From positions 1 through 64,000 of the forward strand of contig NZ_MJLZ01000015.1 in assembly GCF_003666245.1 (NCBI RefSeq): 64,000 nucleotides of DNA, given 5' to 3'. Shown here piece by piece: positions 1-64,000 of this stretch. Under the pieces are notes generated by a model, which was not told the origin of the DNA, did no database searches, and was given only the letters and a program-made list of their open reading frames with translations. Position numbers and translations under genes: made by a program. Within the stretch, counting starts at the first letter, position 1. Each line of letters begins with the position of its first letter. The stretch comes from Brenneria alni. Its GTDB lineage: Bacteria; Pseudomonadota; Gammaproteobacteria; Enterobacterales; Enterobacteriaceae.

Positions 1-384
1 CCCCGGCTGGCGGCCTTCCACCAGTGGCTGGTGTTGCAACAGCCGCAGGCCGCGCCCAACTCCGCACTGCGTAAAGCGCTGGACTACACGCTGAAACGCT
101 GGCCGGCCTTACTGCGTTATCTGAATGACGGGCGGGTCCCCATAGATAATAACCGCACGGAAAACTGCATCCGTCCGGTAGCCGTGGGCCGCAAGAACTG
201 GCTTTTTGCCGGATCGTTGCGCGCCGGGCAACGAATGGCGTCTATCCTGAGTCTGCTGGAAACCGCGAAACTCAACGGCCACGACCCGTATATCTGGCTG
301 CGTGACGTATTAACGCGCTTGCCTATCTGGCCCAACAACCGGATCAGCGAGCTGTTGCCTTACGCCGAAAATAGCTTTAGCTGA
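1..384 (+). CDS. IS66-family transposase TnpC, C-terminal fragment
   Basis: The frame is open from the first base of the window, so this is the last ~127 residues of the DDE transposase of an IS66 element. It contains the conserved C-terminal block DNNRTENCIRPVAVGRKNW, whose glutamate is the last residue of the DDE triad, followed by LFAGSLRAGQRMASI. It ends with the family's usual C-terminal helix around GHDPYIWLRDVLTRLP. It is an incomplete part of a mobile element, and whether the full element is intact cannot be judged here. Confidence 0.9.
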   Translation, partial: PRLAAFHQWLVLQQPQAAPNSALRKALDYTLKRWPALLRYLNDGRVPIDNNRTENCIRPVAVGRKNWLFAGSLRAGQRMASILSLLETAKLNGHDPYIWLRDVLTRLPIWPNNRISELLPYAENSFS

Positions 385-442
385 TACCGACCAGTCTATA
401 ATGTTACTTCAGTCGCGCAATGTGAGTTCGCCGGACGCTTAC
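1..442 (+). mobile_element. IS66-family element, 3' end only
   Basis: This is the right end of an IS66-family insertion sequence; its left part lies outside the window. It comprises the end of the tnpC reading frame (stop at 382-384) and a short non-coding tail. The tail ends at 442 with GACGCTTAC, the reverse complement of GTAAGCGTC, which is the usual start of IS66-family terminal repeats. Directly after it the sequence becomes the inside of an IS481 transposase gene, so 442/443 is read as an insertion junction. An 8-bp target duplication would be expected at 443-450. Confidence 0.75.
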
Positions 443-681
443 AGACCAACGGCATCTGCGAGCGGTTCCATAAAACGATACTGAACGAGTTTTATCAGGT
501 GACGTTCCGCAAAAAGTTATATGGTGATCTTGATACATTACAATCGGATCTTGATGAATGGCTGGCTCACTATAATAATGAGCGAACTCATCAGGGGAAA
601 ATGTGCTGTGGCCGGACGCCAATGGAAACATTACTTGATGGAAAGTGCATCTGGGCCGAGAAAAATTTAAGCCAGATGTAA
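443..681 (+). pseudogene. IS481-family transposase, C-terminal remnant
   Basis: From 443 the frame reads QTNGICERFHKTILNEFYQV, then KLYGDLDTLQSDLDEW, HYNNERTHQGKMCCGRTP and a short tail ending at 681. This is the C-terminal quarter of an IS481-family DDE transposase (rve core), including the catalytic glutamate in ICERFHK. The 5' part has been displaced by the IS66 element that joins it at 442, so this copy cannot make a full transposase from this locus. A second, more decayed copy of the same 3' end lies on the opposite strand near 49.1-49.4 kb. Confidence 0.85.
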
Positions 682-739
682 CCTGACAGATACCTGTATA
701 AATAACCGGTAACTGTCAGATCAGGTCTGAGCTAATACA
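682..739. repeat. IS481-type terminal sequence
   Basis: This is the non-coding end of the IS481-type element after the transposase stop. Read inward from 739 on the minus strand it starts TGTGTATTAGC or TGTATTAGC, so the exact end is uncertain by a couple of bases, and continues through CTCAGACCTGATCTGACAG. An element starting with TGT fits the IS481 family. The same block, diverged, is seen on the minus strand around 49131-49195. The terminus overlaps the last few codons of the orphan gene at 721-2466. Confidence 0.6.
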
Positions 740-2466
740 CATAAAAGCTGCGTTATATGACCATTCACTTTATCTCCTTTCTGTATCTTTTTAAATTCTG
801 TAGTTATTGCACTTTTCGAAATAAAAGAACAACTCAAAATGCATTTCCTGTGTAGCTTATAGTCTTTAAGCATTTCCGTCATATATGCATCAAAGACAAC
901 AATATTTCCTTTCCGGGCTCTTTTTATCTGCGTAGGACCCTTGCTAGAGTTGTAATTTAACGATAGCTTGTCATGTATCTTTTTAGTCAAATCCGCTTGG
1001 CTAAAGTTAAGATAACCTAAGTTTTTAACCGCCTGACCTATAACATCATGAAGATTGCTCGCTGATGTGCTCTTCGGACCATGTTTAGAATGAATGAAAT
1101 TAATACAAGAATCTTTTTTATTAAAGGTTATATGATCTGCCCACTCAGTGCCCAAATCATCACAGAAAACATAATCATCATGTTTATGTTTATTTTCAAC
1201 TAAATAAAACATTGAATCTCTGGAAAAATTAGCACTATTTCTTCTGAAACTACCTTTTTCGGTCTTCACTAGGCTCATGTTTTTCACTGGGGTTAACATA
1301 TCAAGTATGCTATTTATCTCAGAAATTCCTGAATCATCTTGAAAACAGTTACCTATGAAATACATGTATCGAGGATCATTAAAAGTAATGCTGTAAAAAC
1401 CATTCTTTATTATATAGCTTTGTAATGTTACGTCACTGCCTGAGATATTGACTTTGAGTGATCTCAAAAAGGATGAGTCAAACGTCAATGTTTTATTATT
1501 AACTCTGATGAATGCTTTCCCTAAAACTTTCGAGATTCTTTTGTCTGAATTTATAGTGTAAACTCGCTCAAGATGCTTAAATAACATATTCATCTGGCTA
1601 GCATTAAGAACTGTATCTTTCCCTTTCTTATTAACATATTTAATTTGAATGCTATCTTCGATAAGCTGATCATATAAGGATGCGCTCTCGATTAAAATTG
1701 CATTGGGTGATGTGACCTCCAAAACATCCTGAAGATTCTTTTGTTTTGCAAAAGCATCAAGAAAATCTTTTTCACCGCTGCCATCTTTTATTAGCAATAG
1801 TTGATTGTAAGCCCACAAAGCTAAATCATCAAAATTCACTCTATGAGAAGATTCAACTAGCCTTCCTGTTCCAGATATAGTCCTTACAATAGAACCTTGA
1901 CGATACTTTAAAAATAAGGGTATAGATCTACCAGCAGCATGAGTTGAAAAAGTGCCCTTAAGATCTGCTGCTTCGTAAGAACGGTTTCTAATAGCTTTTT
2001 CTGATACAGTCATGTTTCTCATAGATATTCTTTGGAAAGATACATCAGAGTCGTTGAAAGTATCAGCGATCATTGCACTCGTAATTAGATCAAAGTTCAT
2101 TTCAATTTTATCAGTGATATTTGCACAGCTTTTTTTAATTATGCAAATGTGGTCATCAAACTCGAAAATAATTATGAAAGCATAGATCCGATCATATAAC
2201 CCTTCTTCTTCTATCTCTTTTCTTATGAAGTAAACTGGTCTTATAGTAGGGAATATCTTAATGGAATATCGATACTGAATATCGTTGTCAATAAATGTAC
2301 GAATATCTCTAAATTTATTTAAAATGTAGTCGTGTTCTGGCTCTATATTATCGTCAGCTACGTTGAAAATATTTAAAATAACATTTTCATTCGCGGATCG
2401 TAGAGGATCATCATTCTTAATTTTATAAAATTGAACATTTTTGGTTAATTCTAATTTTTCAAGCAT
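721..2466 (-). CDS. Orphan accessory protein, possible nuclease-like motif, 3' end overlaps IS
   Basis: The product has 581 residues and is clearly more AT-rich than its neighbours. The start at 2466 is supported by AAAGGTG about 6 bases upstream. I do not recognise the family. The C-terminal third has the order DDLGTEWAD-x-ITF-x(7)-INFIHSKHG followed by ASNLHDVIGQAVKNLGYL. Acidic residues followed by a strand and a lysine resemble a PD-(D/E)xK nuclease core and similar HxK-QA motifs in defence-associated helicases, but this is only a visual likeness. The last five or six codons lie inside the IS481 terminal sequence, so the protein has probably lost its native C-terminus. Isolation, low GC and flanking IS and toxin-antitoxin genes suggest a horizontally acquired defence or accessory gene. 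Confidence 0.7.
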   Translation of the reverse strand: MLEKLELTKNVQFYKIKNDDPLRSANENVILNIFNVADDNIEPEHDYILNKFRDIRTFIDNDIQYRYSIKIFPTIRPVYFIRKEIEEEGLYDRIYAFIIIFEFDDHICIIKKSCANITDKIEMNFDLITSAMIADTFNDSDVSFQRISMRNMTVSEKAIRNRSYEAADLKGTFSTHAAGRSIPLFLKYRQGSIVRTISGTGRLVESSHRVNFDDLALWAYNQLLLIKDGSGEKDFLDAFAKQKNLQDVLEVTSPNAILIESASLYDQLIEDSIQIKYVNKKGKDTVLNASQMNMLFKHLERVYTINSDKRISKVLGKAFIRVNNKTLTFDSSFLRSLKVNISGSDVTLQSYIIKNGFYSITFNDPRYMYFIGNCFQDDSGISEINSILDMLTPVKNMSLVKTEKGSFRRNSANFSRDSMFYLVENKHKHDDYVFCDDLGTEWADHITFNKKDSCINFIHSKHGPKSTSASNLHDVIGQAVKNLGYLNFSQADLTKKIHDKLSLNYNSSKGPTQIKRARKGNIVVFDAYMTEMLKDYKLHRKCILSCSFISKSAITTEFKKIQKGDKVNGHITQLLCVLAQT

Positions 2467-2784
2467 TGCTGCACCTTTACGAACAAATATCGCTAAGTTA
2501 AGTCTAATTATGTGCTTGGTTCATTATTTAATCTAACTCATTAGCATCGCTTTATCAATTGTCAACCATTACTAATGATGGTACTGCCATGTCAGATGGA
2601 CTTACGATAGATTTTCAAAGTCTTGTTTCTTCATTGCACTGCTTCGTGCTACACACAGCCTTGGTGTATGTATCTCGGTAAACCAGCCCATTAATTTTTA
2701 GAAATTTTTTGGCATGCTAATGTTCCCTAGTCGGGGGCGAGCAGCGCTATGTTTAGGGTTCTATACGAATACACTTGATGCCTT
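2467..2784. other. AT-rich intergenic stretch
   Basis: This 318-base gap separates the orphan gene from ccdB. The only clear signal is the ribosome binding site of the orphan gene next to 2466. No convincing gene, repeat or intrinsic terminator was seen. The plus-strand reading frame at 2714-2911 runs into antisense ccdB and is not protein-like. Confidence 0.6.
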
Positions 2785-3090
2785 TCAAATCCCCCAAAAC
2801 ATAAGATTAATAGCATCCTTAATCTCATCGGCATACTCGCCAAGATCCGCGATAGTTTCACCCATAACTTCAACGGAAACGCTTGATAGTTCAGTGGTCA
2901 TCAGCCGATAATTTTCGCCGTTGATGCGGAGTCGAGGGAACAGTGTCTTATTCACTTTCTCAGACATGTGATGCGATTCGATAAGCGGAATGACCATGCG
3001 CCGTTTTGGTGTATCGACAATATCACTTTGCACATCAACAAACATTTTGTAATGACTGACGCGTTTGTATTGGTAAACAATGAATTGCAT
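2785..3090 (-). CDS. CcdB gyrase-poisoning toxin
   Basis: The 101-residue toxin is close in length and sequence to F-plasmid CcdB. It starts [10 protein letters not shown], has [20 protein letters not shown], and ends in the invariant INLMFWGI, the C-terminal residues needed to poison DNA gyrase. The ATG at 3090 is chosen because it gives the family's MQF start; an overlapping GTG at 3096 adds only two residues. It begins two bases after the ccdA stop, so the pair is co-transcribed and probably translationally coupled. The toxin traps the gyrase-DNA complex in cells that lose the locus. All the key C-terminal residues are present, so it is probably functional. Confidence 0.96.
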
Positions 3091-3092
3091 GA

Positions 3093-3311
3093 TCACCAGT
3101 TCCTGTTTTCATCCGAAAAGGAACCATTCTGTGCGATAAATCTGGCGACTTCTTCCATCCCTTCGCGGTTTTCCTTCTTCCATTCCTCAGCCTTTATACG
3201 GCGGGCTTCCTTGCCAATGACGTCATTTACCAGACCAGAAATGTTGACTCCGGCAGCACTCAGAACCTGATAATTGTCTTTGTCCACGGTAACGCTAACG
3301 CGGTGTTTCAT
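3093..3311 (-). CDS. CcdA antitoxin
   Basis: This 72-residue protein matches CcdA along its length. The N-terminal ribbon-helix-helix half ([25 protein letters not shown]) binds the operator. The C-terminal half ([18 protein letters not shown], then [11 protein letters not shown]) wraps and neutralises CcdB. It precedes ccdB in the operon, with AGAGGA about 7 bases before the ATG. The palindromic sequence upstream is the likely site of autorepression. In this island the pair would act as an addiction module stabilising the neighbouring DNA. Confidence 0.96.
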
Positions 3312-3315
3312 GATA

Positions 3316-3351
3316 GAGATCCTCTTTTGTGTATACTTTGAGTATATACTC
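3316..3351 (-). promoter_or_regulatory. ccd operator/promoter region
   Basis: Upstream of ccdA there is a perfect 12-bp palindrome, GAGTATATACTC (3340-3351), followed by GTATAC (3331-3336) and then the ribosome binding site AGAGGA. Repeated TATAC elements of this kind are where the CcdA-CcdB complex would bind to repress the operon. The assignment rests on position and symmetry only. Confidence 0.6.
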
Positions 3352-3551
3352 CAGGTGAGTATTCAGCAATTAACCAAGAGGTAGCGTTGTATTCCGGGGT
3401 ACGTGATTAGTCAGTAGTCTGGCAGGTTTGATATCTGTTGGCTCGTTAGAAATATCGAGCCAACGATAGCAATACTAACTGGATGGCTGAATCGATCAGA
3501 AATCGAAACTGGTTTTTCCCTGTTGTTGGCACTTGAACTCAGTAGTAATTG

Positions 3552-3833
3552 TTAGTTATCTAATTGTTTTTTCGTCCTAATTTCTCGAGGAATTAACCGT
3601 CCTTGCGTATCGAAATAACGATTAGGCCAGATTTCACTGGCTGGGATCCCCAGCGCTTCTGCGATGAGCAGTTCACCTTTCGGCCATGGTCGGGTAAGCG
3701 CATTTGCCAGTGTTGATGAGCTAAGCCCAGCTGCGCGTGATACGGCTGCCAGCGTAGTATTACGTTTGCGAAGAGCTGCAATGATGTCGGCAGGATGCCA
3801 GTCCATTCGCTGATCTTGTTGTGCAATGTTCAT
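3552..3833 (-). CDS. Nlp/Ner-type HTH transcriptional regulator
   Basis: This 93-residue protein belongs to the Nlp (SfsB) / phage Mu Ner family. It has DWHPADIIAALRKR, the helix-turn-helix SRAAGLSSSTLANALTRPWPKGE, and IAEALGIPASEIWPNRYFD. The length fits the family. The ATG at 3833 follows a strong GGGGAGGAAG ribosome binding site. It is divergent from the XRE gene at 3982 across a 148-base AT-rich gap that must hold both promoters. In phages Ner represses the lytic genes; here it probably regulates the neighbouring accessory genes, though no target can be named. Confidence 0.88.
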   Translation of the reverse strand: MNIAQQDQRMDWHPADIIAALRKRNTTLAAVSRAAGLSSSTLANALTRPWPKGELLIAEALGIPASEIWPNRYFDTQGRLIPREIRTKKQLDN

Positions 3834-3981
3834 ACTTCCTCCCCTCTTAGATTTAAACTTTACTTCCTCTAGTAAATGATAACTTTATTTTAGATGAAAA
3901 AACAACCAAAAATAAATTTAAAATTTACTAGGGAAAGGAATCATTCAAGAGAGACTTATCAAGAGCGGCGATAATCGTTCT

Positions 3982-4296
3982 ATGTCGATCAGTAATGTGG
4001 ATAACGCTGTGATTGGTAAGCGATTAAGATTGGCCCGAGTGGACAAGGGACTGAAACAGGCGGAGCTCGGTTGCCTCGCTGGTCTGGATGAAGAAACAGC
4101 GAGTTCTCGTGTGAGTCAATACGAGAGAGAAGTCAGCTCACCGGATTTTGGTTTGGTTTGCCGGTTCGCTGTGGTGCTGGACGTGCCGGAAGCTTATTTC
4201 TATACCGTCGATGACGATCTTGCCACATTGATTTTGCAGTATCACCGTTTCAGAAAAGCCAACCCTACCTCCACTCTGCTAATCACACCTCTGTGA
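3982..4296 (+). CDS. XRE-family HTH regulator, copy 1
   Basis: This 104-residue protein has one Cro/C1-type helix-turn-helix. IGKRLRLARVDKGLKQAELG leads into AGLDEETASSRVSQYEREV, then SPDFGLVCRFAVVLDVPEAYFY and a short tail. There is no good ribosome binding site before the ATG at 3982. The position of copy 2's upstream ATG is ATC here, directly preceded by AGGGAAAGGA, so a rare ATC/ATT start or loss of the original start is possible. It is probably a repressor of its own or adjacent promoters. Confidence 0.82.
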   Translation: MSISNVDNAVIGKRLRLARVDKGLKQAELGCLAGLDEETASSRVSQYEREVSSPDFGLVCRFAVVLDVPEAYFYTVDDDLATLILQYHRFRKANPTSTLLITPL

Positions 4297-4439
4297 GGTT
4301 GATATCCCAGCTGGTTCTCGGCGTTCAATCTTTATGCGTTTTCTCTCTTTATTTAATTATTACTTTTCCTAATAAATTATTTCTCCATTTTGGTGTAAAA
4401 AATAACCCCAATTAAATTTAAAGTTTATTCAGAAAAGAA

Positions 4440-4796
4440 ATGCTTCAGGAAGCAAGTGTAGGGAACGACGATAATCGGCTTATGTTAGTCAGCGAAGCAG
4501 GTAACATCGTGATTGGTAAGCGATTAAGGTTGGCCCGAGTGAACATGGGATTAAAACAGGCGGAGCTCGGTTGCCTCGCTGGACTGGATGAGGAAACGGC
4601 AAGTTCTCGCGTGAGTCAATACGAGAGAGAAGTCAGTTCGCCGGATTTTGGTCTGGTCTGCCGGTTCGCAGCGGTGCTGGACGTACCGGAAGCCTATTTC
4701 TATGCTGTGGACGATGATCTGGCGACGTTAATTTTGCAGTACCATCGTTATAAGAAAGCCAATCCTAATTCAACCCTTTTGATTACTCCGCAATAG
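4440..4796 (+). CDS. XRE-family HTH regulator, copy 2
   Basis: This is the second copy of the duplicated regulator, with the same helix-turn-helix core (GKRLRLARV, QAELGCLAGLDEE, SRVSQYEREVSSPDFG) and a nearly identical C-terminal tail ending TLLITPQ. The ATG at 4440 adds 14 residues over the ATG at 4482 that matches copy 1, and has a purine-rich AGAAAAGAA just ahead of it. Either start is possible. Two near-identical repressors side by side could form heterodimers or divide operator sites between them. Confidence 0.82.
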   Translation: MLQEASVGNDDNRLMLVSEAGNIVIGKRLRLARVNMGLKQAELGCLAGLDEETASSRVSQYEREVSSPDFGLVCRFAAVLDVPEAYFYAVDDDLATLILQYHRYKKANPNSTLLITPQ

Positions 4797-5364
4797 TTGA
4801 TTTATAAGATATTGGTATGGATAGATGTTTTATTCTTTTGCATAAATATCAACAAGATACTTTTTGATGTAAATCACTACATACAGCGTTGCGTTTTTCA
4901 AAAAGCTGGGCTTTTTCCTGCGGCAATGTGGCTTTTTCGTTGCGATTCTCCTGATAATCTATACAACATCTTGTTTTTGCTGCGTGGTTTCTCACTCACA
5001 GGAAGAAGATTAGTCAACAAACATTCTCCCCGCCTCATTTTTAGTTTTTTGTTTCTGTGCCCGAGCTGTTGGCGTAATGTCCCTCCCGCAACACACTGTC
5101 TGTGGACAGCCCGCGCTTCATGACCTGCAAGAAGCGCCTGATATATCAGGATGGTCGCCTTTACCGGCAATGCCGCCTTTGAAAACTGCCGGGTCTGTCG
5201 CGGGATGGATTAAGGCTTCCTCATACTTCATTACTTTGTAATCAACCCCGCATTCAAACCCACTCTTCAACCAACAGGTGCATTCCGCTGATGCTTCGTT
5301 ATTCGTGACGTTAAGGAGATTATGATGAATCTGATTGATAATTGTACATTCCCGTCCAGTGATG
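4797..5364. other. Intergenic region with repeat copy 1
   Basis: No gene is supported in these ~570 bases. The plus-strand reading frame to 5123 has an unlikely composition and no ribosome binding site. The stretch contains the first of two ~104-bp direct repeats (5088-5191) and ends in the pemI promoter region. Confidence 0.6.
5088..5191 (+). repeat. Direct repeat A, copy 1
   Basis: This 104-base block is repeated with roughly 80% identity at 6132-6234. Shared segments are CGCTTCATGACCTGCAAGAA, TGGTCGCC, CGGCAATGCC and TGAAAACTGCCG. It contains a small inverted repeat, CGCTTC...GAAGCG. The two copies bracket the pemIK-like genes. Confidence 0.8.
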
Positions 5365-5390
5365 TTATATTAAAATATAATATTAGGAGG
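5365..5390 (+). promoter_or_regulatory. Inverted repeat and ribosome binding site ahead of pemI
   Basis: A perfect 7-bp inverted repeat, TTATATT-AA-AATATAA (5365-5380), is followed by TAGGAGG (5384-5390), a strong ribosome binding site 6 bases before the ATG at 5397. A palindrome over the promoter is where an AbrB-fold antitoxin with its toxin would bind to autoregulate. Confidence 0.65.
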
Positions 5391-5396
5391 TGCGCT

Positions 5397-5654
5397 ATGT
5401 ATACCACTCGTCTGAAAAAAGTCGGAGGATCTGTCATGCTGGCAGTGCCTCCCGCTGTGCTGAAAACGCTGGATTTGTCGCCGGATAGTGAGGTCGGCGT
5501 GACCGTTGATAATGGCTGCCTCATCATTGAACCTCAAAAACGGCCTCACTATTCGCTTGCCGAACTATTGGCGCAGTGCGATCCACAAGCCGAAATAAGT
5601 GATGAAGAGCGGGAATGGATTGACGCGCCTGCCACAGGGAAGGAGATCCTGTAA
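5397..5654 (+). CDS. PemI/MazE-type antitoxin
   Basis: This 85-residue protein has an N-terminal AbrB/SpoVT swapped-hairpin domain (TTRLKKVGGSVMLAVPPAVL, LSPDSEVGVTVDNGCLIIEP). The acidic C-terminal tail (LAELLAQCDPQAEISDEER, DAPATG) is typical of PemI/ChpS antitoxins that mask a MazF-fold RNase. The ATG at 5397 is preferred over the upstream 5322 start because of the TAGGAGG ahead of it and the family's usual N-terminus. The toxin gene begins at the next base after the stop, so the two are co-translated. Confidence 0.92.
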   Translation: MYTTRLKKVGGSVMLAVPPAVLKTLDLSPDSEVGVTVDNGCLIIEPQKRPHYSLAELLAQCDPQAEISDEEREWIDAPATGKEIL

Positions 5655-5987
5655 ATGGACAGAGGGGAAATCTGGCTCGTGTCACTTGATCCCACTGCCG
5701 GGCATGAGCAAAGCGGAAAACGCCCGGTGCTTATCGTTTCACCTGCGCCGTTTAACAAAATCACCCGGTTGCCGGTGGTTGTTCCTGTCACCAGCGGTGG
5801 AAACTTTGCCCGAACGGCTGGTTTTGCCGTTTCACTGGATGGCGCGGGAACGAAAACGACAGGTGTTGTTCGCTGCGACCAGCCCAGGACCATTGATATG
5901 GGGGCCAGAAACGGCATAAGGCTGGAGCGGATCCCGGACAGTATCGTAAGCGAGGTACTGGCCCGACTGGGGACTATCCTTAGCTGA
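5655..5987 (+). CDS. PemK/MazF-family endoribonuclease toxin
   Basis: This 110-residue mRNA-cleaving toxin opens with MDRGEIWLVSLDPTAGHEQ, the MazF/PemK N-terminal strand and loop, and goes on to GKRPVLIVSPAPFN, VVVPVTSGG, GVVRCDQPRTIDM and the C-terminal helix. The arginine of KRP and the T/S of VTSGG, conserved in the active site, are present. It starts immediately after the antitoxin stop. It would cleave mRNA when the labile antitoxin decays and so selects for retention of the island. Confidence 0.92.
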   Translation: MDRGEIWLVSLDPTAGHEQSGKRPVLIVSPAPFNKITRLPVVVPVTSGGNFARTAGFAVSLDGAGTKTTGVVRCDQPRTIDMGARNGIRLERIPDSIVSEVLARLGTILS

Positions 5988-6131
5988 TGGCGTTTCATGT
6001 TAACTGTACGGGGCGCTACAATAGCGCCCTTGCTTATTTGGGCGAAATGATGTCCCGGCAGCGAATAACCTTTTCTTCCTCAAGATAGTTTTTACTTTCA
6101 GCAATCGTGGCGACGATATAGGCTCTGCCAT

Positions 6132-6234
6132 GCAACAGGTTGTCTGCGGACAACACCTACGCTTCATGACCTGCAAGAAGCGGCCTGACATGCAGGCTGG
6201 TCGCCGGATACGGCAATGCCCCTGAAAACTGCCG
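6132..6234 (+). repeat. Direct repeat A, copy 2
   Basis: This is the second copy of the ~104-base block at 5088-5191, in the same orientation and 1044 bases downstream. It keeps the CGCTTC...GAAGCG inverted repeat and the TGAAAACTGCCG end. Between the copies lie only the pemI promoter and the two toxin-antitoxin genes. Confidence 0.8.
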
Positions 6235-6430
6235 AACCGTACCGCGGTCGGGGCCATTCGTTACACACGACAATTTATTGCCACTGCTTAACGCTGCCGG
6301 ACATTTCCGGGCCTGCTGATTATCAGCGCCTCTAACCTTTATGAACTCGGCCTGCCAAGACAGCGGCTTTGCTGTCGCGTGGCCGCAATCCTGCACCAGA
6401 ATTTCAATTTTTAATCACTGCGCCAGTCCA

Positions 6431-6470
6431 GTGCGTCACTTTAACCGTGCCGAGCGGGAAAGTGACGCAC
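6431..6470. repeat. 12-bp perfect inverted repeat
   Basis: GTGCGTCACTTT (6431-6442) is repeated as its exact reverse complement at 6459-6470, with a 16-base loop. There is no T-run after it, so it is not an ordinary intrinsic terminator. It may be a protein-binding or structured-RNA element. Confidence 0.7.
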
Positions 6471-6793
6471 GCAGCCTTTTCGATCTGCACCAGAGAAATC
6501 AACTGCACCAGCCAATAGCAGGATTCTGACACCTTAACTCAACCCACCTCCACTCACAGGAGAACTTGAACCGATACCGGAGGGGGATCAGGACGATCCG
6601 GGGGATAACCAGCTAACGCTGGCGGCTGCTCAGAGAGCACAACCGAAGCCCCACAACACCTCAACGGCTGCCGCCCCGGCGCTCAGGTATCGTTCGCAGC
6701 CCCGACAAAAATCAGGGGCTATCAGCCTATGCGCCGGGGAAGGTTGTATCTGTTTTGGATTTTGCGGTAATCATGAAAAGGGGACATGTAAAA

Positions 6794-7675
6794 ATGAGTC
6801 TTCTGGAGCAGGAAATGAAAACGCTGGCGCGACAGGCGGGCGGTAGCCATAAAACCGTCCACGACCGTATTAGGCTGGCTCAGCGATTTTGTGAGCGCTT
6901 ACTGGGGCAGAATGTACAGATCCGCCGGGTGGAGCAACTGAAAGCCCGACATATTGAGAATTACATTCGTGGGCGGCAGGAACAGGGCATAACGAAACGT
7001 AGCCTGCAAAACGAGATGGCGGCGATCCGCTGTCTGTTGAAGCAGGCCGGGCGTGATCGGTTAGCAGCCAGTGAACGGCTGTCCAATAAATCGCTCGGCT
7101 TGTCCGGCGCATCCCGCAACGGCACCCGGCGGGCGATTACGGCGGAGTATTATCGGCAGGTGCTTGAAATCGCTCGCGCAAAAGACGCCGGGATGGCGGC
7201 GGCGCTGGAACTTTCAAAGTTGATAGGCCTGCGTTCACAGGAAGCGGTGCAGTGTGCGCAATCGCTTAGGACGTGGAAACAGGCGCTGGAGCGTGATGAA
7301 ACCCGGCTGACCATCGTTTTCGGCACCAAAGGCGGACGGTCCCGCGAGACAATAATTCTGGACGCTGGCGCAGTCAGAAAAGCGCTGGAAAATGCGCTGG
7401 CTGTGGCAGAACAGCGCAATGGCAGGCTGATTGACAGGCCCGACCTGAAAAGCTCGATGAAATATTGGCACGGTCAGGCTTCGCGTATCGGCTTGACTGG
7501 CGCATATTCCCCGCATTCATTGCGCTACGCCTGGGCGCAGGATGCCATTCGTCATTATCTGGCGCACGGATTCAGCGAAAAAGAAGCGCTGGCGCTGACG
7601 GCGATGGATTTAGGTCACGGCGACGGGCGCGGGCGTTATGTGGCGCAGGTTTACGGACGGCGGGGAGAGGAGTGA
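6794..7675 (+). CDS. Integrase-domain tyrosine recombinase
   Basis: The product has about 293 residues from the ATG at 6794, with AAGGGG 11 bases upstream; other in-frame starts lie at 6755 and 6773. An N-terminal SAM-like helical DNA-binding domain (residues ~1-100) is followed by a tyrosine-recombinase catalytic domain: LSKLIGLRSQEAV (first Arg), SPHSLRYAWAQDA (HxLR), MDLGHGDGRGRYVAQVY (final His and Tyr). It is the short integrase-domain type often found near P4-like integrases in enterobacterial islands. It converges on the integrase at 7915-9174. Its recombination site is unknown. Confidence 0.85.
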   Translation: MSLLEQEMKTLARQAGGSHKTVHDRIRLAQRFCERLLGQNVQIRRVEQLKARHIENYIRGRQEQGITKRSLQNEMAAIRCLLKQAGRDRLAASERLSNKSLGLSGASRNGTRRAITAEYYRQVLEIARAKDAGMAAALELSKLIGLRSQEAVQCAQSLRTWKQALERDETRLTIVFGTKGGRSRETIILDAGAVRKALENALAVAEQRNGRLIDRPDLKSSMKYWHGQASRIGLTGAYSPHSLRYAWAQDAIRHYLAHGFSEKEALALTAMDLGHGDGRGRYVAQVYGRRGEE

Positions 7676-7914
7676 GTTTCCGTGCTGGTGCAGCGAAAGG
7701 GAAAAGGCCTAAAGGGTAAAGGAAGGCTAAGGGTAACAGCGCCAAACCGGAAAGGGCCAAAGGGCTAAAAAGCCGTGATTGGCGCAGTTCGATGTTCGTT
7801 CGACGGGGAATCTGGTGCAGTCCTGCGATTTTCCGGCGTCAGTGAACTGGTGCAAATAAAAAAGCAGATCCGCTGGCGCAAAGATCTACTTTCCGGCGTC
7901 AATCAGTCGCGGGT

Positions 7915-9174
7915 TCAGGCAACCTGAATATGCCTCTCAAAACGGTAAGCCGGGATGAATTTCTGCCGGCAGGCGTCGAGATAGTCCGACCACCATTGCA
8001 TCATCTGCGTGCGTTCGTCGAGGTGCTCCGCCTTGTGGATATAGGCGGCGCGAACGTGGTTACGCTCTTGATGGCTCATCTGCCGCTCCACGGCATCTTT
8101 TGACCAGCGGCCTGATTCAATCAACGCGCTACAGGCCATCGTGCGGAAACCATGACCGCAAACGTTCACCTGCGTGTCATAGCCCATCGTGCGCAGCGCC
8201 TTGTTGATGGTGTTTTCGCTCATCGGTTTGCGCGGGTCGTGGTCGCCGGGAAACAGCAACTCACTGCTACCGGACAGCAGTTTTAGCTGCTTCAGTACAG
8301 TTACCGTCTGTGTTGACAGCGGCACCAGATGCGGTGTTTTCATCTTCGCACCGCGCTCTGAATAACGCACGCCCGGAATGGGTTCACGTTGCGCGGGGAT
8401 AGTCCACATTGCGCCATCCAGATCGATCTCCGTCCAGCGGGCAAAGCGTAGCTCGCTGGAGCGAATAAAGATCAGCAGGTTAAGCTGCACCGCCAGCCGG
8501 GTTAGGATCCTGCCGGAATAGCCTTCTATCCGTTCCAGCATCTCCGGCAGTTTTTCCAGCGGCAGGGCAGGGTAATGGTTTTTTGGCGGCGGGGTGATAG
8601 CGCCGCAGAGGTCATTGGCCGGATTACTGGCAATCAGCCCCTCCTGTACCGCATAGCGCATGATCGCCGTGGTGCGCTGCTGTATCCGCGCGGCGGTTTC
8701 CAGATTGCCTTTTCTCTCTGCCACCCGCAGCGGGATTAGCAGATCGGCCGTTTTCAGGTCGGTAACGGGGAATTTACCGATCAGCGGAAAGACGTGCAGT
8801 TCCAGCGAGCGCAGGGCTTTGGCGGCATGGGCTTCAGTCCAACGGATATTACCCGCCACCCACTTGCGGGCGATCTCTTCAAAGGTATTGCCGCTTTTGC
8901 GCGAATGTTTCTCCTGCTGCTTTTTTACGCCGGGATCGTCGCCCGCGCTGAGTACCAAGCGGGCTTCCTCGCGTAGCTTGCGGGCATTTGCCAGCGTGAC
9001 GGTGGGGTAAGCGCCAAACGCCAGCTTCTTCTCCTTGCCGCCGAAGCGGTACTTAAGATGCCAGAGCTTGGAACCGTTGGGTTTAATCAGCAGGTATAAG
9101 CCCTGCGCGTCGCTGAGTTTGTAAGGTTTATCGAGCGGCTTGACGCTTCGGATGGCGGTATCTGTCAGAGGCAT
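7915..9174 (-). CDS. int: P4-type tyrosine integrase (DUF4102 family)
   Basis: This 419-residue site-specific recombinase is of normal length for the P4/CP4-57 group. The N-terminal DUF4102 arm-binding domain (LTDTAIRSVKP, LSDAQGLYLLIKPNG, GAYPTVTLANAR) is followed by the core-binding domain and the catalytic domain. The catalytic residues are Arg in IRSSELRFARW, HGFRT, the His in QMSHQERN and the Tyr in AAYIHKAEHLDER, so all are intact. The gene is read away from the tRNA-Phe 3' end at 9338-9387, with its start 163 bases from the site, the usual arrangement of a P4-like integrase next to its own attachment site. It would catalyse integration and excision at tRNA-Phe. Confidence 0.95.
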   Translation of the reverse strand: MPLTDTAIRSVKPLDKPYKLSDAQGLYLLIKPNGSKLWHLKYRFGGKEKKLAFGAYPTVTLANARKLREEARLVLSAGDDPGVKKQQEKHSRKSGNTFEEIARKWVAGNIRWTEAHAAKALRSLELHVFPLIGKFPVTDLKTADLLIPLRVAERKGNLETAARIQQRTTAIMRYAVQEGLIASNPANDLCGAITPPPKNHYPALPLEKLPEMLERIEGYSGRILTRLAVQLNLLIFIRSSELRFARWTEIDLDGAMWTIPAQREPIPGVRYSERGAKMKTPHLVPLSTQTVTVLKQLKLLSGSSELLFPGDHDPRKPMSENTINKALRTMGYDTQVNVCGHGFRTMACSALIESGRWSKDAVERQMSHQERNHVRAAYIHKAEHLDERTQMMQWWSDYLDACRQKFIPAYRFERHIQVA

Positions 9175-9244
9175 GGTGGGGGCTCCATAGTTTATCGAAC
9201 CGGCAGGCCCCCAATTAAGCCCCCAAAAACTACGGATGTCAAAA

Positions 9245-9275
9245 AATCTGGTAGTACCTGTTGGTACTCCAGATT
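9245..9275. repeat. Hairpin between int and att
   Basis: AATCTGG-T-AGTACC (9245-9258), a TGTT loop and GGTACT-CCAGATT (9263-9275) form a near-perfect 13-bp stem with one bulged T. It lies between the integrase start and the attachment site. Without a U-tract it is more likely an integrase or excisionase arm site, or a regulatory hairpin in the int leader, than a terminator. Confidence 0.6.
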
Positions 9276-9337
9276 CTTATCAACTTACTGATTTTTCAAC
9301 GTTCCCGGACGCATAAGGACATCCTGAAACTAAATTA

Positions 9338-9387
9338 TGGTGCCCGGACTCGGAATCGAACCAAGGACACGAGGATTTTCAATCCCC
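9338..9387 (-). other. att site: 3' end of tRNA-Phe
   Basis: On the minus strand these 50 bases are the 3' part of tRNA-Phe(GAA), from the anticodon stem-loop with GATTGAAAATC through the T arm to the terminal CCA (complement at 9338-9340). By comparison with the standard enterobacterial tRNA-Phe I count one mismatch, in the anticodon stem. Beyond 9387 the match stops: D-arm and acceptor 5' sequence are absent or garbled, so this is an attachment-site copy and not a working tRNA. tRNA-Phe is the classical target of SPI-7/PAPI-type ICEs. Here int lies on one side and parA on the other. Confidence 0.85.
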
Positions 9388-9435
9388 GTGCTGAGATAGC
9401 CGGAAACAAGCTGCACATTCAATCGAGTGTGCAAA

Positions 9436-10323
9436 ATGAATATTTTACCCGTAATTTCGACAAAGGGCGGCGAAGGAAAATCTACTCAAGCTGCTAACTT
9501 GGCAGGTTTTTTTGCCGATGCAGGTTTAAAAACCCTATTGATTGATGGCGATTATTCTCAGCCAACTGCCAGTAGTATTTATGCACTAGAGCATGAGGCT
9601 CCATTTGGATTGTTCGAGCTGCTAATGCAGACAGCCGATCTAAACCAGCCGGATAGTATAATTTCTCGCACCGCCATACCCAATCTCGATCTCATTATCT
9701 CCAACGATCCTGATGATTGCCTTTCTAATGCCATGCTGCATGCTCCTGATGGACGTATGCGTCTCAAGAACATCCTTCAGCATCAAAGTTTTCAGGATTA
9801 CGACGTCATCATGATCGACTCGAAAGGCGCTGCTGGCGTGATGGTTGAGCTCGTTGTTCTGGCTGCCACAGAGAATGTCGTTGGGGTGATTAAACCGATA
9901 CTTCCAGATGTTCGGGAGTTCATGCGTGGAACGGTGCGTTTAATGTCCCGCTTACTAGCGTTGCAGGCTTACGGGATACAGATACCTGATATCAAAATTC
10001 TGGCCAATTGCGTTGAGAACACATCATTGGATCGTAAGACTCTGGAAGAATTGGGTAATATCGTTTCCGAGAGAAAATACCTCCAATCCGAAAGCATAAA
10101 CATTTCCATACTTGAAACAAAAATAGACCAGCTTGAAGTCTATAAACGCGGCCACGCCTTTGGGCAGCCCGTCCATCGCCTTGAATATGTGACCGACCGC
10201 AAAAGCCCGGCCGCGGCAGTGACCATGCATAGCCTCGCCTGCGAGCTCTTTCCACATTGGAAAGCACAGTTCGATTCCGTGTTACGGAATCAAACTGGTG
10301 CCGGGGAGGTGGGAAATGTTTAA
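9436..10323 (+). CDS. parA: ICE ParA-family ATPase
   Basis: This ParA/Soj-type ATPase of about 295 residues is the first gene inside the ICE next to att, as in SPI-7 and PAPI-1. Residues ~8-17 hold the deviant Walker A STKGGEGKST. LIDGDYSQPTAS is the switch region and DVIMIDSKGAAG the Walker B. The C-terminal KRGHAFGQPVHRLEY is conserved among these ICE proteins. The ATG at 9436 is used; a GTG at 9427 is an alternative. With ParB it maintains the excised circular form. In this class loss of the ParA homologue (soj of PAPI-1) destabilises the element. Confidence 0.95.
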   Translation: MNILPVISTKGGEGKSTQAANLAGFFADAGLKTLLIDGDYSQPTASSIYALEHEAPFGLFELLMQTADLNQPDSIISRTAIPNLDLIISNDPDDCLSNAMLHAPDGRMRLKNILQHQSFQDYDVIMIDSKGAAGVMVELVVLAATENVVGVIKPILPDVREFMRGTVRLMSRLLALQAYGIQIPDIKILANCVENTSLDRKTLEELGNIVSERKYLQSESINISILETKIDQLEVYKRGHAFGQPVHRLEYVTDRKSPAAAVTMHSLACELFPHWKAQFDSVLRNQTGAGEVGNV

Positions 10324-10336
10324 CGTTCAGCCACGT

Positions 10337-10744
10337 TTATGCCGGAATGACATCAGTCAGCGTGCTTTTCGACCAAATATCCGTTCCAATGAACGGATCA
10401 TCCAATCGGTCGAGTTGCCTCTCAATGTCCCATTGTTTGGGACCCCATTCAGGATCGGCTGCAAAGGCGGTCCAGTAGTCAGTCAGAGCCAAAGAAATGT
10501 CTTTATCGGCCATATTCTTAATGGACTCTGGCGTCCACTGATGCTGCTTAATCAGCGCATACTCCAATGCTTCTCGCGGGGAACTGGGTCTGAATTGCTG
10601 ATGCCAGTTATGCGTCACACGAAGCCATTCTCCCAGCCACAGCAATCGGTAGGACATCTGGATCAGTTCTGCACCGGGATACTCCGAATACTTTTCTGCT
10701 GCCTGCCGGTAAAAAAATTTACAGCGTTTTTCAAAAGAATCCAT
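10337..10744 (-). CDS. Unassigned protein, opposite strand within the ICE core
   Basis: This 135-residue protein (MDSFEKRCKFFYRQ..., GAELIQMSYRLLWLGEWLR, SPREALEYALIKQHQWTPE) is predicted helical and rich in Trp and Arg. I do not recognise it. Its amino-acid composition is protein-like, whereas the overlapping plus-strand frame (10298-10978) is Ser/Leu/Arg-rich noise. It is convergent with parA (13-base gap) and divergent from the gene at 10975 across 230 bases, so it interrupts the otherwise one-directional maintenance operon. It may be an inserted cargo gene or a local regulator. Confidence 0.65.
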   Translation of the reverse strand: MDSFEKRCKFFYRQAAEKYSEYPGAELIQMSYRLLWLGEWLRVTHNWHQQFRPSSPREALEYALIKQHQWTPESIKNMADKDISLALTDYWTAFAADPEWGPKQWDIERQLDRLDDPFIGTDIWSKSTLTDVIPA

Positions 10745-10974
10745 GTCGGATCTCCGTTGTTAGGTTCTCTGTTGTTGGGTTTACTGCCAGTTCCTTCTGA
10801 CCGAAGTCGCCAAACTAAGCGGTCAGAAAATGATCTGTCAGTAGATGGGAGTGTATCCCCCGCAACGGTAGATTCGACGCCCTTTTCAGAAATTTACAGG
10901 ACCTTACTCAATACGCTGTTTTTACATGACTTTAATGTAGTTTCAGTAAGTGATCACGCATGGGAGGGGAAACA

Positions 10975-11379
10975 ATGAAGACTCTCCATCGTGCGTTCTG
11001 TTCCTGTAACCATTGGCGCTATCAAGACATTGATGAAAAGACCGTTTTTTTTGAAACATTCCACCAAGAGCATGCTGGTGATCGCTTGCAGTCGCTTATT
11101 GCGAATATATGGGGTGTCCCTGAATCTTCAGTCATTATTTATAACGTCTTTTCTGAGCAAGAATTGCGTTTGCTTTCAATAGATGACTCGTCTGCCAGTG
11201 GTGATGAAAGACTGTTTGAAATCGGGTGGAGTGGCGAGAAACAACAACCTATTTATGTAAATCAGGAGGACTGGCCGCTCATGTTAGTTTCTCCTCGTAC
11301 TCACGAACGCCTGGTGAAGGCATTCATGAGTCTTAGCCAGATTGGTTGTGGCGAAATGAAGGAGGCTGCCCATGGCTAA
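10975..11379 (+). CDS. Unassigned ICE protein upstream of dnaB
   Basis: The product has 134 residues from the ATG at 10975, which follows GGGAGGGGA at ideal spacing. It starts MKTLHRAFCSCNHWRYQD and has a C-terminal LISPRTHERLV-like segment. No known domain is recognised. It overlaps the dnaB start by 8 bases, so the two are translationally coupled. Its fixed place between parA and dnaB suggests a role in replication or stability of the circular ICE. Confidence 0.75.
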   Translation: MKTLHRAFCSCNHWRYQDIDEKTVFFETFHQEHAGDRLQSLIANIWGVPESSVIIYNVFSEQELRLLSIDDSSASGDERLFEIGWSGEKQQPIYVNQEDWPLMLVSPRTHERLVKAFMSLSQIGCGEMKEAAHG

Positions 11380-12748
11380 TTCTCCGTCTACGGTCGTGTC
11401 GTCTCTGCCTTTGTCTTTGGAAGCTGAGCAGTCAGTTCTCGGCTCATTGATGCTGGAAAATAACCGCTGGGATGATGTGGTTGAGCGGATCGCTGCCAGC
11501 GATTTTTATAACCGGGCACATCAACGGATATTTCATGCCATGCAACGACTGGTCGACAGCGGTCAGCCGATCGACCTGATAACCCTTTCTGAATCGATGG
11601 AGAAAGACCCTAATAGTCCATTAGAATCAATAGGGGGATTTGCCTACCTAGCAGAACTGGCGAAGAACACTCCGAGTGCGGCAAATACGAATGCCTATGC
11701 TGAGATTGTCAGAGACAGGAGCCAGGCTCGTAAGTTGATCATGCTTGGTAAGAAGATCAGTGCCGATGCTATGTCCACGGCGCATGGGCGAATAAAGGTT
11801 TCTGATATTGCCGAACAGGCTGAACAGGCGCTTTTTGACATATCGGAACAGAGAGAAGCGCAGCGTGAAGTTACAGCACAAGAGGCACTGATTCAGGTTG
11901 TTGACCGACTGGAGCTCAATAACAAGACCCCGGATGGGATAACGGGAACACCAACAGGGTTTATCGAACTCGATAAAGAGACTTGTGGCCTTCAGGAAGC
12001 GGATCTGATCATCCTGGCTGCAAGGCCTTCAATGGGAAAAACCGCATTGGGGGTCAATATAGCGGAAAACGCATTGGGGCGGGTACCTGATAAACCTGTT
12101 TTCATCTTCAGCCTGGAAATGCCGGCAGAACAACTAATGATGCGTATAGCGGCATCTATTGGCCGCGTCAGCATACAGGCCATGCGTAGCGGGCAAATGA
12201 ATGATGAGGACTGGGGACGCTTCTCTGATGCGATGAAGCTCATCCAATCATGGGGTGATCGCCTGGTCATTGACGACAGCAGTTTTCTCACTCCATCACT
12301 AGTGCGTTCCCGCCTACGTCGCTTGATCCGCAAATACGGTAAGCCAAGCCTGGCCATGATTGATTACTTGCAAATGATGAGTAGTCCAGGTGCCGAGAAC
12401 CGTACTCAGGAAATCGCGGCGATTTCTCTTGGCCTCAAAGGTTGTGCAAAAACGTTCAAAATCCCCATGCTGGTTTTATCCCAGTTGAACCGTTCCCCTC
12501 AGGCGCGGGCAGATAAGCGCCCAACGCTTTCTGATCTGAGAGACGGTGGTTCACTGGAGCAAGACGGTGATTTGATCATGTTTATTCATCGTGAAGAGGC
12601 TTACGACCCGAACACTCCAGACAAAGGATTGGCCGAAATAATTATTGGTAAACAACGACAAGGCCCGTTGGGAACGGTGAAATTGAAGTTTGATGCGCAG
12701 TTTACCCATTTTGGTGAATGGAATCTTGGCTATGGGGAGAAATACTAA
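11372..12748 (+). CDS. dnaB: DnaB-type replicative helicase
   Basis: This 458-residue hexameric helicase is of normal DnaB length. The N-terminal helical domain (LPLSLEAEQSVLGSLMLE to about residue 110) is followed by a linker and the RecA-like motor, with Walker A AARPSMGKTALG near residue 216, FSLEMP, the Walker B segment LAMIDYLQMM, LSQLNR, and SDLRDGGSLEQDGDLIMFIHRE. It would unwind the excised ICE for its own replication or for transfer strand synthesis. It sits between parA and parB, as in SPI-7-type ICEs, with parB overlapping its stop by one base. Confidence 0.96.
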   Translation: MANSPSTVVSSLPLSLEAEQSVLGSLMLENNRWDDVVERIAASDFYNRAHQRIFHAMQRLVDSGQPIDLITLSESMEKDPNSPLESIGGFAYLAELAKNTPSAANTNAYAEIVRDRSQARKLIMLGKKISADAMSTAHGRIKVSDIAEQAEQALFDISEQREAQREVTAQEALIQVVDRLELNNKTPDGITGTPTGFIELDKETCGLQEADLIILAARPSMGKTALGVNIAENALGRVPDKPVFIFSLEMPAEQLMMRIAASIGRVSIQAMRSGQMNDEDWGRFSDAMKLIQSWGDRLVIDDSSFLTPSLVRSRLRRLIRKYGKPSLAMIDYLQMMSSPGAENRTQEIAAISLGLKGCAKTFKIPMLVLSQLNRSPQARADKRPTLSDLRDGGSLEQDGDLIMFIHREEAYDPNTPDKGLAEIIIGKQRQGPLGTVKLKFDAQFTHFGEWNLGYGEKY

Positions 12749-14472
12749 TGAGCAAAAAAATAGCCTCGTTGCAACTCGGTAGTGCGATGCTGCAAGGAAG
12801 TCGTCAGCCAGCAACGGCACAGGTTTCCGCATTGCCGGTCAATGAAATGCCGATGGTGCTGACGTTGGATCAGATGGGGCCTCATCCGGATAACCCTCGA
12901 ACCAAACGTAACTCTAAATATGACGAGATCAAAGAGTCTATCCGTCACCGCGGTCTGGATACGGTACTTAAGGTAACTCGTGATCCAAACTTACCTGATA
13001 TTTATGTATTCAGTGATGGTGGTAATACACGTTATGAAATTCTAAGCGAATTGTGGCAAGAGACAGGTGAAGAAAGTTTCTTTCGCCATACGGTTATTTT
13101 CAAACCGTGGCCCGGCCGGCTTCAGTGCGTCATTGGCCATCTGGCTGAGAACGAAGTCCGTGGTGAGTTGACGTTTATCGAAAAAGCCTTTGGTATCCAG
13201 AAAGCCCGTGGCATTTACGAAGATCAACTGGGTAAATCCGTATCATTGCGTGAGTTGGCCACGTTGCTGACAGAGGCTGGTTTACCGATCGATCATTCCA
13301 GTATTAGCCGGATGGAGAGTACGATAGTCTTCCTGTACCCCTATATGCCAAATTTGTTGGAGTCAGGGTTAGGGCGTCCTCAAATACAAAGTCTTCTGTC
13401 CCTAAGACATGATGCCGAAAAAATTTGGTCTGAATATTCCCTGACCGCTTCCTCTTCAATACTGTTTGGGGATGTTTTTGGTAACTGCTGCCAAAAATTC
13501 GACTCGCCGGATGACTGGTCACTGGAGATGTTTCGAGATGAGTTTATTGGCGACCTGGTCAGTGCCCTACCGCACCCTTCGCTGAACTACGATCGCTGGG
13601 TGATGGAGCTAGATCCGAAAGTGCGTAATCAACGTAAGCTTTTTGGTGAAACCGGACCATTACCCGCGTTCGTCCATGAGTCTCCGCCTGAAGACACAAA
13701 TAAGGACAAAAGGGATGATGATGTTGGTTCAAAATCTACGCTTCCATCTTCCTCACAAGTTGGAAAGGATGACGATAGGCAGCAATTTTCTGCACCGGCT
13801 TCAACATCTGTGCCGCCTTCGTTAAACAGTACGCTTGATGAACATCATCAGCATCCCGATGAAGACGACGAACATTATGATGATGAGAATATAATAGAGG
13901 ACGGTGGATGCCAGGGAAATAACAAAGCCTTTTCTCATGACGACAACCAGAGCGAGTTCTCTGATCGGGCGAACTCGAGTGAAGGCTCGAATAATCAGAC
14001 GACATATTCTTTACCTTCAGGCGATCATTCGACGCAGCAACTGGCATCTTCTGCTCCTGCACATTCTTTTGCTAATGGGGGCCTGGAGCCAGTCTCTGAT
14101 ATCTGGCAGATCTCTGCATTCCAGGATGATATTGAGCATTTACAGGATAGCGCTTACAGACTGGCATTTGAGTTGGCTGAAGCCATGGGGTATCCCGATG
14201 AAATTCAGGAAGCAAAGGGGCCTCTCGATGCCGGCTATATCGCATCAACATCCAAAGTGCCATTCATTCTCTTTCTCAATGGGCTGACTGGCGAACAAAG
14301 CGGTGAACCATTTAACATGTTCAGCTTCTGTCTGAATGTTATCGGCTCTGCAAGCAAAGGGGATTCTCCCGTTCTTGATGATATGTACACCGTAAAAACA
14401 TTTCGCCTTATTCGAGTATTGCGTCGTTTACGTGAACATCAGCGGCAGATCGCAACGGAACAAACAGAGTAG
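12748..14472 (+). CDS. parB: ICE ParB-family partition protein
   Basis: This 574-residue protein is of the PFGI-1-class ParB type. Its N-terminal ParB/Srx-like domain (MVLTLDQMGPHPDNPRTKR, IKESIRHRGLDTVLKV, FSDGGNTRYEIL) is followed by an HTH region (LRELATLLTEAGLPIDHSSISRME). A long acidic, Ser/His/Asp-rich disordered stretch spans residues ~315-450, with a conserved helical C-terminus after it. The ATG at 12748 overlaps the dnaB TAA. It would load on parS-like sites and work with ParA. The candidate repeats at 16.7 and 17.2-17.5 kb are possible targets. Confidence 0.93.
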   Translation: MSKKIASLQLGSAMLQGSRQPATAQVSALPVNEMPMVLTLDQMGPHPDNPRTKRNSKYDEIKESIRHRGLDTVLKVTRDPNLPDIYVFSDGGNTRYEILSELWQETGEESFFRHTVIFKPWPGRLQCVIGHLAENEVRGELTFIEKAFGIQKARGIYEDQLGKSVSLRELATLLTEAGLPIDHSSISRMESTIVFLYPYMPNLLESGLGRPQIQSLLSLRHDAEKIWSEYSLTASSSILFGDVFGNCCQKFDSPDDWSLEMFRDEFIGDLVSALPHPSLNYDRWVMELDPKVRNQRKLFGETGPLPAFVHESPPEDTNKDKRDDDVGSKSTLPSSSQVGKDDDRQQFSAPASTSVPPSLNSTLDEHHQHPDEDDEHYDDENIIEDGGCQGNNKAFSHDDNQSEFSDRANSSEGSNNQTTYSLPSGDHSTQQLASSAPAHSFANGGLEPVSDIWQISAFQDDIEHLQDSAYRLAFELAEAMGYPDEIQEAKGPLDAGYIASTSKVPFILFLNGLTGEQSGEPFNMFSFCLNVIGSASKGDSPVLDDMYTVKTFRLIRVLRRLREHQRQIATEQTE

Positions 14473-14478
14473 TAAAGG

Positions 14479-14751
14479 ATGGGAAAATTACGCTTACAAA
14501 GTGGCACCTATCATGAGGTGCTGCTAAATGCATTATCCAGTGCCATAAAAGCAAAAGAACGCTTGATACAAGATGCGTATACGGATGAGGTGCGGGAGCT
14601 GGATAGGAGTGGAGAAATACTCAGTCAGAATGATGAGTGTGAACGCTTCTTAAAAACTGCGAATGAATGTACGCCGTTACTTTCTGATTTTCGGTATATT
14701 CATGCGTATTTATCCGATAAGTATTTAGGCTGTTCAAAAAGAAATAAATAA
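14479..14751 (+). CDS. Small unassigned ICE protein
   Basis: This 90-residue protein starts MGKLRLQSGTYHEVLLNALS and is charged and mostly helical, with no recognised domain. It follows parB by 6 bases with AAAGGA just ahead of the ATG and precedes the DUF2857 gene by 24 bases, so it belongs to the same transcript. Confidence 0.7.
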   Translation: MGKLRLQSGTYHEVLLNALSSAIKAKERLIQDAYTDEVRELDRSGEILSQNDECERFLKTANECTPLLSDFRYIHAYLSDKYLGCSKRNK

Positions 14752-14775
14752 CACATTAAGCATGGAGTAAAAACA

Positions 14776-15387
14776 ATGAGTGAAAATTCACTACAAATAG
14801 CAAACGCATCCCAGTCAGCGAATAATTTGCTGACTCAATTAGTGATGGACTTGAAGAGTGGTTACATACGCCGCTGTGAGTCTCTCGGACTAAAACAAGA
14901 GGAAATGCAATTACTGCAAAGTCTGACGATCGAAGATCTTCATTATATTGCCAATAGTTCTGTTTCCGTATTGCAGTTCAGCCTTCATCACGAAAATTTT
15001 TACCGCCTGGTTCAACATGCCCGTCGCGAACAGATGCGCATACAGCGCATCGATCGTGCGTTGTCGCTGGGGGGATCGATTGAACTCATGCAACACATGT
15101 TTGGGTTATCCAGCCTGGAAGTCGCCAGTCGTCGTCGTATTGCAGGCATCGATGTACGCCCGGGGCGTGGTGTCGTCCTGAATGAAGATGAGAGCGCAGC
15201 ATTATGGCAACGTTGGCAACTTGCTGCTGTAGAGGATGCCGACAGCGGTGAAGGGTTGGATGTCATGATGTTGGCTTCAGAGCAGATGGATGTATCGCTA
15301 ACTGCCGTCTGGCACGCAGTCAGATCATGGAGTAAAGCGCATAGCGTGAATGTCCCCCATGCTGAATCAGCAAGAAAATCGGTATGA
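14776..15387 (+). CDS. DUF2857 family ICE protein
   Basis: This 203-residue protein is characteristic of the SPI-7 replication/maintenance block. It starts MSENSLQIANASQSANNLL and includes LTQLVMDLKSGYIRRCESLGL. A central region (QHMFGLSSLEVASRRRIAGI, then DESAALWQRW) has an HTH-like arrangement. The C-terminus (MDVSLTAVWHAVRSWS) resembles a second short DNA-binding helix pair. The ATG follows GGAGTAA. The function is not established; a DNA-binding role is my inference. Confidence 0.8.
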   Translation: MSENSLQIANASQSANNLLTQLVMDLKSGYIRRCESLGLKQEEMQLLQSLTIEDLHYIANSSVSVLQFSLHHENFYRLVQHARREQMRIQRIDRALSLGGSIELMQHMFGLSSLEVASRRRIAGIDVRPGRGVVLNEDESAALWQRWQLAAVEDADSGEGLDVMMLASEQMDVSLTAVWHAVRSWSKAHSVNVPHAESARKSV

Positions 15388-15399
15388 CGGAGGTTAAGG

Positions 15400-15654
15400 A
15401 TGAGTACCCGTTTATGCGAAATCATGCCAGGGTTATACGCCCCGGCAACGGTTCCAAAGGCACATTATCACAAAGCTAAAAGTCAAATCCGGCGCTTTCG
15501 AGAAGGAGAACGAAATTATACACGACTTACAGAGAGAGGTTCGAAGTATTTAAAAATAGATATAGGTCCATTCTGGCGGTTATTGAGTCGGAATCATGGG
15601 GATTCGTGGGAATTAATGAATCACGAACGTTATAACAAAGAAATACGTAAATAA
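15400..15654 (+). CDS. Small unassigned ICE protein
   Basis: This 84-residue basic protein begins MSTRLCEIMPGLYAPATVPK and continues HYHKAKSQIRRFREGERNYTRLT. It starts 13 bases after the DUF2857 stop behind a GGAGGTTAAGG ribosome binding site. No domain is recognised. The high Arg/Lys content suggests nucleic-acid binding, but nothing more specific can be said. Confidence 0.7.
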   Translation: MSTRLCEIMPGLYAPATVPKAHYHKAKSQIRRFREGERNYTRLTERGSKYLKIDIGPFWRLLSRNHGDSWELMNHERYNKEIRK

Positions 15655-15667
15655 TATGAGGTAGTGA

Positions 15668-15904
15668 ATGGATATTGAAATTACAGGATCGCTATTGATT
15701 GAGGCGATTGATGCCGCATTGGAAAAAAAGAAAGGCGTGGTTATTGATAGTTTTGATAAACAGTCACTGTATACCGCCAAACGGGAGATTGATGACGCGA
15801 TTATTCTGAGTGATCTCAGAGGGGAAATTGTGTCGAATTATGATTATCTTATTGACATGGAGACATTGGAATATTCAAAGAAGAGCCAATCAGAATATGA
15901 CTAA
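15668..15904 (+). CDS. Small unassigned ICE protein
   Basis: This 78-residue acidic protein starts MDIEITGSLLIEAIDAALEKKK, with TGAGGTAGTG 5 bases upstream. No domain is recognised. Its end overlaps the start of the 40-residue reading frame at 15897, which in turn overlaps the replication gene, making a tightly coupled chain of translation. Confidence 0.65.
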   Translation: MDIEITGSLLIEAIDAALEKKKGVVIDSFDKQSLYTAKREIDDAIILSDLRGEIVSNYDYLIDMETLEYSKKSQSEYD

Positions 15905-16019
15905 TCAGTGTATTTATGCTGCATCTGCTTATTCGGATGCAGAAACAAGTGCATTGATGCTTTTTATCGCGAGCCAACAACCAGATGAAAAGCAGTCAGC
16001 GATAAGGATAACGATATGA
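15897..16019 (+). CDS. Possible 40-residue linker peptide
   Basis: This short frame (MTNQCIYAASAYSDAETSAL...) starts inside the end of the previous gene. It ends in ATATGA, whose ATG is the start of the STY4528-type gene. The overlap at both ends argues for a real, translationally coupled peptide that feeds ribosomes to the replication gene. It has no recognised domain and the composition alone is not decisive. Confidence 0.45.
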   Translation: MTNQCIYAASAYSDAETSALMLFIASQQPDEKQSAIRITI

Positions 16020-17230
16020 ATCTGCCGGCAGACAGCCTGATAGCCTACACCGTTGAGAAGATGAACCTCCGGTTGGCTGAGCGAATACCCGGCGATGACG
16101 CGGGACAACTGCGTAGCGGGCTACTTTACATGGGGAACGTACATGATGCGTATCCCCGGCGTTTGCTATTAGATACACGGCTATCTCCTCTGGATAAGAT
16201 GGCCTGGATGATGATCCGTCTGTATGCCCAGCAAAATGAAGGGGCGATTTTTCCCACCTATGATGAGTTACAGCTTCAGTTAGCTTCCCCACACAAAGGT
16301 AAGGCGTCCCGGGAGACAGTCAGTCGTGTTCTGTTGATGCTGAGGATCACCGGTTGGCTGAGTTTGTGTAAACGCGTTCGTGACGAAAAAGGACGAGTAC
16401 GCGGGAACATCTATGCGCAGCATGATGAACCACTCTCATTTCGTGATGCTGAGATTTTCGACCCCGGTTGGTTGGATACTGTTGCTGAAGCATGTCAGAA
16501 CAAGAACAAAACTATCAGTCAGACAGCATACGATGTTCTGAACGAAATCAAGAATGATACAACGATGCGTCATCGCCATAGCCGTATTGCACTTATCGAA
16601 AATCGCTTAGATGCGGTTCAAACGCCGCAGCAAATGGCAGCCAGACAGCGTACTCGTTACCCCAGTTCGGAATCCGAACTAAGGAAAAAATTACTGAGTT
16701 CGGATGCAAAATCACTGAGTTCGGGATCCGAACTCAGTCATTCAGAAGGGGATAAATCACCCAGTTCGGAATCCGAACTCAGTGGAATTTCAAAGGGTTG
16801 TCACTCAGTTCGGAAATCGAACCGTTACGTACGTAGTAATACACACAGTGTAAAAAGAAATACGTACGTACTGCCGGACGCTTTCGTGCGGTTGTTGCCA
16901 GTGGAAGACCGTGGCATGGTGACAGACCAACTTCAGGCGCTGGCTATTGAACAAGCTGAACTGGTGCTACAAGCGCTGGACAGAGCGCTATCGGAAGGAC
17001 GTCTCAGCAACCCAATAGGCTGGCTGCTGGCTGTGTTGAAGCGGGCCCGTGATGGGAAGCTATTTGTCCAGAAAACACCTTCTGCGCAGCCGGCATCATC
17101 CCAAATGGAACCCCCTTCTCCCACAACTGGCGGTGCCATGCCTAAACCAACCACAACCGTTCAGGTATCGGATAGGGTACATGTTCAGAATATAATTGCC
17201 GAGATCCGCCGTAAGTGTACAGATAGGTGA
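16016..17230 (+). CDS. STY4528-family ICE replication protein
   Basis: This 404-residue protein is of the SPI-7 STY4528 replication family. The N-terminal half looks like a winged-helix replication initiator (LLLDTRLSPLDKMAWMMIRL, FPTYDELQLQL, KASRETVSRVLLMLRITGWL). A low-complexity middle of residues ~215-270 repeats SSESEL units, followed by a conserved C-terminal domain (VLPDAFVRLLPVEDRGMVTDQL, NPIGWLLAVLKRAR). The SSESEL repeats are encoded by near-palindromic DNA repeats that could themselves be binding sites. It would act as initiator for replication of the excised ICE. Confidence 0.88.
   Translation: MNLPADSLIAYTVEKMNLRLAERIPGDDAGQLRSGLLYMGNVHDAYPRRLLLDTRLSPLDKMAWMMIRLYAQQNEGAIFPTYDELQLQLASPHKGKASRETVSRVLLMLRITGWLSLCKRVRDEKGRVRGNIYAQHDEPLSFRDAEIFDPGWLDTVAEACQNKNKTISQTAYDVLNEIKNDTTMRHRHSRIALIENRLDAVQTPQQMAARQRTRYPSSESELRKKLLSSDAKSLSSGSELSHSEGDKSPSSESELSGISKGCHSVRKSNRYVRSNTHSVKRNTYVLPDAFVRLLPVEDRGMVTDQLQALAIEQAELVLQALDRALSEGRLSNPIGWLLAVLKRARDGKLFVQKTPSAQPASSQMEPPSPTTGGAMPKPTTTVQVSDRVHVQNIIAEIRRKCTDR
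16663..16822 (+). repeat. Cluster of TTCGGA palindromes inside the replication gene
   Basis: Five related sites lie in 160 bases. There are 17-bp palindromes AGTTCGGAATCCGAACT at 16664-16680 and 16763-16779, and a larger palindrome with 11-bp arms ACTGAGTTCGG / CCGAACTCAGT at 16714-16738. A half-site CTGAGTTCGGAT lies at 16694-16705 and a degraded copy starts at 16807. Two copies of TACGTACGTA follow at 16826-16835 and 16861-16870. In protein they encode the SSESEL linker. They resemble iterons or a partition site embedded in the initiator gene. Confidence 0.8.
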
Positions 17231-17239
17231 ATGCTATAT

Positions 17240-17521
17240 TGGTTAAAAAGCAATCGCTGTTGACAGTGTCAACAGCGATTAAAAAATAACCACATTGTGG
17301 ATTCAGGAAGAATAACGGGCTGTTTTTTGGTGGTGAGTGTTGAAGTGGTTAAAAAGCAGGCGCTGTTGCCACTGGCAACAGAGATTAAAAAATAACCACA
17401 TGTTAAATTCAGGTGCTGGAGCAGGGTGATTTTGGGCGATAAGGGTTGAAGTAGTTAAAAAGTAGGCGCTATTGCGCCGCGCAACACCGATTAAAAAATT
17501 GTCATTTTGTGATGTACAGTG
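17240..17521 (+). repeat. Three-copy 106-bp tandem repeat with internal hairpins
   Basis: Copies begin at 17240, 17346 and 17452, a spacing of exactly 106 bases. Each starts with GGTTAAAAAG or AGTTAAAAAG, then a hairpin (GCTGTTGACAGTGTCAACAGC in copy 1, shortened here to its arms GCTGTTGAC/GTCAACAGC; CTGTTGCC/GGCAACAG in copy 2; a GC-rich variant in copy 3), then GATTAAAAAATAACCACA and an ATTCAGG tail. The third copy is the most diverged. It fills the gap between the replication gene and the TIGR03761 gene, where an origin or partition locus would be expected. Confidence 0.88.
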
Positions 17522-17684
17522 CTGAACGAGTGGGGTCTTGATGGTTCGTGTATTCATCTTCTTATTCCAGCGATTTATATTTCCGCATTCTCAAAACTGG
17601 TTTTGAATTGAGCTGGCAACTCCTTTGCCCTGAATATTTCTACTCCAAATCAGAAATATTTCAGGTCAGCACGAGGAGCCAGCG

Positions 17685-18473
17685 ATGCCAGATACAGATA
17701 AAAATGAAGCCGTCCATCAGGGACCAACTTCACAGGAGCCGACAATTTCACCTCCTGCCAGTCAGCCTACCCGTGAACGAGAATCCCGTGCCGGCGCATT
17801 GAAATCGTCTTTAACTCTCGATCTCCACACGCATTATGCTATCAGGTTATGGGACGGGCGTCGTAAAGAACAAACCGCAACAGCCGATATGAATTCACAA
17901 AGACCCCCGCGCCATATCTTTAGCATGCCGCAAGTGATATGGCGGGCTGGCAAGGCATATCAGGCATCAGTAGCTGATAACCCTTATGCAGATGCGCTGC
18001 TGGTTAAGCTAGAAGATGCTATTGAGGCATCGACAAATAAGGTACAACAAGCGGTTAAAGAGATATCGGAGACCCTGAAGTCGATTCCGGTGTCTATCAC
18101 GCTAACTGATGTCGTTTCTGTTTCTCCATTAAATATCGGTGTTTATAGTAGTTCTCCACTTGGATATCGTTGTGTTTGGTTATTGGTTGGCTATGACCAA
18201 TTGGCGATGAAGGTGTTCCAAGCCTTCCACTATGGTCTTATTTCCCGGGCAACTCGCGATCAATATTTGGATAAGGGAGGATACGCGATCAGACAGATAT
18301 ACAGTATCGTGCAGAATTACCGCGCTGTTACTGTTACCCGCAATGATATTCTTGCCAGAACGCCAGCAGGCCTTAAAGCTATTGAGCTTTATGGGGAGCC
18401 CGACGCAGACATTATGTCTGGGAAACTACGATCTTCTTTTTCTGCGCGGCTTTCTTCTACTGGGAGGGAGTGA
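17685..18473 (+). CDS. TIGR03761 (PFL_4669) family ICE protein
   Basis: This 262-residue protein matches the PFL_4669-type ICE family, a standing neighbour of topB. A disordered N-terminus of ~40 residues is followed by LTLDLHTHYAIRLWDGRR, then a helical domain with DNPYADALLVKLEDAIE. The C-terminal part (PLGYRCVWLLVGYDQLAMKVFQAFHYGLI, RQIYSIVQNYR) is the best conserved. The stop overlaps the topB ATG. The molecular role is not established; AcaB-type regulators share this fold family by annotation, so regulation is possible. Confidence 0.82.
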   Translation: MPDTDKNEAVHQGPTSQEPTISPPASQPTRERESRAGALKSSLTLDLHTHYAIRLWDGRRKEQTATADMNSQRPPRHIFSMPQVIWRAGKAYQASVADNPYADALLVKLEDAIEASTNKVQQAVKEISETLKSIPVSITLTDVVSVSPLNIGVYSSSPLGYRCVWLLVGYDQLAMKVFQAFHYGLISRATRDQYLDKGGYAIRQIYSIVQNYRAVTVTRNDILARTPAGLKAIELYGEPDADIMSGKLRSSFSARLSSTGRE

Positions 18474-20485
18474 TGCGCTTATTTTTATGCGAGAAACCTT
18501 CCCAGGCCAAAGATATAGCTAAGGTGATGGGGGTAACCCAACGTGGTAAGGGATTTCTTTTTGGAAAAGACATCACAATTACCTGGGCTATTGGTCATCT
18601 TCTAGAGTTAGCTAATCCCGAATCATATGGTGATGAGTTTGCTCAATGGAACCTTGATTCTCTGCCAATGTTGCCATCTCAGTGGAAACTTCTTGTAAAG
18701 AAAGATACGTCGGATCAGTTTTCTGTCGTTAGTCGTTTGTTGAAGCAGGCAGACGACGTTGTTATTGCGTCAGATGCAGATAGAGAAGGGGAGGTACTGG
18801 CCAGGGAATTACTGGATTATTGCCATTTTACCGGAAATGTTAAACGTTTATGGCTGAGTGCGCTTGACGACGCCAGCATCCGAAAAGGATTAGATAATCT
18901 TCTCCCAGGCGAGAAAACGGTTCGTCTTTATTATGCTGGGATGGGGCGCAGTAAAGCGGATTGGCTCATTGGTATGAATTTGACCCGCCTCTATACCTTA
19001 AAGGCTCGTGATAAAGGTTTTGGGCGGCGTGATGTGTTGTCTATCGGACGAGTGCAAACGCCAACGATGGCGCTCGTGGTTCGTCGTGATCTTGAAATCG
19101 ATAGTTTTGTGCCCAAGCCCTATTGGCGAGTTTTGGCTGAGTTAGAAAAAGACGGTCTTCAGTTTAGCGCTACCTGGATTCCGGCCTCCGGTTATTGTGA
19201 TAGCGAACATCGATGCATACAGCAAAATGCAGCATTGGCTGTAGAGCAACTGTGCCGAAATACGGCAACAGCGGTGGTGCTCGATGTCATAATGAAACGC
19301 GATAAGATTCCAGCACCCTTATGTTTTAGTTTAAGCACCCTCCAGCAAGTTTGTTCCCGTAAATGGGGGATGGGGGCAAATCAGGTACTTGGTATTGCAC
19401 AAGCACTGTATGAAACACATAAAGCAACTACGTACCCTAGAACGGATTGTGGGTATTTACCTGGATCAATGAAAACAGAGATTGACGAAGTACTTTCTGC
19501 GCTTGTGCAATCCGATCCTATGGTAGGCCCAGTTGTGCAAAGAGCCGATCGCTCCTTTGTTTCCCGTGTCTGGAATGATAAAAAAATCACGGCGCACCAT
19601 GCTATTATTCCTACCAGGCAATCCTTTGATATCGCGAAATTATCACAGGATGAATTGAAGGTTTATTCCCTCATTCGGCAAAATTATTTGGCTCAATTTT
19701 TTCCGCTTCAGGAAGCTGATGTAACTGAAGCCACGTTTAATATCGGTGGGCAACTATTTCGGACCCGAGGACGTATTAGTGTTGTGCTTGGCTGGAAGGC
19801 TCTTTTTGTCGACGAGAAAGAAGATAATGTAGCCACTAAGGAGCAGGATGATAACGGCGGTGGTGAGTTACCCAAATTAAGTCAAAACGATTTATGTCAG
19901 TTAAAAGGAGGTGAGGTTAAGTCTCTGCAAACTAAACCGCCTTCTCATTTCACTGATGGAACGCTCATTGCTGCTATGGAAAATGCGGCAAGTTTTGTTA
20001 CTGATCCTGAGTTGAAGAAAGTACTTCGTGATAATGCGGGCTTGGGAACAGAGGCAACGCGCGGTGGAATTATTGAAACATTGTTTAAACGGAATTATCT
20101 GGAGAAAAAAGGTGCCCATATTCACGCGACCCTAATCGCCAGAGAACTGGTAGCGGCTTTACCAGATACGTTAACCAGCCCTGGCATGACGGCGTTGTGG
20201 GAGCAGTCTTTGGAAGATATATATCAGGGAAAACTCTCTCTTGAAGTCTTTATGCAGCGCCAGACAGAATGGACACGCATCTTGGTTGAAAAGGGTAAAC
20301 AGCAGACAATTTCATTAACACCTCCCATTACCCCGCCCTGCCCAACATGTGGTGGTATAACTCAAAGAATAAAAGGCAGTAATGGATTGTTCTGGGGATG
20401 TATAAAGTACCCCCTTTGTAAAGGCGTTGTAAGCGAAGGAACAAAGACGAAAGGCAAATCGGGTAAAAGGACAGTAAAAAACTAA
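18473..20485 (+). CDS. topB: DNA topoisomerase III
   Basis: This type IA topoisomerase has 671 residues. The TOPRIM domain shows FLCEKPSQAKDIA (catalytic Glu near residue 7) and ASDADREGEVLARE (~98). The active-site tyrosine is in TTYPRTDCGYLP (~320), SIGRVQTPT is present, and a C-terminal zinc ribbon (CPTCGGITQR...WGCIKYPLCKG) uses four cysteines. ATG at 18473 overlaps the stop of the previous gene. Enzymes of this kind decatenate and relax single-stranded regions; here it probably resolves replicated or transferring ICE DNA. It is typical for SPI-7-type ICEs and distinct from the chromosomal TopB. Confidence 0.96.
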   Translation: MRLFLCEKPSQAKDIAKVMGVTQRGKGFLFGKDITITWAIGHLLELANPESYGDEFAQWNLDSLPMLPSQWKLLVKKDTSDQFSVVSRLLKQADDVVIASDADREGEVLARELLDYCHFTGNVKRLWLSALDDASIRKGLDNLLPGEKTVRLYYAGMGRSKADWLIGMNLTRLYTLKARDKGFGRRDVLSIGRVQTPTMALVVRRDLEIDSFVPKPYWRVLAELEKDGLQFSATWIPASGYCDSEHRCIQQNAALAVEQLCRNTATAVVLDVIMKRDKIPAPLCFSLSTLQQVCSRKWGMGANQVLGIAQALYETHKATTYPRTDCGYLPGSMKTEIDEVLSALVQSDPMVGPVVQRADRSFVSRVWNDKKITAHHAIIPTRQSFDIAKLSQDELKVYSLIRQNYLAQFFPLQEADVTEATFNIGGQLFRTRGRISVVLGWKALFVDEKEDNVATKEQDDNGGGELPKLSQNDLCQLKGGEVKSLQTKPPSHFTDGTLIAAMENAASFVTDPELKKVLRDNAGLGTEATRGGIIETLFKRNYLEKKGAHIHATLIARELVAALPDTLTSPGMTALWEQSLEDIYQGKLSLEVFMQRQTEWTRILVEKGKQQTISLTPPITPPCPTCGGITQRIKGSNGLFWGCIKYPLCKGVVSEGTKTKGKSGKRTVKN

Positions 20486-20520
20486 GAATAAACTGGTTAC
20501 CTGACAAGCGGTGTTTTTGA

Positions 20521-20760
20521 TATGGTAATCCCGCTTTGATGCAATTTGTACCTCGCAGGCTACGAGGTAGTGCGACGTTCTTACGGGGAACGGAGCGCTA
20601 TCAGCCCAGCAGATGGCTACCGCACACTCAGTCGATCTGTAAGACGCATTCCCTCCGTGAAAAGCGCGTCAGGAAACTCCCCGGAGCTACGTTGAAAACC
20701 TCAGGGACATGGTACATCCCGTTAGACGGTGCCGGATAAAACCGGCACCGTTTTAATTTT
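20521..20760 (+). ncRNA. Candidate structured RNA after topB
   Basis: The ~240 bases after topB have no gene but many hairpins: ACCTCG/CGAGGT (20550-20568), CGTTC/GAACG (20576-20592), GGGA/TCCC (20704-20720). A perfect 10-bp terminator stem with a T-rich tail follows at 20726-20760. The pattern is that of a discrete small RNA or a 3' processed leader. No promoter was clear, and no Rfam family can be assigned by eye. Confidence 0.45.
20726..20760 (+). terminator. Intrinsic terminator
   Basis: ACGGTGCCGG (20726-20735), a 6-base loop and its exact complement CCGGCACCGT (20742-20751), followed by TTTTAATTTT. It ends the structured region downstream of topB. Confidence 0.88.
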
Positions 20761-20824
20761 TGCAGATGTCACCTAATTCACTCCATTGGTCAGCTGTTCT
20801 TACAAACTGTAGTAATGTCCTTTA

Positions 20825-20852
20825 ATGGCACCAATCTTTGGTGCCGTTTTTA
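20825..20852 (+). terminator. Second intrinsic terminator
   Basis: GGCACCAA-TCT-TTGGTGCC (20827-20845) followed by GTTTTTATT. It lies about 75 bases after the first terminator and insulates the DUF3577 leader from topB-side transcription. Confidence 0.88.
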
Positions 20853-20929
20853 TTATTACTGTGGTTAAAACAATTTAGGTTTGACGATATTGCACTGTGA
20901 TTTAAAAATGAACGTGCTTAATCGTCATC

Positions 20930-21215
20930 TCTGATGACCACCAATGATCCAGTGGCTTGTGAGGATCGCCTTCGGGTAGTCACAAAAGAACACTTCTGTA
21001 GCCTGCAAGGAAGAACACGTTCAGTTACGTGTGGTAAATCTGCCAGCCTTTGGAAGCAGATATCACCAGGTAGTTTAAACGCCGTTGCGAGCGTGGTGAT
21101 GAAGGTCCGTTTAACTAACCAGACAAGTCAGGATAACAGCTGATCCTGACCCTTGACGGGAAAGACAATTCCCTCAAGGGGAATGTTTTCTCCGTTGCAC
21201 CTTATTTAACACTCC
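20930..21215 (+). ncRNA. Leader of the DUF3577 gene, candidate DUF3577 RNA motif
   Basis: This 5' leader of ~290 bases carries multiple stems: TTGTGA/TCACAA, CACGT/ACGTG, CTGC/GCAG, GTCAGGAT/ATCCTGAC (21127-21150) and CCCTTGA/TCAAGGG (21150-21180), the last close to the translation start. The next gene encodes a DUF3577 protein. A conserved cis-regulatory DUF3577 RNA motif upstream of such genes has been described from comparative genomics. The match here is by position and stem content, not by alignment. Confidence 0.55.
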
Positions 21216-21230
21216 ATGGAGAAATACATT

Positions 21231-21719
21231 ATGTCTGCAAATAACAACGCTCAAACTCAAAATAATTCTCAAACCGGCAAATCAGAATATTTTAATCTTC
21301 TTATTAATGGTCTGGGATATATCAGTAATATCCGTCAGGTTAATGGACAGTCTGGAACATTCACAAGCTGTGTCATTAATGCCTTAAGCGGCCCGGCAGA
21401 TAAAGCGAACTACGTTCGTTTTGATGTCACTGTGGCAGGTAAGGAGGCGACTAGTCTTATTAATCGCTGCCAAAAAGCGGTTGATGAAGACAATAAGGTT
21501 CTTATCGGATTCACTTTGAGTAATCTCTCTGCTGAGATTTTCACTTTGAAGTCCGGGGAACATACCGGCGAACAGCGTATTAGCCAGAAAGCCCGCTTGA
21601 TCAAGGTAGAGTGGATTAAGATAGGCCAGAAAATGGTCCATAAAGCTGAAAAATCTGACTCCGTACCCCCTCAGAACGGAGCTGCTGCTCCTAAAGAGTA
21701 TGCGGAAAATTCGTTCTGA
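21231..21719 (+). CDS. STY4534-family ICE replication protein (DUF3577)
   Basis: The product has 162 residues from the ATG at 21231, with GGAG 9-12 bases upstream. After a Gln/Asn-rich start it reads EYFNLLINGLGYISNIRQVNG, FTSCVINALSGPAD, YVRFDVTVAGKEA and VLIGFTLSNLSAEIFTL, an OB-fold-like pattern comparable to an SSB. This is the DUF3577 protein of SPI-7-type ICEs, next to ssb. It probably binds DNA during ICE replication. It has its own leader RNA and its own terminator. Confidence 0.9.
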   Translation: MSANNNAQTQNNSQTGKSEYFNLLINGLGYISNIRQVNGQSGTFTSCVINALSGPADKANYVRFDVTVAGKEATSLINRCQKAVDEDNKVLIGFTLSNLSAEIFTLKSGEHTGEQRISQKARLIKVEWIKIGQKMVHKAEKSDSVPPQNGAAAPKEYAENSF

Positions 21720-21739
21720 TTAACAGGTACTCATTTTAA

Positions 21740-21763
21740 ACACCTCGCTTGCGGGGTGTTTTT
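21740..21763 (+). terminator. Intrinsic terminator between the DUF3577 gene and ssb
   Basis: ACACCTCGC-TT-GCGGGGTGT (21740-21759, one G-U pair) followed by TTTTTC. It lies only 20 bases ahead of the ssb ATG, so some ssb message must come from its own promoter or by read-through. Confidence 0.85.
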
Positions 21764-21784
21764 CAATGCAAAAGGAGAAAAGAT

Positions 21785-22333
21785 ATGGCTTCACGCGGTG
21801 TTAACAAAGTTATCCTAGTTGGCCATCTTGGTCAAGATCCCGAAATTCGCTATATGCCGAATGGTGGTGCAGTTGCCAACATGACATTAGCGACCTCTGA
21901 GACCTGGCGTGATAAGCAAAGCGGTGAACAGAAAGAGAAGACCGAATGGCACCGTGTTGTGCTCTTTGGAAAACTCGCTGAAGTTGCTGGCGAATATCTT
22001 CGCAAAGGCTCTCAGGTTTACATTGAAGGTTCATTACAAACTCGTAAATGGACCGATCAGGCTGGCGTCGAACGCTATACGACTGAAGTTGTCGTTAACG
22101 TTGGCGGCACGATGCAGATGCTAGGTTCTCGCCCTAATGCTGGAAGTAATAATCAAAGTGCAGCCAGCACTTCATGGGGAAAACCTCAACAGCCAGCTGC
22201 GCCGGCGCATAGTGGTACACCTCAGGCTCAACGTTCTGCGGGCAATGAACCGCCGATGGATTTTGACGACGATATCCCGTTTCTCGGGTTTGGTTATGGC
22301 GTATGTCGCAAGGCAATTTATGCCATATCGTAA
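21785..22333 (+). CDS. ssb: ICE-encoded single-stranded DNA-binding protein
   Basis: This 182-residue SSB has a typical OB-fold: [59 protein letters not shown] Pro/Gln/Ser-rich linker follows. The acidic tip DFDDDIPF, normally the extreme C-terminus that binds partner proteins, is followed by 16 extra residues ([16 protein letters not shown]). Such tails occur on other ICE SSBs. The ATG follows AAGGAG. It would protect transferred or replicating single strands. Confidence 0.95.
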
Positions 22334-22339
22334 ACACTG

Positions 22340-22366
22340 GCACCAGTCTTTGACTGGTGCTTTTTT
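22340..22366 (+). terminator. Intrinsic terminator after ssb
   Basis: GCACCAGT (22340-22347), a 5-base loop, ACTGGTGC (22353-22360) and TTTTTT. A perfect 8-bp stem with a U-tract. Confidence 0.92.
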
Positions 22367-22423
22367 CTCTGACAAACTCAGGCTATCTATCTAGATGGTA
22401 ACCTGAGGTTCAGGGGAGGAAAT

Positions 22424-22855
22424 ATGATGACCCGTTATGACAGTGATTTTTACGGCTGGACTCAGGAGCAGGCAAATCTGCTGCGTGCTGGACGTATCAC
22501 GGAGCTGGATACGCAAAACCTTCTGGAGGAGATTGAGGCTATGGGGCGTAGTGAACGCCGGGAACTGGAATCGCGGCTGGAGAAACTGTTCATGCACTTG
22601 CTCAAATGGCAATATCAGTCGGAACGACAGAGTCGGAGTTGGCGTCTGACTATTGAAGAGCAACGTCGAAAAGCAGTCCGTGTTATTGCCGACAATCCCA
22701 GTTTGAAAAATAAGCTTACTGAAATTGTTGAAGATGCATACGGGGATGCAGTTATTGCCGCTGAGCGTGAAACCAACATCCGTCGCACCGTTTTTCCGGC
22801 TGAATGCCCGTGGACGTTTGAGCAGGCAATAAACCCTGATTTCTACCCAGAATGA
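22424..22855 (+). CDS. DUF29 family protein
   Basis: This 143-residue protein is a DUF29 member: YDSDFYGWTQEQANLLRAG, LDTQNLLEEIEAMGRSERRELESRLEKLFMHLLKWQYQ, SWRLTIEEQRR, and the usual C-terminal PW-TFEQAINPDFYPE. It is all-helical and found in many bacteria without an established function. It has a GGGGAGG ribosome binding site and its own terminators on both sides, so it is an independent unit between replication and pilus genes. Confidence 0.92.
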   Translation: MMTRYDSDFYGWTQEQANLLRAGRITELDTQNLLEEIEAMGRSERRELESRLEKLFMHLLKWQYQSERQSRSWRLTIEEQRRKAVRVIADNPSLKNKLTEIVEDAYGDAVIAAERETNIRRTVFPAECPWTFEQAINPDFYPE

Positions 22856-22939
22856 CTCGTAATGTCGATATGAAGCAGAAGCAGATGTTGTCATCTGTTT
22901 TTGACTAATTAACCTTTCTCATGTAGCTATGGGATACTG

Positions 22940-22963
22940 ACGCTGGCTTCGGCCAGCGTTTTT
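22940..22963 (+). terminator. Intrinsic terminator before the pilus operon
   Basis: ACGCTGGC-TTCG-GCCAGCGT (22940-22959) with a UUCG tetraloop and TTTTT tail. It closes the DUF29 transcript ahead of pilL. Confidence 0.93.
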
Positions 22964-23058
22964 CTTTTCTGTCTACGTTTCTAGTTTAGCGTTGCCCGGT
23001 CTGGGCTTGTCGGCAGAATAACCACCTGATTGAGATTACTCTTAAACGGTGGAGACTG

Positions 23059-24297
23059 ATGGCAAGACCAACCCGGCAACCTGAATATAAGCTGGCATGT
23101 CTGACAGTGGCATTACTGGCTGCGGGCTGCGCTCAACAAAATACCTCGTCTTCTGATGCAATTACCCGAGCTAATGTTTCACCCAGGGTTAATGACATTT
23201 ATCAAAGTCGCTCACCCGAGGTGGTACGTTACGATCGCTATACCCTAGTCAGTACCCGTCCGGCAGATTCCCAACGCGATCCACTGAATCAAATAATCGA
23301 CATCACGATGCCGCCACAACTGGTGCGTAGTGTTGGTGATGGATTTCGTTATTTGCTGCTGGAGTCGGGGTATTCGCTATGCCCCAGCACTTCACCCATG
23401 TTTACTGAACTGTTAAGCCGCTCATTACCTGGTGTTCAACGTTCTATTGGCCCGGTCCGTCTTAGTGATGCATTGCAAATCGTAGCGGGACCCGCCTGGC
23501 GACTGCGCGTAGACGATGTTAATCGCGAGGTGTGTTTTAGCCTGCGCGACGAATATCGCTTTTTCGCGTCCGCGCCAGTCATAGCATCGACATCTCCGAC
23601 GTCACCTAAACCGGAGAAGACAAAGGATACTACGAAGCGTCAGCCAGGAAATCCTTTTACCGGCGGTTCGTCTTCAACTGCATCAGGCGTGCTAAAACCG
23701 GACAGCCAGCCATTGCCGAGCCCGGCATTAACGACGCTTTCACCATCGAAAAATATCGGGAAAGTGAATGCACCAACCTCTCCAGCAACTGCTTCAGGCA
23801 TTAGCGTTCCTGTAAATAATCCTGTATCGGCGAAGATACAGCCCGCAAAGGTAAAACAACGCACTTCAGCTCCGGCTGGAACCGTTACGACACCGACTGC
23901 GCCGGCCGCACAAACGGTGGTGACACAAAAGGTCTCAACATCCTTGTCTTCATCATCTATACCGGTCAGCGGGAAATCACCATTTGTTCCTGGAAGACCG
24001 GTTAGTGTCCAGCCACTGGGAACAACATGGCGCGCGGAAGTCGGAACTACGTTGCGTGAGTCATTGAATAAGTGGGCCAGCGATGCGCAATGCGTGAATG
24101 GTGGAAACTGGGTTGTGGTGTGGCCGGTCAGTCTGGATTACCGCATTGATGCGCCTCTTTCATTTCACGGCAACTTTGAATCCGCCGTTACTCAGGTATT
24201 CGATCTGTACCGTAATGCGGAGAAGCCTTTGTTTTCAGAAGCCAACCGGATTCAGTGTTTGATTTTTGTTAGCGACCGTCCGGGAGAACGTCGTTAA
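23059..24297 (+). CDS. pilL: Type IVB pilus lipoprotein PilL (TcpQ-like C-terminus)
   Basis: The product has 412 residues. Its lipoprotein signal ends LLAAGCAQ, so Cys ~24 would be lipidated. The PilL_PFGI-1 N-terminal domain follows (VRYDRYTLVSTRPAD, VGDGFRYLLLESGYSLC, LPGVQRSIGPVRLSDALQIVAGPAW). A long Pro/Ser/Thr linker spans ~170-300. The C-terminal TcpQ-like domain (TLRESLNKWASDAQCVNGGNW, AVTQVFDLYRN) is the kind that helps secretin assembly. It is the first gene of the operon, behind GGTGGAG. Confidence 0.92.
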   Translation: MARPTRQPEYKLACLTVALLAAGCAQQNTSSSDAITRANVSPRVNDIYQSRSPEVVRYDRYTLVSTRPADSQRDPLNQIIDITMPPQLVRSVGDGFRYLLLESGYSLCPSTSPMFTELLSRSLPGVQRSIGPVRLSDALQIVAGPAWRLRVDDVNREVCFSLRDEYRFFASAPVIASTSPTSPKPEKTKDTTKRQPGNPFTGGSSSTASGVLKPDSQPLPSPALTTLSPSKNIGKVNAPTSPATASGISVPVNNPVSAKIQPAKVKQRTSAPAGTVTTPTAPAAQTVVTQKVSTSLSSSSIPVSGKSPFVPGRPVSVQPLGTTWRAEVGTTLRESLNKWASDAQCVNGGNWVVVWPVSLDYRIDAPLSFHGNFESAVTQVFDLYRNAEKPLFSEANRIQCLIFVSDRPGERR

Positions 24298-24734
24298 TGG
24301 GATACGCGGCCATAGCTTTCGCGTTGGTGTTCTTCCTGATCGTCGGCAGCGTTGATCTGCGCCGTTCCGAAACACAGTCGGAAAGCATCACCACCAATTC
24401 GGCGTCATCAGTGGCCAATGACATGTTGCGCATCGCCTCTGCGATCAATGATTTTCGTTATGACCATGTAGTGAATGATGGTGCGGTTGAGTTAACACAG
24501 CTGGCTCTGATACCGCTTCCTGATAGCCGGGTCAGTCATGTGGTTTCAGGAGGGCGGTTGTGGGTCTGGACGGCGGATTTCCCTGGTCTGGTCGCGGCGT
24601 TAACCCGTAGCTCTGTTGCCTCTGCTTTGATCTGCGTGGTCAGTCAAGGTCGCCTGAAGATGCTGGATGGTACTGACATGAATTTAATGCTCCCTGCAGG
24701 CGTGGCGGACGGGGATATTGTTTATCTTAACTGA
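24297..24734 (+). CDS. pilM: Type IVB pilus biogenesis protein PilM
   Basis: This 145-residue protein has one N-terminal membrane helix (AAIAFALVFFLIVGSVDL) and a small periplasmic domain with AINDFRYDHVVNDGAVELTQL and GGRLWVWTADFPGLVAAL, as in the R64/SPI-7 PilM family. The ATG overlaps the pilL stop. It is an inner-membrane component of the pilus machine, required in R64 but without a defined biochemical role. Confidence 0.9.
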   Translation: MGYAAIAFALVFFLIVGSVDLRRSETQSESITTNSASSVANDMLRIASAINDFRYDHVVNDGAVELTQLALIPLPDSRVSHVVSGGRLWVWTADFPGLVAALTRSSVASALICVVSQGRLKMLDGTDMNLMLPAGVADGDIVYLN

Positions 24735-24745
24735 CAGGAGCGCAG

Positions 24746-26473
24746 ATGCGGTATCCCGTTTATTTTGGCCTACGCCGGTTCTCGTTAGGCGCGATTGCGT
24801 TAGCGGTGATGCTATCGGGTTGCGCCCTGAATGAAATCGAGAAAATGGAAGACGAGGCCGGCGCGACAGGCCAGCAGGCTCGCCGTATCACAGAGTCGCA
24901 AACGTCCTGGACACAATCTTCCGTTACCTGGGTGGATAAGCCCTGGGTGAATTTGAGCCCGATTGCCGTGCCGCAGTCATCTATGGGAGATAGTAAAAAA
25001 CTGGTTTATTGCCCGTTTCAGGTTAACCGTCCAGACGGGTTGTCCTTACTCGAACTGGGGCAACGTCTTACCCGAGTGTGTGGTATTCGGGTTGTTATTA
25101 CCCCTGATGCGGCGCATGTACAATCCGTTGCATTAACCAGCTCTGTGACGCAACAAATGACCGGGGCGCTGCCGGCACCTGATGACAATGGGCGTGTGTC
25201 TTTATCGCGGATCCCTGGCGGCACCTCTGCATCTAATTCAGCATCAGTGCAACCGGCTGTCAGCACGTCAGGCTTACGGCTGGGCTCTCTTAAGTGGGAT
25301 GGTAACGGCGTTGGTGTCGCAGGCCTGTTGGATAATGTTGCGAGTCAGTTGGGATTATCCTGGCGAGCGGATAATGCCAACCAGGTCGTATTTTACTATA
25401 CCGAAACCCAAACCTATCAACTGTCCATCCTGAATACTAAAACTGAGAGCACGGCCAGTGTTATTTCGGGTTCTTCAACCAGTATGGGCGCATCCGGAGG
25501 AAGTTCGGCAGCTAGTGCGGCATCCGGAGATGCTAGTTCGTCACAAAAAACGACAACGGATCTGAGCAGCGACCTGTACGAAGATATTCGGAAAACGGTG
25601 GAAACGATGTTAACGCCCCAGCATGGTCGTTTCTGGCTGTCTGCCGCCAGTGGTTCGTTGACCGTAACGGATACGCCGGAAGTTCAGGCTCGCGTTGCCC
25701 GCTATGTCGATCATCAAAATGAGGTGTTAAACAGGCAAGTTCAGCTAAACGTTCAACTTATCAGTGTGATCCAGACTAAAACAGATCAACTGGGGCTGGA
25801 TTGGTCGCTCGTTTATAAGTCGCTGAATAACGTTGGCGCCACAATGACGGGGAGCTTCAGTGGCGTTGCGGATAACGCCATGAGCGGTGGCGTATCTATT
25901 TTGGAAAGTGCAACGGGAAATGCTGCGAAGTTTGCCGGATCCAGCGCACTGATTAAGGCGTTGAGCGAGCAAGGTAACGTCAAAGTCGATATGAGTCAGG
26001 CGGTGCCCACAACGAATCTGTCGCCGGCGCCGTTTCAGTTATCGGATCAGACTGTCTATATCGCCCGCAGCAGCACGACATCCACGACAAATGCCGGGTC
26101 TACCAGTTCTCTCGAACCGGGCATGATCACGACCGGTTTAAACATCACCATGTTGCCGTTCATCAGGGAAAGCGGTGATGTGCAGTTGCAGTTTTCCTTC
26201 AACCTGTCCGATCCGCCGACCATTCGATCGTTTGTAACAGCAGACGGCAACTCACGGATGGACATGCCTTACACCAAAGTACGGTCGCTGACCCGCAAGG
26301 TAAACCTGAGAGCGGGGCAATCACTGGTGTTGACAGGGTTTGAACAGGTTAATACCACAACCAGTAAATCCGGGACATTCACACCTGACAACTTTGTATT
26401 TGGCGGAGGGCGCAGCGGGGATAACACCCGAACATCTTTAGTCATCGTCATTACCCCGGTTGTGTTGAGGTAA
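24746..26473 (+). CDS. pilN: Type IVB pilus secretin PilN
   Basis: This 575-residue outer-membrane secretin is also a lipoprotein (signal ending MLSGCALN). N-terminal domains (LLELGQRLTRVCGIRVVIT) precede a Ser/Gly-rich insert around residues 245-275. The secretin domain follows: DRQVQLNVQLISVIQTKTDQLG-type strand, TNLSPAPFQL, GLNITMLPFI and the final VLTGFEQ...SLVIVITPVVLR. Its multimer forms the pore through which the pilus passes. The organisation matches R64 PilN. Confidence 0.95.
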   Translation: MRYPVYFGLRRFSLGAIALAVMLSGCALNEIEKMEDEAGATGQQARRITESQTSWTQSSVTWVDKPWVNLSPIAVPQSSMGDSKKLVYCPFQVNRPDGLSLLELGQRLTRVCGIRVVITPDAAHVQSVALTSSVTQQMTGALPAPDDNGRVSLSRIPGGTSASNSASVQPAVSTSGLRLGSLKWDGNGVGVAGLLDNVASQLGLSWRADNANQVVFYYTETQTYQLSILNTKTESTASVISGSSTSMGASGGSSAASAASGDASSSQKTTTDLSSDLYEDIRKTVETMLTPQHGRFWLSAASGSLTVTDTPEVQARVARYVDHQNEVLNRQVQLNVQLISVIQTKTDQLGLDWSLVYKSLNNVGATMTGSFSGVADNAMSGGVSILESATGNAAKFAGSSALIKALSEQGNVKVDMSQAVPTTNLSPAPFQLSDQTVYIARSSTTSTTNAGSTSSLEPGMITTGLNITMLPFIRESGDVQLQFSFNLSDPPTIRSFVTADGNSRMDMPYTKVRSLTRKVNLRAGQSLVLTGFEQVNTTTSKSGTFTPDNFVFGGGRSGDNTRTSLVIVITPVVLR

Positions 26474-26476
26474 GCC

Positions 26477-27772
26477 ATGAAACCGTTAAAACGCAATACG
26501 AAAAATATAGAGCCAGCATCACTGGTATTGCCGGTTGGCCGAAATGGATGGGTTGCCGGATTGAAATGGGTCCCGGAAACGGATGCCGGTACCAAATCCC
26601 GGTTTCGGTTCATCAAGACTTATCCAGGCACGCATCGTGTCACGTTAGGTAAAAAGGGAAAACGCAATATCGGTTATGGGCGCCCGGGTCGTTTGCATCA
26701 GCGCCGGGCACTCTATTCTCTGGCGGCTGCATTCCTTCAGCGAGAAGGTGATAACAGTTATGGCGTTTATCAGATTGATGATGCACGTTGGTTATTCCTG
26801 GCCACATTGAATGGTCAGCCGTCAGTGATGGGGGATGTAGTAGGTACTCTGAATGATGTTCAGTCCGCGCTTACACGTTTTCTATCTTTTAACGATGCGC
26901 CAACTGAGGGCTGGAAAGTAGCAGTATTGCCTGAGTCAGCGACGAGCTGGCAAGTATTGACTCAGCACTTGAGCCGTCAACAACTCAGACAGACGCAACT
27001 GATACGGTTGACATCGCCATATAAAAGGGTGGTTGCCGCGTTGCTGCTGGCTGCCGCAGGAGTTGGGGGCTGGTACTGGCAACAGGAAACCGAACAGGCC
27101 GCGCAGCAAGCGGCAGCGCTGGCTGCATTAAAAGCGGAGCAGGCGAAAGCGCGGCAAAAAGATCAGGGACAGACGCTACCTCATCCCTGGGCGAAGGCCT
27201 GGCCAACATCGTATTTTCTCAGCAAATGTTATTTTACTCGTCAGCCGCTACCGGTCTCAATTACAGGTTGGATCCTGAATGCGGGTGAGTGCGTCAGTGA
27301 TGGTATGCGGTTACGTTATGACGCTCGCCCAGGTAGCACTGCTGCTGATTTTGATCGGCGGGCAAACGAGATCTTTGGCCAGACCGCCTCGTTTAAATTA
27401 TTGGAAGGCGCTAAATCAGGGGATGTGTTTATCCCGTTCATTATTGATAGTGATCCGATCCCATGGCGCGATGAGCCTGTCCCGATGGCCAGGATTCAAC
27501 TGATGCGCTTCGTCTCTCATTTCCAGCGCAGAAATATCGATGTCCCCCTCAGTGAAGTTGTTCCACCTGCCCGTGCGCCGGGGGATTCTTCAGACGAGCC
27601 GGTACAGGATTGGCACGAATACTCCTTTACGATTAATTCTCGCCTGGCGCCGGAATGGCTATTAACCGATTTCGATGAAACTGGCGTTCGTCTTCATAGC
27701 ATTGCTTTCACGTTGAGTGCCGAAGGGCAGTTTGATTACAAAATTCAAGGGCATCTCTATGCGCAAAAATAA
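26477..27772 (+). CDS. pilO: Type IVB pilus protein PilO
   Basis: This 431-residue inner-membrane protein has an N-terminal cytosolic domain (residues ~1-175). One membrane helix (VVAALLLAAAGVGGWYW, ~185) is followed by a Gln/Ala-rich coiled coil and a periplasmic domain with cysteines (FLSKCYF, NAGECVSDGMRLRY). It corresponds to R64 PilO (PilO2), which binds and modulates the ATPase/secretin assembly. It overlaps pilP by 14 bases. Confidence 0.9.
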   Translation: MKPLKRNTKNIEPASLVLPVGRNGWVAGLKWVPETDAGTKSRFRFIKTYPGTHRVTLGKKGKRNIGYGRPGRLHQRRALYSLAAAFLQREGDNSYGVYQIDDARWLFLATLNGQPSVMGDVVGTLNDVQSALTRFLSFNDAPTEGWKVAVLPESATSWQVLTQHLSRQQLRQTQLIRLTSPYKRVVAALLLAAAGVGGWYWQQETEQAAQQAAALAALKAEQAKARQKDQGQTLPHPWAKAWPTSYFLSKCYFTRQPLPVSITGWILNAGECVSDGMRLRYDARPGSTAADFDRRANEIFGQTASFKLLEGAKSGDVFIPFIIDSDPIPWRDEPVPMARIQLMRFVSHFQRRNIDVPLSEVVPPARAPGDSSDEPVQDWHEYSFTINSRLAPEWLLTDFDETGVRLHSIAFTLSAEGQFDYKIQGHLYAQK

Positions 27773-28274
27773 TCTCTGGGGCTTGCTAAACCTGCTGTTC
27801 ATCTTCTCTGTCCAGGCTGAGGATATTGACTCTAAAGCTCAGGGGACACTGCCTGATACACCGGTTACGGTTGGGCAGCTCGAGGCGGTGCAAGCGCACA
27901 ACATGCTATTAGCTGCTCAGGTTGAAAGCGCAAAGCTGCAACGTATGTTGAAAGAGAGCCAGTTATTGCCCATTCAGCAACCTTCTGTTGCGTCATCAGC
28001 ATCAATGCCAATTTCGCTACCAGCGGCCACGGTTTCGCCACAGCCGGGAGTTGTCGCGGCAACACAATCGTTATCTGGATCCGGAAAAGTGGGCAGACCC
28101 ACGCTATTGGAAACGTATGGCAATGGTAAGGCGATGTTCGCCCGGCTCCGCCTAGGTAATGGCGGCACGATTGAAATCGCAAAGGGTGATCGCCTTCCAG
28201 GTACAGAAGTGACAGTCAGTGCCATTTCGGATTCCGTCGTCAAGTTGAGCGATGGCTCATCGCTTTCGTTCTAA
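27759..28274 (+). CDS. pilP: Type IVB pilus biogenesis protein PilP
   Basis: The product has 171 residues from the ATG at 27759 inside the end of pilO. It has a signal peptide (NNLWGLLNLLFIFSVQAED), a helix, a Pro/Ser linker, and a C-terminal domain: PTLLETYGNGKAMFARLRLGNGG-type motif, then KGDRLPGTEVTVSAISDSVVKLSDG, as in R64 PilP. It is a periplasmic alignment component linking inner and outer membrane parts. Confidence 0.92.
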   Translation: MRKNNLWGLLNLLFIFSVQAEDIDSKAQGTLPDTPVTVGQLEAVQAHNMLLAAQVESAKLQRMLKESQLLPIQQPSVASSASMPISLPAATVSPQPGVVAATQSLSGSGKVGRPTLLETYGNGKAMFARLRLGNGGTIEIAKGDRLPGTEVTVSAISDSVVKLSDGSSLSF

Positions 28275-28283
28275 GGAGAGTTC

Positions 28284-29837
28284 ATGTTTCCGATTGATGA
28301 AAGTATTGCTGACTTTGTATTGCTCGAAGACACCGCTGGCGGCGCGGTAAATGTCGTTATCGATACCAACCGGCGTGCTGATCAGCGCGTCCAGTCCTGG
28401 ATAACGCAATTTATTCAGAAAAATCCGCGGGCACAAACAGAGTTTGTTGCTTTGAGTGATTTGCGTGAGCGCCGTAAGAGAAATGTAGATGAAGGTAAAA
28501 GCATCTCCCTTGCCGATCTGGGCGATGTGAGCCCCCGACAAAAAGAAGTCTTACGGTATTTCGAACAAAGTAAGGAATTTCATGCATCTGATATTCATAT
28601 GATTATCGATGCTGAGTTGTGCCGCATCCAGTTCCGTATTCATGGTGAACTGGAGACTGTTGACGAAGTTACCGGCAGCGAGGGGATAGCTCAGGCATCT
28701 ACCATCATTCTGTCAATGTGTGATGTTACAGAAACGCAGTTCTACCCCAATCGCAAACAAGATGGCCGGGTCAAGGCCGAGTTCCTGAGAAGAGTTGGTC
28801 TGTTCGGCGCTCGCTACAGTCATACGCCAACCGCATCGGGGCTCTATGTTGTCATGCGCATTATCCCCGATGACGGCGACAACGTGCCGTCGCTGGAGCA
28901 ACTGGGACTACTGCCCCAGCAGCAGCAACTTTCACAGCAAATGTTACGGACCCCGGAAGGGATCGTTCTGTTAACAGGCCCTACGGGGTCGGGGAAAAGT
29001 ACGACGCTACGCTCGTTTAGTGCGATGTATCTCGAACGGACGCGGGGAAGAAAACGGCTGTTAACCATTGAAGACCCGCCAGAGGGAAGTATCGCCGGTG
29101 CGATTCAGACGCCGATTATTGCAGATAAAAGCAATGCGGAGGCAGTGCAGCAAGCCTGGGACAAAGCGAGTTCATCAGCGTTGCGACTGGATCCAGATGC
29201 GATTTTGATGGGGGAAATCCGCGATGATGTTTCGTTGAAGGCTGCCCTATATGCCTCAGAAACCGGACATCTGGTACTAAGTACGTTGCATGCAAATAGC
29301 GCGGTAGGCTCTCTACGCCGCATGGGATTGATGGGGATATCAGAGGAACTGATTGCTGATCCTCAATTGCTCATCGGTTTGATCAGTCAGCGTTTGGTGC
29401 AGGTCTTATGCCCGCATTGCCGGGTCTCCTGGGGAGAGAAAACACATCTGTTAACTCGTGAACAACGAGAGCGTCTTGAACGTTATTGCAACGTTGAGAA
29501 CGTTTGTCAGGTTGAAAATCTCTATTTTCGTCATGAAGAAGGGTGTTCGCACTGCCAGAAAAAGCTGAACGACCGCATTGTCAGTTGTGGGGTCGTCGGC
29601 CGTAGCGTGGTTGCAGAAGTAATACGCCCGGATGCTCAGTTTATGTCGTTGTACCTGAGCAAAGGACAATTGGCCGCTCGTCAATACTGGATCGATAGCC
29701 TGGGAGGGATCACACGCCGCACTCATCTCTTACACAAACTCAACACAGGCCAGGTCGATGCATTAGATGCCGATCTTGTGTGCCCGCTTGATGAAGACCA
29801 GATGTTGCGGCTGGACAGGGAGTCTATTCATGCGTGA
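28284..29837 (+). CDS. pilQ: Type IVB pilus extension ATPase PilQ
   Basis: This 517-residue GspE/PilB-type ATPase has an N-terminal domain up to ~120, Walker A LTGPTGSGKSTT near residue 233, the Asp box ERTRGRKRLLTIEDPPE, Walker B DPDAILMGEIRDD, and the His box TGHLVLSTLHANSA. Four cysteines (CPHCRVSW, CSHC) form the zinc-binding element of secretion ATPases. It powers pilin assembly. It overlaps pilR by 8 bases. Confidence 0.95.
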   Translation: MFPIDESIADFVLLEDTAGGAVNVVIDTNRRADQRVQSWITQFIQKNPRAQTEFVALSDLRERRKRNVDEGKSISLADLGDVSPRQKEVLRYFEQSKEFHASDIHMIIDAELCRIQFRIHGELETVDEVTGSEGIAQASTIILSMCDVTETQFYPNRKQDGRVKAEFLRRVGLFGARYSHTPTASGLYVVMRIIPDDGDNVPSLEQLGLLPQQQQLSQQMLRTPEGIVLLTGPTGSGKSTTLRSFSAMYLERTRGRKRLLTIEDPPEGSIAGAIQTPIIADKSNAEAVQQAWDKASSSALRLDPDAILMGEIRDDVSLKAALYASETGHLVLSTLHANSAVGSLRRMGLMGISEELIADPQLLIGLISQRLVQVLCPHCRVSWGEKTHLLTREQRERLERYCNVENVCQVENLYFRHEEGCSHCQKKLNDRIVSCGVVGRSVVAEVIRPDAQFMSLYLSKGQLAARQYWIDSLGGITRRTHLLHKLNTGQVDALDADLVCPLDEDQMLRLDRESIHA

Positions 29838-30918
29838 GATGTCCGCCTTTGAGCGTATTCGCTATGAGATCACTCGTCACACGTTTAGCGGCGCCTATCG
29901 CGCCAGGTTCTATTCTGTTTTGCGCTTCTTACTGGAGAACAATAGCCCTCTGCTGGCAGCCATGCAGGAAATTGAGGATGTGCATACCAATTTTGGCGAA
30001 CACTGGCATCCCTATGCTGAATTGACGGCCGATTGTATCCACGCGCTGAGCGATAACAGTGAGGGACATTCGCTGGAAGATGTGCTGGCCAAGTGGGGGC
30101 CGGCCGAAGAGGCCGCACTGGTGAGTGCGGGCATGGCCAGCGGTTCGATACCCGATGTATTGGGGCAGGTTGGAGTGTTGATTGAGGCCCGCCGCGCCAT
30201 CTTTTCTATGGTGTTACAGATGCTGATCTATCCCCTGTTACTGGTTCTGATGGTCGGGGGCATGTTCGGCGTCGTGACGTACGGGCTCAAGCCAGCACTT
30301 GAGCAGATGTCTGATCCTGCTACCTGGTATGGCGCACTCGGTTTGTTGGCGATCATGTCTGATGTCATTGAAAACGCGGGTATTGCCATAGCCGTTGTAT
30401 GTGGCGGATTGGCCTGTCTGGTTTTATGGTCACAGCCTCGCTGGACGGGGCGGTTACGTCTCTGGGCCGATCACCTGATGCCCTGGTCCATTTACAAAGA
30501 ACTGCAAGGCGCTGTGTTTCTGATGAATATCGCCTCATTACTAGAGGCCAACGTAAAAACGCTGGATGCACTGAATCAGTTAAGGCGCTTCGCAGCGCCC
30601 TGGTTATGTGAACGGCTTGATGCCGCGATAGACAACCTGGAGGGGGGGGAACAGCTGGGAAAGGCATTGCGTAACAGCGGCTATCAGTTTCCCAGTAAGG
30701 AAGGCGTCAATTATCTCTACCTACTTACCAGCCGTGACGGCTCAGCCGAGATGATTCGCCGTTACAGCGAAGAGTTTCTGAAAACCAGTCTGATGCGTAT
30801 CCGTTTTCGTATCGTTCGCATGCGCCTCTATTCGTTTCTACTGATTATCGGTTTTTTCATTCTTGTTCTGATGACGATTTTCCAGGTCCAGGACATGAGC
30901 AATTTCATTGGGCAATAA
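29830..30918 (+). CDS. pilR: Type IVB pilus platform protein PilR
   Basis: This GspF-family inner-membrane protein of about 362 residues starts at 29830 behind AGGGAG. It has two cytoplasmic T2SF domains and three to four membrane helices (MVLQMLIYPLLLVLMVGGMF, AIAVVCGGLACLVLW, FLLIIGFFILVLMTIF). It forms the platform on which PilQ rotates or pushes pilins. The layout and length are as in R64 PilR. Confidence 0.93.
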   Translation: MREMSAFERIRYEITRHTFSGAYRARFYSVLRFLLENNSPLLAAMQEIEDVHTNFGEHWHPYAELTADCIHALSDNSEGHSLEDVLAKWGPAEEAALVSAGMASGSIPDVLGQVGVLIEARRAIFSMVLQMLIYPLLLVLMVGGMFGVVTYGLKPALEQMSDPATWYGALGLLAIMSDVIENAGIAIAVVCGGLACLVLWSQPRWTGRLRLWADHLMPWSIYKELQGAVFLMNIASLLEANVKTLDALNQLRRFAAPWLCERLDAAIDNLEGGEQLGKALRNSGYQFPSKEGVNYLYLLTSRDGSAEMIRRYSEEFLKTSLMRIRFRIVRMRLYSFLLIIGFFILVLMTIFQVQDMSNFIGQ

Positions 30919-30946
30919 GAGTATTTATTAAGGAAGGAAAGAGATT

Positions 30947-31543
30947 ATGTCTGATATTACTTATGAACGCGCTTCTAAGCGAGTAAGGCCGCATCGTGGT
31001 TGGGCCATTATGGAGAATGCCGCGGTAGCTTTAGCCGTTATTGGCGTCATCGTGGTCATTCTGGGTAGCATCTATATGCTTTGGGGGCGTAAGAATGTAG
31101 CTTCTGAAGTGACTAGCTATCAGAATTTGATCACCAGTGCGCAAGGTTTGCTGAAAGGTTCCGGAGGGTACAACTTCAGTAGCGGAACAAAGATGACAGG
31201 CTCTCTGATTCAGGTCGGTGGAGCAAAAGGCGTAACAATACAAGGCACTGCTAGTTCGGGAACCGCAACACTCTGGAATACCTGGGGAGGGCAGATCATC
31301 CTCACACCTGTTGCGGCCAATGGGTTTAACAATGGATTCACGCTTACGTCAGAGAAAATTCCTCAGGACGCCTGTATTACGATTGCGACGCGCATGAGTG
31401 CTGGCGGGGTGGTATCTGGCATCACTATCAACAGCAGTTCCCATGCTGACGGTCAGGTCTCACTCGAAACAGCAGGTACGGAGTGTCTGGCCGACAGTGG
31501 TCGAACCGGGCAAAACAAGCTGACTTTTACTGTTAATGGTTAA
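30947..31543 (+). CDS. pilS: Major type IVB prepilin PilS
   Basis: This 198-residue prepilin has a long leader ending at HRG and the mature start WAIMENAAVALAVIGVIVV. It therefore has Trp at +1 and Glu at +5, the type IVB pattern recognised by PilU. The C-terminal domain has cysteines (QDACITI and TECLAD) for the pilin disulphide loop. A strong AAGGAAGGAAAG precedes it by 8 bases, fitting the high expression of a structural subunit. Confidence 0.93.
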   Translation: MSDITYERASKRVRPHRGWAIMENAAVALAVIGVIVVILGSIYMLWGRKNVASEVTSYQNLITSAQGLLKGSGGYNFSSGTKMTGSLIQVGGAKGVTIQGTASSGTATLWNTWGGQIILTPVAANGFNNGFTLTSEKIPQDACITIATRMSAGGVVSGITINSSSHADGQVSLETAGTECLADSGRTGQNKLTFTVNG

Positions 31544-31548
31544 GCATT

Positions 31549-32037
31549 GTGAACAGCGGTGTCTTGCTCATTATTCCGATGCTGCTGTTGCTTCCCGGGG
31601 CGGCATCAGCTTTTTGCTTTGATGCAGCTGGCGCCAAATATCGTATCGATTCGTTGCTGGTAAAAGCAATTGCGACCGGAGAAAGCGCTTTGAACCCTGA
31701 TGCTGTGAATATCAATCGTGATAAAAAAACAAGGCGTGAAGTGAGCCGGGATTATGGTTTGATGCAAGTGAATTCAACCCATATTCCGAAGCTGGTTGCG
31801 ACTTCCGTTATCCGCGACAAACGTGAGTTGCTGACTAAACCATGCCTTAACGTGCAGATCGGCACTTGGATCCTCGCTAAACATTTTCAGGTATGTGGTA
31901 TCAGTTGGAACTGCCTGGGGTCGTATAACGCAGGTTTCCGGAAGGATAGGCATGAGACGCGTGAGTCGTATGCGAACCGCATTTATGCAATTTACAAGCG
32001 GTTGTTAAAGGAAGAGCGCGGGATTGTGCTGCCATGA
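31549..32037 (+). CDS. pilT: Pilus-associated lytic transglycosylase PilT
   Basis: This 162-residue secreted protein starts with GTG at 31549. A signal peptide (LLIIPMLLLLPGAASA) precedes an SLT-fold lysozyme-like domain: KAIATGESALNPDA with the catalytic Glu, DYGLMQVNSTHIP, LGSYNAGF. In the R64-type operons this gene is called pilT, but it is a peptidoglycan-cleaving enzyme and not the retraction ATPase of that name. It opens the wall for pilus assembly. Confidence 0.92.
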   Translation: MNSGVLLIIPMLLLLPGAASAFCFDAAGAKYRIDSLLVKAIATGESALNPDAVNINRDKKTRREVSRDYGLMQVNSTHIPKLVATSVIRDKRELLTKPCLNVQIGTWILAKHFQVCGISWNCLGSYNAGFRKDRHETRESYANRIYAIYKRLLKEERGIVLP

Positions 32038-32687
32038 TATTCCAGTTTAATGCACTCGCGCCCTGGTCACTGGTCATTCTTCTTGGGTTAATGGTTGTTT
32101 TCAGCCAGCTCGCACGTCAGCCACACCAGTTTCTGATTGAATATGGTGTCTCTTATTTATGGGATGAACGCTCAGCTCGTCTGTTTGTGTGGTTCTATGC
32201 GCTGGCCGGCACGCTCATTGTTATTGCGCCGGCACCGCTTTTTGAGCGAATAAGCATACTTCTTTTTCTGGGCTTTATGTTGCAACTGAGCATCATTGAT
32301 GCAATCGCAGGTTGGTTGCCCATTGAGTACACCGGCTCTGGGACGGCGGCGGGCCTGTTGGCCATGTTGGGGCATGGTGACCTACTAAGAATTTTTGGGG
32401 CGATGGCAGGGATTGGTTTTTTTTTCGCTGTCGCCCGGTTTTATTTCAATGCAAGGGCAGAACGTGAGGTGCTCGGACTTGGTGATGTCTGGCTGTCGGT
32501 TGCCATTACAGCGTGGTGTGGATGGTCCGGTACTTTGCAGGCGCTAGTTCTCGGTGTGGCGGGGTTTGTAGTTTGGCATGCCAGCTCTCGATGCCAACGA
32601 AAAGAAGGGCCATTAGGACCCTGGTTGTGTACCGGCGCCATGCTGGCATCAATTAACCGTGTATTCAATCCTGTCGTAGTGTGGTGA
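32034..32687 (+). CDS. pilU: Prepilin peptidase PilU
   Basis: This 217-residue A24-type aspartic peptidase has several membrane helices. The two catalytic aspartates are in LSIIDAIAGWLP (~residue 84) and GLGDVWLSV (~145, the GxGD motif). It cleaves the leaders of PilS and PilV after Gly-Trp-minus-one. It lacks the cytosolic methylase cysteines of full PilD. The ATG overlaps the pilT stop by 4 bases. Confidence 0.93.
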   Translation: MIFQFNALAPWSLVILLGLMVVFSQLARQPHQFLIEYGVSYLWDERSARLFVWFYALAGTLIVIAPAPLFERISILLFLGFMLQLSIIDAIAGWLPIEYTGSGTAAGLLAMLGHGDLLRIFGAMAGIGFFFAVARFYFNARAEREVLGLGDVWLSVAITAWCGWSGTLQALVLGVAGFVVWHASSRCQRKEGPLGPWLCTGAMLASINRVFNPVVVW

Positions 32688-32690
32688 AAG

Positions 32691-33893
32691 ATGAAAATAA
32701 TGTCGATTTTAAATACACGACCGCACCGGCACCGCGGCTGGGCGCTGATGGAAATGGGCGTTGCGTTGCTGATTTTGCTGAGTGCGGCGATATGGGGAAC
32801 CTCGCTTTATCAGAATTATACTCAGGAATTGCAGTATCAGGTCATGGCACAGCAAGGAACACGCTTCAAGTCTGCATTGAAAGGGTATGTTGGGCGTTAC
32901 TACGAAACGTTACTTGGGCAGGCGGGGACGAATACGCCAGTTATTGTTACCGCGACGATGCTGAAGAACACGGGATTCCTGCCGTCAGGGTTCAGTGATA
33001 TGAATTCAGCAGGTCAGCGCTGGCAAGGCGCTGTTGTCAAAAACGCACAGAATACTTCTCAACTTCAAGCATTGACCTATACCCAATCAGGTACTTCATT
33101 GCCTTTCAAGGCACTTCGTTTCATCTCAATGAATATGAATGGTGGCGGTTATGTTTGGGAGACTGGCAAAGTCACCGGCGCGATGGGGGCATGGACTGAA
33201 CCGTTAACGACATTTGGTGTGACAACGACACAGGGGCAAATTGCGGCCGTACTGACAACGGATGAATTGAATGATGCTAAAGAAGAGAGTGACCGTCTTT
33301 ATCGTTTTGCGGTTACAGGAAAGCCTGATTTAAACCGTATGCATACTGCCATCGATATGGGCGGGAATAACGTTGATAACGCCGACCAGATTAATGCTGA
33401 AAATGATATTACGACGAATAATGGCTGGTTGGTCACCAAAAATAATAAAGGTTGGATAAATGAAACCCACGGCGGTGGGTTTTATATGGATGACAGTGAT
33501 TGGGTCAAAGCGATAAACGATAAGGGTGTTCAAGCTGGGAAGGTTTCAGCGACCGGGCGAATCTCTACAGGAGAATATTTAGAGCTACAAAAAGTCGAAA
33601 TTGCCGGCACGACTTGTCTGACAGATGGGACCGTAAGCCGTGATGCTTCTGGCTCGATACTTTCCTGTCAATCCGGTGTGTGGGAAAATGCATTCGAAAG
33701 AGATAAAGATTATTTCACTGTCACTGGAAGTGGGGGACAAATCGCCTCGTTTGAAGATTATTTTTGCACCATAAATGGCTGGAACAAATGGGGGAACACT
33801 CGAACAGGAAGCTTCAATTTATATGTTGAAGACGGATATTGGAAATACTGGAATAACGGTAACTGGCTGAAAATAGACTGCTTCAAGTGGTAA
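32691..33893 (+). CDS. pilV: Pilus-tip adhesin PilV, current shufflon orientation
   Basis: This 400-residue minor pilin has prepilin leader RHRG followed by WALMEMGVALLILLSAAIW (Glu +5). A long constant region runs to CQSGVW (residues ~326-331), encoded by an sfx-like site. After it comes a variable C-terminus of ~70 residues (ENAFERDKDYFTVTG..., ending WLKIDCFKW). In R64 the C-terminus of PilV is the tip adhesin that picks recipient cells by their lipopolysaccharide. The alternative end is stored on the minus strand at 33988-34275. An alternative start is the ATG at 32700. Confidence 0.94.
   Translation: MKIMSILNTRPHRHRGWALMEMGVALLILLSAAIWGTSLYQNYTQELQYQVMAQQGTRFKSALKGYVGRYYETLLGQAGTNTPVIVTATMLKNTGFLPSGFSDMNSAGQRWQGAVVKNAQNTSQLQALTYTQSGTSLPFKALRFISMNMNGGGYVWETGKVTGAMGAWTEPLTTFGVTTTQGQIAAVLTTDELNDAKEESDRLYRFAVTGKPDLNRMHTAIDMGGNNVDNADQINAENDITTNNGWLVTKNNKGWINETHGGGFYMDDSDWVKAINDKGVQAGKVSATGRISTGEYLELQKVEIAGTTCLTDGTVSRDASGSILSCQSGVWENAFERDKDYFTVTGSGGQIASFEDYFCTINGWNKWGNTRTGSFNLYVEDGYWKYWNNGNWLKIDCFKW
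33665..33683 (+). promoter_or_regulatory. sfx-like shufflon recombination site, plus orientation
   Basis: CTGTCAATCCGGTGTGTGG lies in frame within pilV and encodes CQSGVW. It differs from the R64 consensus GTGCCAATCCGGTnnnTGG at two positions. An inverted partner is at 34258-34276. Recombination by Rci at this site swaps the 3' end of pilV. Confidence 0.88.
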
Positions 33894-33950
33894 CAGAATA
33901 CCGGCGACAGCAGTTACTGATGCACATGATCAAGATCTGCCAATCGCCTG

Positions 33951-33979
33951 AGAAGTGGCCGACTCTGTAGGCCACTTCT
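33951..33979. terminator. Hairpin between the two pilV ends
   Basis: AGAAGTGGCC (33951-33960) and its exact complement GGCCACTTCT (33970-33979) with a 9-base loop. It sits between the stop codons of the two convergent pilV ends, so it could stop or protect the pilV transcript in either orientation. No strong U-tract follows on either strand. Confidence 0.5.
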
Positions 33980-33987
33980 GAAAGACT

Positions 33988-34275
33988 TCATTTGTTAGCG
34001 CATAGTGCAATAGCCTTAAAACAGACTCGACGCTCACTACCTGTACCATTAACTTTCCAACGATTATTAGCAGGATCCGGATACGATGCATCAGGTGAGT
34101 TATATGAGTTTGCTGCGACAGCATCGTATGGCCAACTTGATAAGGTATACCCACCGCTGACCAGGAATGTGTTGCTGGGACACGTTGCAAACGATGACTC
34201 ATGCCCACATGCCTCATTACCGATGATTGTAGATGTCTCAAAATTTTGTCCACTGACCCACACGCCGTATTGACA
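33988..34275 (-). other. Alternative pilV C-terminal cassette, silent orientation
   Basis: This minus-strand frame begins in the second sfx site with CQYGVW and runs VSGQNFETSTIIGNEACGHE, then ATCPSNTFLVSGG, ending CFKAIALCANK. It is about 95 residues. It has no start signals of its own and would be expressed only after inversion fuses it to the PilV constant region. The several cysteines and Ser/Tyr/Asn-rich composition fit a tip adhesin domain different from the one now in frame. Confidence 0.87.
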
Positions 34276-34276
34276 G
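34258..34276 (-). promoter_or_regulatory. sfx-like shufflon recombination site, minus orientation
   Basis: On the minus strand this reads CTGTCAATACGGCGTGTGG, two differences from the site at 33665-33683. It is in the inverted orientation needed for inversion and precedes rci by about 60 bases. Confidence 0.85.
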
Positions 34277-34334
34277 TTTAGTCAGTATTTACGCCATATG
34301 ATATTGTTCTTCGCTTTAGTTAGGGATAATTCAT

Positions 34335-35462
34335 ATGGTTGTAAAAAAACGTATAAAGAAGATGGTGTTATCTAAGGCGTTGGATAAATATTATTCAACG
34401 GTTTCTATCCATAAGCGCGGCCAACTACAGGAATTTTATCGAATAAATGTTATTCGGCGGTCTGAACTGGCGAAAAAAATGATGGATGAGATTTCATCAG
34501 TTGATATTGCTGAGTACAGGGATTTGAGACTCACTTCTGTTAATCCAATTACTGGAAAGACGATAAGTGCTAATACTGTTCGACTTGAGATGGCCTTATT
34601 GTCCGCGATGTACAATTTAGCGCGTATTGAATGGGGAACCTGCACTTCTAATCCTGTTGAGTATGTCCGCAAACCGCCTGTATCGGCAGGGAGAACCCGG
34701 AGGTTAACGTCAGCGGAGGAACGCCGATTAGCCCGCTATTTCAGAGGGAAAAATCCTGAGTTGCTCACCATTTTTTTGTTGGCTATCGAGACAGCCATGC
34801 GTCAGGGAGAAATCCTTTCACTTAGATGGGAGAACGTCGATTTACATTTAGGCGTGGCTCATCTACCGCTAACAAAGAATGGATCGGCCCGCGATGTCCC
34901 ACTTTCATCAAAAGCCCGTAAATCTCTACGTGAATTTGTGGGGACGATTCCGGCGAATGGTGCTGTCTTCAGCTATACATCAAATGGGTTTAAAAGCGCC
35001 TGGCGAGTAGCTTTACAGGAATTGGATATAAGTGACCTTCATTTCCATGATCTGAGGCACGAAGCGATAAGCCGTCTGTTTGAGTTGGGAACGCTTAACG
35101 TCATAGAGGTTGCTGCTATCTCAGGCCACAAATCAATGAATATGCTTAAACGCTATACTCACCTTCGCGCGACTCAATTAGTCAGTAAGCTGGATGTCAG
35201 GAAAAAACAAGCCCAGAAGTTTGCTGCGCTTTTTGTTCCGTATCCGGCAGATATTTTGGAGGAGCAAGGGAGGGTGACGCTGTGTTTCGGTGATTTCGAT
35301 GATCTCAGTGTCACAGCTGAGTCACACGATGATGCAATGAAAGCAGCATCAGTAGCACTGTTGCGAGTGCAAGCTATTGCAGCGAGAAATGGAGAGCGTT
35401 TACCGCCTCCAGGTCATGTGGTTGTCAATGCTGTGGATCGGGTACTTATTAACCCGCTGTGA
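34335..35462 (+). CDS. rci: Shufflon-specific tyrosine recombinase Rci
   Basis: This 375-residue recombinase closely resembles R64 Rci. The N-terminal SAM-like domain ([32 protein letters not shown]) is followed by the catalytic domain, with Arg in [39 protein letters not shown] (His and nucleophile Tyr). The Rci-specific C-terminal extension of ~80 residues, needed for sfx recognition in R64, is present (FVPYPADI to the end). It inverts the pilV 3' segment. Confidence 0.95.
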
Positions 35463-35532
35463 TATTTTTTTTATTTTTTGAATGGCGATATTGGGTTAAG
35501 TATCGCCATATCGATACTGCTTTTGCACGATA

Positions 35533-36018
35533 TTGCTTTATAGTCATTATCATGTGTTATCCAATATGATCTTTTCCCTTTTTTTGTGTCTGCTCGGGTT
35601 GCTGTATTGCCCGTTTTATTACGCAATTTGTCAGTTGATACCATTTCGAGGTTTCACTGTGTTTGGTATGCAACATAAGAGAAAGCTATATTGGACTATT
35701 CATCTTGCTCCGTTTTCTCGGGTAGGGAGCTTTAACAGAGCGCGCCTTCATCGTTTTAATACCGCATTTGTTTCGTCACTGGAGGATGCGTTATGCCGTG
35801 GCGAGCGTAGTATTGTTATTCGTTCTCATTTGATGAGGACGGCTGAAATTAAGCTGGCTCTCACTGTATTAGCCAACTATCCCTGTCATTATCATGTTGT
35901 ACCTGTTGTGTTTTCTCGTTTTGAGCAGGTAGGAATCACGTTTCAAATGCTGTTGCAAGAATGGAGGCTGGTTGCAGTTCCTAGCTCAGGATTTATGATT
36001 GTCATTGCATGTCGTTAA
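35533..36018 (+). CDS. Unassigned protein with N-terminal membrane helix
   Basis: The product has up to 161 residues; the internal ATG at 35566 gives 150. The N-terminus is strongly hydrophobic (MIFSLFLCLLGLLYCPFYYAI), followed by a basic soluble part (FNRARLHRFNTAFVSSLEDALCRGERSIVIRSHLM). No family is recognised. It is the first gene of the AT-rich cargo region after rci and is flanked by gaps with no clear signals. Confidence 0.55.
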   Translation: MLYSHYHVLSNMIFSLFLCLLGLLYCPFYYAICQLIPFRGFTVFGMQHKRKLYWTIHLAPFSRVGSFNRARLHRFNTAFVSSLEDALCRGERSIVIRSHLMRTAEIKLALTVLANYPCHYHVVPVVFSRFEQVGITFQMLLQEWRLVAVPSSGFMIVIACR

Positions 36019-36208
36019 ATTTTCACCAATGGGTAAACAATTTATAGTCGTTTCTAGCATTACATGGTTTTAATCTTATCGATACATTAGATCGAACCGA
36101 TCGATTTATTTTGTTGTACACGATTAGTTATGTTGATTAACCTCGTTTATACATTGAAGCGAATTACTCAATTACATTGAAATGATTTTTTATGTGGAGT
36201 CGTAGTGA

Positions 36209-37015
36209 ATGAATCCTACATATACTGCGTTAATTGCACTTTTGCGTTCAGGGGAAATGGTATTTCCTGAAGGCGATGGAAAATATGATGGTAGTAATAG
36301 CCAGTTTTCGGTAAGAATCAAGCCTGAAAGCAGGGCTTTTCTTGATATGCATGCTGAACGTATCGGGGTTTCTAAGTCTACGCTCTACGGTATTATTCTG
36401 GAAGGGGTCCTTTCCGAAGCTAGAGCGTCAACAGCTGACAAGATGATGGGAGTGTATGAGCGTTTTTGTTTGCTAATGGATGCGTATGGGGTGAACGTGC
36501 TGCAACAAGCACAGTTATTAGCTCCATTTGGTATTAGTCAGGGGGCGTTATCCAGCGCAGAGCGAACACTTGATTTGTTGAATGCTCAGGTGCTGCATCA
36601 ATTGGCTTCATGGTTTGAAATTGATGTGAAATGGTTGTTTTGTGAAAAAATGAATCCAATGGAAAATAACCATTTTTTTGACCAGGATTCTCTGGATTAT
36701 GATGTTATTAATGATGGCATAGAACTGGTTTATTTTCGTGCGGTCGGTGATCGTAACATGACCCTGGCTTTCACAAGGGGATGGAAAGATATTCAGGGAG
36801 TAATCAGCATCCCAATTATTAAAATTTATCGTGTGTTGAAGGAATGGGAAATCGATTATCAACATCAACACTTACCAAAACCGAAGAGCACCAGGTATCT
36901 AACTTATTCACAGAAGCAAATTTCATCTTTAATCGATGGTTCTGTGTTCCCTATTATGATTGTTGATAAATATCAATATGAATATGAAAGCTATCGAGAT
37001 TTGTTGATAGGTTAA
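36209..37015 (+). CDS. Unassigned putative DNA-binding protein
   Basis: This 268-residue protein has an N-terminal segment (VRIKPESRAFLDMHAERIGVSKSTLYGIILEG) that looks like a ribbon-helix-helix or short HTH. A second HTH-like stretch follows (LLAPFGISQGALSSAERTL, LHQLASWFEIDVKWL). The C-terminal half has no recognisable motif. It is AT-rich, has GGAG before the ATG, and stands alone ahead of the TraF-like gene. Regulation of that gene or of the cargo block is a guess from position. Confidence 0.6.
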   Translation: MNPTYTALIALLRSGEMVFPEGDGKYDGSNSQFSVRIKPESRAFLDMHAERIGVSKSTLYGIILEGVLSEARASTADKMMGVYERFCLLMDAYGVNVLQQAQLLAPFGISQGALSSAERTLDLLNAQVLHQLASWFEIDVKWLFCEKMNPMENNHFFDQDSLDYDVINDGIELVYFRAVGDRNMTLAFTRGWKDIQGVISIPIIKIYRVLKEWEIDYQHQHLPKPKSTRYLTYSQKQISSLIDGSVFPIMIVDKYQYEYESYRDLLIG

Positions 37016-37156
37016 TTTATAAGTAATTTTTTATTAATGATGTGCCAGCATCAGGGGATGTTTTTGTAAAAAATAGTAGTGAACATTGTGCCAGTACCAG
37101 AGAAAATCAAGAAAAAATAAATAAAATTTACATCCATATAGAATAGGAAATAAATA

Positions 37157-38359
37157 ATGAAACATTCATTAATCACACGCAGTTTTATTATTGCAGGTAT
37201 CAACGTCGTTGCCGCTTCCGCTAATGCGGCTGGCACATGGACGGAAGCCCGTAATGATGCGATGGGAGGAACAGGTGTCGCTTCATCACACTACAGCGCA
37301 GCTGCGCTGGTTAACCCTGCGTTGCTGACAAAATTCGATAAGTCGGATGATTTTAGCCTGATCTTGCCAGCGGTTGGCGCCCAGGTTTCGGATCCGGATA
37401 ACCTGGAAGATGGTGTCGATCAAATTGATAGCGATTGGATGTCGTTTGAAAACGTCGTCAATGCCGGAGGAGATGCCAGTTCCGCGGCGGCAAACTTACG
37501 CTCATCTTTACTGGACCTCTCTGGCAGTCATGCTCGTGCCTGGGCTGGGGCGACCACCGTCGCCACCGTACCCAACAGCGTTCTGCCGTTTGCCGTCGTG
37601 GCAAAAGGCTGGGGAACGGCGACAGTAAAAACCAACGTGACTGACAGTGACCTTCAGTGGCTGGATGCGGTATCGAACGGCACGGCTGACGGATCTGACC
37701 TGAGCTCGTTAACCTCGTCTGCTAACGGTCGTGCAGCCGTCGTCGCAGATGTTGGTGTAGCGATGGCACGTGAATTCAACGTCGGTGGGTTCGAGTTCTC
37801 CGCAGGTATTACACCGAAAGTGCAGCGTGTTTACACCTTCAATTATAACGTCGCAATCAATAACTACGACAGCTCTGATTTCCGCAGCAGTGATTATCGT
37901 AACGATAAAACGGGCGCCAACGTAGATGTCGGTTTCTCAACCAACCTTAACGATAACTGGATTGTGGGCCTTGTCGGCCAGAACCTGGTTGCACGCAGTA
38001 TCGATACGAAAGAAGTCAACGGCGTCAAAGACACGTTTAAAATTAAGCCTCAGGCGACACTGGGAACCGCATACAGCAACAGTTTCTTTACCACCGCTCT
38101 TGATGTCGATCTGACTCCTGCAAGCCGTTTTAACTCCGATAAAGATAGCCAGTTCGTCAGCGTAGGTGGCGAACTGAATGCATGGAAATGGGCGCAACTG
38201 CGTGCAGGGTATCGAGCCGATATTCATGACAGTGATAACTCCTATTTTACGGCAGGGATTGGATTGTCTCCTTTCGATGTGGTGCATCTGGATATCACTG
38301 GGATGGCAGGAGCGGACAGAACGTATGGTGCAGTCGCGCAACTGACGTTCACATTTTGA
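37157..38359 (+). CDS. TraF-like outer-membrane beta-barrel protein
   Basis: This 400-residue secreted protein has a signal peptide ending SANA-AG and starts GTWTEARNDAMGGTGVASSHYSAA, typical of FadL-like/TraF_2 outer-membrane barrels. Alternating strands follow, ending in an aromatic C-terminus (GAVAQLTFTF) that suits BAM insertion. It belongs to the conjugal transfer TraF family (PF13729-type), not the thioredoxin-like TraF of the F plasmid pilus. It stands outside the main transfer operon with GC content nearer to the ICE core than its neighbours. Confidence 0.82.
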   Translation: MKHSLITRSFIIAGINVVAASANAAGTWTEARNDAMGGTGVASSHYSAAALVNPALLTKFDKSDDFSLILPAVGAQVSDPDNLEDGVDQIDSDWMSFENVVNAGGDASSAAANLRSSLLDLSGSHARAWAGATTVATVPNSVLPFAVVAKGWGTATVKTNVTDSDLQWLDAVSNGTADGSDLSSLTSSANGRAAVVADVGVAMAREFNVGGFEFSAGITPKVQRVYTFNYNVAINNYDSSDFRSSDYRNDKTGANVDVGFSTNLNDNWIVGLVGQNLVARSIDTKEVNGVKDTFKIKPQATLGTAYSNSFFTTALDVDLTPASRFNSDKDSQFVSVGGELNAWKWAQLRAGYRADIHDSDNSYFTAGIGLSPFDVVHLDITGMAGADRTYGAVAQLTFTF

Positions 38360-38595
38360 TTGATAACGGGGCTATTCATTAATAGCCCTGACTGAGGAAC
38401 AAGTAGCGTGGACACAGAATATCAACAAACCGATTCAATTATATCAATGCGGTAGAAGAAGGGGGCACTTGACTGTATTGATGAACACAACTTCTGCCTG
38501 ACCGACAAAGAAGAGAGCCAATGATGAGTTGATCGCATATCGGCTAGAGTTAGCAAATTAAAAAATTCATCCCTATTTATTCAAGGCTAAATAAG

Positions 38596-39102
38596 ATGGA
38601 AAAGCTAAAACCAATGTTCCCAGCTCGGGATGAAAACGGATGGTGGACTCATCCTTATTTTTCTGAAACCTATTCCTATGGATGGGCTGAGGATAATAAT
38701 TTCGATATAGAATTCATATTCCTTGAAAATGAAGTCGGTTTTGAAAAAGCAAAAGAGCGTTATTGGGGAGTGGGAGCGAGCGATTGTGAAGGATGGGAGC
38801 CTATTTCCCCTGATGGCGATGGTTGGTTTATTGCATCAATACACGATACCGAAGATGGGCCCGTGTGCATTTGGCTGCGAAACAAAACCAAAAATGAAGA
38901 AGAAAATTCATTAATTAATGCCATCGGAAAAATAACCACTATCACAACCTGTGTGGTATGTGGTTGTGATGATAATCATGCGTGTGTGAATGAATTTCAT
39001 GAGGTCTGTTATTGGCTGCGGGTAAACAGAAATACAGGTTTAGGTGTTTGCTCTCAATGTGCTGTGTTTATTGGCGCTGATATAGACTCAGTAAGGAAAT
39101 AA
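38596..39102 (+). CDS. Unassigned protein with C-terminal cysteine cluster
   Basis: This 168-residue protein has an N-terminal part with aromatic repeats (NGWWTHPYFSETYSYGWAED, CEGWEPISPDGDGWF). The C-terminal zinc-ribbon-like cluster is CVVCGCDDNHAC...CYWLRVNRNTGLGVCSQC. This Cys arrangement occurs in small phage and island proteins. It is the first of five closely packed small genes of phage-like character. Confidence 0.65.
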   Translation: MEKLKPMFPARDENGWWTHPYFSETYSYGWAEDNNFDIEFIFLENEVGFEKAKERYWGVGASDCEGWEPISPDGDGWFIASIHDTEDGPVCIWLRNKTKNEEENSLINAIGKITTITTCVVCGCDDNHACVNEFHEVCYWLRVNRNTGLGVCSQCAVFIGADIDSVRK

Positions 39103-39107
39103 ATAAG

Positions 39108-39449
39108 ATGAATATGAATGACCGGAAAGTAAATTTTACTCATGATGGCCAGGTAGTGATTGTCGGTATTCATAGTAAAATAAAAAGCAAAATAAAAGAC
39201 AGTGGAGAAATTGTTTGGATTATAAACCACAGCATCACAATAGATGATATTAAATATCGTCAGAGTGATTATGGACGAGAGTGGGAACGAATGATTGAGC
39301 CCAAAGACACGCGACAATATCGGCGTTGGGAACACAGTGGCACCCCATATTACTATTTCAGGAAGGTGACATCTATTCGAATTATTTCATTATTAAATTC
39401 CATTTTACTGCGGGATGAAGTTAATAAATTTGATTGGGGGAAGAGTTGA
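39108..39449 (+). CDS. Small unassigned protein
   Basis: This 113-residue protein (MNMNDRKVNFTHDGQVVIVG...) is rich in Lys/Ile and has no recognised domain. AGGAA lies 9 bases before the ATG, and the next gene's ATG overlaps its stop. It is AT-rich, like the rest of this cargo block. Confidence 0.65.
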   Translation: MNMNDRKVNFTHDGQVVIVGIHSKIKSKIKDSGEIVWIINHSITIDDIKYRQSDYGREWERMIEPKDTRQYRRWEHSGTPYYYFRKVTSIRIISLLNSILLRDEVNKFDWGKS

Positions 39450-39916
39450 TGACAGATTTAACGGATAACACATCAAATGAACGACTGGAAAAAATTGCAT
39501 CATGGTGCAACACGTATGGTGATGATGCAAACGTGATACTACCCGCGGCAGAAGCAAAAATAATTGTCAGCGAGTTGCTATCACTCCGTGCTCTTCTTGA
39601 TGGAGATAGCTTCCGGATTCGAGTGTATGAGTTGCTGGGTATGGGGGCCATGTTCCCCAACCTAAGCGCATTTACTTGCATTGAAAATGTCTGCCGCCGT
39701 TCCGCCTGTCTGGAAAAAATAGAGCGCTATATGTCTGTCTATGCGGGTATTGACGAGCACGACGACACAGTGATGTATCGCGAATTTCTAAATTGGGGTG
39801 AGGAACCTGCTAAGTATATCGAGACATTCAAGGCTGCATTACCGAAATTCATCGCCGCCAACGCCCCAGATTGGACTGCTGACATTGCGGCCGCTCTGAA
39901 AGGGGAAGGCCGATGA
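39449..39916 (+). CDS. Small unassigned phage-like protein
   Basis: The product has 155 residues from the ATG at 39449, which has GGGGGAAGAG upstream and overlaps the previous stop. It contains NVILPAAEAKIIVSELLSLRALLDGDSFRIRVYELLG-like helices and an acidic C-terminal half. It resembles the small conserved proteins found in prophage early regions. No function can be assigned. Confidence 0.65.
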   Translation: MTDLTDNTSNERLEKIASWCNTYGDDANVILPAAEAKIIVSELLSLRALLDGDSFRIRVYELLGMGAMFPNLSAFTCIENVCRRSACLEKIERYMSVYAGIDEHDDTVMYREFLNWGEEPAKYIETFKAALPKFIAANAPDWTADIAAALKGEGR

Positions 39917-40371
39917 GCGCATTTGATTACATCAACCAGTACTACGGCGTGAGTGCCTGCATTGGACGTCGAGTGATTGCATATGGCCAGCCTGGAACTA
40001 TTGTGCGTGATTTTGGTAACTATATTGGCATTGTTTTGGACTCCGTTCCGCATGCTGACCCTGAGCGCTATCACCCGACGGATGGCATCGAGTATGGCGA
40101 CGTTATTGATTACACTCCGCCGAAAATTAACGCCAGGCAAGCCAAGGCCAAATGTAATTATCAGGAATATCAAGACGCTGATTACGGGCATGATTTTGCT
40201 GAGTGGTTAGGCATCAACGCTCCGTGCGTTGAATACAACGGTCACGGAGAATGCCGTATGTATCGGTACGGGAATTATCGGGATTCGAGCGTTTATGGCG
40301 AGTGGTGTAAAACAAAAAAAGATGCAAAGGCCAGTTATAAAGAGGCACTGAAAAAATACAGGGCTGCATAA
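39913..40371 (+). CDS. Small unassigned protein
   Basis: This 152-residue protein starts MSAFDYINQYYGVSACIGRRVIAYGQPGT, followed by GNYIGIVLDSVPH and HPTDGIEYGDVIDY, an SH3-like strand pattern. The basic C-terminal part has three cysteines. It overlaps the previous gene by 4 bases. The N-terminal segment recurs in phage and plasmid proteins of unknown role. Confidence 0.68.
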   Translation: MSAFDYINQYYGVSACIGRRVIAYGQPGTIVRDFGNYIGIVLDSVPHADPERYHPTDGIEYGDVIDYTPPKINARQAKAKCNYQEYQDADYGHDFAEWLGINAPCVEYNGHGECRMYRYGNYRDSSVYGEWCKTKKDAKASYKEALKKYRAA

Positions 40372-40420
40372 AAAATAGTAATTCATCCATCTTTTCACTC
40401 ATTTTATAACGAGTAACAAA

Positions 40421-40765
40421 ATGAACAAAGAAGAAAAAGAAAAATATATGGAGAAAATCCAAAAACTACTCCATTTAGCAAAACGCAGTAGCAGCACTAA
40501 AACCAATCGCGCAGATCAATTTTGTGCAGGTTGGGTGAGCGGTGCCTGGAATGCCATCAGCCGGTTTGCTGTTGAACCAGAAGAGCAACAGCTAATGTTG
40601 CTGTATTACAAACAGATATCCGAGGAATTTAGCAAACTGGAAAGCCGGGAAGCGAAAAGTTGTCGCGGGGATGATGACGCATATCATGCCGGCTATCACT
40701 CGGGTAAAGATGCTCGGCTGCACCAGGCTGTTAACGGAACCTCAATGGGGAGAATTGGAAGGTAA
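40421..40765 (+). CDS. Small protein, DUF2786-like N-terminus
   Basis: This 114-residue protein begins MNKEEKEKYMEKIQKLLHLAKRSSS, which resembles the helix of DUF2786 proteins (KI-x-KLLxLA). The rest is helical and charged, ending HAGYHSGKDARLHQAV. The start is preceded by TAACGAG. The match is short, so the family name is tentative. Confidence 0.6.
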   Translation: MNKEEKEKYMEKIQKLLHLAKRSSSTKTNRADQFCAGWVSGAWNAISRFAVEPEEQQLMLLYYKQISEEFSKLESREAKSCRGDDDAYHAGYHSGKDARLHQAVNGTSMGRIGR

Positions 40766-40855
40766 CCAATCGGTCAGGATGAAGTTGGTGCTAAAAAGCA
40801 TCTGCTCCATGCGTTATAATTATCGATGTTTTCAATCTGGATAAGGATAACTCTG

Positions 40856-41230
40856 ATGTTAAACCCCCGTCTTATAATCGGCGCGATTTTACTGGCTTGC
40901 CAATTTCCGGCTAAAGCATCAGCAAACTGGCAAGTCGGTGATTTTATTCGCCAGATCCAACGTTGGGATGAGAGCTCAAATCAATTTTTGCCCGGGGCTG
41001 AGGAAGGTGAAGGAGATGGGTGTTGGCAAATTACCGCTATAACACCAGAACGCATCACCACGAGGCTGATAAGCGGAAATTTTAAGCCTTGGTGGGCAGA
41101 AAAACCAATCGCAATCGGTACGTCAGATGAATGGTCCGATAGTGGGGTATATAAAGAAGCGAACCCTAGTATGCCCCCATTGTCTGAGATAAAAGCCACA
41201 TTCTCAATAGTCGCGTCCTGCAAGTCCTAG
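40856..41230 (+). CDS. Small secreted protein of unknown function
   Basis: The product has 124 residues from the ATG at 40856 with AAGGA upstream. A signal peptide (LIIGAILLACQFPAKASA) precedes a small domain with NWQVGDFIRQIQRWDESS, WQITAITPERITTRLI and a C-terminal Cys. It is probably periplasmic. It lies just before the transfer operon but has its own spacing and no known counterpart there. Confidence 0.62.
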   Translation: MLNPRLIIGAILLACQFPAKASANWQVGDFIRQIQRWDESSNQFLPGAEEGEGDGCWQITAITPERITTRLISGNFKPWWAEKPIAIGTSDEWSDSGVYKEANPSMPPLSEIKATFSIVASCKS

Positions 41231-41332
41231 TTTAAATTTCCCAATCTCAATATTCAGTTGTTCGTCGTCTCTGGTTCTCGGTTTTTGCAAAGTAGTGGTG
41301 AAAACCGTTAACCAAAGGCAAGGATTTGAGGC

Positions 41333-42241
41333 ATGACAACTGAGTCCTCCGTTACAGACACCGTAATTCCACCTTTCACTGAAGCCACTGACGCTCAGGA
41401 AGATGACCCAATTGCTGAAGAGGTCACTGCACATTACGACAAGACTTCATCAGCAGATGTTGCTGCGCGACGTATGGGGATCTTCAGTAGGGGGGCATCG
41501 ACGGATAAAGACAATCAACCTTCACGGCTCACTTGGCTCTTTAAAAGCCTGCTTGTCGTTTTGTTTTTCGTTTCGTTAGCCGTATCCGTCGTGCTTATCC
41601 TGATCGTTCAACAGCAGAGTATCCAGTTAGAGTCTCTGGATGCCGCATTTCGGAATGGCCAGCTTCAGAAACTGCCGGCAGAAATGCTGGAGCTGCAAAA
41701 TAAGGTTGATTTACTTCGAAATGAATTTGTTTCTACACAGGAGTACGACACATTCCGCCAGTCTCAGCAGAACCTGGCTCGCACTCTGGATAAAAAACTG
41801 AATCAGTACATTAAAAGTGTGGAAGCGGAGCCAGCACTTACTGAACGTATAACGCTTCTTGAGCAGCGCATTGATGGTCTTCAGGTAATAGCAGATACGC
41901 ATGATAAACGCCTTCTAACTTTGGCCTCAGACTGGCAAGGCAAATGGGAAAAGTTAACGCCGCAGAAGACCAGTGCATCCGCACCGGGAAACCGCTCCGC
42001 AAAAAAGCCTCAACGGGTGATTAAGCCCGTTCCTGCGCCTTTTTCATTAACCAGCATTGAGCATCGGGGAGGACAGCAATACGCCGTCATTATTCCCAAT
42101 TCAATTGAAGGCAATCGCTGGTCACAAATACGAATGTTGACGCCGGGCGAATCAGTTGATGGCTGGACGTTAGCCAGCATTGATGGAAATCAGGCTCGTT
42201 TTCTGATTAACGGCAAATCCCAAACTCTCACCTTACGGTAA
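41333..42241 (+). CDS. Membrane-anchored coiled-coil ICE transfer-region protein
   Basis: This 302-residue protein has an acidic cytosolic N-terminus (~70 residues) and one membrane helix (LLVVLFFVSLAVSVVLILIV). A coiled coil follows (ELQNKVDLLRNEF..., ITLLEQRIDGLQ), then a C-terminal domain (FSLTSIEHRGGQQYAVII, MLTPGESVDGWTLASIDGNQARFLINGK) resembling the PilP/TrbI-type homology domain. It is the first gene of the transfer operon. A bridge between membrane complex and pilus or channel is plausible. Confidence 0.75.
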   Translation: MTTESSVTDTVIPPFTEATDAQEDDPIAEEVTAHYDKTSSADVAARRMGIFSRGASTDKDNQPSRLTWLFKSLLVVLFFVSLAVSVVLILIVQQQSIQLESLDAAFRNGQLQKLPAEMLELQNKVDLLRNEFVSTQEYDTFRQSQQNLARTLDKKLNQYIKSVEAEPALTERITLLEQRIDGLQVIADTHDKRLLTLASDWQGKWEKLTPQKTSASAPGNRSAKKPQRVIKPVPAPFSLTSIEHRGGQQYAVIIPNSIEGNRWSQIRMLTPGESVDGWTLASIDGNQARFLINGKSQTLTLR

Positions 42242-42250
42242 GGAATAGCG

Positions 42251-42967
42251 ATGCGCTTGAAAATAGTGGCGGTGATGTTAGTTCTGTCAGGAACTGCGTT
42301 TGCATCAGTGAATACCAGCATTCAGGTGGCAACCCCTGAAGCGAATTCTCAAATTCGAACTGTTGATCAAGGGGTGTCCCGCCTTCAGTCAAAGCAGTGG
42401 GAGCTGACTGATGAAGAGTGGGCTCGATATCAGGACATGATGCGGGGGAAAATGGGGATCAAGTCCCCGGGGCTGGATCCGTTAACTGCACTGGGTATTG
42501 AGGCTCGCAGCGACGCTGAACGGCGACAGTTGGCAGAAAAATGGGTTCGGCAAGAATATCAGCATACAGAGAAAATCCTGAAGTTTCAGCGTGAGGTTGA
42601 TGCGGCATGGGGGCGCATTTATCCGAATGCGTTACCCGTCAATATGGGGAATGCCGGCGGCGTCGCGCACGATAATGGGGGGAGATTGGCGCTGTTTGTG
42701 AGGTCAAAAGACTGCGGCAACTGCAATTCACGTCTTGCTGCTGTACTGGCTGACAACCGTCCAGTCGACATCTACCTGGTTGATAGCGAGGGAGATGACA
42801 ACAAACTGCGCCAGTGGGCCAGAGAACGCAGTATCCCCGTCGAACGCGTACGTAACCGTCAAATTACATTGAACCATGATGGTGGTCGCTGGATTCGATT
42901 CGGAAATGGGCTGATGCCTGTGTTGTTGCAACAGGGAGAGGATGGATGGCGCGTTGCGGCTTTCTGA
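42251..42967 (+). CDS. TIGR03759 (PFL_4693) ICE transfer protein
   Basis: This 238-residue periplasmic protein has a signal peptide (KIVAVMLVLSGTAFAS), then WELTDEEWARYQDMMRGKMGIKSPGLDPLTALGIEARSD-type sequence characteristic of the family. A C-terminal thioredoxin-like part (LFVRSKDCGNCNSRLAAVL) keeps a CxxC motif. It is followed with a 22-base overlap by the transglycosylase gene, and the block 03759-SLT-03765 is a fixed piece of this ICE class. Confidence 0.9.
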   Translation: MRLKIVAVMLVLSGTAFASVNTSIQVATPEANSQIRTVDQGVSRLQSKQWELTDEEWARYQDMMRGKMGIKSPGLDPLTALGIEARSDAERRQLAEKWVRQEYQHTEKILKFQREVDAAWGRIYPNALPVNMGNAGGVAHDNGGRLALFVRSKDCGNCNSRLAAVLADNRPVDIYLVDSEGDDNKLRQWARERSIPVERVRNRQITLNHDGGRWIRFGNGLMPVLLQQGEDGWRVAAF

Positions 42968-43557
42968 TGCTGATTATATTCAGCATTTTCCCTGTCAGTG
43001 TTAGCGCATTGCGACAGCCGGTGCCCGCAGGGTATCAACGTGTTGCATATTCGCACAGGGTTCCACCTGAATCACTCTATGCGCTGGCGTTACAGGAGTC
43101 CAGTCGCAAGCTGCCTCATGGTATCCAACCATGGCCATGGAGCCTGAATGTCCAGGGGCGAACCTACCAATATGACAGCCGGCTGGAAGCGTGGCAGGCG
43201 CTACAGCGTTTTTTGAAGAAGGCTCCACATAAAAACATTGATGTTGGATTAGGGCAGGTCAACTGGGGCTGGAATGGTCGGCGATTTTCAAACTCTTGGG
43301 ATGCTTTTGAACCCTATACCAATCTGAATGTTGCGGCACAGATTCTGCGTGAATGCTACGAGAGAAAGCCTGGAAGTTGGCTACGTGCTGCCGGGTGCTA
43401 CCATCATCCTGCCGGTGGAGCAGCTGCCGCTCGGTATATTTCAGGCATTAAACGCAAGCTGGCCATGATTGAACCCTCGAAAAATATTTCCCCTTCTAAC
43501 GTACCTGTTTCTCCTGCAACTCAATTAGTTTGGATCGAACCCCGGAGTACCAAATGA
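42946..43557 (+). CDS. Conjugation lytic transglycosylase
   Basis: This 203-residue protein has a signal peptide (LMLIIFSIFPVSVSA) and an SLT domain: VPPESLYALALQESSRKLP with the catalytic Glu, NIDVGLGQVNWGWNG, AAGCYHHPAGGAAAARYI. It locally opens peptidoglycan for the transfer channel. It starts inside the end of the previous gene and overlaps the next by 4 bases. Confidence 0.92.
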   Translation: MARCGFLMLIIFSIFPVSVSALRQPVPAGYQRVAYSHRVPPESLYALALQESSRKLPHGIQPWPWSLNVQGRTYQYDSRLEAWQALQRFLKKAPHKNIDVGLGQVNWGWNGRRFSNSWDAFEPYTNLNVAAQILRECYERKPGSWLRAAGCYHHPAGGAAAARYISGIKRKLAMIEPSKNISPSNVPVSPATQLVWIEPRSTK

Positions 43558-44072
43558 AGATGATTTTTATGTTTTTCATGCTGCTAGTGAGTCCGATAAC
43601 TGTTCATGCGGAACTGAATGTTATTGCTGATCTTGGGGGGAAAGATACTGCGGGTTTCTTCGACGGGATCAATCGGCAGGAGGACCCCGGTACCAACAAT
43701 ACTGGAAATGACGTCTGGCAAGGTCAGCCAGGAGAGCGAGCTATGCTGCCGGTTGTAACGCCAGAACTGACAGTTGGTATTGAATCCCACAGACCACTGA
43801 ATCTTCCCGGTATTGGCGCATTATTTCTGGTCGGAGACGATCTGGCTTCACGTTCCTGGTTACAACTGAACGCGGGAAAACTGAGCCAAATGCGGGCGGT
43901 AGGGTTGATTGTCAATGTGACGGATGTTGCTGCTCTCCAGTTGCTGCGCTCGTTGGTTCCTGGCGTGCAGATGGCACCGGCATCGGGCAGTGAATTAGCG
44001 CGGCGGTTACAGCTTCGGCATTATCCCGTTTTAATCACAGAGACCGCCGTGTCTTCAGAGGTATGGCCATGA
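43554..44072 (+). CDS. TIGR03765 (PFL_4695) ICE transfer protein
   Basis: The product has 172 residues from the ATG at 43554. A signal peptide (MIFMFFMLLVSPITVHA) is followed by LNVIADLGGKDTAGFFDGIN and MLPVVTPELTVGIESHRPLNLPG. The final LVGDDLASRSWLQLN, MRAVGLIVNV and RHYPVLITE are the family's conserved blocks. It is periplasmic and part of the fixed 03759-SLT-03765 block; its exact role is unknown. Confidence 0.9.
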   Translation: MKMIFMFFMLLVSPITVHAELNVIADLGGKDTAGFFDGINRQEDPGTNNTGNDVWQGQPGERAMLPVVTPELTVGIESHRPLNLPGIGALFLVGDDLASRSWLQLNAGKLSQMRAVGLIVNVTDVAALQLLRSLVPGVQMAPASGSELARRLQLRHYPVLITETAVSSEVWP

Positions 44073-44671
44073 TCCCGCAGCTTCCGCTTCTGACGACACT
44101 CAATCCTATTCTGATAATAGGGTTTATTCTACTGTTTATCGGAGCCATGGTCGCTCCGGCATATTGCTGGCGTGAAAAGGCCAGCGTACGGCGCCATCGC
44201 CGCTACCACAATAGAGCAGAACGTCTGTTAAAAAAACTACCTACCCTGGCAGGCGACGCCCAGCGACTGTCTTATCTCCGGCGTGTCAATCCGTATGTGT
44301 TTGAAGAGCTGCTTTTGCTGGCAATGGAGCGACAGGGGCTGAAAATTATCCGTAATGCATCATATAGCGGCGACGGTGGGATAGATGGGCAGGTTTTTAT
44401 TGAGGGCCAACGTTGGTTAATCCAGGCAAAGCGTTATAGCAGAGCGATTGACCCCGCGCACGTCGAGGCTTTTTCTGCGCTGTTGGTTCAACATCGATGT
44501 GGTGGTTTATTTATTCATACCGGGCGGACTGGCGATAAAAGCAGGCAGCACGCGAGTTCAAATAACAACATTCCTCTTTATATCATCAGCGGCCAAAGAC
44601 TGCTGGCGTTGGTGGCTGGTAAACCCGGCTGGATAAATCTAAAAGGAAAAAAAGATGAAAATTTCCATTAA
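44063..44671 (+). CDS. Membrane-anchored Mrr-like restriction endonuclease
   Basis: This 202-residue protein has an N-terminal membrane helix (PILIIGFILLFIGAMVAPAY) and basic linker. The Mrr_cat nuclease domain is FEELLLLAMERQGLKIIRNASYSGDGGIDGQVFIEGQRWLIQAKRY-like, giving the E...D-x(n)-QxK catalytic set (GGIDG and IQAKR), followed by HVEAFSALL and GGLFIHTG. In SPI-7-type ICEs such a gene sits by traD. It may cut modified or foreign DNA, or process DNA near the channel. Confidence 0.88.
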   Translation: MAMIPQLPLLTTLNPILIIGFILLFIGAMVAPAYCWREKASVRRHRRYHNRAERLLKKLPTLAGDAQRLSYLRRVNPYVFEELLLLAMERQGLKIIRNASYSGDGGIDGQVFIEGQRWLIQAKRYSRAIDPAHVEAFSALLVQHRCGGLFIHTGRTGDKSRQHASSNNNIPLYIISGQRLLALVAGKPGWINLKGKKDENFH

Positions 44672-45122
44672 TTACTGGTATGTATGGTTATTGACAAAAG
44701 AATTTGGCGCCATGTTTTATCGAATCCTCATCGTGTGGCCAAGTCTTATTATTGGCTCATTATTATTTTTATTCTTTGTTATAGGCTCATTGACAGGAGG
44801 TCTCGAACGTTTTTATTCGGATGTTTTGTCATCTGAGGCGGAAGCCTATCAAACGGCTCCTCCGGGATATATGAGTAAACAGCACTGTATGGAATTGACT
44901 GCTGAAATGACAGTCAGCAATTGCGTGAATAAACCGATTCCATTATCGGAAGTCGTTCATCAAGACCTTAAGGATGTTAATAGCTTTTATTATTTTTTCG
45001 TTCTTATCGCAACCTGCATTGAGGGTGTTTATCGTTTATGGCTAAACCATAAGATGCGCAAGGGCGTATATGGATATGGCCATAGTGGAGCAATTTCAGC
45101 AAAGCAGCGCTTGGATAAGTAA
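44655..45122 (+). CDS. Small unassigned membrane protein
   Basis: This 155-residue protein has two membrane helices (YRILIVWPSLIIGSLLFLFFVIG and FYYFFVLIATCIEGVYRLWL) with a ~85-residue loop holding two cysteines between them. It overlaps the nuclease gene by 17 bases and precedes traD. It is probably accessory to the coupling protein, from position alone. Confidence 0.75.
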   Translation: MKISINYWYVWLLTKEFGAMFYRILIVWPSLIIGSLLFLFFVIGSLTGGLERFYSDVLSSEAEAYQTAPPGYMSKQHCMELTAEMTVSNCVNKPIPLSEVVHQDLKDVNSFYYFFVLIATCIEGVYRLWLNHKMRKGVYGYGHSGAISAKQRLDK

Positions 45123-45123
45123 T

Positions 45124-45198
45124 ATGAACGATAACCATAAAGCATCTACTTCTTTACGCCCTTTGTGGCATGGATTTACAGGGAGTGGGCGTCGATGA
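45124..45198 (+). CDS. Possible 24-residue leader peptide of traD
   Basis: A short frame (MNDNHKASTSLRPLWHGFTG...) begins 2 bases after the previous stop and ends in CGATGAG, where its TGA overlaps the traD ATG. The overlap suggests translational coupling into traD. No other support exists. Confidence 0.35.
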   Translation: MNDNHKASTSLRPLWHGFTGSGRR

Positions 45199-47285
45199 GC
45201 GATCGTTATGTGATAGAGGCGTTGCTGCGACCTGCTGTTGAGTTGAACACGGCAGTAGTGTCTGCCACGGCGGCGTTCATTTGTGTTCAGGCTCCCTGGG
45301 CGATTGCGTTATCCCCCTCCGTCAGTTATGTGACGGCCGGAGGGTTTGCCGTGCTGACCATGGTGCGTACTCGTCAGGGAATGAAAGTGTTGCGTTACCG
45401 CCGCAATTTACGACGGCTTCCACGCTACGTGATGAGCAGTAAGCAGATCCCGGTCAGTAAACGGCGTCTGTTTATTGGCAAGGGATTTATGTGGACACAG
45501 AAGCACACCCAACGACTGCGTGACACGCTGCGACCTGAGGTTGAGCGTTACATTCAGCCGTCTAAACTGTATCAGATCGCCCGGAAACTGGAGAATGCGT
45601 CAGAACATGGATTACCCTGGCTCACCAAACTGCTGAGTGTTGATTCTCCACTGAATCCGGTACGGCCGTTACCGCCCGTCGGTGGCAAGCCGGTATTGCA
45701 TGGGATTGAGCCGGATGAGGTTGATGTCACTATGCCGCTAGCCGATCGTCCCGGGCATACCATTGTACTGGGTACGACTCGTGTCGGAAAAACACGGTTG
45801 GCCGAACTGTTTATTACCCAGGATATTCGCCGCGGTGATGTGACGATCGTTTTTGATCCAAAGGGCGACCCGGACTTATTACGCCGAGTGTGGGCTGAAG
45901 CGCATCGAACAGGGCGGGGGGATTCGCTCTATATTTTCCATCTGGGTTGGCCCGAAATATCCGCGCGCTATAACGCCGTCGGGCGATTTGGCCGGGTGTC
46001 AGAAGTGGCGTCGCGTATCTCAGGGCAACTAGCGGGGGAAGGGAACAGTGCCGCGTTTAAAGAGTTTGCGTGGCGTTTCGTAAATATTGTGGCCAGGGCG
46101 TTGGTTGCATTGGGTGAGCGGCCTGATTACACGCTGATTATGCGCTATGTCAACAATATTGCGGATCTGTATCAGCGCTATGCGGAGAAGGTAATCGAGG
46201 AGGAGTTGCCCGAGTTGCAGCAGCAGATTCGTAATAATCTGGGAGTGCTCAAAGACGATGATGTTCCACGAAACATGCAGGGACAACCCAATAGCGTTAG
46301 TATCTGGGCAATAGAGGTTGCATTAAGTTCCGAAGCAGGAAAGAAACTCTATGATCCGATTTTCGATGGTCTGCGTTCCGCTGTCCGTTATGATAGAACC
46401 TATTTCGATAAAATTGTCGCATCGCTGTTGCCGTTGCTTGAGAAATTGACAACCGGCAAAACCGCCTCTCTCTTGTCGCCGGATTATCTGGATATGGACG
46501 ATCCCCGGCCGATTTTTGACTGGGAACAAATTGTTCGCAAACGAGGCGTTGTTTATATCGGTCTTGATGCGCTCACTGACAGTGAGGTTGCCACGGCAGT
46601 AGGGAACAGTATGTTCGCTGATCTGGTTAGTGTTGCTGGCCATATTTATAAACATGGGATTAACTCAGGGCTACCGCATCAAAAAGAAGAAAAAGTCGTT
46701 ATCAATCTGCACTGTGATGAGTTCAACGAATTAATGGGGGATGAGTTCATTCCGCTTATCAACAAAGGCGGCGGTGCCGGCGTTCAGGTGACGGCCTATA
46801 CACAAACGTCGTCGGATATCGAGGCGCGTATCGGAAATGCAGCTAAAACTGCGCAGGTCATTGGGAATTTCAATACGTTGATTATGCTACGTGTCCGGGA
46901 CAACAAAACCGCAGAACTACTCACGACACAGCTACCTCAGGTTGAGATCTATAGCAAAACATTGGTTTCTGGCCATTCCGATACTGCCAATGTTGAAACG
47001 GGACAGGATTTTACCTCAAGTACACAGGACCGTGTCGGCACGATAAAAACTCCACTGATTGAACCGTCTGATGTTGTGAGTTTACCTAAAGGCCAGGCGT
47101 TCGCCCTGCTTGAAGGTGGTCAGTTGTGGAAAATCAGGATGCCACTGCCATCGAATGATTTGAATGATTTGAATGATGCAATGATGCCAGCCAATTTGCA
47201 GGCCGTAGCGGCAGAGATGCGCCGTAACTACCGTTCCAGTGAGGGATGGTGGAACGGGCGTTCATTTGCTGCTGGAGGTGAGTAG
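45195..47285 (+). CDS. traD: Type IV coupling protein TraD
   Basis: The 696-residue coupling ATPase starts at the ATG at 45195 behind GGGAG. The N-terminus has two hydrophobic stretches (TAAFICVQAPWAIALS, VTAGGFAVLTMV). Walker A is LGTTRVGKTRL (~residue 195), Walker B-type VTIVFDPKGDPDLLRR is an early strand, and the later NLHCDEFNELMGDEFIPLINKGGGAG and TQTSSDIEARIG are typical of SXT/GI-type TraD. It brings the relaxase-DNA complex to the channel. Confidence 0.95.
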   Translation: MSDRYVIEALLRPAVELNTAVVSATAAFICVQAPWAIALSPSVSYVTAGGFAVLTMVRTRQGMKVLRYRRNLRRLPRYVMSSKQIPVSKRRLFIGKGFMWTQKHTQRLRDTLRPEVERYIQPSKLYQIARKLENASEHGLPWLTKLLSVDSPLNPVRPLPPVGGKPVLHGIEPDEVDVTMPLADRPGHTIVLGTTRVGKTRLAELFITQDIRRGDVTIVFDPKGDPDLLRRVWAEAHRTGRGDSLYIFHLGWPEISARYNAVGRFGRVSEVASRISGQLAGEGNSAAFKEFAWRFVNIVARALVALGERPDYTLIMRYVNNIADLYQRYAEKVIEEELPELQQQIRNNLGVLKDDDVPRNMQGQPNSVSIWAIEVALSSEAGKKLYDPIFDGLRSAVRYDRTYFDKIVASLLPLLEKLTTGKTASLLSPDYLDMDDPRPIFDWEQIVRKRGVVYIGLDALTDSEVATAVGNSMFADLVSVAGHIYKHGINSGLPHQKEEKVVINLHCDEFNELMGDEFIPLINKGGGAGVQVTAYTQTSSDIEARIGNAAKTAQVIGNFNTLIMLRVRDNKTAELLTTQLPQVEIYSKTLVSGHSDTANVETGQDFTSSTQDRVGTIKTPLIEPSDVVSLPKGQAFALLEGGQLWKIRMPLPSNDLNDLNDAMMPANLQAVAAEMRRNYRSSEGWWNGRSFAAGGE

Positions 47286-47286
47286 T

Positions 47287-48042
47287 ATGGCTGAACCTGC
47301 ACGTAATTCACCTCTACAGAAACCAGAGCGCCAACATGGATTGTTTTATAACGTGTTGTGGGGCTGGCCATGGAAGTTGATTGGAATTGTTCTCGGGTCA
47401 TTATTCTTGAGCTTGCTGATTGAGTATGTGGGGATTGCATTTTTCTGGTCAACGGAAGGTGCCGCGCGCAGCCAGCAAGTGATGAATACGGAACTGGGCT
47501 ATTTGTCGTCAGAATTCAAGCGGAGCCTTCTACTGTCCGAGCCTTCTGTGACAGTCATCCGTTGGATCAATACGGCGTACCATTGGGCGTTCATCAACAG
47601 TGGTTTTCTGGATTGGGTCAGTAACCAGTATCAGATGCAGGCAAACAGCCACAGTGAATTGGCTCGTAGTTTAAATGCCTGGAGCAGCTGGCTGGCTCAA
47701 TCCCTGCGGGAATATTTGCTGGCAACCATCTATGTCACAGTTGTTACTCTGGTGAGGGTAACTATCCTGATGCTCTCTGTTCCCCTTTTCGCCATGGTAG
47801 TGATTGTTGCAATCGTTGAAGGGTTGGGCCGACGTGACCTGCGACGTTTTGGTGCGGGTTATGAATCCAGCTTTCTTTATCATCATGCCAAACGACTGGT
47901 CAAACCGGCATTTTATGTGCCAGCCATGCTGTATTTGTCCTGGCCGATGGCGGTCTACCCTAACTTGCTGTTGTTGCCGGCAGCGCTGCTATTTGGCACA
48001 GCCATTACGGTGACGATGGCTACGTTTAAAAAATACCTTTGA
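47287..48042 (+). CDS. TIGR03747 (PFL_4697) ICE membrane protein
   Basis: This 251-residue inner-membrane protein has about four helices (LIGIVLGSLFLSLLIEYVGIAFF, VTVVTLVRVTILMLSVPLFAMVVIVAIVEG, PAMLYLSWPMAVYPNLLLLPAALLF). The conserved EGLGRRDLRRFGAGYESSFLYHHAKRL-type loop is present between the second and third. It directly follows traD, as is standard. RAQPRD should follow it but is displaced by an insertion of about 1.5 kb. Confidence 0.92.
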   Translation: MAEPARNSPLQKPERQHGLFYNVLWGWPWKLIGIVLGSLFLSLLIEYVGIAFFWSTEGAARSQQVMNTELGYLSSEFKRSLLLSEPSVTVIRWINTAYHWAFINSGFLDWVSNQYQMQANSHSELARSLNAWSSWLAQSLREYLLATIYVTVVTLVRVTILMLSVPLFAMVVIVAIVEGLGRRDLRRFGAGYESSFLYHHAKRLVKPAFYVPAMLYLSWPMAVYPNLLLLPAALLFGTAITVTMATFKKYL

Positions 48043-48670
48043 TTTGAAGGGGATACTGTGGCAGTGAATGATGAGTCTTGTGAAGCGGCTGTTGCTGCTA
48101 TTTAGTGTGTTGACCTTCCACTATTCTAATTTATCGATGTGCAAACGGATGAACTAGCGGCGCATGATATTCTGGTAATGCCTGTAATAGTCATTTTTTA
48201 TGCAACATTAGTATGGCTGTCAGTTGCTGGGAATAGTATTTATCACGGGTTTGCTGGGCTTCTTTCCTCATCAGCCATCGTTCTTCATCGGGGATAAATG
48301 CTATAATTGATATTGTTAATTAAATTTAATGAGTTATCCTGACTTGGCGATTGATCATATTGTACAATTCGGACTGAGTTCTCTTTAAGTGTTCTACTCT
48401 TGGTGAAACTCTTTGGGCAATGTCCTGCAATGATTTTGGTGGGATAATAATCTTAATTTTCATATTAATGCGGCTATATCTCGTTATGAGTCGCTTAACG
48501 TAATATAGGAAATTATTTCACCGTTGCTTCACCTTGGACGCTTAATAATTATCTAAATAAGAGATGTTGACATTCACCCTACCTTGTCCTAATTTTTAAT
48601 TATCCCTAGTTTTGATGCTGAAATCATTAAATTGATTAACCATTTCCTTAGTCAACTATTGGAGTAGATC
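48043..48670. other. Degraded intergenic region inserted in the transfer operon
   Basis: This 628-base AT-rich stretch has broken coding traces on both strands. There is a 45-residue minus-strand frame at 48326-48463 (MKIKIIIPPKSLQDIAQRV...), and beyond it a fragment reading DEERWLMRKEAQQTRDKYY. A plus-strand fragment near 48130 has IDVQTDELAAHDILVM. None is a complete gene. It appears to be the scar of an acquired segment ahead of the trefoil gene. Confidence 0.5.
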
Positions 48671-49099
48671 ATGAGTTTTTCAGATGGAGAAGTGATTGCA
48701 TTAACTGCCCACAATGGGCTTTACTGGAGCCGCGTCAATAGAGGAGGAAACAGAACCAACACTATCGAGGCATCGAAAAATAGTCTTGATCGAGACAGCG
48801 AGTTTACAGTAGTAAATCTCAAGAATGGCAAGATTGCGTTGAAAGCTCGAAGCAATGGACTTTATCTTAGTCGCATCAATCGCGGTAGCATCAATTCAAT
48901 TGAGGCTGCTAAGGAAGTGATTGATTTATCCTCTGAGTTTAAGGTTATAGATCGTCCGTTAAATAAAATTGCATTGCTAGCGGACAATGATCTCTACATC
49001 AGCGTGATTGACAGGGGGGGGATCCCGTTCATTGAAGCCGAAAAAAATCAGATCGATATCTGGAGCGAATTTACTGTTACTGTTGTGAGGAAAAAGTAA
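48671..49099 (+). CDS. Beta-trefoil (fascin-like) repeat protein
   Basis: This 142-residue protein is built of three ~45-residue repeats: GEVIALTAHNGLYWSRVNRG..EASKNSLDRDSEFTV, GKIALKARSNGLYLSRINRG..EAAKEVIDLSSEFKV, NKIALLADNDLYISVIDRG..EAEKNQIDIWSEFTV. The pattern (hydrophobic start, NGLYLSRxxRG, EAxK, EF) is that of a fascin/actin-binding-like or lectin-like beta-trefoil. No signal peptide is seen. The ATG follows TTGGAG. It is cargo inside the conjugation operon; a ligand-binding or toxin-like role is only a guess. Confidence 0.75.
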   Translation: MSFSDGEVIALTAHNGLYWSRVNRGGNRTNTIEASKNSLDRDSEFTVVNLKNGKIALKARSNGLYLSRINRGSINSIEAAKEVIDLSSEFKVIDRPLNKIALLADNDLYISVIDRGGIPFIEAEKNQIDIWSEFTVTVVRKK

Positions 49100-49549
49100 A
49101 TCAGAAAATCATTGTGAAGATGATTCAATGTGTCTTAAATCAGACATGATCTGACGGTCACCAGTTATATATACCGGTGTCTGTCAGATTACAGCTAGTT
49201 TAAATGATTTTCGGCCCAAATGTGTTTTCCATCAAGTGATGCTACCATAGGTGTGCGCCCACAGTACATCCTCCCTTGATAGGGCGCACATTATTGTAAC
49301 AATGCACCATTCATCAAGATCTGGTTGTAATGTTTAAAATTCACCATAAAGTTTCTTACGGAGTGGTACCAGATGAAACTCCTAAAATATTTGTTTGGCC
49401 TTTTACTGTATTGATATTTTCTCCTTCATCAGAATTTTTTGTTTATCCTGTCTTATATTAATTCTTATCATTTAATAAAGAGTTTATCGCTGACCTAATC
49501 TCCCATATTCCTCATCCTATGCACACCGTCAACTTACTGTGAGGTGTAC
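49100..49549. other. Intergenic region with IS481 debris
   Basis: There is no intact gene in these 450 bases. 49131-49395 is a decayed IS481-type 3' end on the minus strand; the remaining ~150 bases lead to the RAQPRD gene and end in its GAGG ribosome binding site. Confidence 0.6.
49131..49395 (-). pseudogene. Decayed IS481-family 3' end
   Basis: On the minus strand this stretch aligns to the IS481 remnant at 510-739: RKKLYGEF, LQPDLDEW, and a scrambled ALSREDVLWAHTYGS, then GKHIWAE-like bases ending in the same CTGACAG...GACCGTCAGATCATGTCTGA terminal block. It is frameshifted and has an in-frame stop, so it is not functional. It marks the right boundary of the insertion that split the transfer operon and lies inverted to the copy at the left end of the window. 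Confidence 0.75.
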
Positions 49550-49870
49550 ATGTTTTCTCCCTCAGTCCGGCTTGCTTGTCTGCTCGGTGCTTCACTGCTG
49601 TTTACCCATGCAGCAAATGCATCAGAGAAAGACGAGCTGGCCAGCACGCTGCGGCTGCTTGATCAGGTTCAGGCCTCGCTGGAGCGGGCACGTGTTGCCG
49701 CTGCGCAATCGGATTCTGCCGACCGATCCCGGTATCACTTCGACTATCAACGCATTACTGCTGATTTGAACGCGATTAAATCGGGTATTGATATTTATCT
49801 GTCGCCATCCCGGGCGCAACCGCGGGAAGCCAGTGCTATTGCCGGCAATTACCGAAGGGAGCGTCCCTGA
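49550..49870 (+). CDS. RAQPRD family ICE protein (TIGR01690)
   Basis: This 106-residue secreted protein has a signal peptide (LACLLGASLLFTHAANAS) and a helical domain, ending with the name-giving motif as SRAQPREASAIAGNYRR. The ATG at 49550 follows GAGG. It heads the second part of the transfer operon and is probably a periplasmic component of the mating-pair system. Confidence 0.93.
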   Translation: MFSPSVRLACLLGASLLFTHAANASEKDELASTLRLLDQVQASLERARVAAAQSDSADRSRYHFDYQRITADLNAIKSGIDIYLSPSRAQPREASAIAGNYRRERP

Positions 49871-49871
49871 T

Positions 49872-50111
49872 ATGTCTATGTCCGCCGCGCAATCTTCCGC
49901 ATTTAAAGCTGCATCCGGTCTTGATCCCCAATTACTCAGTTTTGTCTGTATCGGCTTTCTGCTGGCCGCACTCTTCCTGTGGGCGGCCTGGGCATTAGGT
50001 GATGTCTGGATTGGGTGGGCCAACGAGAGAGTTAGAGATGCGGCGTTGGGCAGATTTGCATTAAGAACCGCGCTCTTGCTGGTCATTAGCATTTGGATGT
50101 TTGCCAGTTAA
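49872..50111 (+). CDS. TIGR03758 (PFL_4701) ICE membrane protein
   Basis: The product has 79 residues from the ATG at 49872. It has two membrane helices (LLSFVCIGFLLAALFLWAAWALG and ALRTALLLVISIWMFAS) joined by a short DVWIGWANERVRD loop. It is a pilin-like or channel-associated small membrane protein in the fixed 03758-03745-03750 order. Confidence 0.92.
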   Translation: MSMSAAQSSAFKAASGLDPQLLSFVCIGFLLAALFLWAAWALGDVWIGWANERVRDAALGRFALRTALLLVISIWMFAS

Positions 50112-50137
50112 TTCTTTCTACACAAAGAGGTTTCTCC

Positions 50138-50479
50138 ATGTCTATGTTTCGTCGCTTTATCTCATTCCTGTTTTACGTTGGATTGCTATGCCAGTCCGCT
50201 TTTGCTGCATTGCCTAGTGTTGAAGCTCCCCAATCCAGTGGTGGCTCCGGAATTATGGGGCAAGCAAAGGGCCATTTACAGGATGGTATTGTTCTGGGGG
50301 GATTATTGCTTGCTGCCGTTATGTTCCTGAGTGTTGGGGTTGCAGTAGGTAAAACTTTCTCTGAAGTCCGTGAGGGACGAGCAGGCTGGGAAAAATTCGT
50401 TGCTATCGTAGTTGTGGGAGTGGTTTTGCTAGTCGTTATCATCTGGCTTGCAGGTAAATCTGCCAATATCCTTTTGTAA
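50138..50479 (+). CDS. TIGR03745 (PFL_4702) ICE membrane protein
   Basis: The product has 113 residues. After a signal-like helix (FISFLFYVGLLCQSAFAA) come two further helices (DGIVLGGLLLAAVMFLSVGVAVG, FVAIVVVGVVLLVVIIWLAG) around a short VREGRAGWEK loop. The layout is that of a conjugative pilin subunit of the TraA/VirB2 type. Its start at 50138 has AAAGAGG upstream. Confidence 0.92.
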   Translation: MSMFRRFISFLFYVGLLCQSAFAALPSVEAPQSSGGSGIMGQAKGHLQDGIVLGGLLLAAVMFLSVGVAVGKTFSEVREGRAGWEKFVAIVVVGVVLLVVIIWLAGKSANILL

Positions 50480-50488
50480 GGTGGCAGT

Positions 50489-50851
50489 ATGCGAACTATC
50501 CCTTTTTTGCCTGATCGTTTGAATACTGAGGCCGTTGTGTTCCGTGGGTTTACCTCGCCAGAGCTGGGGCTAACGGCTTTGCTTGGCGCTTTTGCTGGCC
50601 TCTTGTGGTCTATCATCCTAGTTCCACTGGTGGGGTGGGTCATCATCCCAACGGGAATTTTATTGACGCCCTTATTAGTCATTGGCCTTGGTGGCAACTG
50701 GGTTTCACGTATTAAACGCGGTAAGCCCGAGAACTACATCTGGCAGAAGTTGGAGGAAAAGAAACGGCGTATTGGAGTTGGTGATAATTTATTGATTATT
50801 CACTCTCAGAGCTGGTCATTACGCCGTAGCCAATCTAAGGGAAGAATATGA
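50489..50851 (+). CDS. TIGR03750 conjugal transfer protein
   Basis: This 120-residue protein starts MRTIPFLPDRLNTEAVVFRGFT, followed by two adjacent membrane helices (LGLTALLGAFAGLLWSIILVPLVGWVIIPTG) and a basic cytosolic tail. It is comparable in position and layout to TraL/VirB3. It overlaps the next gene by 4 bases. Confidence 0.92.
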   Translation: MRTIPFLPDRLNTEAVVFRGFTSPELGLTALLGAFAGLLWSIILVPLVGWVIIPTGILLTPLLVIGLGGNWVSRIKRGKPENYIWQKLEEKKRRIGVGDNLLIIHSQSWSLRRSQSKGRI

Positions 50852-51504
50852 GCATTTATCGCAACGCGGTGAGAAATCGCGATCAACATATTCTGACATT
50901 ACGCATTGCCTGTGGTGTTCTGGTCGCTCTGCTACTTGTAGCGATACTTGGCTGGATGCGAGCCCCCAGTAATTTGACGATCCACAATCCTCCCGATCTC
51001 CGTGCGGGCAGCACAAAACCCTGGTGGGAAGTGCCTGCGCCGACGGTCTACAGTTTCGCGTTTTATATTTTCCAGCAACTGAATGCCTGGCCCAAAAATG
51101 GCGAACAGGACTATCCAGGTAAGATATTCAGCCTGTCGCCTTATCTGACGCCAGCTTGTCTGGATTTTTTGAATGCGGATGCAAAAAAACGGTCGCTTGG
51201 TAATGAACTGCTCGATCGGGTTCGTGTGGTTTACGAGATCCCAGGTCGAGGATATAGCGCGGAAAGTGTGGATGTTATCAGCCAGGATAACTGGATTGTC
51301 CGTCTGGATCTTGTGACCGATGAGTATTACCACACAGAGCCTGTTAAGCGTGTGTTGGTGCGCTATCCACTAAAAGTTGTCCGTTGGGAAGGGGATGCTG
51401 AACGTAATCCCTTTGGTCTTGCGCTGGATTGCTATGACGGAATGCCACAGCGGCTTGAAATTTTGCATCAGCCTCAGCCTGAGAAAAAGGGGATAATTCA
51501 GTGA
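50848..51504 (+). CDS. TIGR03746 (PFL_4703) conjugative transfer protein
   Basis: This 218-residue protein has one N-terminal membrane helix (IACGVLVALLLVAILGWM) and a periplasmic domain with PWWEVPAPTVYSFAFYIFQQLNAWP, YLTPACLDFLNADAKKR and YPLKVVRWEGDAERNPFGLALDCY. It is the likely counterpart of TraE/VirB8. Each neighbour overlaps it by 4 bases. Confidence 0.92.
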   Translation: MSIYRNAVRNRDQHILTLRIACGVLVALLLVAILGWMRAPSNLTIHNPPDLRAGSTKPWWEVPAPTVYSFAFYIFQQLNAWPKNGEQDYPGKIFSLSPYLTPACLDFLNADAKKRSLGNELLDRVRVVYEIPGRGYSAESVDVISQDNWIVRLDLVTDEYYHTEPVKRVLVRYPLKVVRWEGDAERNPFGLALDCYDGMPQRLEILHQPQPEKKGIIQ

Positions 51505-52436
51505 AAGTGAAGTATTCCTCAGTACGACTGCTTTTCCAGACCGGATTCCTTGCTCTTCTTATGACGGGGTCATTGCACGTTGCTGCTGATGAGCTGATTA
51601 AATGGGAGCGGATACCACTGCAAATTCCGCTGAAAGTGGGGCAAGAACGCGTTGTTTTCGCGGATAAAAATGTTCGCGTCGGATTCCCTCCAGCCCTGAA
51701 TGGCAAGTTGCGTGTGCAATCGTCCGGTGGAGCGGTTTATCTCAAGGCTGACAGCGAATTTCCTCAGACACGGGTGCAATTACAGGATCTGGAAAGCGGC
51801 GAAATTATCCTGCTCGATGTGACTGCGTCACCGAATGGTCCGACAGAGCCTGTTCGGCTGGTGTATAGCGGTGAGGTGACGTCTGTTGATAATAGCGAAG
51901 GTCCAGCCAAATCGTCTGAACGCAGTAGTTCAAGTTCATCATCCTCCTCTTCTGAGGCGAAAAACGATTCAGAAAAACCTAAAACGGCACGCTATAACGC
52001 GCCGCTGCCGGTTGTCCTGACGCGATATGCCGCGCAAACACTCTATGGGCCCCTGCGTGCAGTAGAGCCGGTTGGCGGTATCCATCCTGTTAATCCCCGA
52101 TTACCCGGTAGGATAACGACGTTATATCCCTCTGAACCGCTGGATGTGACCACATTATCTGCCTGGGGCGTTGGGTCTCGTTCTGTCGTAGCCTTGCGGG
52201 TTCGTAATACGTCAAGCCGGAAAATTGTTCTCGATCCTAGAATTCTCCAGGGACAGTTTGTGGCCGCAACTTTCCAGCATCGCTGGGTGGGACCGGTTGG
52301 GACACCAGAAGACACGACAACGTTGTATCTGGTGACGGATGGCAGACCGGAACTGGCGTTTGTCGCTGAGCCCATGGTCTCTGTGGGGACTAAATCAGGT
52401 AAAGTCACCCCAAAAGGGGCGCGCCATGAAAATTAA
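51501..52436 (+). CDS. TIGR03749 (PFL_4704) conjugative transfer protein
   Basis: This 311-residue secreted protein has a signal peptide (FLALLMTGSLHVAADE) and LIKWERIPLQIPLKVGQERVVFADKNVRVGFP. A Ser-rich insert (SSSSSSSSS, residues ~140-150) precedes TARYNAPLPVVLTRYAAQTLYGP and a C-terminal beta domain. It is the likely TraK/VirB9 counterpart that forms the outer ring with the lipoprotein and VirB10-like protein. Confidence 0.92.
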   Translation: MKVKYSSVRLLFQTGFLALLMTGSLHVAADELIKWERIPLQIPLKVGQERVVFADKNVRVGFPPALNGKLRVQSSGGAVYLKADSEFPQTRVQLQDLESGEIILLDVTASPNGPTEPVRLVYSGEVTSVDNSEGPAKSSERSSSSSSSSSSEAKNDSEKPKTARYNAPLPVVLTRYAAQTLYGPLRAVEPVGGIHPVNPRLPGRITTLYPSEPLDVTTLSAWGVGSRSVVALRVRNTSSRKIVLDPRILQGQFVAATFQHRWVGPVGTPEDTTTLYLVTDGRPELAFVAEPMVSVGTKSGKVTPKGARHEN

Positions 52437-53961
52437 GTCCAATACGCTGGTAAAAATCATTGTTCCATCGGTATTGGTTGCCGGCGCGCTTATTGGCGTA
52501 AAGAGCTGCCAGCCTACTTCTACCCAAACGCAAAGTTCAGATGCGGCAGTAACGACACTGGGAATGTCTCCGGACGAGCTCAAGGCCTTAGGCATAGCCG
52601 GTGATACACCTGAAGATACCTTGCGTACGGTGGTCGGTGCGTTAAATCAGGTACGCAGTGATTTGAGCAAACTCAGTCAGCAAAATGAGGAGTTGAAAAA
52701 GCAGAATGACGCTCTGACCCGACGCAGTACCGATGTTTCCGGGCAGGTGAATGACGCGGTTTCGGGCGTTCAGCAGTCTTATGATACGCAGCAAAAGCGT
52801 TTACAGGATGAGCAGTTACGGTTACAGCATAAAATCCAGGAGTTAACGGATAAGCTTGGCAGTACGATAAGCAACCCTGGTGGCCATATTGGCGGCGGTG
52901 GTGGCTACCAGGGGGCCGCCGGACAGGGAGATATCCCGCTTGGCTTAGGGCTGGATGGTATGGGACGTGATGTCGGTGGAGTGACATCACAGGGTGAGGA
53001 TGGCCTGATTTGGGTATCACCGAAAGATCAGAAATCAGCAGACCCCAATAAAACTTCAAGTTCAGGTATGCCTTCGCTCCCTCAGTTTCCAACTTCTTTC
53101 CTGAGCGATAACGAGCTAACTCGCCAGAAAGCAGCTTATGAACAGCAGGTTAAGGGATACTCAAACGAAAAAAATGAGCCGACAGCCGAGCCCGTCTACA
53201 CCTTACCCGAGAATTCCACCCTGATCGGGAGCCGGGCAATGACGGCGCTACTGGGCCGTGTCCCGATTAATGGAACCGTGACCGATCCGTACCCGTTCAA
53301 AATATTAATTGGCAAGGACAACCTGACGGCAAATGGTATCGATTTGCCGGATGTTGAAGGCGCGATTGTGTCAGGTACTGCTAGTGGTGACTGGACGTTG
53401 TCTTGTGTTCGCGGCCAGGTCAACAGTATTACGTTTGTGTTTGCCGACGGCACGGTGCGCACGTTACCACGCGCGGATGCCAATGGTAGCAGTAATGGAA
53501 ATAGCAATGGCAGCGGTCAAGGAACGAGCGGTACTAGTGGCGGTATTGGCTGGATATCTGACGAAGCAGGGATCCCATGTATTGGAGGTGAACGCAAATC
53601 CAACGCATCAACATATCTTCCTACGATTGCACTCCTTGGTGTAGGTACCTCAGCGGGGGAAGTCTTTTCTGCATCTCAGTATACGAGCCAATCAGATGAC
53701 GGAGATATAACCGCTGCGCTAACAGGAGATGCTGGGAAATCCGTGGTTGGTAAAGCCATTGGAGGTGGGTTCAGCGAGGTCACTGAATGGGTGAAACAGC
53801 GTTATGGTCAGACGTTTGATGCGATTTACGTTCCGCCAGGTATGCGATTAGCCGTGCATATTACCAAACAATTAGCAATTGATTATGAAGAGAAAGGCCG
53901 CAAGGTTCGGTACGACTTCACGCTGCCGGCAGACGGTATAAATCAGCGCGGTCTGGATTAA
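52426..53961 (+). CDS. TIGR03752 (PFL_4705) conjugative transfer protein
   Basis: The product has 511 residues from the ATG at 52426, 11 bases inside the previous gene. One membrane helix (LVKIIVPSVLVAGALIGVKSC) is followed by a coiled coil (LSKLSQQNEELKKQNDALTRR to ~residue 150) and a Gly-rich linker. The TraB/VirB10-like beta-barrel domain has GSRAMTALLGRVPINGTVTDPYPFKILIG and a C-terminal VPPGMRLAVHITKQLAIDYE. It spans from inner to outer membrane in the channel. Confidence 0.93.
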   Translation: MKIKSNTLVKIIVPSVLVAGALIGVKSCQPTSTQTQSSDAAVTTLGMSPDELKALGIAGDTPEDTLRTVVGALNQVRSDLSKLSQQNEELKKQNDALTRRSTDVSGQVNDAVSGVQQSYDTQQKRLQDEQLRLQHKIQELTDKLGSTISNPGGHIGGGGGYQGAAGQGDIPLGLGLDGMGRDVGGVTSQGEDGLIWVSPKDQKSADPNKTSSSGMPSLPQFPTSFLSDNELTRQKAAYEQQVKGYSNEKNEPTAEPVYTLPENSTLIGSRAMTALLGRVPINGTVTDPYPFKILIGKDNLTANGIDLPDVEGAIVSGTASGDWTLSCVRGQVNSITFVFADGTVRTLPRADANGSSNGNSNGSGQGTSGTSGGIGWISDEAGIPCIGGERKSNASTYLPTIALLGVGTSAGEVFSASQYTSQSDDGDITAALTGDAGKSVVGKAIGGGFSEVTEWVKQRYGQTFDAIYVPPGMRLAVHITKQLAIDYEEKGRKVRYDFTLPADGINQRGLD

Positions 53962-53971
53962 CGGGGGACAC

Positions 53972-54415
53972 ATGGGAGCAACTGCCGCCTGTTGGGAAAA
54001 TATCTGGACCTTTGGTACCGAACCCGCCGCTGAGCGGTTTCGTGTTGATGTCCACTACCGTCAGTCTGATTCTGAACTGCTGGCGAAAAGCCTTGCTGAA
54101 TCCGCCGAAGCGTCTCTCTACTGGGTAAAAAATGGCTTATATCTTGATGTCGGTAGCTATTGCATCCCGGTACAGGAGTGCTGCTTTGCCGTCAGGCAAT
54201 TGCTGCCGGCGTCACATAACCGTTTTGAACTAGCCTGTTTTCTGGAAAAACAGGCTAATCCTTATTTAATGGCCATTGAACAGGGTAGGTCCAATGACTG
54301 GCATACCCTTTGCCTCTCATTGGGTGAATTGCGTCACCATCCCCAGTTTCAGTCGTTTTCATTGATTGCCGGCCATTTTCATTTATTCCGACGTTCTGGA
54401 GAAAAACATGCCTAA
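53972..54415 (+). CDS. Unassigned transfer-operon protein
   Basis: This 147-residue soluble protein has several Cys and Trp (ACWENIWTFGTEPAAERFRVD, YCIPVQECCFAVRQLLP). It lies between TIGR03752 and the TIGR03751 lipoprotein, overlapping the latter by 8 bases, with GGGGGACAC upstream. I do not know a family name; conserved placement would argue for a transfer role. Confidence 0.75.
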   Translation: MGATAACWENIWTFGTEPAAERFRVDVHYRQSDSELLAKSLAESAEASLYWVKNGLYLDVGSYCIPVQECCFAVRQLLPASHNRFELACFLEKQANPYLMAIEQGRSNDWHTLCLSLGELRHHPQFQSFSLIAGHFHLFRRSGEKHA

Positions 54416-54818
54416 ATGCCAAATTATGGCCACGCTGCTCGTGATTGCGTTGTTGAGCGGATGCTCGACCTCAAAAGAAGAAATGTTACCAGCAGGGGAG
54501 CACTCCATGCTTGAACTGTGGAACGGCGCAGACGGAGAGGGGACGACGCGGCGTTCTGCTCAGGCAAGGGATTCATTACGCCGTCCGTTGAATGCGGAAG
54601 AACGTCAGAACTCCTTACACAACGATCGCAGCTATAGCCGTACCCAGGAAAGTGAAATCAGCCAACAGTTTCCTCGTCTGCCAAACCCGGATATGGTGAT
54701 GTACATTTTCCCGCATCTGGCGGATGGCAATGCGCCCGTTCCCGGTTACAGCACGGTATTTCCTTTCTATAGCCAGACCCAGTACGCGATGCCGGGCGAA
54801 CGTGTGGAGGCGCTGTAA
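54408..54818 (+). CDS. TIGR03751 conjugative transfer lipoprotein
   Basis: The product has 136 residues from the ATG at 54408. Lipobox ALLSGCSTS puts the lipidated Cys near residue 19. The rest is largely polar, with FPRLPNPDMVMYIFPHLADGNAPVPGYSTVFPFY near the C-terminus, the family's mark. It is the likely TraV/VirB7 counterpart in the outer-membrane ring. The stop overlaps the ATPase ATG. Confidence 0.93.
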   Translation: MPKCQIMATLLVIALLSGCSTSKEEMLPAGEHSMLELWNGADGEGTTRRSAQARDSLRRPLNAEERQNSLHNDRSYSRTQESEISQQFPRLPNPDMVMYIFPHLADGNAPVPGYSTVFPFYSQTQYAMPGERVEAL

Positions 54819-57673
54819 TGTTCTCGTTATTTGATAAAAAGCGGCTATCACGCACCGCAAAACCATATACCTCTGATGAGATTAACGGAATTCCTGTTAG
54901 TGAAGATATCCCGCTTCATATTGCCGGACGAGAAGCGCTGCGACGCCCTGGGAAGATGACGGTTCAGGATGAGGTTAAGCTGAATCATGCCAATCCTTCA
55001 ATCATCGATTACCTGCCGTGGGCTGAATTCTTAGATAACGATAAATGCTTGCTGCTGGATGACGGCGTATCTGTTGGTGCCGTATTTGAAGTCGCTCCTG
55101 TTGCGACAGAGGGACGAACGGAGGAGAGGCTTGAGCAAATTCGCGATACGGTTGAGGATGCCTTACAGGATAGTTTTGATGAAAATGATGAGAATCCGTG
55201 GGTCGTGCAGTGCTTTTGCCAAGATGAAAATAATGTTGATACACATATCGACTGCCTGCGGAACTATGTCAAACCGCATGCGCAAGGCTCGCAGTTTACT
55301 GAAGCCTGGCTGAAGGAAACGGAACGCCACTTACGGAGTATTGCTCGCTCGGAAGGTTTGTTTACCGATACAAAGATTACGGGCCAGCTCTGGCGTGGGC
55401 AACAGCGGCGTACGCGAATGGTGGTATACCGTTGGATTGGTAAAAACAATCGAGACCCGATGGCGCCGATCGCAATGCTAAATCAGGTCTGTGAACGGGT
55501 GACAAGCGCTTTAACTGGCGCCGGCATAATCTGTGCCCGACAGAATGGCCATCAGGTTCATGACTGGTTGCTTCGTCATTTTAACCCCTCGCCGGAGTGG
55601 GTAGATAAAAACACTCTATATCGTAAGGCAGGCTATTTTGATCGACGGGATACGCCCGATGGGGTGATGCCGGTTTTGAACGATTTCACGGAGACTCTGT
55701 GGTTCAACCCACCGAGATCGGATGTGGAGAACGGCGTATGGTGGTTCGACAATCAGGCTCACTGTGCATTACCGGTTGAAAAATTGCGGCGACCACCGGA
55801 GCCGGGGACGATTACCGGTGAGAAAAACAGGGGTGAGAAGATCAATGCATTAATGGATCTCTTTCCTGAAGGTACTACGGTTTGTATGACGATAGTGGCT
55901 CAACCTCAGGATAAGTTAGAGGCTGATTTTACCCGGCTCGCCAAGAACGCTGTCGGCGAAAATACCGAGTCTGGGCGTGTTCGTCAGGATGTCAAAACCG
56001 TCAAAGAATACTTGGGGAGGCGGCATAAGCTGTACCGCGCCGGGCTGACGTTTTTGTTACGGGCCGATGATGTGGAAACGCTCAACCACAAGCGCGTTGA
56101 GCTGACTACGGTGCTGTTAGGCGCGGGGTTGCAGCCGATACGACCGGAGTATGACGTTGCGCCACTGAACACCTATTTGCGCGCACTTCCCATGTGTTTT
56201 AACCCGGAGACAGATAAGAAACACTGGTATACCCGTCTCACGTGGGTACAGCATCTGGCTGGTTTATTGCCTGTGACGGGCCGAGAAACCGGTACAGGTA
56301 ATCCAGGGATCAGCTTTTTCAACCGCGGTGGTGACGTATTGTCATTCGACCCGCTGAATAAGGTCGATCGTAGCCAAAACGCGCACAAACTGATATTCGG
56401 CCCGACCGGAGCCGGGAAGTCGGCAACGCTTTGCGCGATGTTGTCGCAGGTTATGGCTATTCACCGCCCAAGATTGTTCATTGCTGAAGCCGGCAATTCA
56501 TTTGGGCTGTTGGCCGATTACTTTGAAAGCCTGGGTCTTACGGTGAATAAAGTCAGTATTAAACCGGGTAATGGATTAAGTCTGCCGTTGTTTGGTGACG
56601 CCTACCAGTTGTTGAGTGGTGATGTTCCTCTGGCCATTGACGCTGATGCACTGCCTGAGATTGATGCAGATAGTGAAGAACAAGATGATAATCAGCAAGA
56701 TAAGAAGGAAAAGAAAGAAAAACGAGACATTTTGGGGGAGATGGAGATTTCAGCCCGCATGATGATTACCGGCGGGGATGCGAAAGAAGAAGCAGATCTG
56801 AAACGTGCTGACCGGGCGATGATCCGTGAGGCCTTAATTATGGCCGCTAAAACAGCTTATGCGGCTTCCGAACAAATGCTGCCTTCTCATTTGCAACGCG
56901 CATTACTCAATATTTCCATGGATGCCGAACGCAATGAGCAGCGACGGATGAAAGCCGCAGAGATGGCCGAATCGTTAAGCATGTTCACACAGGAAGGGAG
57001 TTTTGAAGCGGAGCTGTTTAACCGTAAAGGACAGCTCTGGCCAGAAGCCGACGTCACGTTGATTGACCTGGGCTATTTCGCACGTGAGGGCTATGAGGCG
57101 CAAATGGCGCTAACCATGGTATCGCTGACGAACACCATCAACAATATTGCTGAACGAGATCAATATAAGAAGCGGGATATTGTCTTTGCTGTTGATGAAG
57201 CACACATTGCGACGGTGAATCCGTTGCTGGCGCCATATATGACCAAAATCGTCAAAATGTGGCGAAAACTGGGCGCCTGGCTCTGGCTGGCGACGCAGAA
57301 CCTGGAAGACTTTCCTGATGCGGCTGGCAAAATGCTCAATATGGCTGAATGGTGGCTATGCCTGGTGATGCCGAAAAAAGAAGTTGATGATATCAGCCGC
57401 TTTAAATCTCTGACGGACGAGCAGAAATCTGTGCTGATGTCGGCCAGTAAACTGGATAAATGCTACACCGAGGGAGTCGTGTTGTCGAAGAACGTCCAGG
57501 CGTTATTCCGTGCCGTTCCCCCCAGTTTGTATCTGGCGCTCGGGATGACGGAAAAAGAAGAAAAGGTGGAGCGACGTCGTTTGATTAAAGAACATCATTG
57601 TTCAGAGCTGGAAGCGGCAATGCGGGTCGCCAAAGCATTGGATAAAGCCCGTGGTTTGGCTGAGGAGAAATAA
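54818..57673 (+). CDS. Conjugative transfer ATPase, VirB4/TraC-like (TIGR03744)
   Basis: This 951-residue ATPase has an N-terminal domain (LPWAEFLDNDKCLLLDDGVSVGAVFEV) like TraC/VirB4 and Walker A IFGPTGAGKSATL near residue 530. A charged insert (residues ~610-640, DSEEQDDNQQDKKEKKEKRD) is followed by Walker B DIVFAVDEAHIA (~790) and LATQNLEDFPDAAGKML. It energises assembly of the mating pilus/channel. Length and order match the ICE family. Confidence 0.95.
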   Translation: MFSLFDKKRLSRTAKPYTSDEINGIPVSEDIPLHIAGREALRRPGKMTVQDEVKLNHANPSIIDYLPWAEFLDNDKCLLLDDGVSVGAVFEVAPVATEGRTEERLEQIRDTVEDALQDSFDENDENPWVVQCFCQDENNVDTHIDCLRNYVKPHAQGSQFTEAWLKETERHLRSIARSEGLFTDTKITGQLWRGQQRRTRMVVYRWIGKNNRDPMAPIAMLNQVCERVTSALTGAGIICARQNGHQVHDWLLRHFNPSPEWVDKNTLYRKAGYFDRRDTPDGVMPVLNDFTETLWFNPPRSDVENGVWWFDNQAHCALPVEKLRRPPEPGTITGEKNRGEKINALMDLFPEGTTVCMTIVAQPQDKLEADFTRLAKNAVGENTESGRVRQDVKTVKEYLGRRHKLYRAGLTFLLRADDVETLNHKRVELTTVLLGAGLQPIRPEYDVAPLNTYLRALPMCFNPETDKKHWYTRLTWVQHLAGLLPVTGRETGTGNPGISFFNRGGDVLSFDPLNKVDRSQNAHKLIFGPTGAGKSATLCAMLSQVMAIHRPRLFIAEAGNSFGLLADYFESLGLTVNKVSIKPGNGLSLPLFGDAYQLLSGDVPLAIDADALPEIDADSEEQDDNQQDKKEKKEKRDILGEMEISARMMITGGDAKEEADLKRADRAMIREALIMAAKTAYAASEQMLPSHLQRALLNISMDAERNEQRRMKAAEMAESLSMFTQEGSFEAELFNRKGQLWPEADVTLIDLGYFAREGYEAQMALTMVSLTNTINNIAERDQYKKRDIVFAVDEAHIATVNPLLAPYMTKIVKMWRKLGAWLWLATQNLEDFPDAAGKMLNMAEWWLCLVMPKKEVDDISRFKSLTDEQKSVLMSASKLDKCYTEGVVLSKNVQALFRAVPPSLYLALGMTEKEEKVERRRLIKEHHCSELEAAMRVAKALDKARGLAEEK

Positions 57674-57678
57674 TCAGC

Positions 57679-58218
57679 ATGATGACATTGAAATACCCTA
57701 CGCCGATCGTCCAGACGGAGAGCGGCCATTTTCCGATGCTTTTTAGTTTGTACCCGCAAGGTGAGGCTGGGATTTCGCTTCAAAACGACAACGCATTGCA
57801 GCAGTTACGTGATGCCATTCGTCAACGCTTACCTTGGCAGTGTAATGTAACCTGTCATCCTCATCGCATTGGCAATCGCGGTGCCGTCGCGCTGCATTTT
57901 GAAGAGGAGCAAGGTGTTGGTCCCTGTGTCGATATCCTGATCTCAGTTGCCGGCACAACGAGCTGGCCAGGGCCGACAGATTACGATCATCCCCGTTGGT
58001 ATATTTCTGTTCCGGATGCCGTGGATGTTGTGTATCTGGTGTTGTATCTGAAAGAGATGACGGCCGGTGGCATTGATAGCATCAGTGCTGACGCCTTACG
58101 CTTGCAGGATGAGTCAAATCAACACCAGCGAGATTCTTTTGCCACGGCAGAAAGGCTACGCTATAAACTGATCACACTCAAAGAAGCCTCCTCAGTGACA
58201 GGCAAGACTGAATCATAA
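57679..58218 (+). CDS. Unassigned ICE protein after the transfer ATPase
   Basis: This 179-residue soluble protein starts MMTLKYPTPIVQTESGHFPMLF, followed by RLPWQCNVTCHPHRIGNRG and a Trp-rich middle (TTSWPGPTDYDHPRWYISVPDA). It is 5 bases from the ATPase stop, so co-transcribed. No domain is recognised. It ends the transfer block before the right-hand cargo region. Confidence 0.72.
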   Translation: MMTLKYPTPIVQTESGHFPMLFSLYPQGEAGISLQNDNALQQLRDAIRQRLPWQCNVTCHPHRIGNRGAVALHFEEEQGVGPCVDILISVAGTTSWPGPTDYDHPRWYISVPDAVDVVYLVLYLKEMTAGGIDSISADALRLQDESNQHQRDSFATAERLRYKLITLKEASSVTGKTES

Positions 58219-58350
58219 ATATGACTGAATGGAACCCCAGACTATGGACTGATTTGGGGTTTTAATTATAAATTTTTCAAACAGAGTTGTTTCTTCTCTC
58301 CTGTCACGGGGTATCGAGAATAATTGTTCACCTTAAAGGAGAACAAACGC

Positions 58351-60726
58351 ATGCGATATCCTTTCGAACTCGATCCCCAGATTATTCACCACATCATATA
58401 CAGTCAGGCTGGCTCTATCGGGAAGGCGCTCATTGAATTGTTAATGAACAGTGTGGATGCTCAAGCTGCCTCAATAGCGTTAATCGTGTCCCAGGCCGGT
58501 TTTTCATGTACTGATGATGGACATGGATTTGCCTCCCGGGACGATGTGGTTAACTATTTCGGTCGTTTAGGTACGCCGCATATGGAAGGTGATGCAACCT
58601 ATGGCCGTTTCCGTTTAGGGCGAGGGCAGATTATGGCCCACGCCAAAACACAGTGGCGTTCGCAGGCCTGGCAAATGCGAGTTGATACGCGGGTAATGGG
58701 GTATCACTATGATCTTGATAATCTGGATGAGGTTCTGCCTGGCTGTCAGATCACCGGCGAGTGGTATGAACCATTAAGTGAGGCCGAGTTGATGTCTGCC
58801 GTTCAGGAGATCCGCGACCTGGTACGATATACACCCGTAAGGGTTGAACTCAATGGGCGATTGATCACTCGAAATCCGGCAGTAGAGAAATGGGATGCTG
58901 AAGATGATTTCGCCTGGTATCGCGTACGTGAAGACGGGGCCGTATCTATTTATAACCAAGGTGTACTGGTTCGCCACGATCCTGGGCATATGTGGGGCGT
59001 TGGCGGTCTTATCGTCAGTAAGCGAGCTATCGGGCTGAATGTTTCCCGCACTGAAATCCTCCGCAAAACCTGTCCGGTATGGCAAAGCATCGCTAAACGC
59101 TTTGGTGAGTTGGCCACCGCGCTGGCGAATCAGCTTGGTCACTACCGTAAGACGGAGTCCCGTAGAGAGAACGCGGCGCGTTCACTGATGGCAGGAGATA
59201 GCTCGTTGGTCACATTGTATCGGAATGAAGAGGTCATTACGTTATTGCCAGGGAAAAAGCATGTCACACTGGTCGATTTTCTGAACAAATGCCGGCGGCA
59301 GCGACCTGGAGGATATGAAGGGTGTTTCACCATCGCCCGTAGCGCTAATGTTCCTCGCGGGGAGTTGCTGGCCGGCGCCGATATTGTGGTTGTGGTGCAT
59401 CCTGTGACACTGACTCGCTTCGGTTGTTACAGTAACGATGAATTTATTGAGTGCTTGGCTCAGATTCATAATAACTTACGCCAGCACGATCAGAGCGAAC
59501 GGGGTATTTGGTATGCGACTCGATCGTTTGAACCTGCAATCATCGATTTCAAAACATTGAGCGATGCTTTTGTCGAACGTACTCAATTGGTCAGAGAAAA
59601 GGATTCGCTTGATGCGGAAACCCTACGTGCCTGGTGCGCGTTACGTTGGTGTCTCTGTCAGTATGCCCGCCGTTGCACCGGCGGCAGAAGCGGCAGGGCT
59701 AATTACACTCGGGGAGGAAAAATATTTCACATTCTGTTAGGGGAGTCGACGTCAGCTGATGCCTGGACGGATGGTAAAAGCTATATCGCCTATAACATTG
59801 ACATTATTCGGCGCCTGAGGACCGATCCATTACGCAGCGCAAGCTACCTCTTCACATTAACTGAACATGAGATTGCTCATGAAGGTGACAGTTTGGACTG
59901 CGGCCATGATGAAGCGTTCTATCAACGTTTCCACGATATCAGTATCCGTATGGCGGAAGAGCGTCAGCGGTATATGCATGTCTTTCTGATGAAATACACC
60001 ACCAGTATGGAAAGTGCAGGCAAAAAAGCTGCGGGTAAAGCTTGGCAAGAGCGCTTTATTGTTGATCGTGTTGGCAGCGGCCGTGAGAAAAGGGGGTTAC
60101 CCCGGCTCATTGATGAAACCCAAATAAGTAAGGATATCAATGCAGCTATCCCGGCTGAGCCATCATCATTTATACGGTTGGTTAATCTTCAACTGAGGCA
60201 ACATGGTGACTTCAAGCCTGAACCTGACTGGAATGAGGTTATGCTTGAGGGAATTGTTTCTGAAGTTAGTCAATCCCAGCAAAAATTTGAAGATGGATGC
60301 GAGTGGCTTGATTGGGCGCTAGGGACTTCAGAGGAAAAGGGCAGTATTGATGATCGTGAATACCAAGAATTTTTGGATCAGGTCAATCATGATGCTCATA
60401 TGCAGGAACAGATAGAAAGAGAGAGAATGTTGTCCATCTTGGGTATTGGCTCCGAAGCTCTGACAGAGCATATTTTTTACTTTTTGTATTATGAAACATC
60501 GGATGATGATGATTTGCGGGCAGCATGGCAAGAAAAGCGTTGGGAGCGTGTTGATGATGAACCGACGTTACCTGTACCTGAGCATTGGAAACCTTATATG
60601 AATCCCGGAGAAACACGCTGGATGATCGAAAGAAACGCGGCTGCGGCAGGGTTCTCTGGATGGGAGGGCGAACTTGGTTACTTGCGTTGGCGTACTGAGC
60701 AAGAGCAAAGGCCGCTGACGACATAA
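58351..60726 (+). CDS. GHKL ATPase fused to a protease-like HExxH domain
   Basis: The product has 791 residues from the ATG at 58351, behind AAAGGAGAA. The N-terminus is a GHKL (Hsp90/MutL/histidine-kinase) ATP-binding fold: KALIELLMNSVDAQAAS (N box, ~25-40), CTDDGHGFAS (G1, ~54), YGRFRLGRGQIMAHAKTQ (~90). The middle domain (VELNGRLITRNP, LNVSRTEIL) resembles the transducer part of Hsp90/MutL proteins. At ~505-525, LTEHEIAHEGDSLDCGHDEAFY has the HExxH zinc-protease signature followed by a further His-Asp-Glu. The C-terminal ~200 residues are acidic. It is found as an ATP-binding protein in related ICEs; function unknown. Confidence 0.82.
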   Translation: MRYPFELDPQIIHHIIYSQAGSIGKALIELLMNSVDAQAASIALIVSQAGFSCTDDGHGFASRDDVVNYFGRLGTPHMEGDATYGRFRLGRGQIMAHAKTQWRSQAWQMRVDTRVMGYHYDLDNLDEVLPGCQITGEWYEPLSEAELMSAVQEIRDLVRYTPVRVELNGRLITRNPAVEKWDAEDDFAWYRVREDGAVSIYNQGVLVRHDPGHMWGVGGLIVSKRAIGLNVSRTEILRKTCPVWQSIAKRFGELATALANQLGHYRKTESRRENAARSLMAGDSSLVTLYRNEEVITLLPGKKHVTLVDFLNKCRRQRPGGYEGCFTIARSANVPRGELLAGADIVVVVHPVTLTRFGCYSNDEFIECLAQIHNNLRQHDQSERGIWYATRSFEPAIIDFKTLSDAFVERTQLVREKDSLDAETLRAWCALRWCLCQYARRCTGGRSGRANYTRGGKIFHILLGESTSADAWTDGKSYIAYNIDIIRRLRTDPLRSASYLFTLTEHEIAHEGDSLDCGHDEAFYQRFHDISIRMAEERQRYMHVFLMKYTTSMESAGKKAAGKAWQERFIVDRVGSGREKRGLPRLIDETQISKDINAAIPAEPSSFIRLVNLQLRQHGDFKPEPDWNEVMLEGIVSEVSQSQQKFEDGCEWLDWALGTSEEKGSIDDREYQEFLDQVNHDAHMQEQIERERMLSILGIGSEALTEHIFYFLYYETSDDDDLRAAWQEKRWERVDDEPTLPVPEHWKPYMNPGETRWMIERNAAAAGFSGWEGELGYLRWRTEQEQRPLTT

Positions 60727-60857
60727 AATTTTCACTGTTCTAGGTCGCGTAAATCCAGACAGGAGATAGGGAGGTTTCTTTTTTTGTAATTTATTATTGT
60801 AATTACGCTCAAATGAGCGTAATATCTTATTATCGAAACGTGACTGAGGAATTGGAA

Positions 60858-61133
60858 ATGGCCATCATAACTATTGAGCATAAAGGTAACGTTCTTGAAC
60901 TCGTTGATGATATCAATGAATACGGAGTTGCTTACTATGTAAAATTAGAAAAATCCGTTGTTGCAGCAAATGGAAAGACGGTCTCTTCCGTTGGTTATAA
61001 CGGCGATGTTATGGCTGTTTTTAATAGAACGGATTCAGAAGATGTTATCAAAAAGAACATGCTTTCTTCCTATGAAAATTTGTTTATTTCTACCCTCTGG
61101 GTTGAGCCTGAATTTAATGACGACGACGAATGA
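60858..61133 (+). CDS. Small unassigned acidic protein
   Basis: The product has 91 residues from the ATG at 60858 (TGAGGA upstream); an earlier ATG at 60813 adds 15. It starts MAIITIEHKGNVLELVDDINEYG and continues YYVKLEKSVVAANGKTV, predicted mostly beta. No domain is recognised. It starts the small-gene run leading into the helicase/methyltransferase module. Confidence 0.6.
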   Translation: MAIITIEHKGNVLELVDDINEYGVAYYVKLEKSVVAANGKTVSSVGYNGDVMAVFNRTDSEDVIKKNMLSSYENLFISTLWVEPEFNDDDE

Positions 61134-61158
61134 TAGAGACCCATAAGAAGGGATGACT

Positions 61159-61668
61159 ATGGCGACCAACAGAAACTGGCAGTTCTGGCATGACGAAATC
61201 GCGGATATGCCAACGTTTGACGATGCGGGCCGTTACTGGTACGACGCAGAGACAGGTTTACGCTATGACTCAAAGACGTACTATCTGCCGACGCCTGCAA
61301 AACGCCCCCCAAAAAAACACTCCCAGAAAACGCTGGATGCCCGCAACGTGGCAAAGTTTTTCGGTGGCCGAGCGCTGAGCGGCACCGCAAAACAGGTCAA
61401 ATGGGCTGAGGTAATCCGTGCAGAAAAAATCCAGCAATTGACCGAGTCGCAAGCACTCATCTGCTGTGACCCGAACGGACTGATGAAAAATGCCGGGTTC
61501 TGGATCGATAACCGTGAACGCTCAGCAAAGGACATCGGAGAATTCGCCGAGCGATACAAGCAACTGATAGCTGACTATCAAACTGCAAAGGCAGCGGTTA
61601 ATGCTGACCATGTTGCTGCGATTGCAGCGGAATACAACGCCCTGACGGCTCTATGGGGTTTTAAATGA
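61159..61668 (+). CDS. Unassigned protein coupled to the helicase
   Basis: The product has 169 residues. The ATG at 61159 is chosen because AAGAAGGG lies 6 bases upstream of it; the ATG at 61153 would be too close. The N-terminal part is rich in aromatics (NRNWQFWHDEIADMPTFDDAGRYWYDAETG), with a basic middle and a helical C-terminus. It overlaps the helicase by 4 bases, so the two probably work together. No family is recognised. Confidence 0.68.
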   Translation: MATNRNWQFWHDEIADMPTFDDAGRYWYDAETGLRYDSKTYYLPTPAKRPPKKHSQKTLDARNVAKFFGGRALSGTAKQVKWAEVIRAEKIQQLTESQALICCDPNGLMKNAGFWIDNRERSAKDIGEFAERYKQLIADYQTAKAAVNADHVAAIAAEYNALTALWGFK

Positions 61669-63224
61669 TTCTGCGCGACTACCAGCAAGAAATTTTTGAT
61701 GATGCCTGGTCGCAATCATCGAATGATCTCGTCCAGCTTGACACTGGTGCGGGCAAAACGCCGATCGAGGCGGCATTATTTGCGAAGGCAGAGTGCGCGC
61801 TGTTGATAGCGCATCGTAATGTCCTGATGGTTCAGTGTAGTACGATGGTCGCTCGGTTTGGCGTATCGCACGACACAATCAGCAGCGAATTCACCCGTCG
61901 CCGCTGTATGGCCGCGCACCGCCCGACAGGTCGGAATCACATTCAGCGCGGTCATCCGGATAAATTAGTCGCCAGCATCGATAGTCTGGTATCACATCAT
62001 CGGCGTAGCCGGCTCACTCTCGACCGTTTTCGACCCTGGCTCATTCTCATCGACGAGGCTCACCACGTCGTTCATGACAACAAGTGGGGACAACTGTGCG
62101 AAATATTTCCCAATGCCAGATTTGTCGGTTTTACCGCCACGCCTGGGCGGATGGATGGCGCTAGTCTATCGGTTCGCAATGGAGGCTTGTTCGACAGACT
62201 CGTCCAGTGTGCCTGGCTGCGCGACAACAGCATCAAAAAATTGATTGCCGCCGGCAGGCTATGTGGCTATTCGCTTTATACACCCCCCAGCGGTTTAAAC
62301 CGCATTATAAGCCGCTCAGAGGTCGAGATAGCAGACTCCCCGGTCAATGCATATCAGTGCTACATGTCAGGCCAGCAGGCGATTGTGATGTGTCCAGCGA
62401 TAAAAAACGCACGGGAGATAGCAGGACAATTCCGTGACGCCGGAATCAGTGCGGCCAGCATCAGTTCGGACATGGCAGCGACCGACGTTTGGCGTGCCAT
62501 TGACGAGTTCTCTAGTGGTCGGATTAACGTGCTGTGTAACGTCGATATGGTTGGCGAGGGATTCGATGTGCCTGGAGTGGTCGGGCTGATCATCGCCCGC
62601 GTCACACAGTCTTTCATCATGTACCGCCAGTGGATAGGCCGCATTTTGCGACCAGCACCGGGGAAAATACAGGCGATTATTGTTGATCTTGTTGGAGCCA
62701 TATCGCTGCATGGCGAGCCTGACGAAAATGTTGTGTGGGACATTGACGAACCGCCAAAAACACCGAAAACACTACGGCAGGCTCCGTGCCTGGCGTGCGG
62801 CCGTTGGTATCCGATCCGTCACAGCATATGCCCGGACTGCGGTGCAGAAAACGCCCTTCATAGCGTTGAAGTGGTAGGCAGCCATTACGTCAACATGCTA
62901 CGGCTGGATACTGGGCTGATAGAACAGGTCCGGAGAGACGTACGTAAGGCTGAGCGTGATGCGCACCTGCGCCGCGAACTGGATTTGCCAACCGGTACTG
63001 TGCCAGGGACCGGTTTGATCAGGCAGATGGTCACTCGTGTGCGGTTATCGTTCGCTAATGCGCTGATTGATGGTGGTGTCCCAATTTATGACATCAACAT
63101 TTTTTTCAGGGACAGCGAAACCCTCCGCAACCTCAACTTTTGGACAAAAAATTTCAGCCAGGTTCACGCGAACAAGATGCCGACAGCACTGGCTATGAGG
63201 GTCTACAAACAATGCCAAAAATGA
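61665..63224 (+). CDS. DEAD/DEAH-box helicase with zinc ribbon
   Basis: This 519-residue superfamily 2 helicase has a Q-like start (MILRDYQQEIFDDAW), motif I LDTGAGKTPIEA (~25), motif II IDEAHHVV (~128), motif III VGFTATPGR and motif V NVDMVGEGFDVP. Motif VI is YRQWIGRILRPAPG (~322). A four-Cys zinc ribbon follows (CLACGRWYPIRHSICPDCGAE, ~375-395), with a C-terminal domain after it. It overlaps the methyltransferase gene by 13 bases. The pairing suggests a DNA modification, restriction or anti-restriction module. Confidence 0.9.
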   Translation: MILRDYQQEIFDDAWSQSSNDLVQLDTGAGKTPIEAALFAKAECALLIAHRNVLMVQCSTMVARFGVSHDTISSEFTRRRCMAAHRPTGRNHIQRGHPDKLVASIDSLVSHHRRSRLTLDRFRPWLILIDEAHHVVHDNKWGQLCEIFPNARFVGFTATPGRMDGASLSVRNGGLFDRLVQCAWLRDNSIKKLIAAGRLCGYSLYTPPSGLNRIISRSEVEIADSPVNAYQCYMSGQQAIVMCPAIKNAREIAGQFRDAGISAASISSDMAATDVWRAIDEFSSGRINVLCNVDMVGEGFDVPGVVGLIIARVTQSFIMYRQWIGRILRPAPGKIQAIIVDLVGAISLHGEPDENVVWDIDEPPKTPKTLRQAPCLACGRWYPIRHSICPDCGAENALHSVEVVGSHYVNMLRLDTGLIEQVRRDVRKAERDAHLRRELDLPTGTVPGTGLIRQMVTRVRLSFANALIDGGVPIYDINIFFRDSETLRNLNFWTKNFSQVHANKMPTALAMRVYKQCQK

Positions 63225-63874
63225 TTCTGGTGCATGGTGATGCCGCAATCTATTCAACTGCGGCTGATATTATTGTGACCGACCCGCCATTTGATATGCC
63301 CGCGGCAACGCTGTGCCGAATTATCCGGCATCAGCACTCCCGTCATCTGGTGTTGCTCACTACGATGCGTCAACTGTTGGATCTGTATCCGCTGCTGGGC
63401 TGGAACTTCGCATTTGATTTCGTCCTCGATGCCGTCGCGCCGAAAAAATCGCGCAGCGACCAGCGGCCGCACTATACACACCACACCGGCGTCTACCTGC
63501 ACGCACCTGGGGAAGTGTCTTTGTTTAGTCGCAGTCGCCGTCAGCGCTCTGATGTTTTCGAGGGTAACGGCTATTGGCCCTCGATTTTCCATGCGCCTCG
63601 CGAGCGGGCGTTGGAACATGGCATGGCGAAAAATGCGGACGCTATCACCGACCTGCTGGGCTCATTCAGCGTTAACAGCGTAGCCGATCTGTTTGCCGGC
63701 AGTGGTACAACCGGCCTGGCGGCGTTTGAATTGGGATTGGACTGCACGCTGGTTGAACGGGATCAGAGATTATGCGAGAACATCGCTGGCCAATTCAGGT
63801 TTTTGGGCGCTAATTTCGATTATCAGGATTTGAGTAATGACAACAATGAAGAAACCATCAGCATCAGAGGTTAA
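63212..63874 (+). CDS. DNA (N4/N6) methyltransferase
   Basis: The product has 220 residues from the ATG at 63212. Catalytic motif IV is IVTDPPFDMP (~23) near the N-terminus, and the SAM-binding motif I is VADLFAGSGTTGLAAFE (~158) near the C-terminus, the beta-class order. The region between (SRSDQRPHYTHHTGVYLHAP, SIFHAPRERALEHG) is a short target-recognition part. It is shorter than most restriction-system methyltransferases and resembles phage and island orphan enzymes. It would methylate adenine or N4-cytosine in an unknown motif. Confidence 0.9.
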   Translation: MPKMILVHGDAAIYSTAADIIVTDPPFDMPAATLCRIIRHQHSRHLVLLTTMRQLLDLYPLLGWNFAFDFVLDAVAPKKSRSDQRPHYTHHTGVYLHAPGEVSLFSRSRRQRSDVFEGNGYWPSIFHAPRERALEHGMAKNADAITDLLGSFSVNSVADLFAGSGTTGLAAFELGLDCTLVERDQRLCENIAGQFRFLGANFDYQDLSNDNNEETISIRG

Positions 63875-64000
63875 ACATGCTAGAGAAGCAGCAGGCCTTA
63901 CTCAAAGTGCAGCAGCCAAGCGGTTTGGCTACGCGCTACGGAGCTGGCAGGGTAAAGAGGATGATGGCCCAGGAGGGCGATCTTTATCCTTCGGCGAATA
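63846..64000 (+). CDS. HTH DNA-binding protein, 5' part
   Basis: A frame open to the window end begins ATG AAG AAA CCA at 63846 inside the methyltransferase gene. It reads MKKPSASEVKHAREAAGLTQ, then AAAKRFGYALRSWQGKEDDGPGGRSLSFGE. This is a Cro/C1-like helix-turn-helix of the small type often attached to island methyltransferases. Only 51 codons are in the window. Overlap with the methyltransferase suggests it regulates this module. Confidence 0.72.
   Translation, partial: MKKPSASEVKHAREAAGLTQSAAAKRFGYALRSWQGKEDDGPGGRSLSFGE

Follow-up and report, generated by a model that had tools for sequence, protein, structure and literature searches.

What kind of joint places an integrase gene, the 3′ end of a tRNA-Phe gene, and the parA gene of an ICE side by side? 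This arrangement occurs in bases 1–64000 (hereafter, the window, 64,000 bases in length) of C15, a 76,136-base contig in a genome assembled as 132 contigs. We conclude, with a probability of roughly 93%, that a heterologous tandem array occupies tRNA-Phe (pheU), with an ICE to the right and an older P4-type island to the left, and that this joint is the seam between them.

Two elements around a tRNA-Phe 3′ end

Open reading frames, Pfam domains, and BLAST comparisons bear out the initial annotation in placing an integrase gene (int1) and a ParA-like gene on either side of a tRNA-Phe 3′ end (Table 1). That end had been described as 50 bp long, spanning 9338–9387. The tRNA end is real, but the exact repeat shared with the genome's own tRNA-Phe genes is 48 nt (9338–9385), base 9386 being C in the window and T in both of those genes; against E. 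coli tRNA-Phe, the match covers 50 nt with one mismatch. The BLAST E value for the match to the tRNA-Phe of contig C39 alone is 2.9e-18, far beyond chance. ARAGORN called no complete tRNA in the 64,000 bases of the window. A direct repeat of the tRNA 3′ end separates the two elements.

Table 1. Features of the window on either side of the tRNA-Phe remnant
Feature	Coordinates	Strand	Details
int1 island, part on C15	1..9337	.	MazE/PemK-like pair, HTH regulators, candidate defence protein
Integrase-domain protein near int1 in relatives	6755..7675	+	Pfam Integrase_1 / Phage_int_SAM_2
int1, tyrosine integrase (P4-type) of the displaced island on the left	7915..9174	-	419 aa; Pfam Arm-DNA-bind_3, Phage_int_M, Phage_integrase; start codon towards att
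Island-side spacer, int1 to att	9175..9337	.	Of the kind that separates int1 from intact tRNA-Phe in G005 and G007
att	9338..9385	-	48-nt tRNA-Phe 3′ end, seam common to both elements; 48/48 vs tRNA-Phe of C39 and C68
SPI-7/PFGI-1/HAI2-type ICE, parA end into conjugation genes	9386..64000	.	NCBIfam matches
ICE ParA	9427..10323	+	298 aa; Pfam AAA_31, CbiA
ICE DnaB-type helicase	11372..12748	+	Pfam DnaB_C
ICE ParB (TIGR03764, ICE_PFGI_1_parB)	12718..14472	+	389 bits, cutoff 143.75
STY4528-family replication protein	16016..17230	+	411 bits, cutoff 130
ICE DNA topoisomerase III (topB)	18470..20485	+	846 bits, cutoff 597
STY4534-family ICE replication protein	21216..21719	+	186.8 bits, cutoff 160
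TIGR03759-family ICE protein	42251..42967	+	263 bits, cutoff 126.4
Coupling protein TraD (TIGR03754)	45165..47285	+	1111 bits, cutoff 647.55
TIGR03749-family ICE protein	51501..52436	+	341 bits, cutoff 138.8
Conjugative transfer ATPase TraC (TIGR03744, traC_PFL_4706)	54818..57673	+	1432 bits, cutoff 520.6

On the right side, every member of the conserved ICE core (ICE ParB, STY4528, topB, STY4534, TraD, and TraC), together with the TIGR03759 and TIGR03749 proteins, scores above its curated cutoff, which assigns the element to the SPI-7/PFGI-1-type ICEs. The parA gene of this type is present in a single copy in the genome (one further match is weak, at 29% identity). Beyond the window, C15 runs to base 76136, where it ends in a Tn3-type transposon with Tn3 transposase and resolvase domains.

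On the left side, int1 points away from the tRNA 3′ end. The label "P4-type," used in the initial annotation and retained here, derives from the domain make-up of the protein. Orthologues of int1 that are 94–95% identical directly adjoin an intact tRNA-Phe in two genomes of the same genus, G007 and G005; G005 and G007 match positions 1–686 of a query comprising window bases 8700–9900 at 95% and 93%, respectively. The neighboring integrase-domain gene likewise adjoins int1 in G002, G005, and G007, and in E. coli NCTC9112 and UCPROB-002, an annotated integrase-domain gene stands at its side. The partner of the ICE is a different, P4-type island and not a second ICE. No outer att of the int1 island was found on C15, and the outer end is taken to lie to the left of base 1.

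Several other features of the window were recorded. A 581-aa protein without a Pfam match (721–2466, minus strand) matches the candidate defence family PDC-S71 at 403 bits and has a 98.6% identical copy in an island of G006. A MazE-like antitoxin and PemK/ChpB-like toxin pair occupies 5322–5987 (plus strand) of the displaced island. A direct repeat (3851–4267 and 4351–4767, 78.7% identical) overlaps two HTH regulators, paralogues of each other that resemble restriction control proteins, and an inverted repeat (487–742 and 49128–49381, 76.6% identical) has a copy in each element, first in the displaced island and then in the ICE.

The probable int2 end of the ICE and other tRNA-Phe sites in the genome

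Among the contigs tested, ARAGORN called two intact tRNA-Phe genes in the genome, one on C39 and one on C68. The order on C39 is dsbD–yjdC–tRNA-Phe–int2–nickase–UvrD; we take this tRNA-Phe to be pheU, the regulator to be yjdC, and its neighbor to be dsbD-like. The int2 product (349 aa) points towards the tRNA and contains a Phage_integrase domain without an arm domain; it resembles XerA/D/C but scores below the cutoffs of those families. A TraI_2-domain (nickase) protein and then a UvrD-domain protein are encoded beyond it. Relative to the far-end proteins of two E. coli ICEs, int2, the nickase, and the UvrD protein are 49–52%, 35–37%, and 63–64% identical, respectively. As with parA, int2 is present in a single copy, with two further, weak matches at 29% identity.

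On the simplest reading of these sequences, C39 and C15 would represent the two ends of one ICE, with int2 marking the end at pheU and parA the end at the window's seam. The contigs are separate pieces of the draft assembly, joined by synteny and copy number and not by unbroken sequence, and two separate, partly lost ICEs could also have supplied the two ends. Taken as one element, C15 and C39 place parA and int at opposite ends, at 48-nt tRNA-Phe repeats (the published length for such ICEs is ~49 bp), and each of the two elements has an integrase of its own, int1 in the window and int2 on C39. The initial annotation had suggested looking for a second integrase and an intact tRNA-Phe at the far end of the ICE. 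Both are present on C39, linked to the window by synteny and copy number, and in relatives a single molecule carries both together with the seam.

We could not place the left end of the array, which may in principle lie elsewhere in the genome; searches of the genome with the pheU-downstream flank of G002 and with a terminator pattern retrieved no chromosomal flank downstream of pheU.

The genome contains two further sites of this kind. On C68 (L010, 6089–9515), an intact tRNA-Phe adjoins speC, by which neighbor it is identified as pheV, and is followed by an int1-like integrase (447 aa, with the same domain make-up as int1) and a relaxase-domain gene; this stretch is probably a mobilisable island. 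On C72 (L009, 145–546), there is a second seam: a truncated gene resembling int1, ~19 nt of tRNA remnant, and then sequence common to the island ends of G002, G004, and G006. At the P4-type seams in C72, G004, and G006, the tRNA piece in common spans ~19 nt with a mismatch before the sequences diverge, compared with ~48 nt at ICE seams.

Corresponding arrangements in relatives

The own-genus set comprised nine genomes including that of the window (G000), all of which matched the 8700–9900 query; the stretches were read in six of the other eight (all except G001 and G008). G002 carries, on a single contig, the order speC–tRNA-Phe–int2–nickase–UvrD–traC–traD–topB–parB–dnaB–parA–remnant–int1–integrase-domain gene, with one base of the tRNA end missing from the remnant. 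G004, also on a single contig, contains three units: dsbD–tRNA-Phe–ICE–parA–att–second int–~22 kb–att–int1, with int1 in two frames. Two P4-type islands stand in series at tRNA-Phe on a single contig of G006, while in G005 and G007, the tRNA-Phe bearing int1 is next to speC. G003 has a 72-aa integrase fragment, then a remnant, then parA. With this query, a parA match was present in four of the nine genomes (G000, G002, G003, and G004), and in all four, the seam has an integrase gene or a piece of one on its other side.

A wider sample covered 246 genomes of the family at a threshold of 1e-20, with the best two candidates per genome scored, so that joints may be missed. Of these genomes, 49 matched, G000 among them. 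Besides G000, one genome among the matches listed, G065 (another genus of the family), matched both halves of the query on a single contig (102–1201 of 1201, 75%). Its int1 is shortened, with residues 1–125 and 374–419 found; the left integrase is present only as fragments in G003 and G065. Matches to parA itself included three Pectobacterium loci (95–96% identical), one Hafnia locus, and one MAG. In P. brasiliense (L016), the ICE seam is flanked by an integrase with 94% identity to the one on C68, together with a mobA-like gene; in P. peruviense (L015) and P. polonicum (L014), the ICE parA end meets terminator-like sequence. The Hafnia ICE (L017, parA 63%) likewise ends at terminator-like sequence.

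The same joint was found in complete E. coli chromosomes. Of 5426 complete genomes, three contain a locus that spans 80% or more of a 2.7-kb joint query. One chromosome, that of NCTC9112, reads yghD–IS3–island–integrase-domain protein–int1 (frameshifted)–att–ParA–ICE–UvrD–nickase–int2–tRNA-Phe–yqgA–speC, and UCPROB-002 matches this order from the island through to speC. An int1 island directly at an intact tRNA-Phe appears in at least 11 E. coli rows among the matches listed. Both single states are thus represented: the island at an intact tRNA-Phe (G005, G007, and E. coli) and the ICE parA end at chromosomal sequence (P. peruviense and E. coli).

The ParA gene of the window ICE is matched at megablast level in 49 of the 5426 E. 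coli genomes, and we inspected 15 of these, which are not a random sample: 12 were hand-picked, and the others were NCTC9112, UCPROB-002, and UCPROB-001 (the last from its search row only). A whole-length tyrosine recombinase gene lies beyond the seam in eight of the 15 (NCTC9112, UCPROB-001, UCPROB-002, S19-651, JE86-ST05, SCU-106, E19035, and SF-088), at least three of these genes being frameshifted, and an integrase fragment is found there in two (SCU-171 and 5CRE51). The remaining five have a common spacer beyond the seam. In JNEC-KY177 and TUM1887, this spacer adjoins yghD, so that the ICE parA end directly meets the chromosome; STEC2018-553, TUM1886, and YZLc1-3 have it with rearranged or IS-bearing flanks. 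Four E. coli records (L072–L075, 3356–3433) carry a RefSeq "tRNA-Ser" annotation where the ICE seam has its tRNA-Phe remnant; this is probably spurious, as ARAGORN made no call in the 600-base stretches tested.

Probable order of insertion, competing explanations, and precedents

The array is best explained by successive insertions. A P4-type island carrying int1 would have entered the 3′ end of tRNA-Phe, with the gene rebuilt beside int1. A HAI2/SPI-7-type ICE with a different integrase, int2, would later have entered the rebuilt gene. The tRNA would then have been rebuilt again at the int2 end, leaving 48 nt of the 3′ end between the parA end and the older island. The array would read dsbD–yjdC–pheU–[int2–nickase–UvrD ... 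ICE ... parA]–att–[int1–island]. We infer the sequence of events, P4-type island first and ICE second, from this order: each insertion rebuilds the tRNA, so the newest element stands nearest the intact gene. An intact tRNA indeed adjoins int2 on C39 and does so on one molecule with the seam in NCTC9112, UCPROB-002, G002, and G004. The suggestion that two islands share one tRNA-Phe target is supported by the seam, by the second integrase and intact tRNA-Phe on C39, and by relatives that have this order on a single molecule.

An int–att–parA order is also, as the initial annotation noted, what the attP of a circle looks like; on that reading, the contig would show an excised ICE with int1 as its own integrase. 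We consider this extremely improbable. The integrase found with the nickase and UvrD genes of the ICE is int2, beside pheU and related to int2 of the E. coli ICEs; int1 adjoins intact tRNA-Phe in G005, G007, and E. coli; and the sequence to the left of the seam is more of the int1 island and not the int2 end. Very little weight can likewise be given to an assembly error in which the 48-nt repeat brought two unrelated contigs together. The assembly is fragmented, and the genome has three copies of a 34-nt core of the repeat, but the same joint is present in the complete chromosomes of NCTC9112 and UCPROB-002 and in single-contig G002, and it recurs with a shortened int1 in single-contig G065. 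Moreover, 48 nt is shorter than the usual read length.

The ICE and the int1 island might instead constitute one composite element that entered the host whole and was not assembled at the site. Partners of these two kinds are found together in at least two genera (Escherichia and that of the window), as well as in G065, yet the similarities are incongruent: between the window and G002, int1 is 96.9% identical but parA 67.7%. The sites also differ, lying beside speC in G002 and, as deduced, beside dsbD in the genome of the window, and the most similar ICEs, those of Pectobacterium, have either a different partner (L016) or plain terminator-like sequence (L014 and L015). A composite origin is accordingly an unlikely account. 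These three observations point to halves that were combined independently and to stacks that formed more than once.

Tandem accretion at tRNA genes, including tRNA-Phe, has already been published, so this kind of event is known. Proteus mirabilis AR379 is reported to carry ICEPm1 and ICEPm3 in tandem, one inserted into the attR of the other at tRNA-PheU, in a family with 52-bp repeats at tRNA-Phe (PMC11278526). Whereas those are two ICEs of one family, the array examined here pairs an ICE with a P4-type island whose integrase is of a different kind. HAI2 and PbN1_GI15 of Pectobacterium are described as SPI-7-like ICEs with 49-bp repeats, able to insert at either of two phe-tRNA genes, one of them next to speC; the integrase adjoins one repeat, and soj and topB genes are reported (PMC4814525). 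ICEs of the HAI2 type are reported to excise (PMC4814525; PMC3630108). The accessible text of PMC4814525 describes single elements and lacks the word "tandem," and the likeness to our ICE is drawn from that description. The composite asn-tDNA islands of Klebsiella pneumoniae, termed tandem accretion (PMC4891358), are like the array in having two islands, two integrases, and a repeat between them at one tRNA gene, but unlike it in the tRNA and the element families involved. The pheV and pheU genes are common island sites in E. coli according to a further source, the available part of which adds no tandem case (PMC7545054). The pairing of an ICE with a P4-type int1 island at tRNA-Phe was not met in the open-licence literature searched, as far as those texts were accessible.

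Given that the two 48-nt repeats of the ICE are identical, the ICE alone could still excise, which would restore pheU beside int1. This predicted state is of the kind present in G005 and G007, there at the speC-side gene. It is a more doubtful proposition that the stack is functional as such, with the nested repeats of two integrase kinds (48 nt at the ICE seam and ~19 nt at P4-type seams such as that of C72) letting the ICE either leave alone or carry the island in cis by way of the outer att.

For annotators, the locus is a warning that int and parA ends lying side by side do not imply a circle. For the biology of the family, it contributes to a comparative picture in which the tRNA-Phe locus grows by accretion, encompassing the island at an intact tRNA, the ICE end at plain chromosome, the stacked pair, and the triple stack. 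Whether an ICE carries a displaced island along is now a testable question; if the stack is functional, any ICE that inserts ahead of a resident tRNA-Phe island would spread that island.
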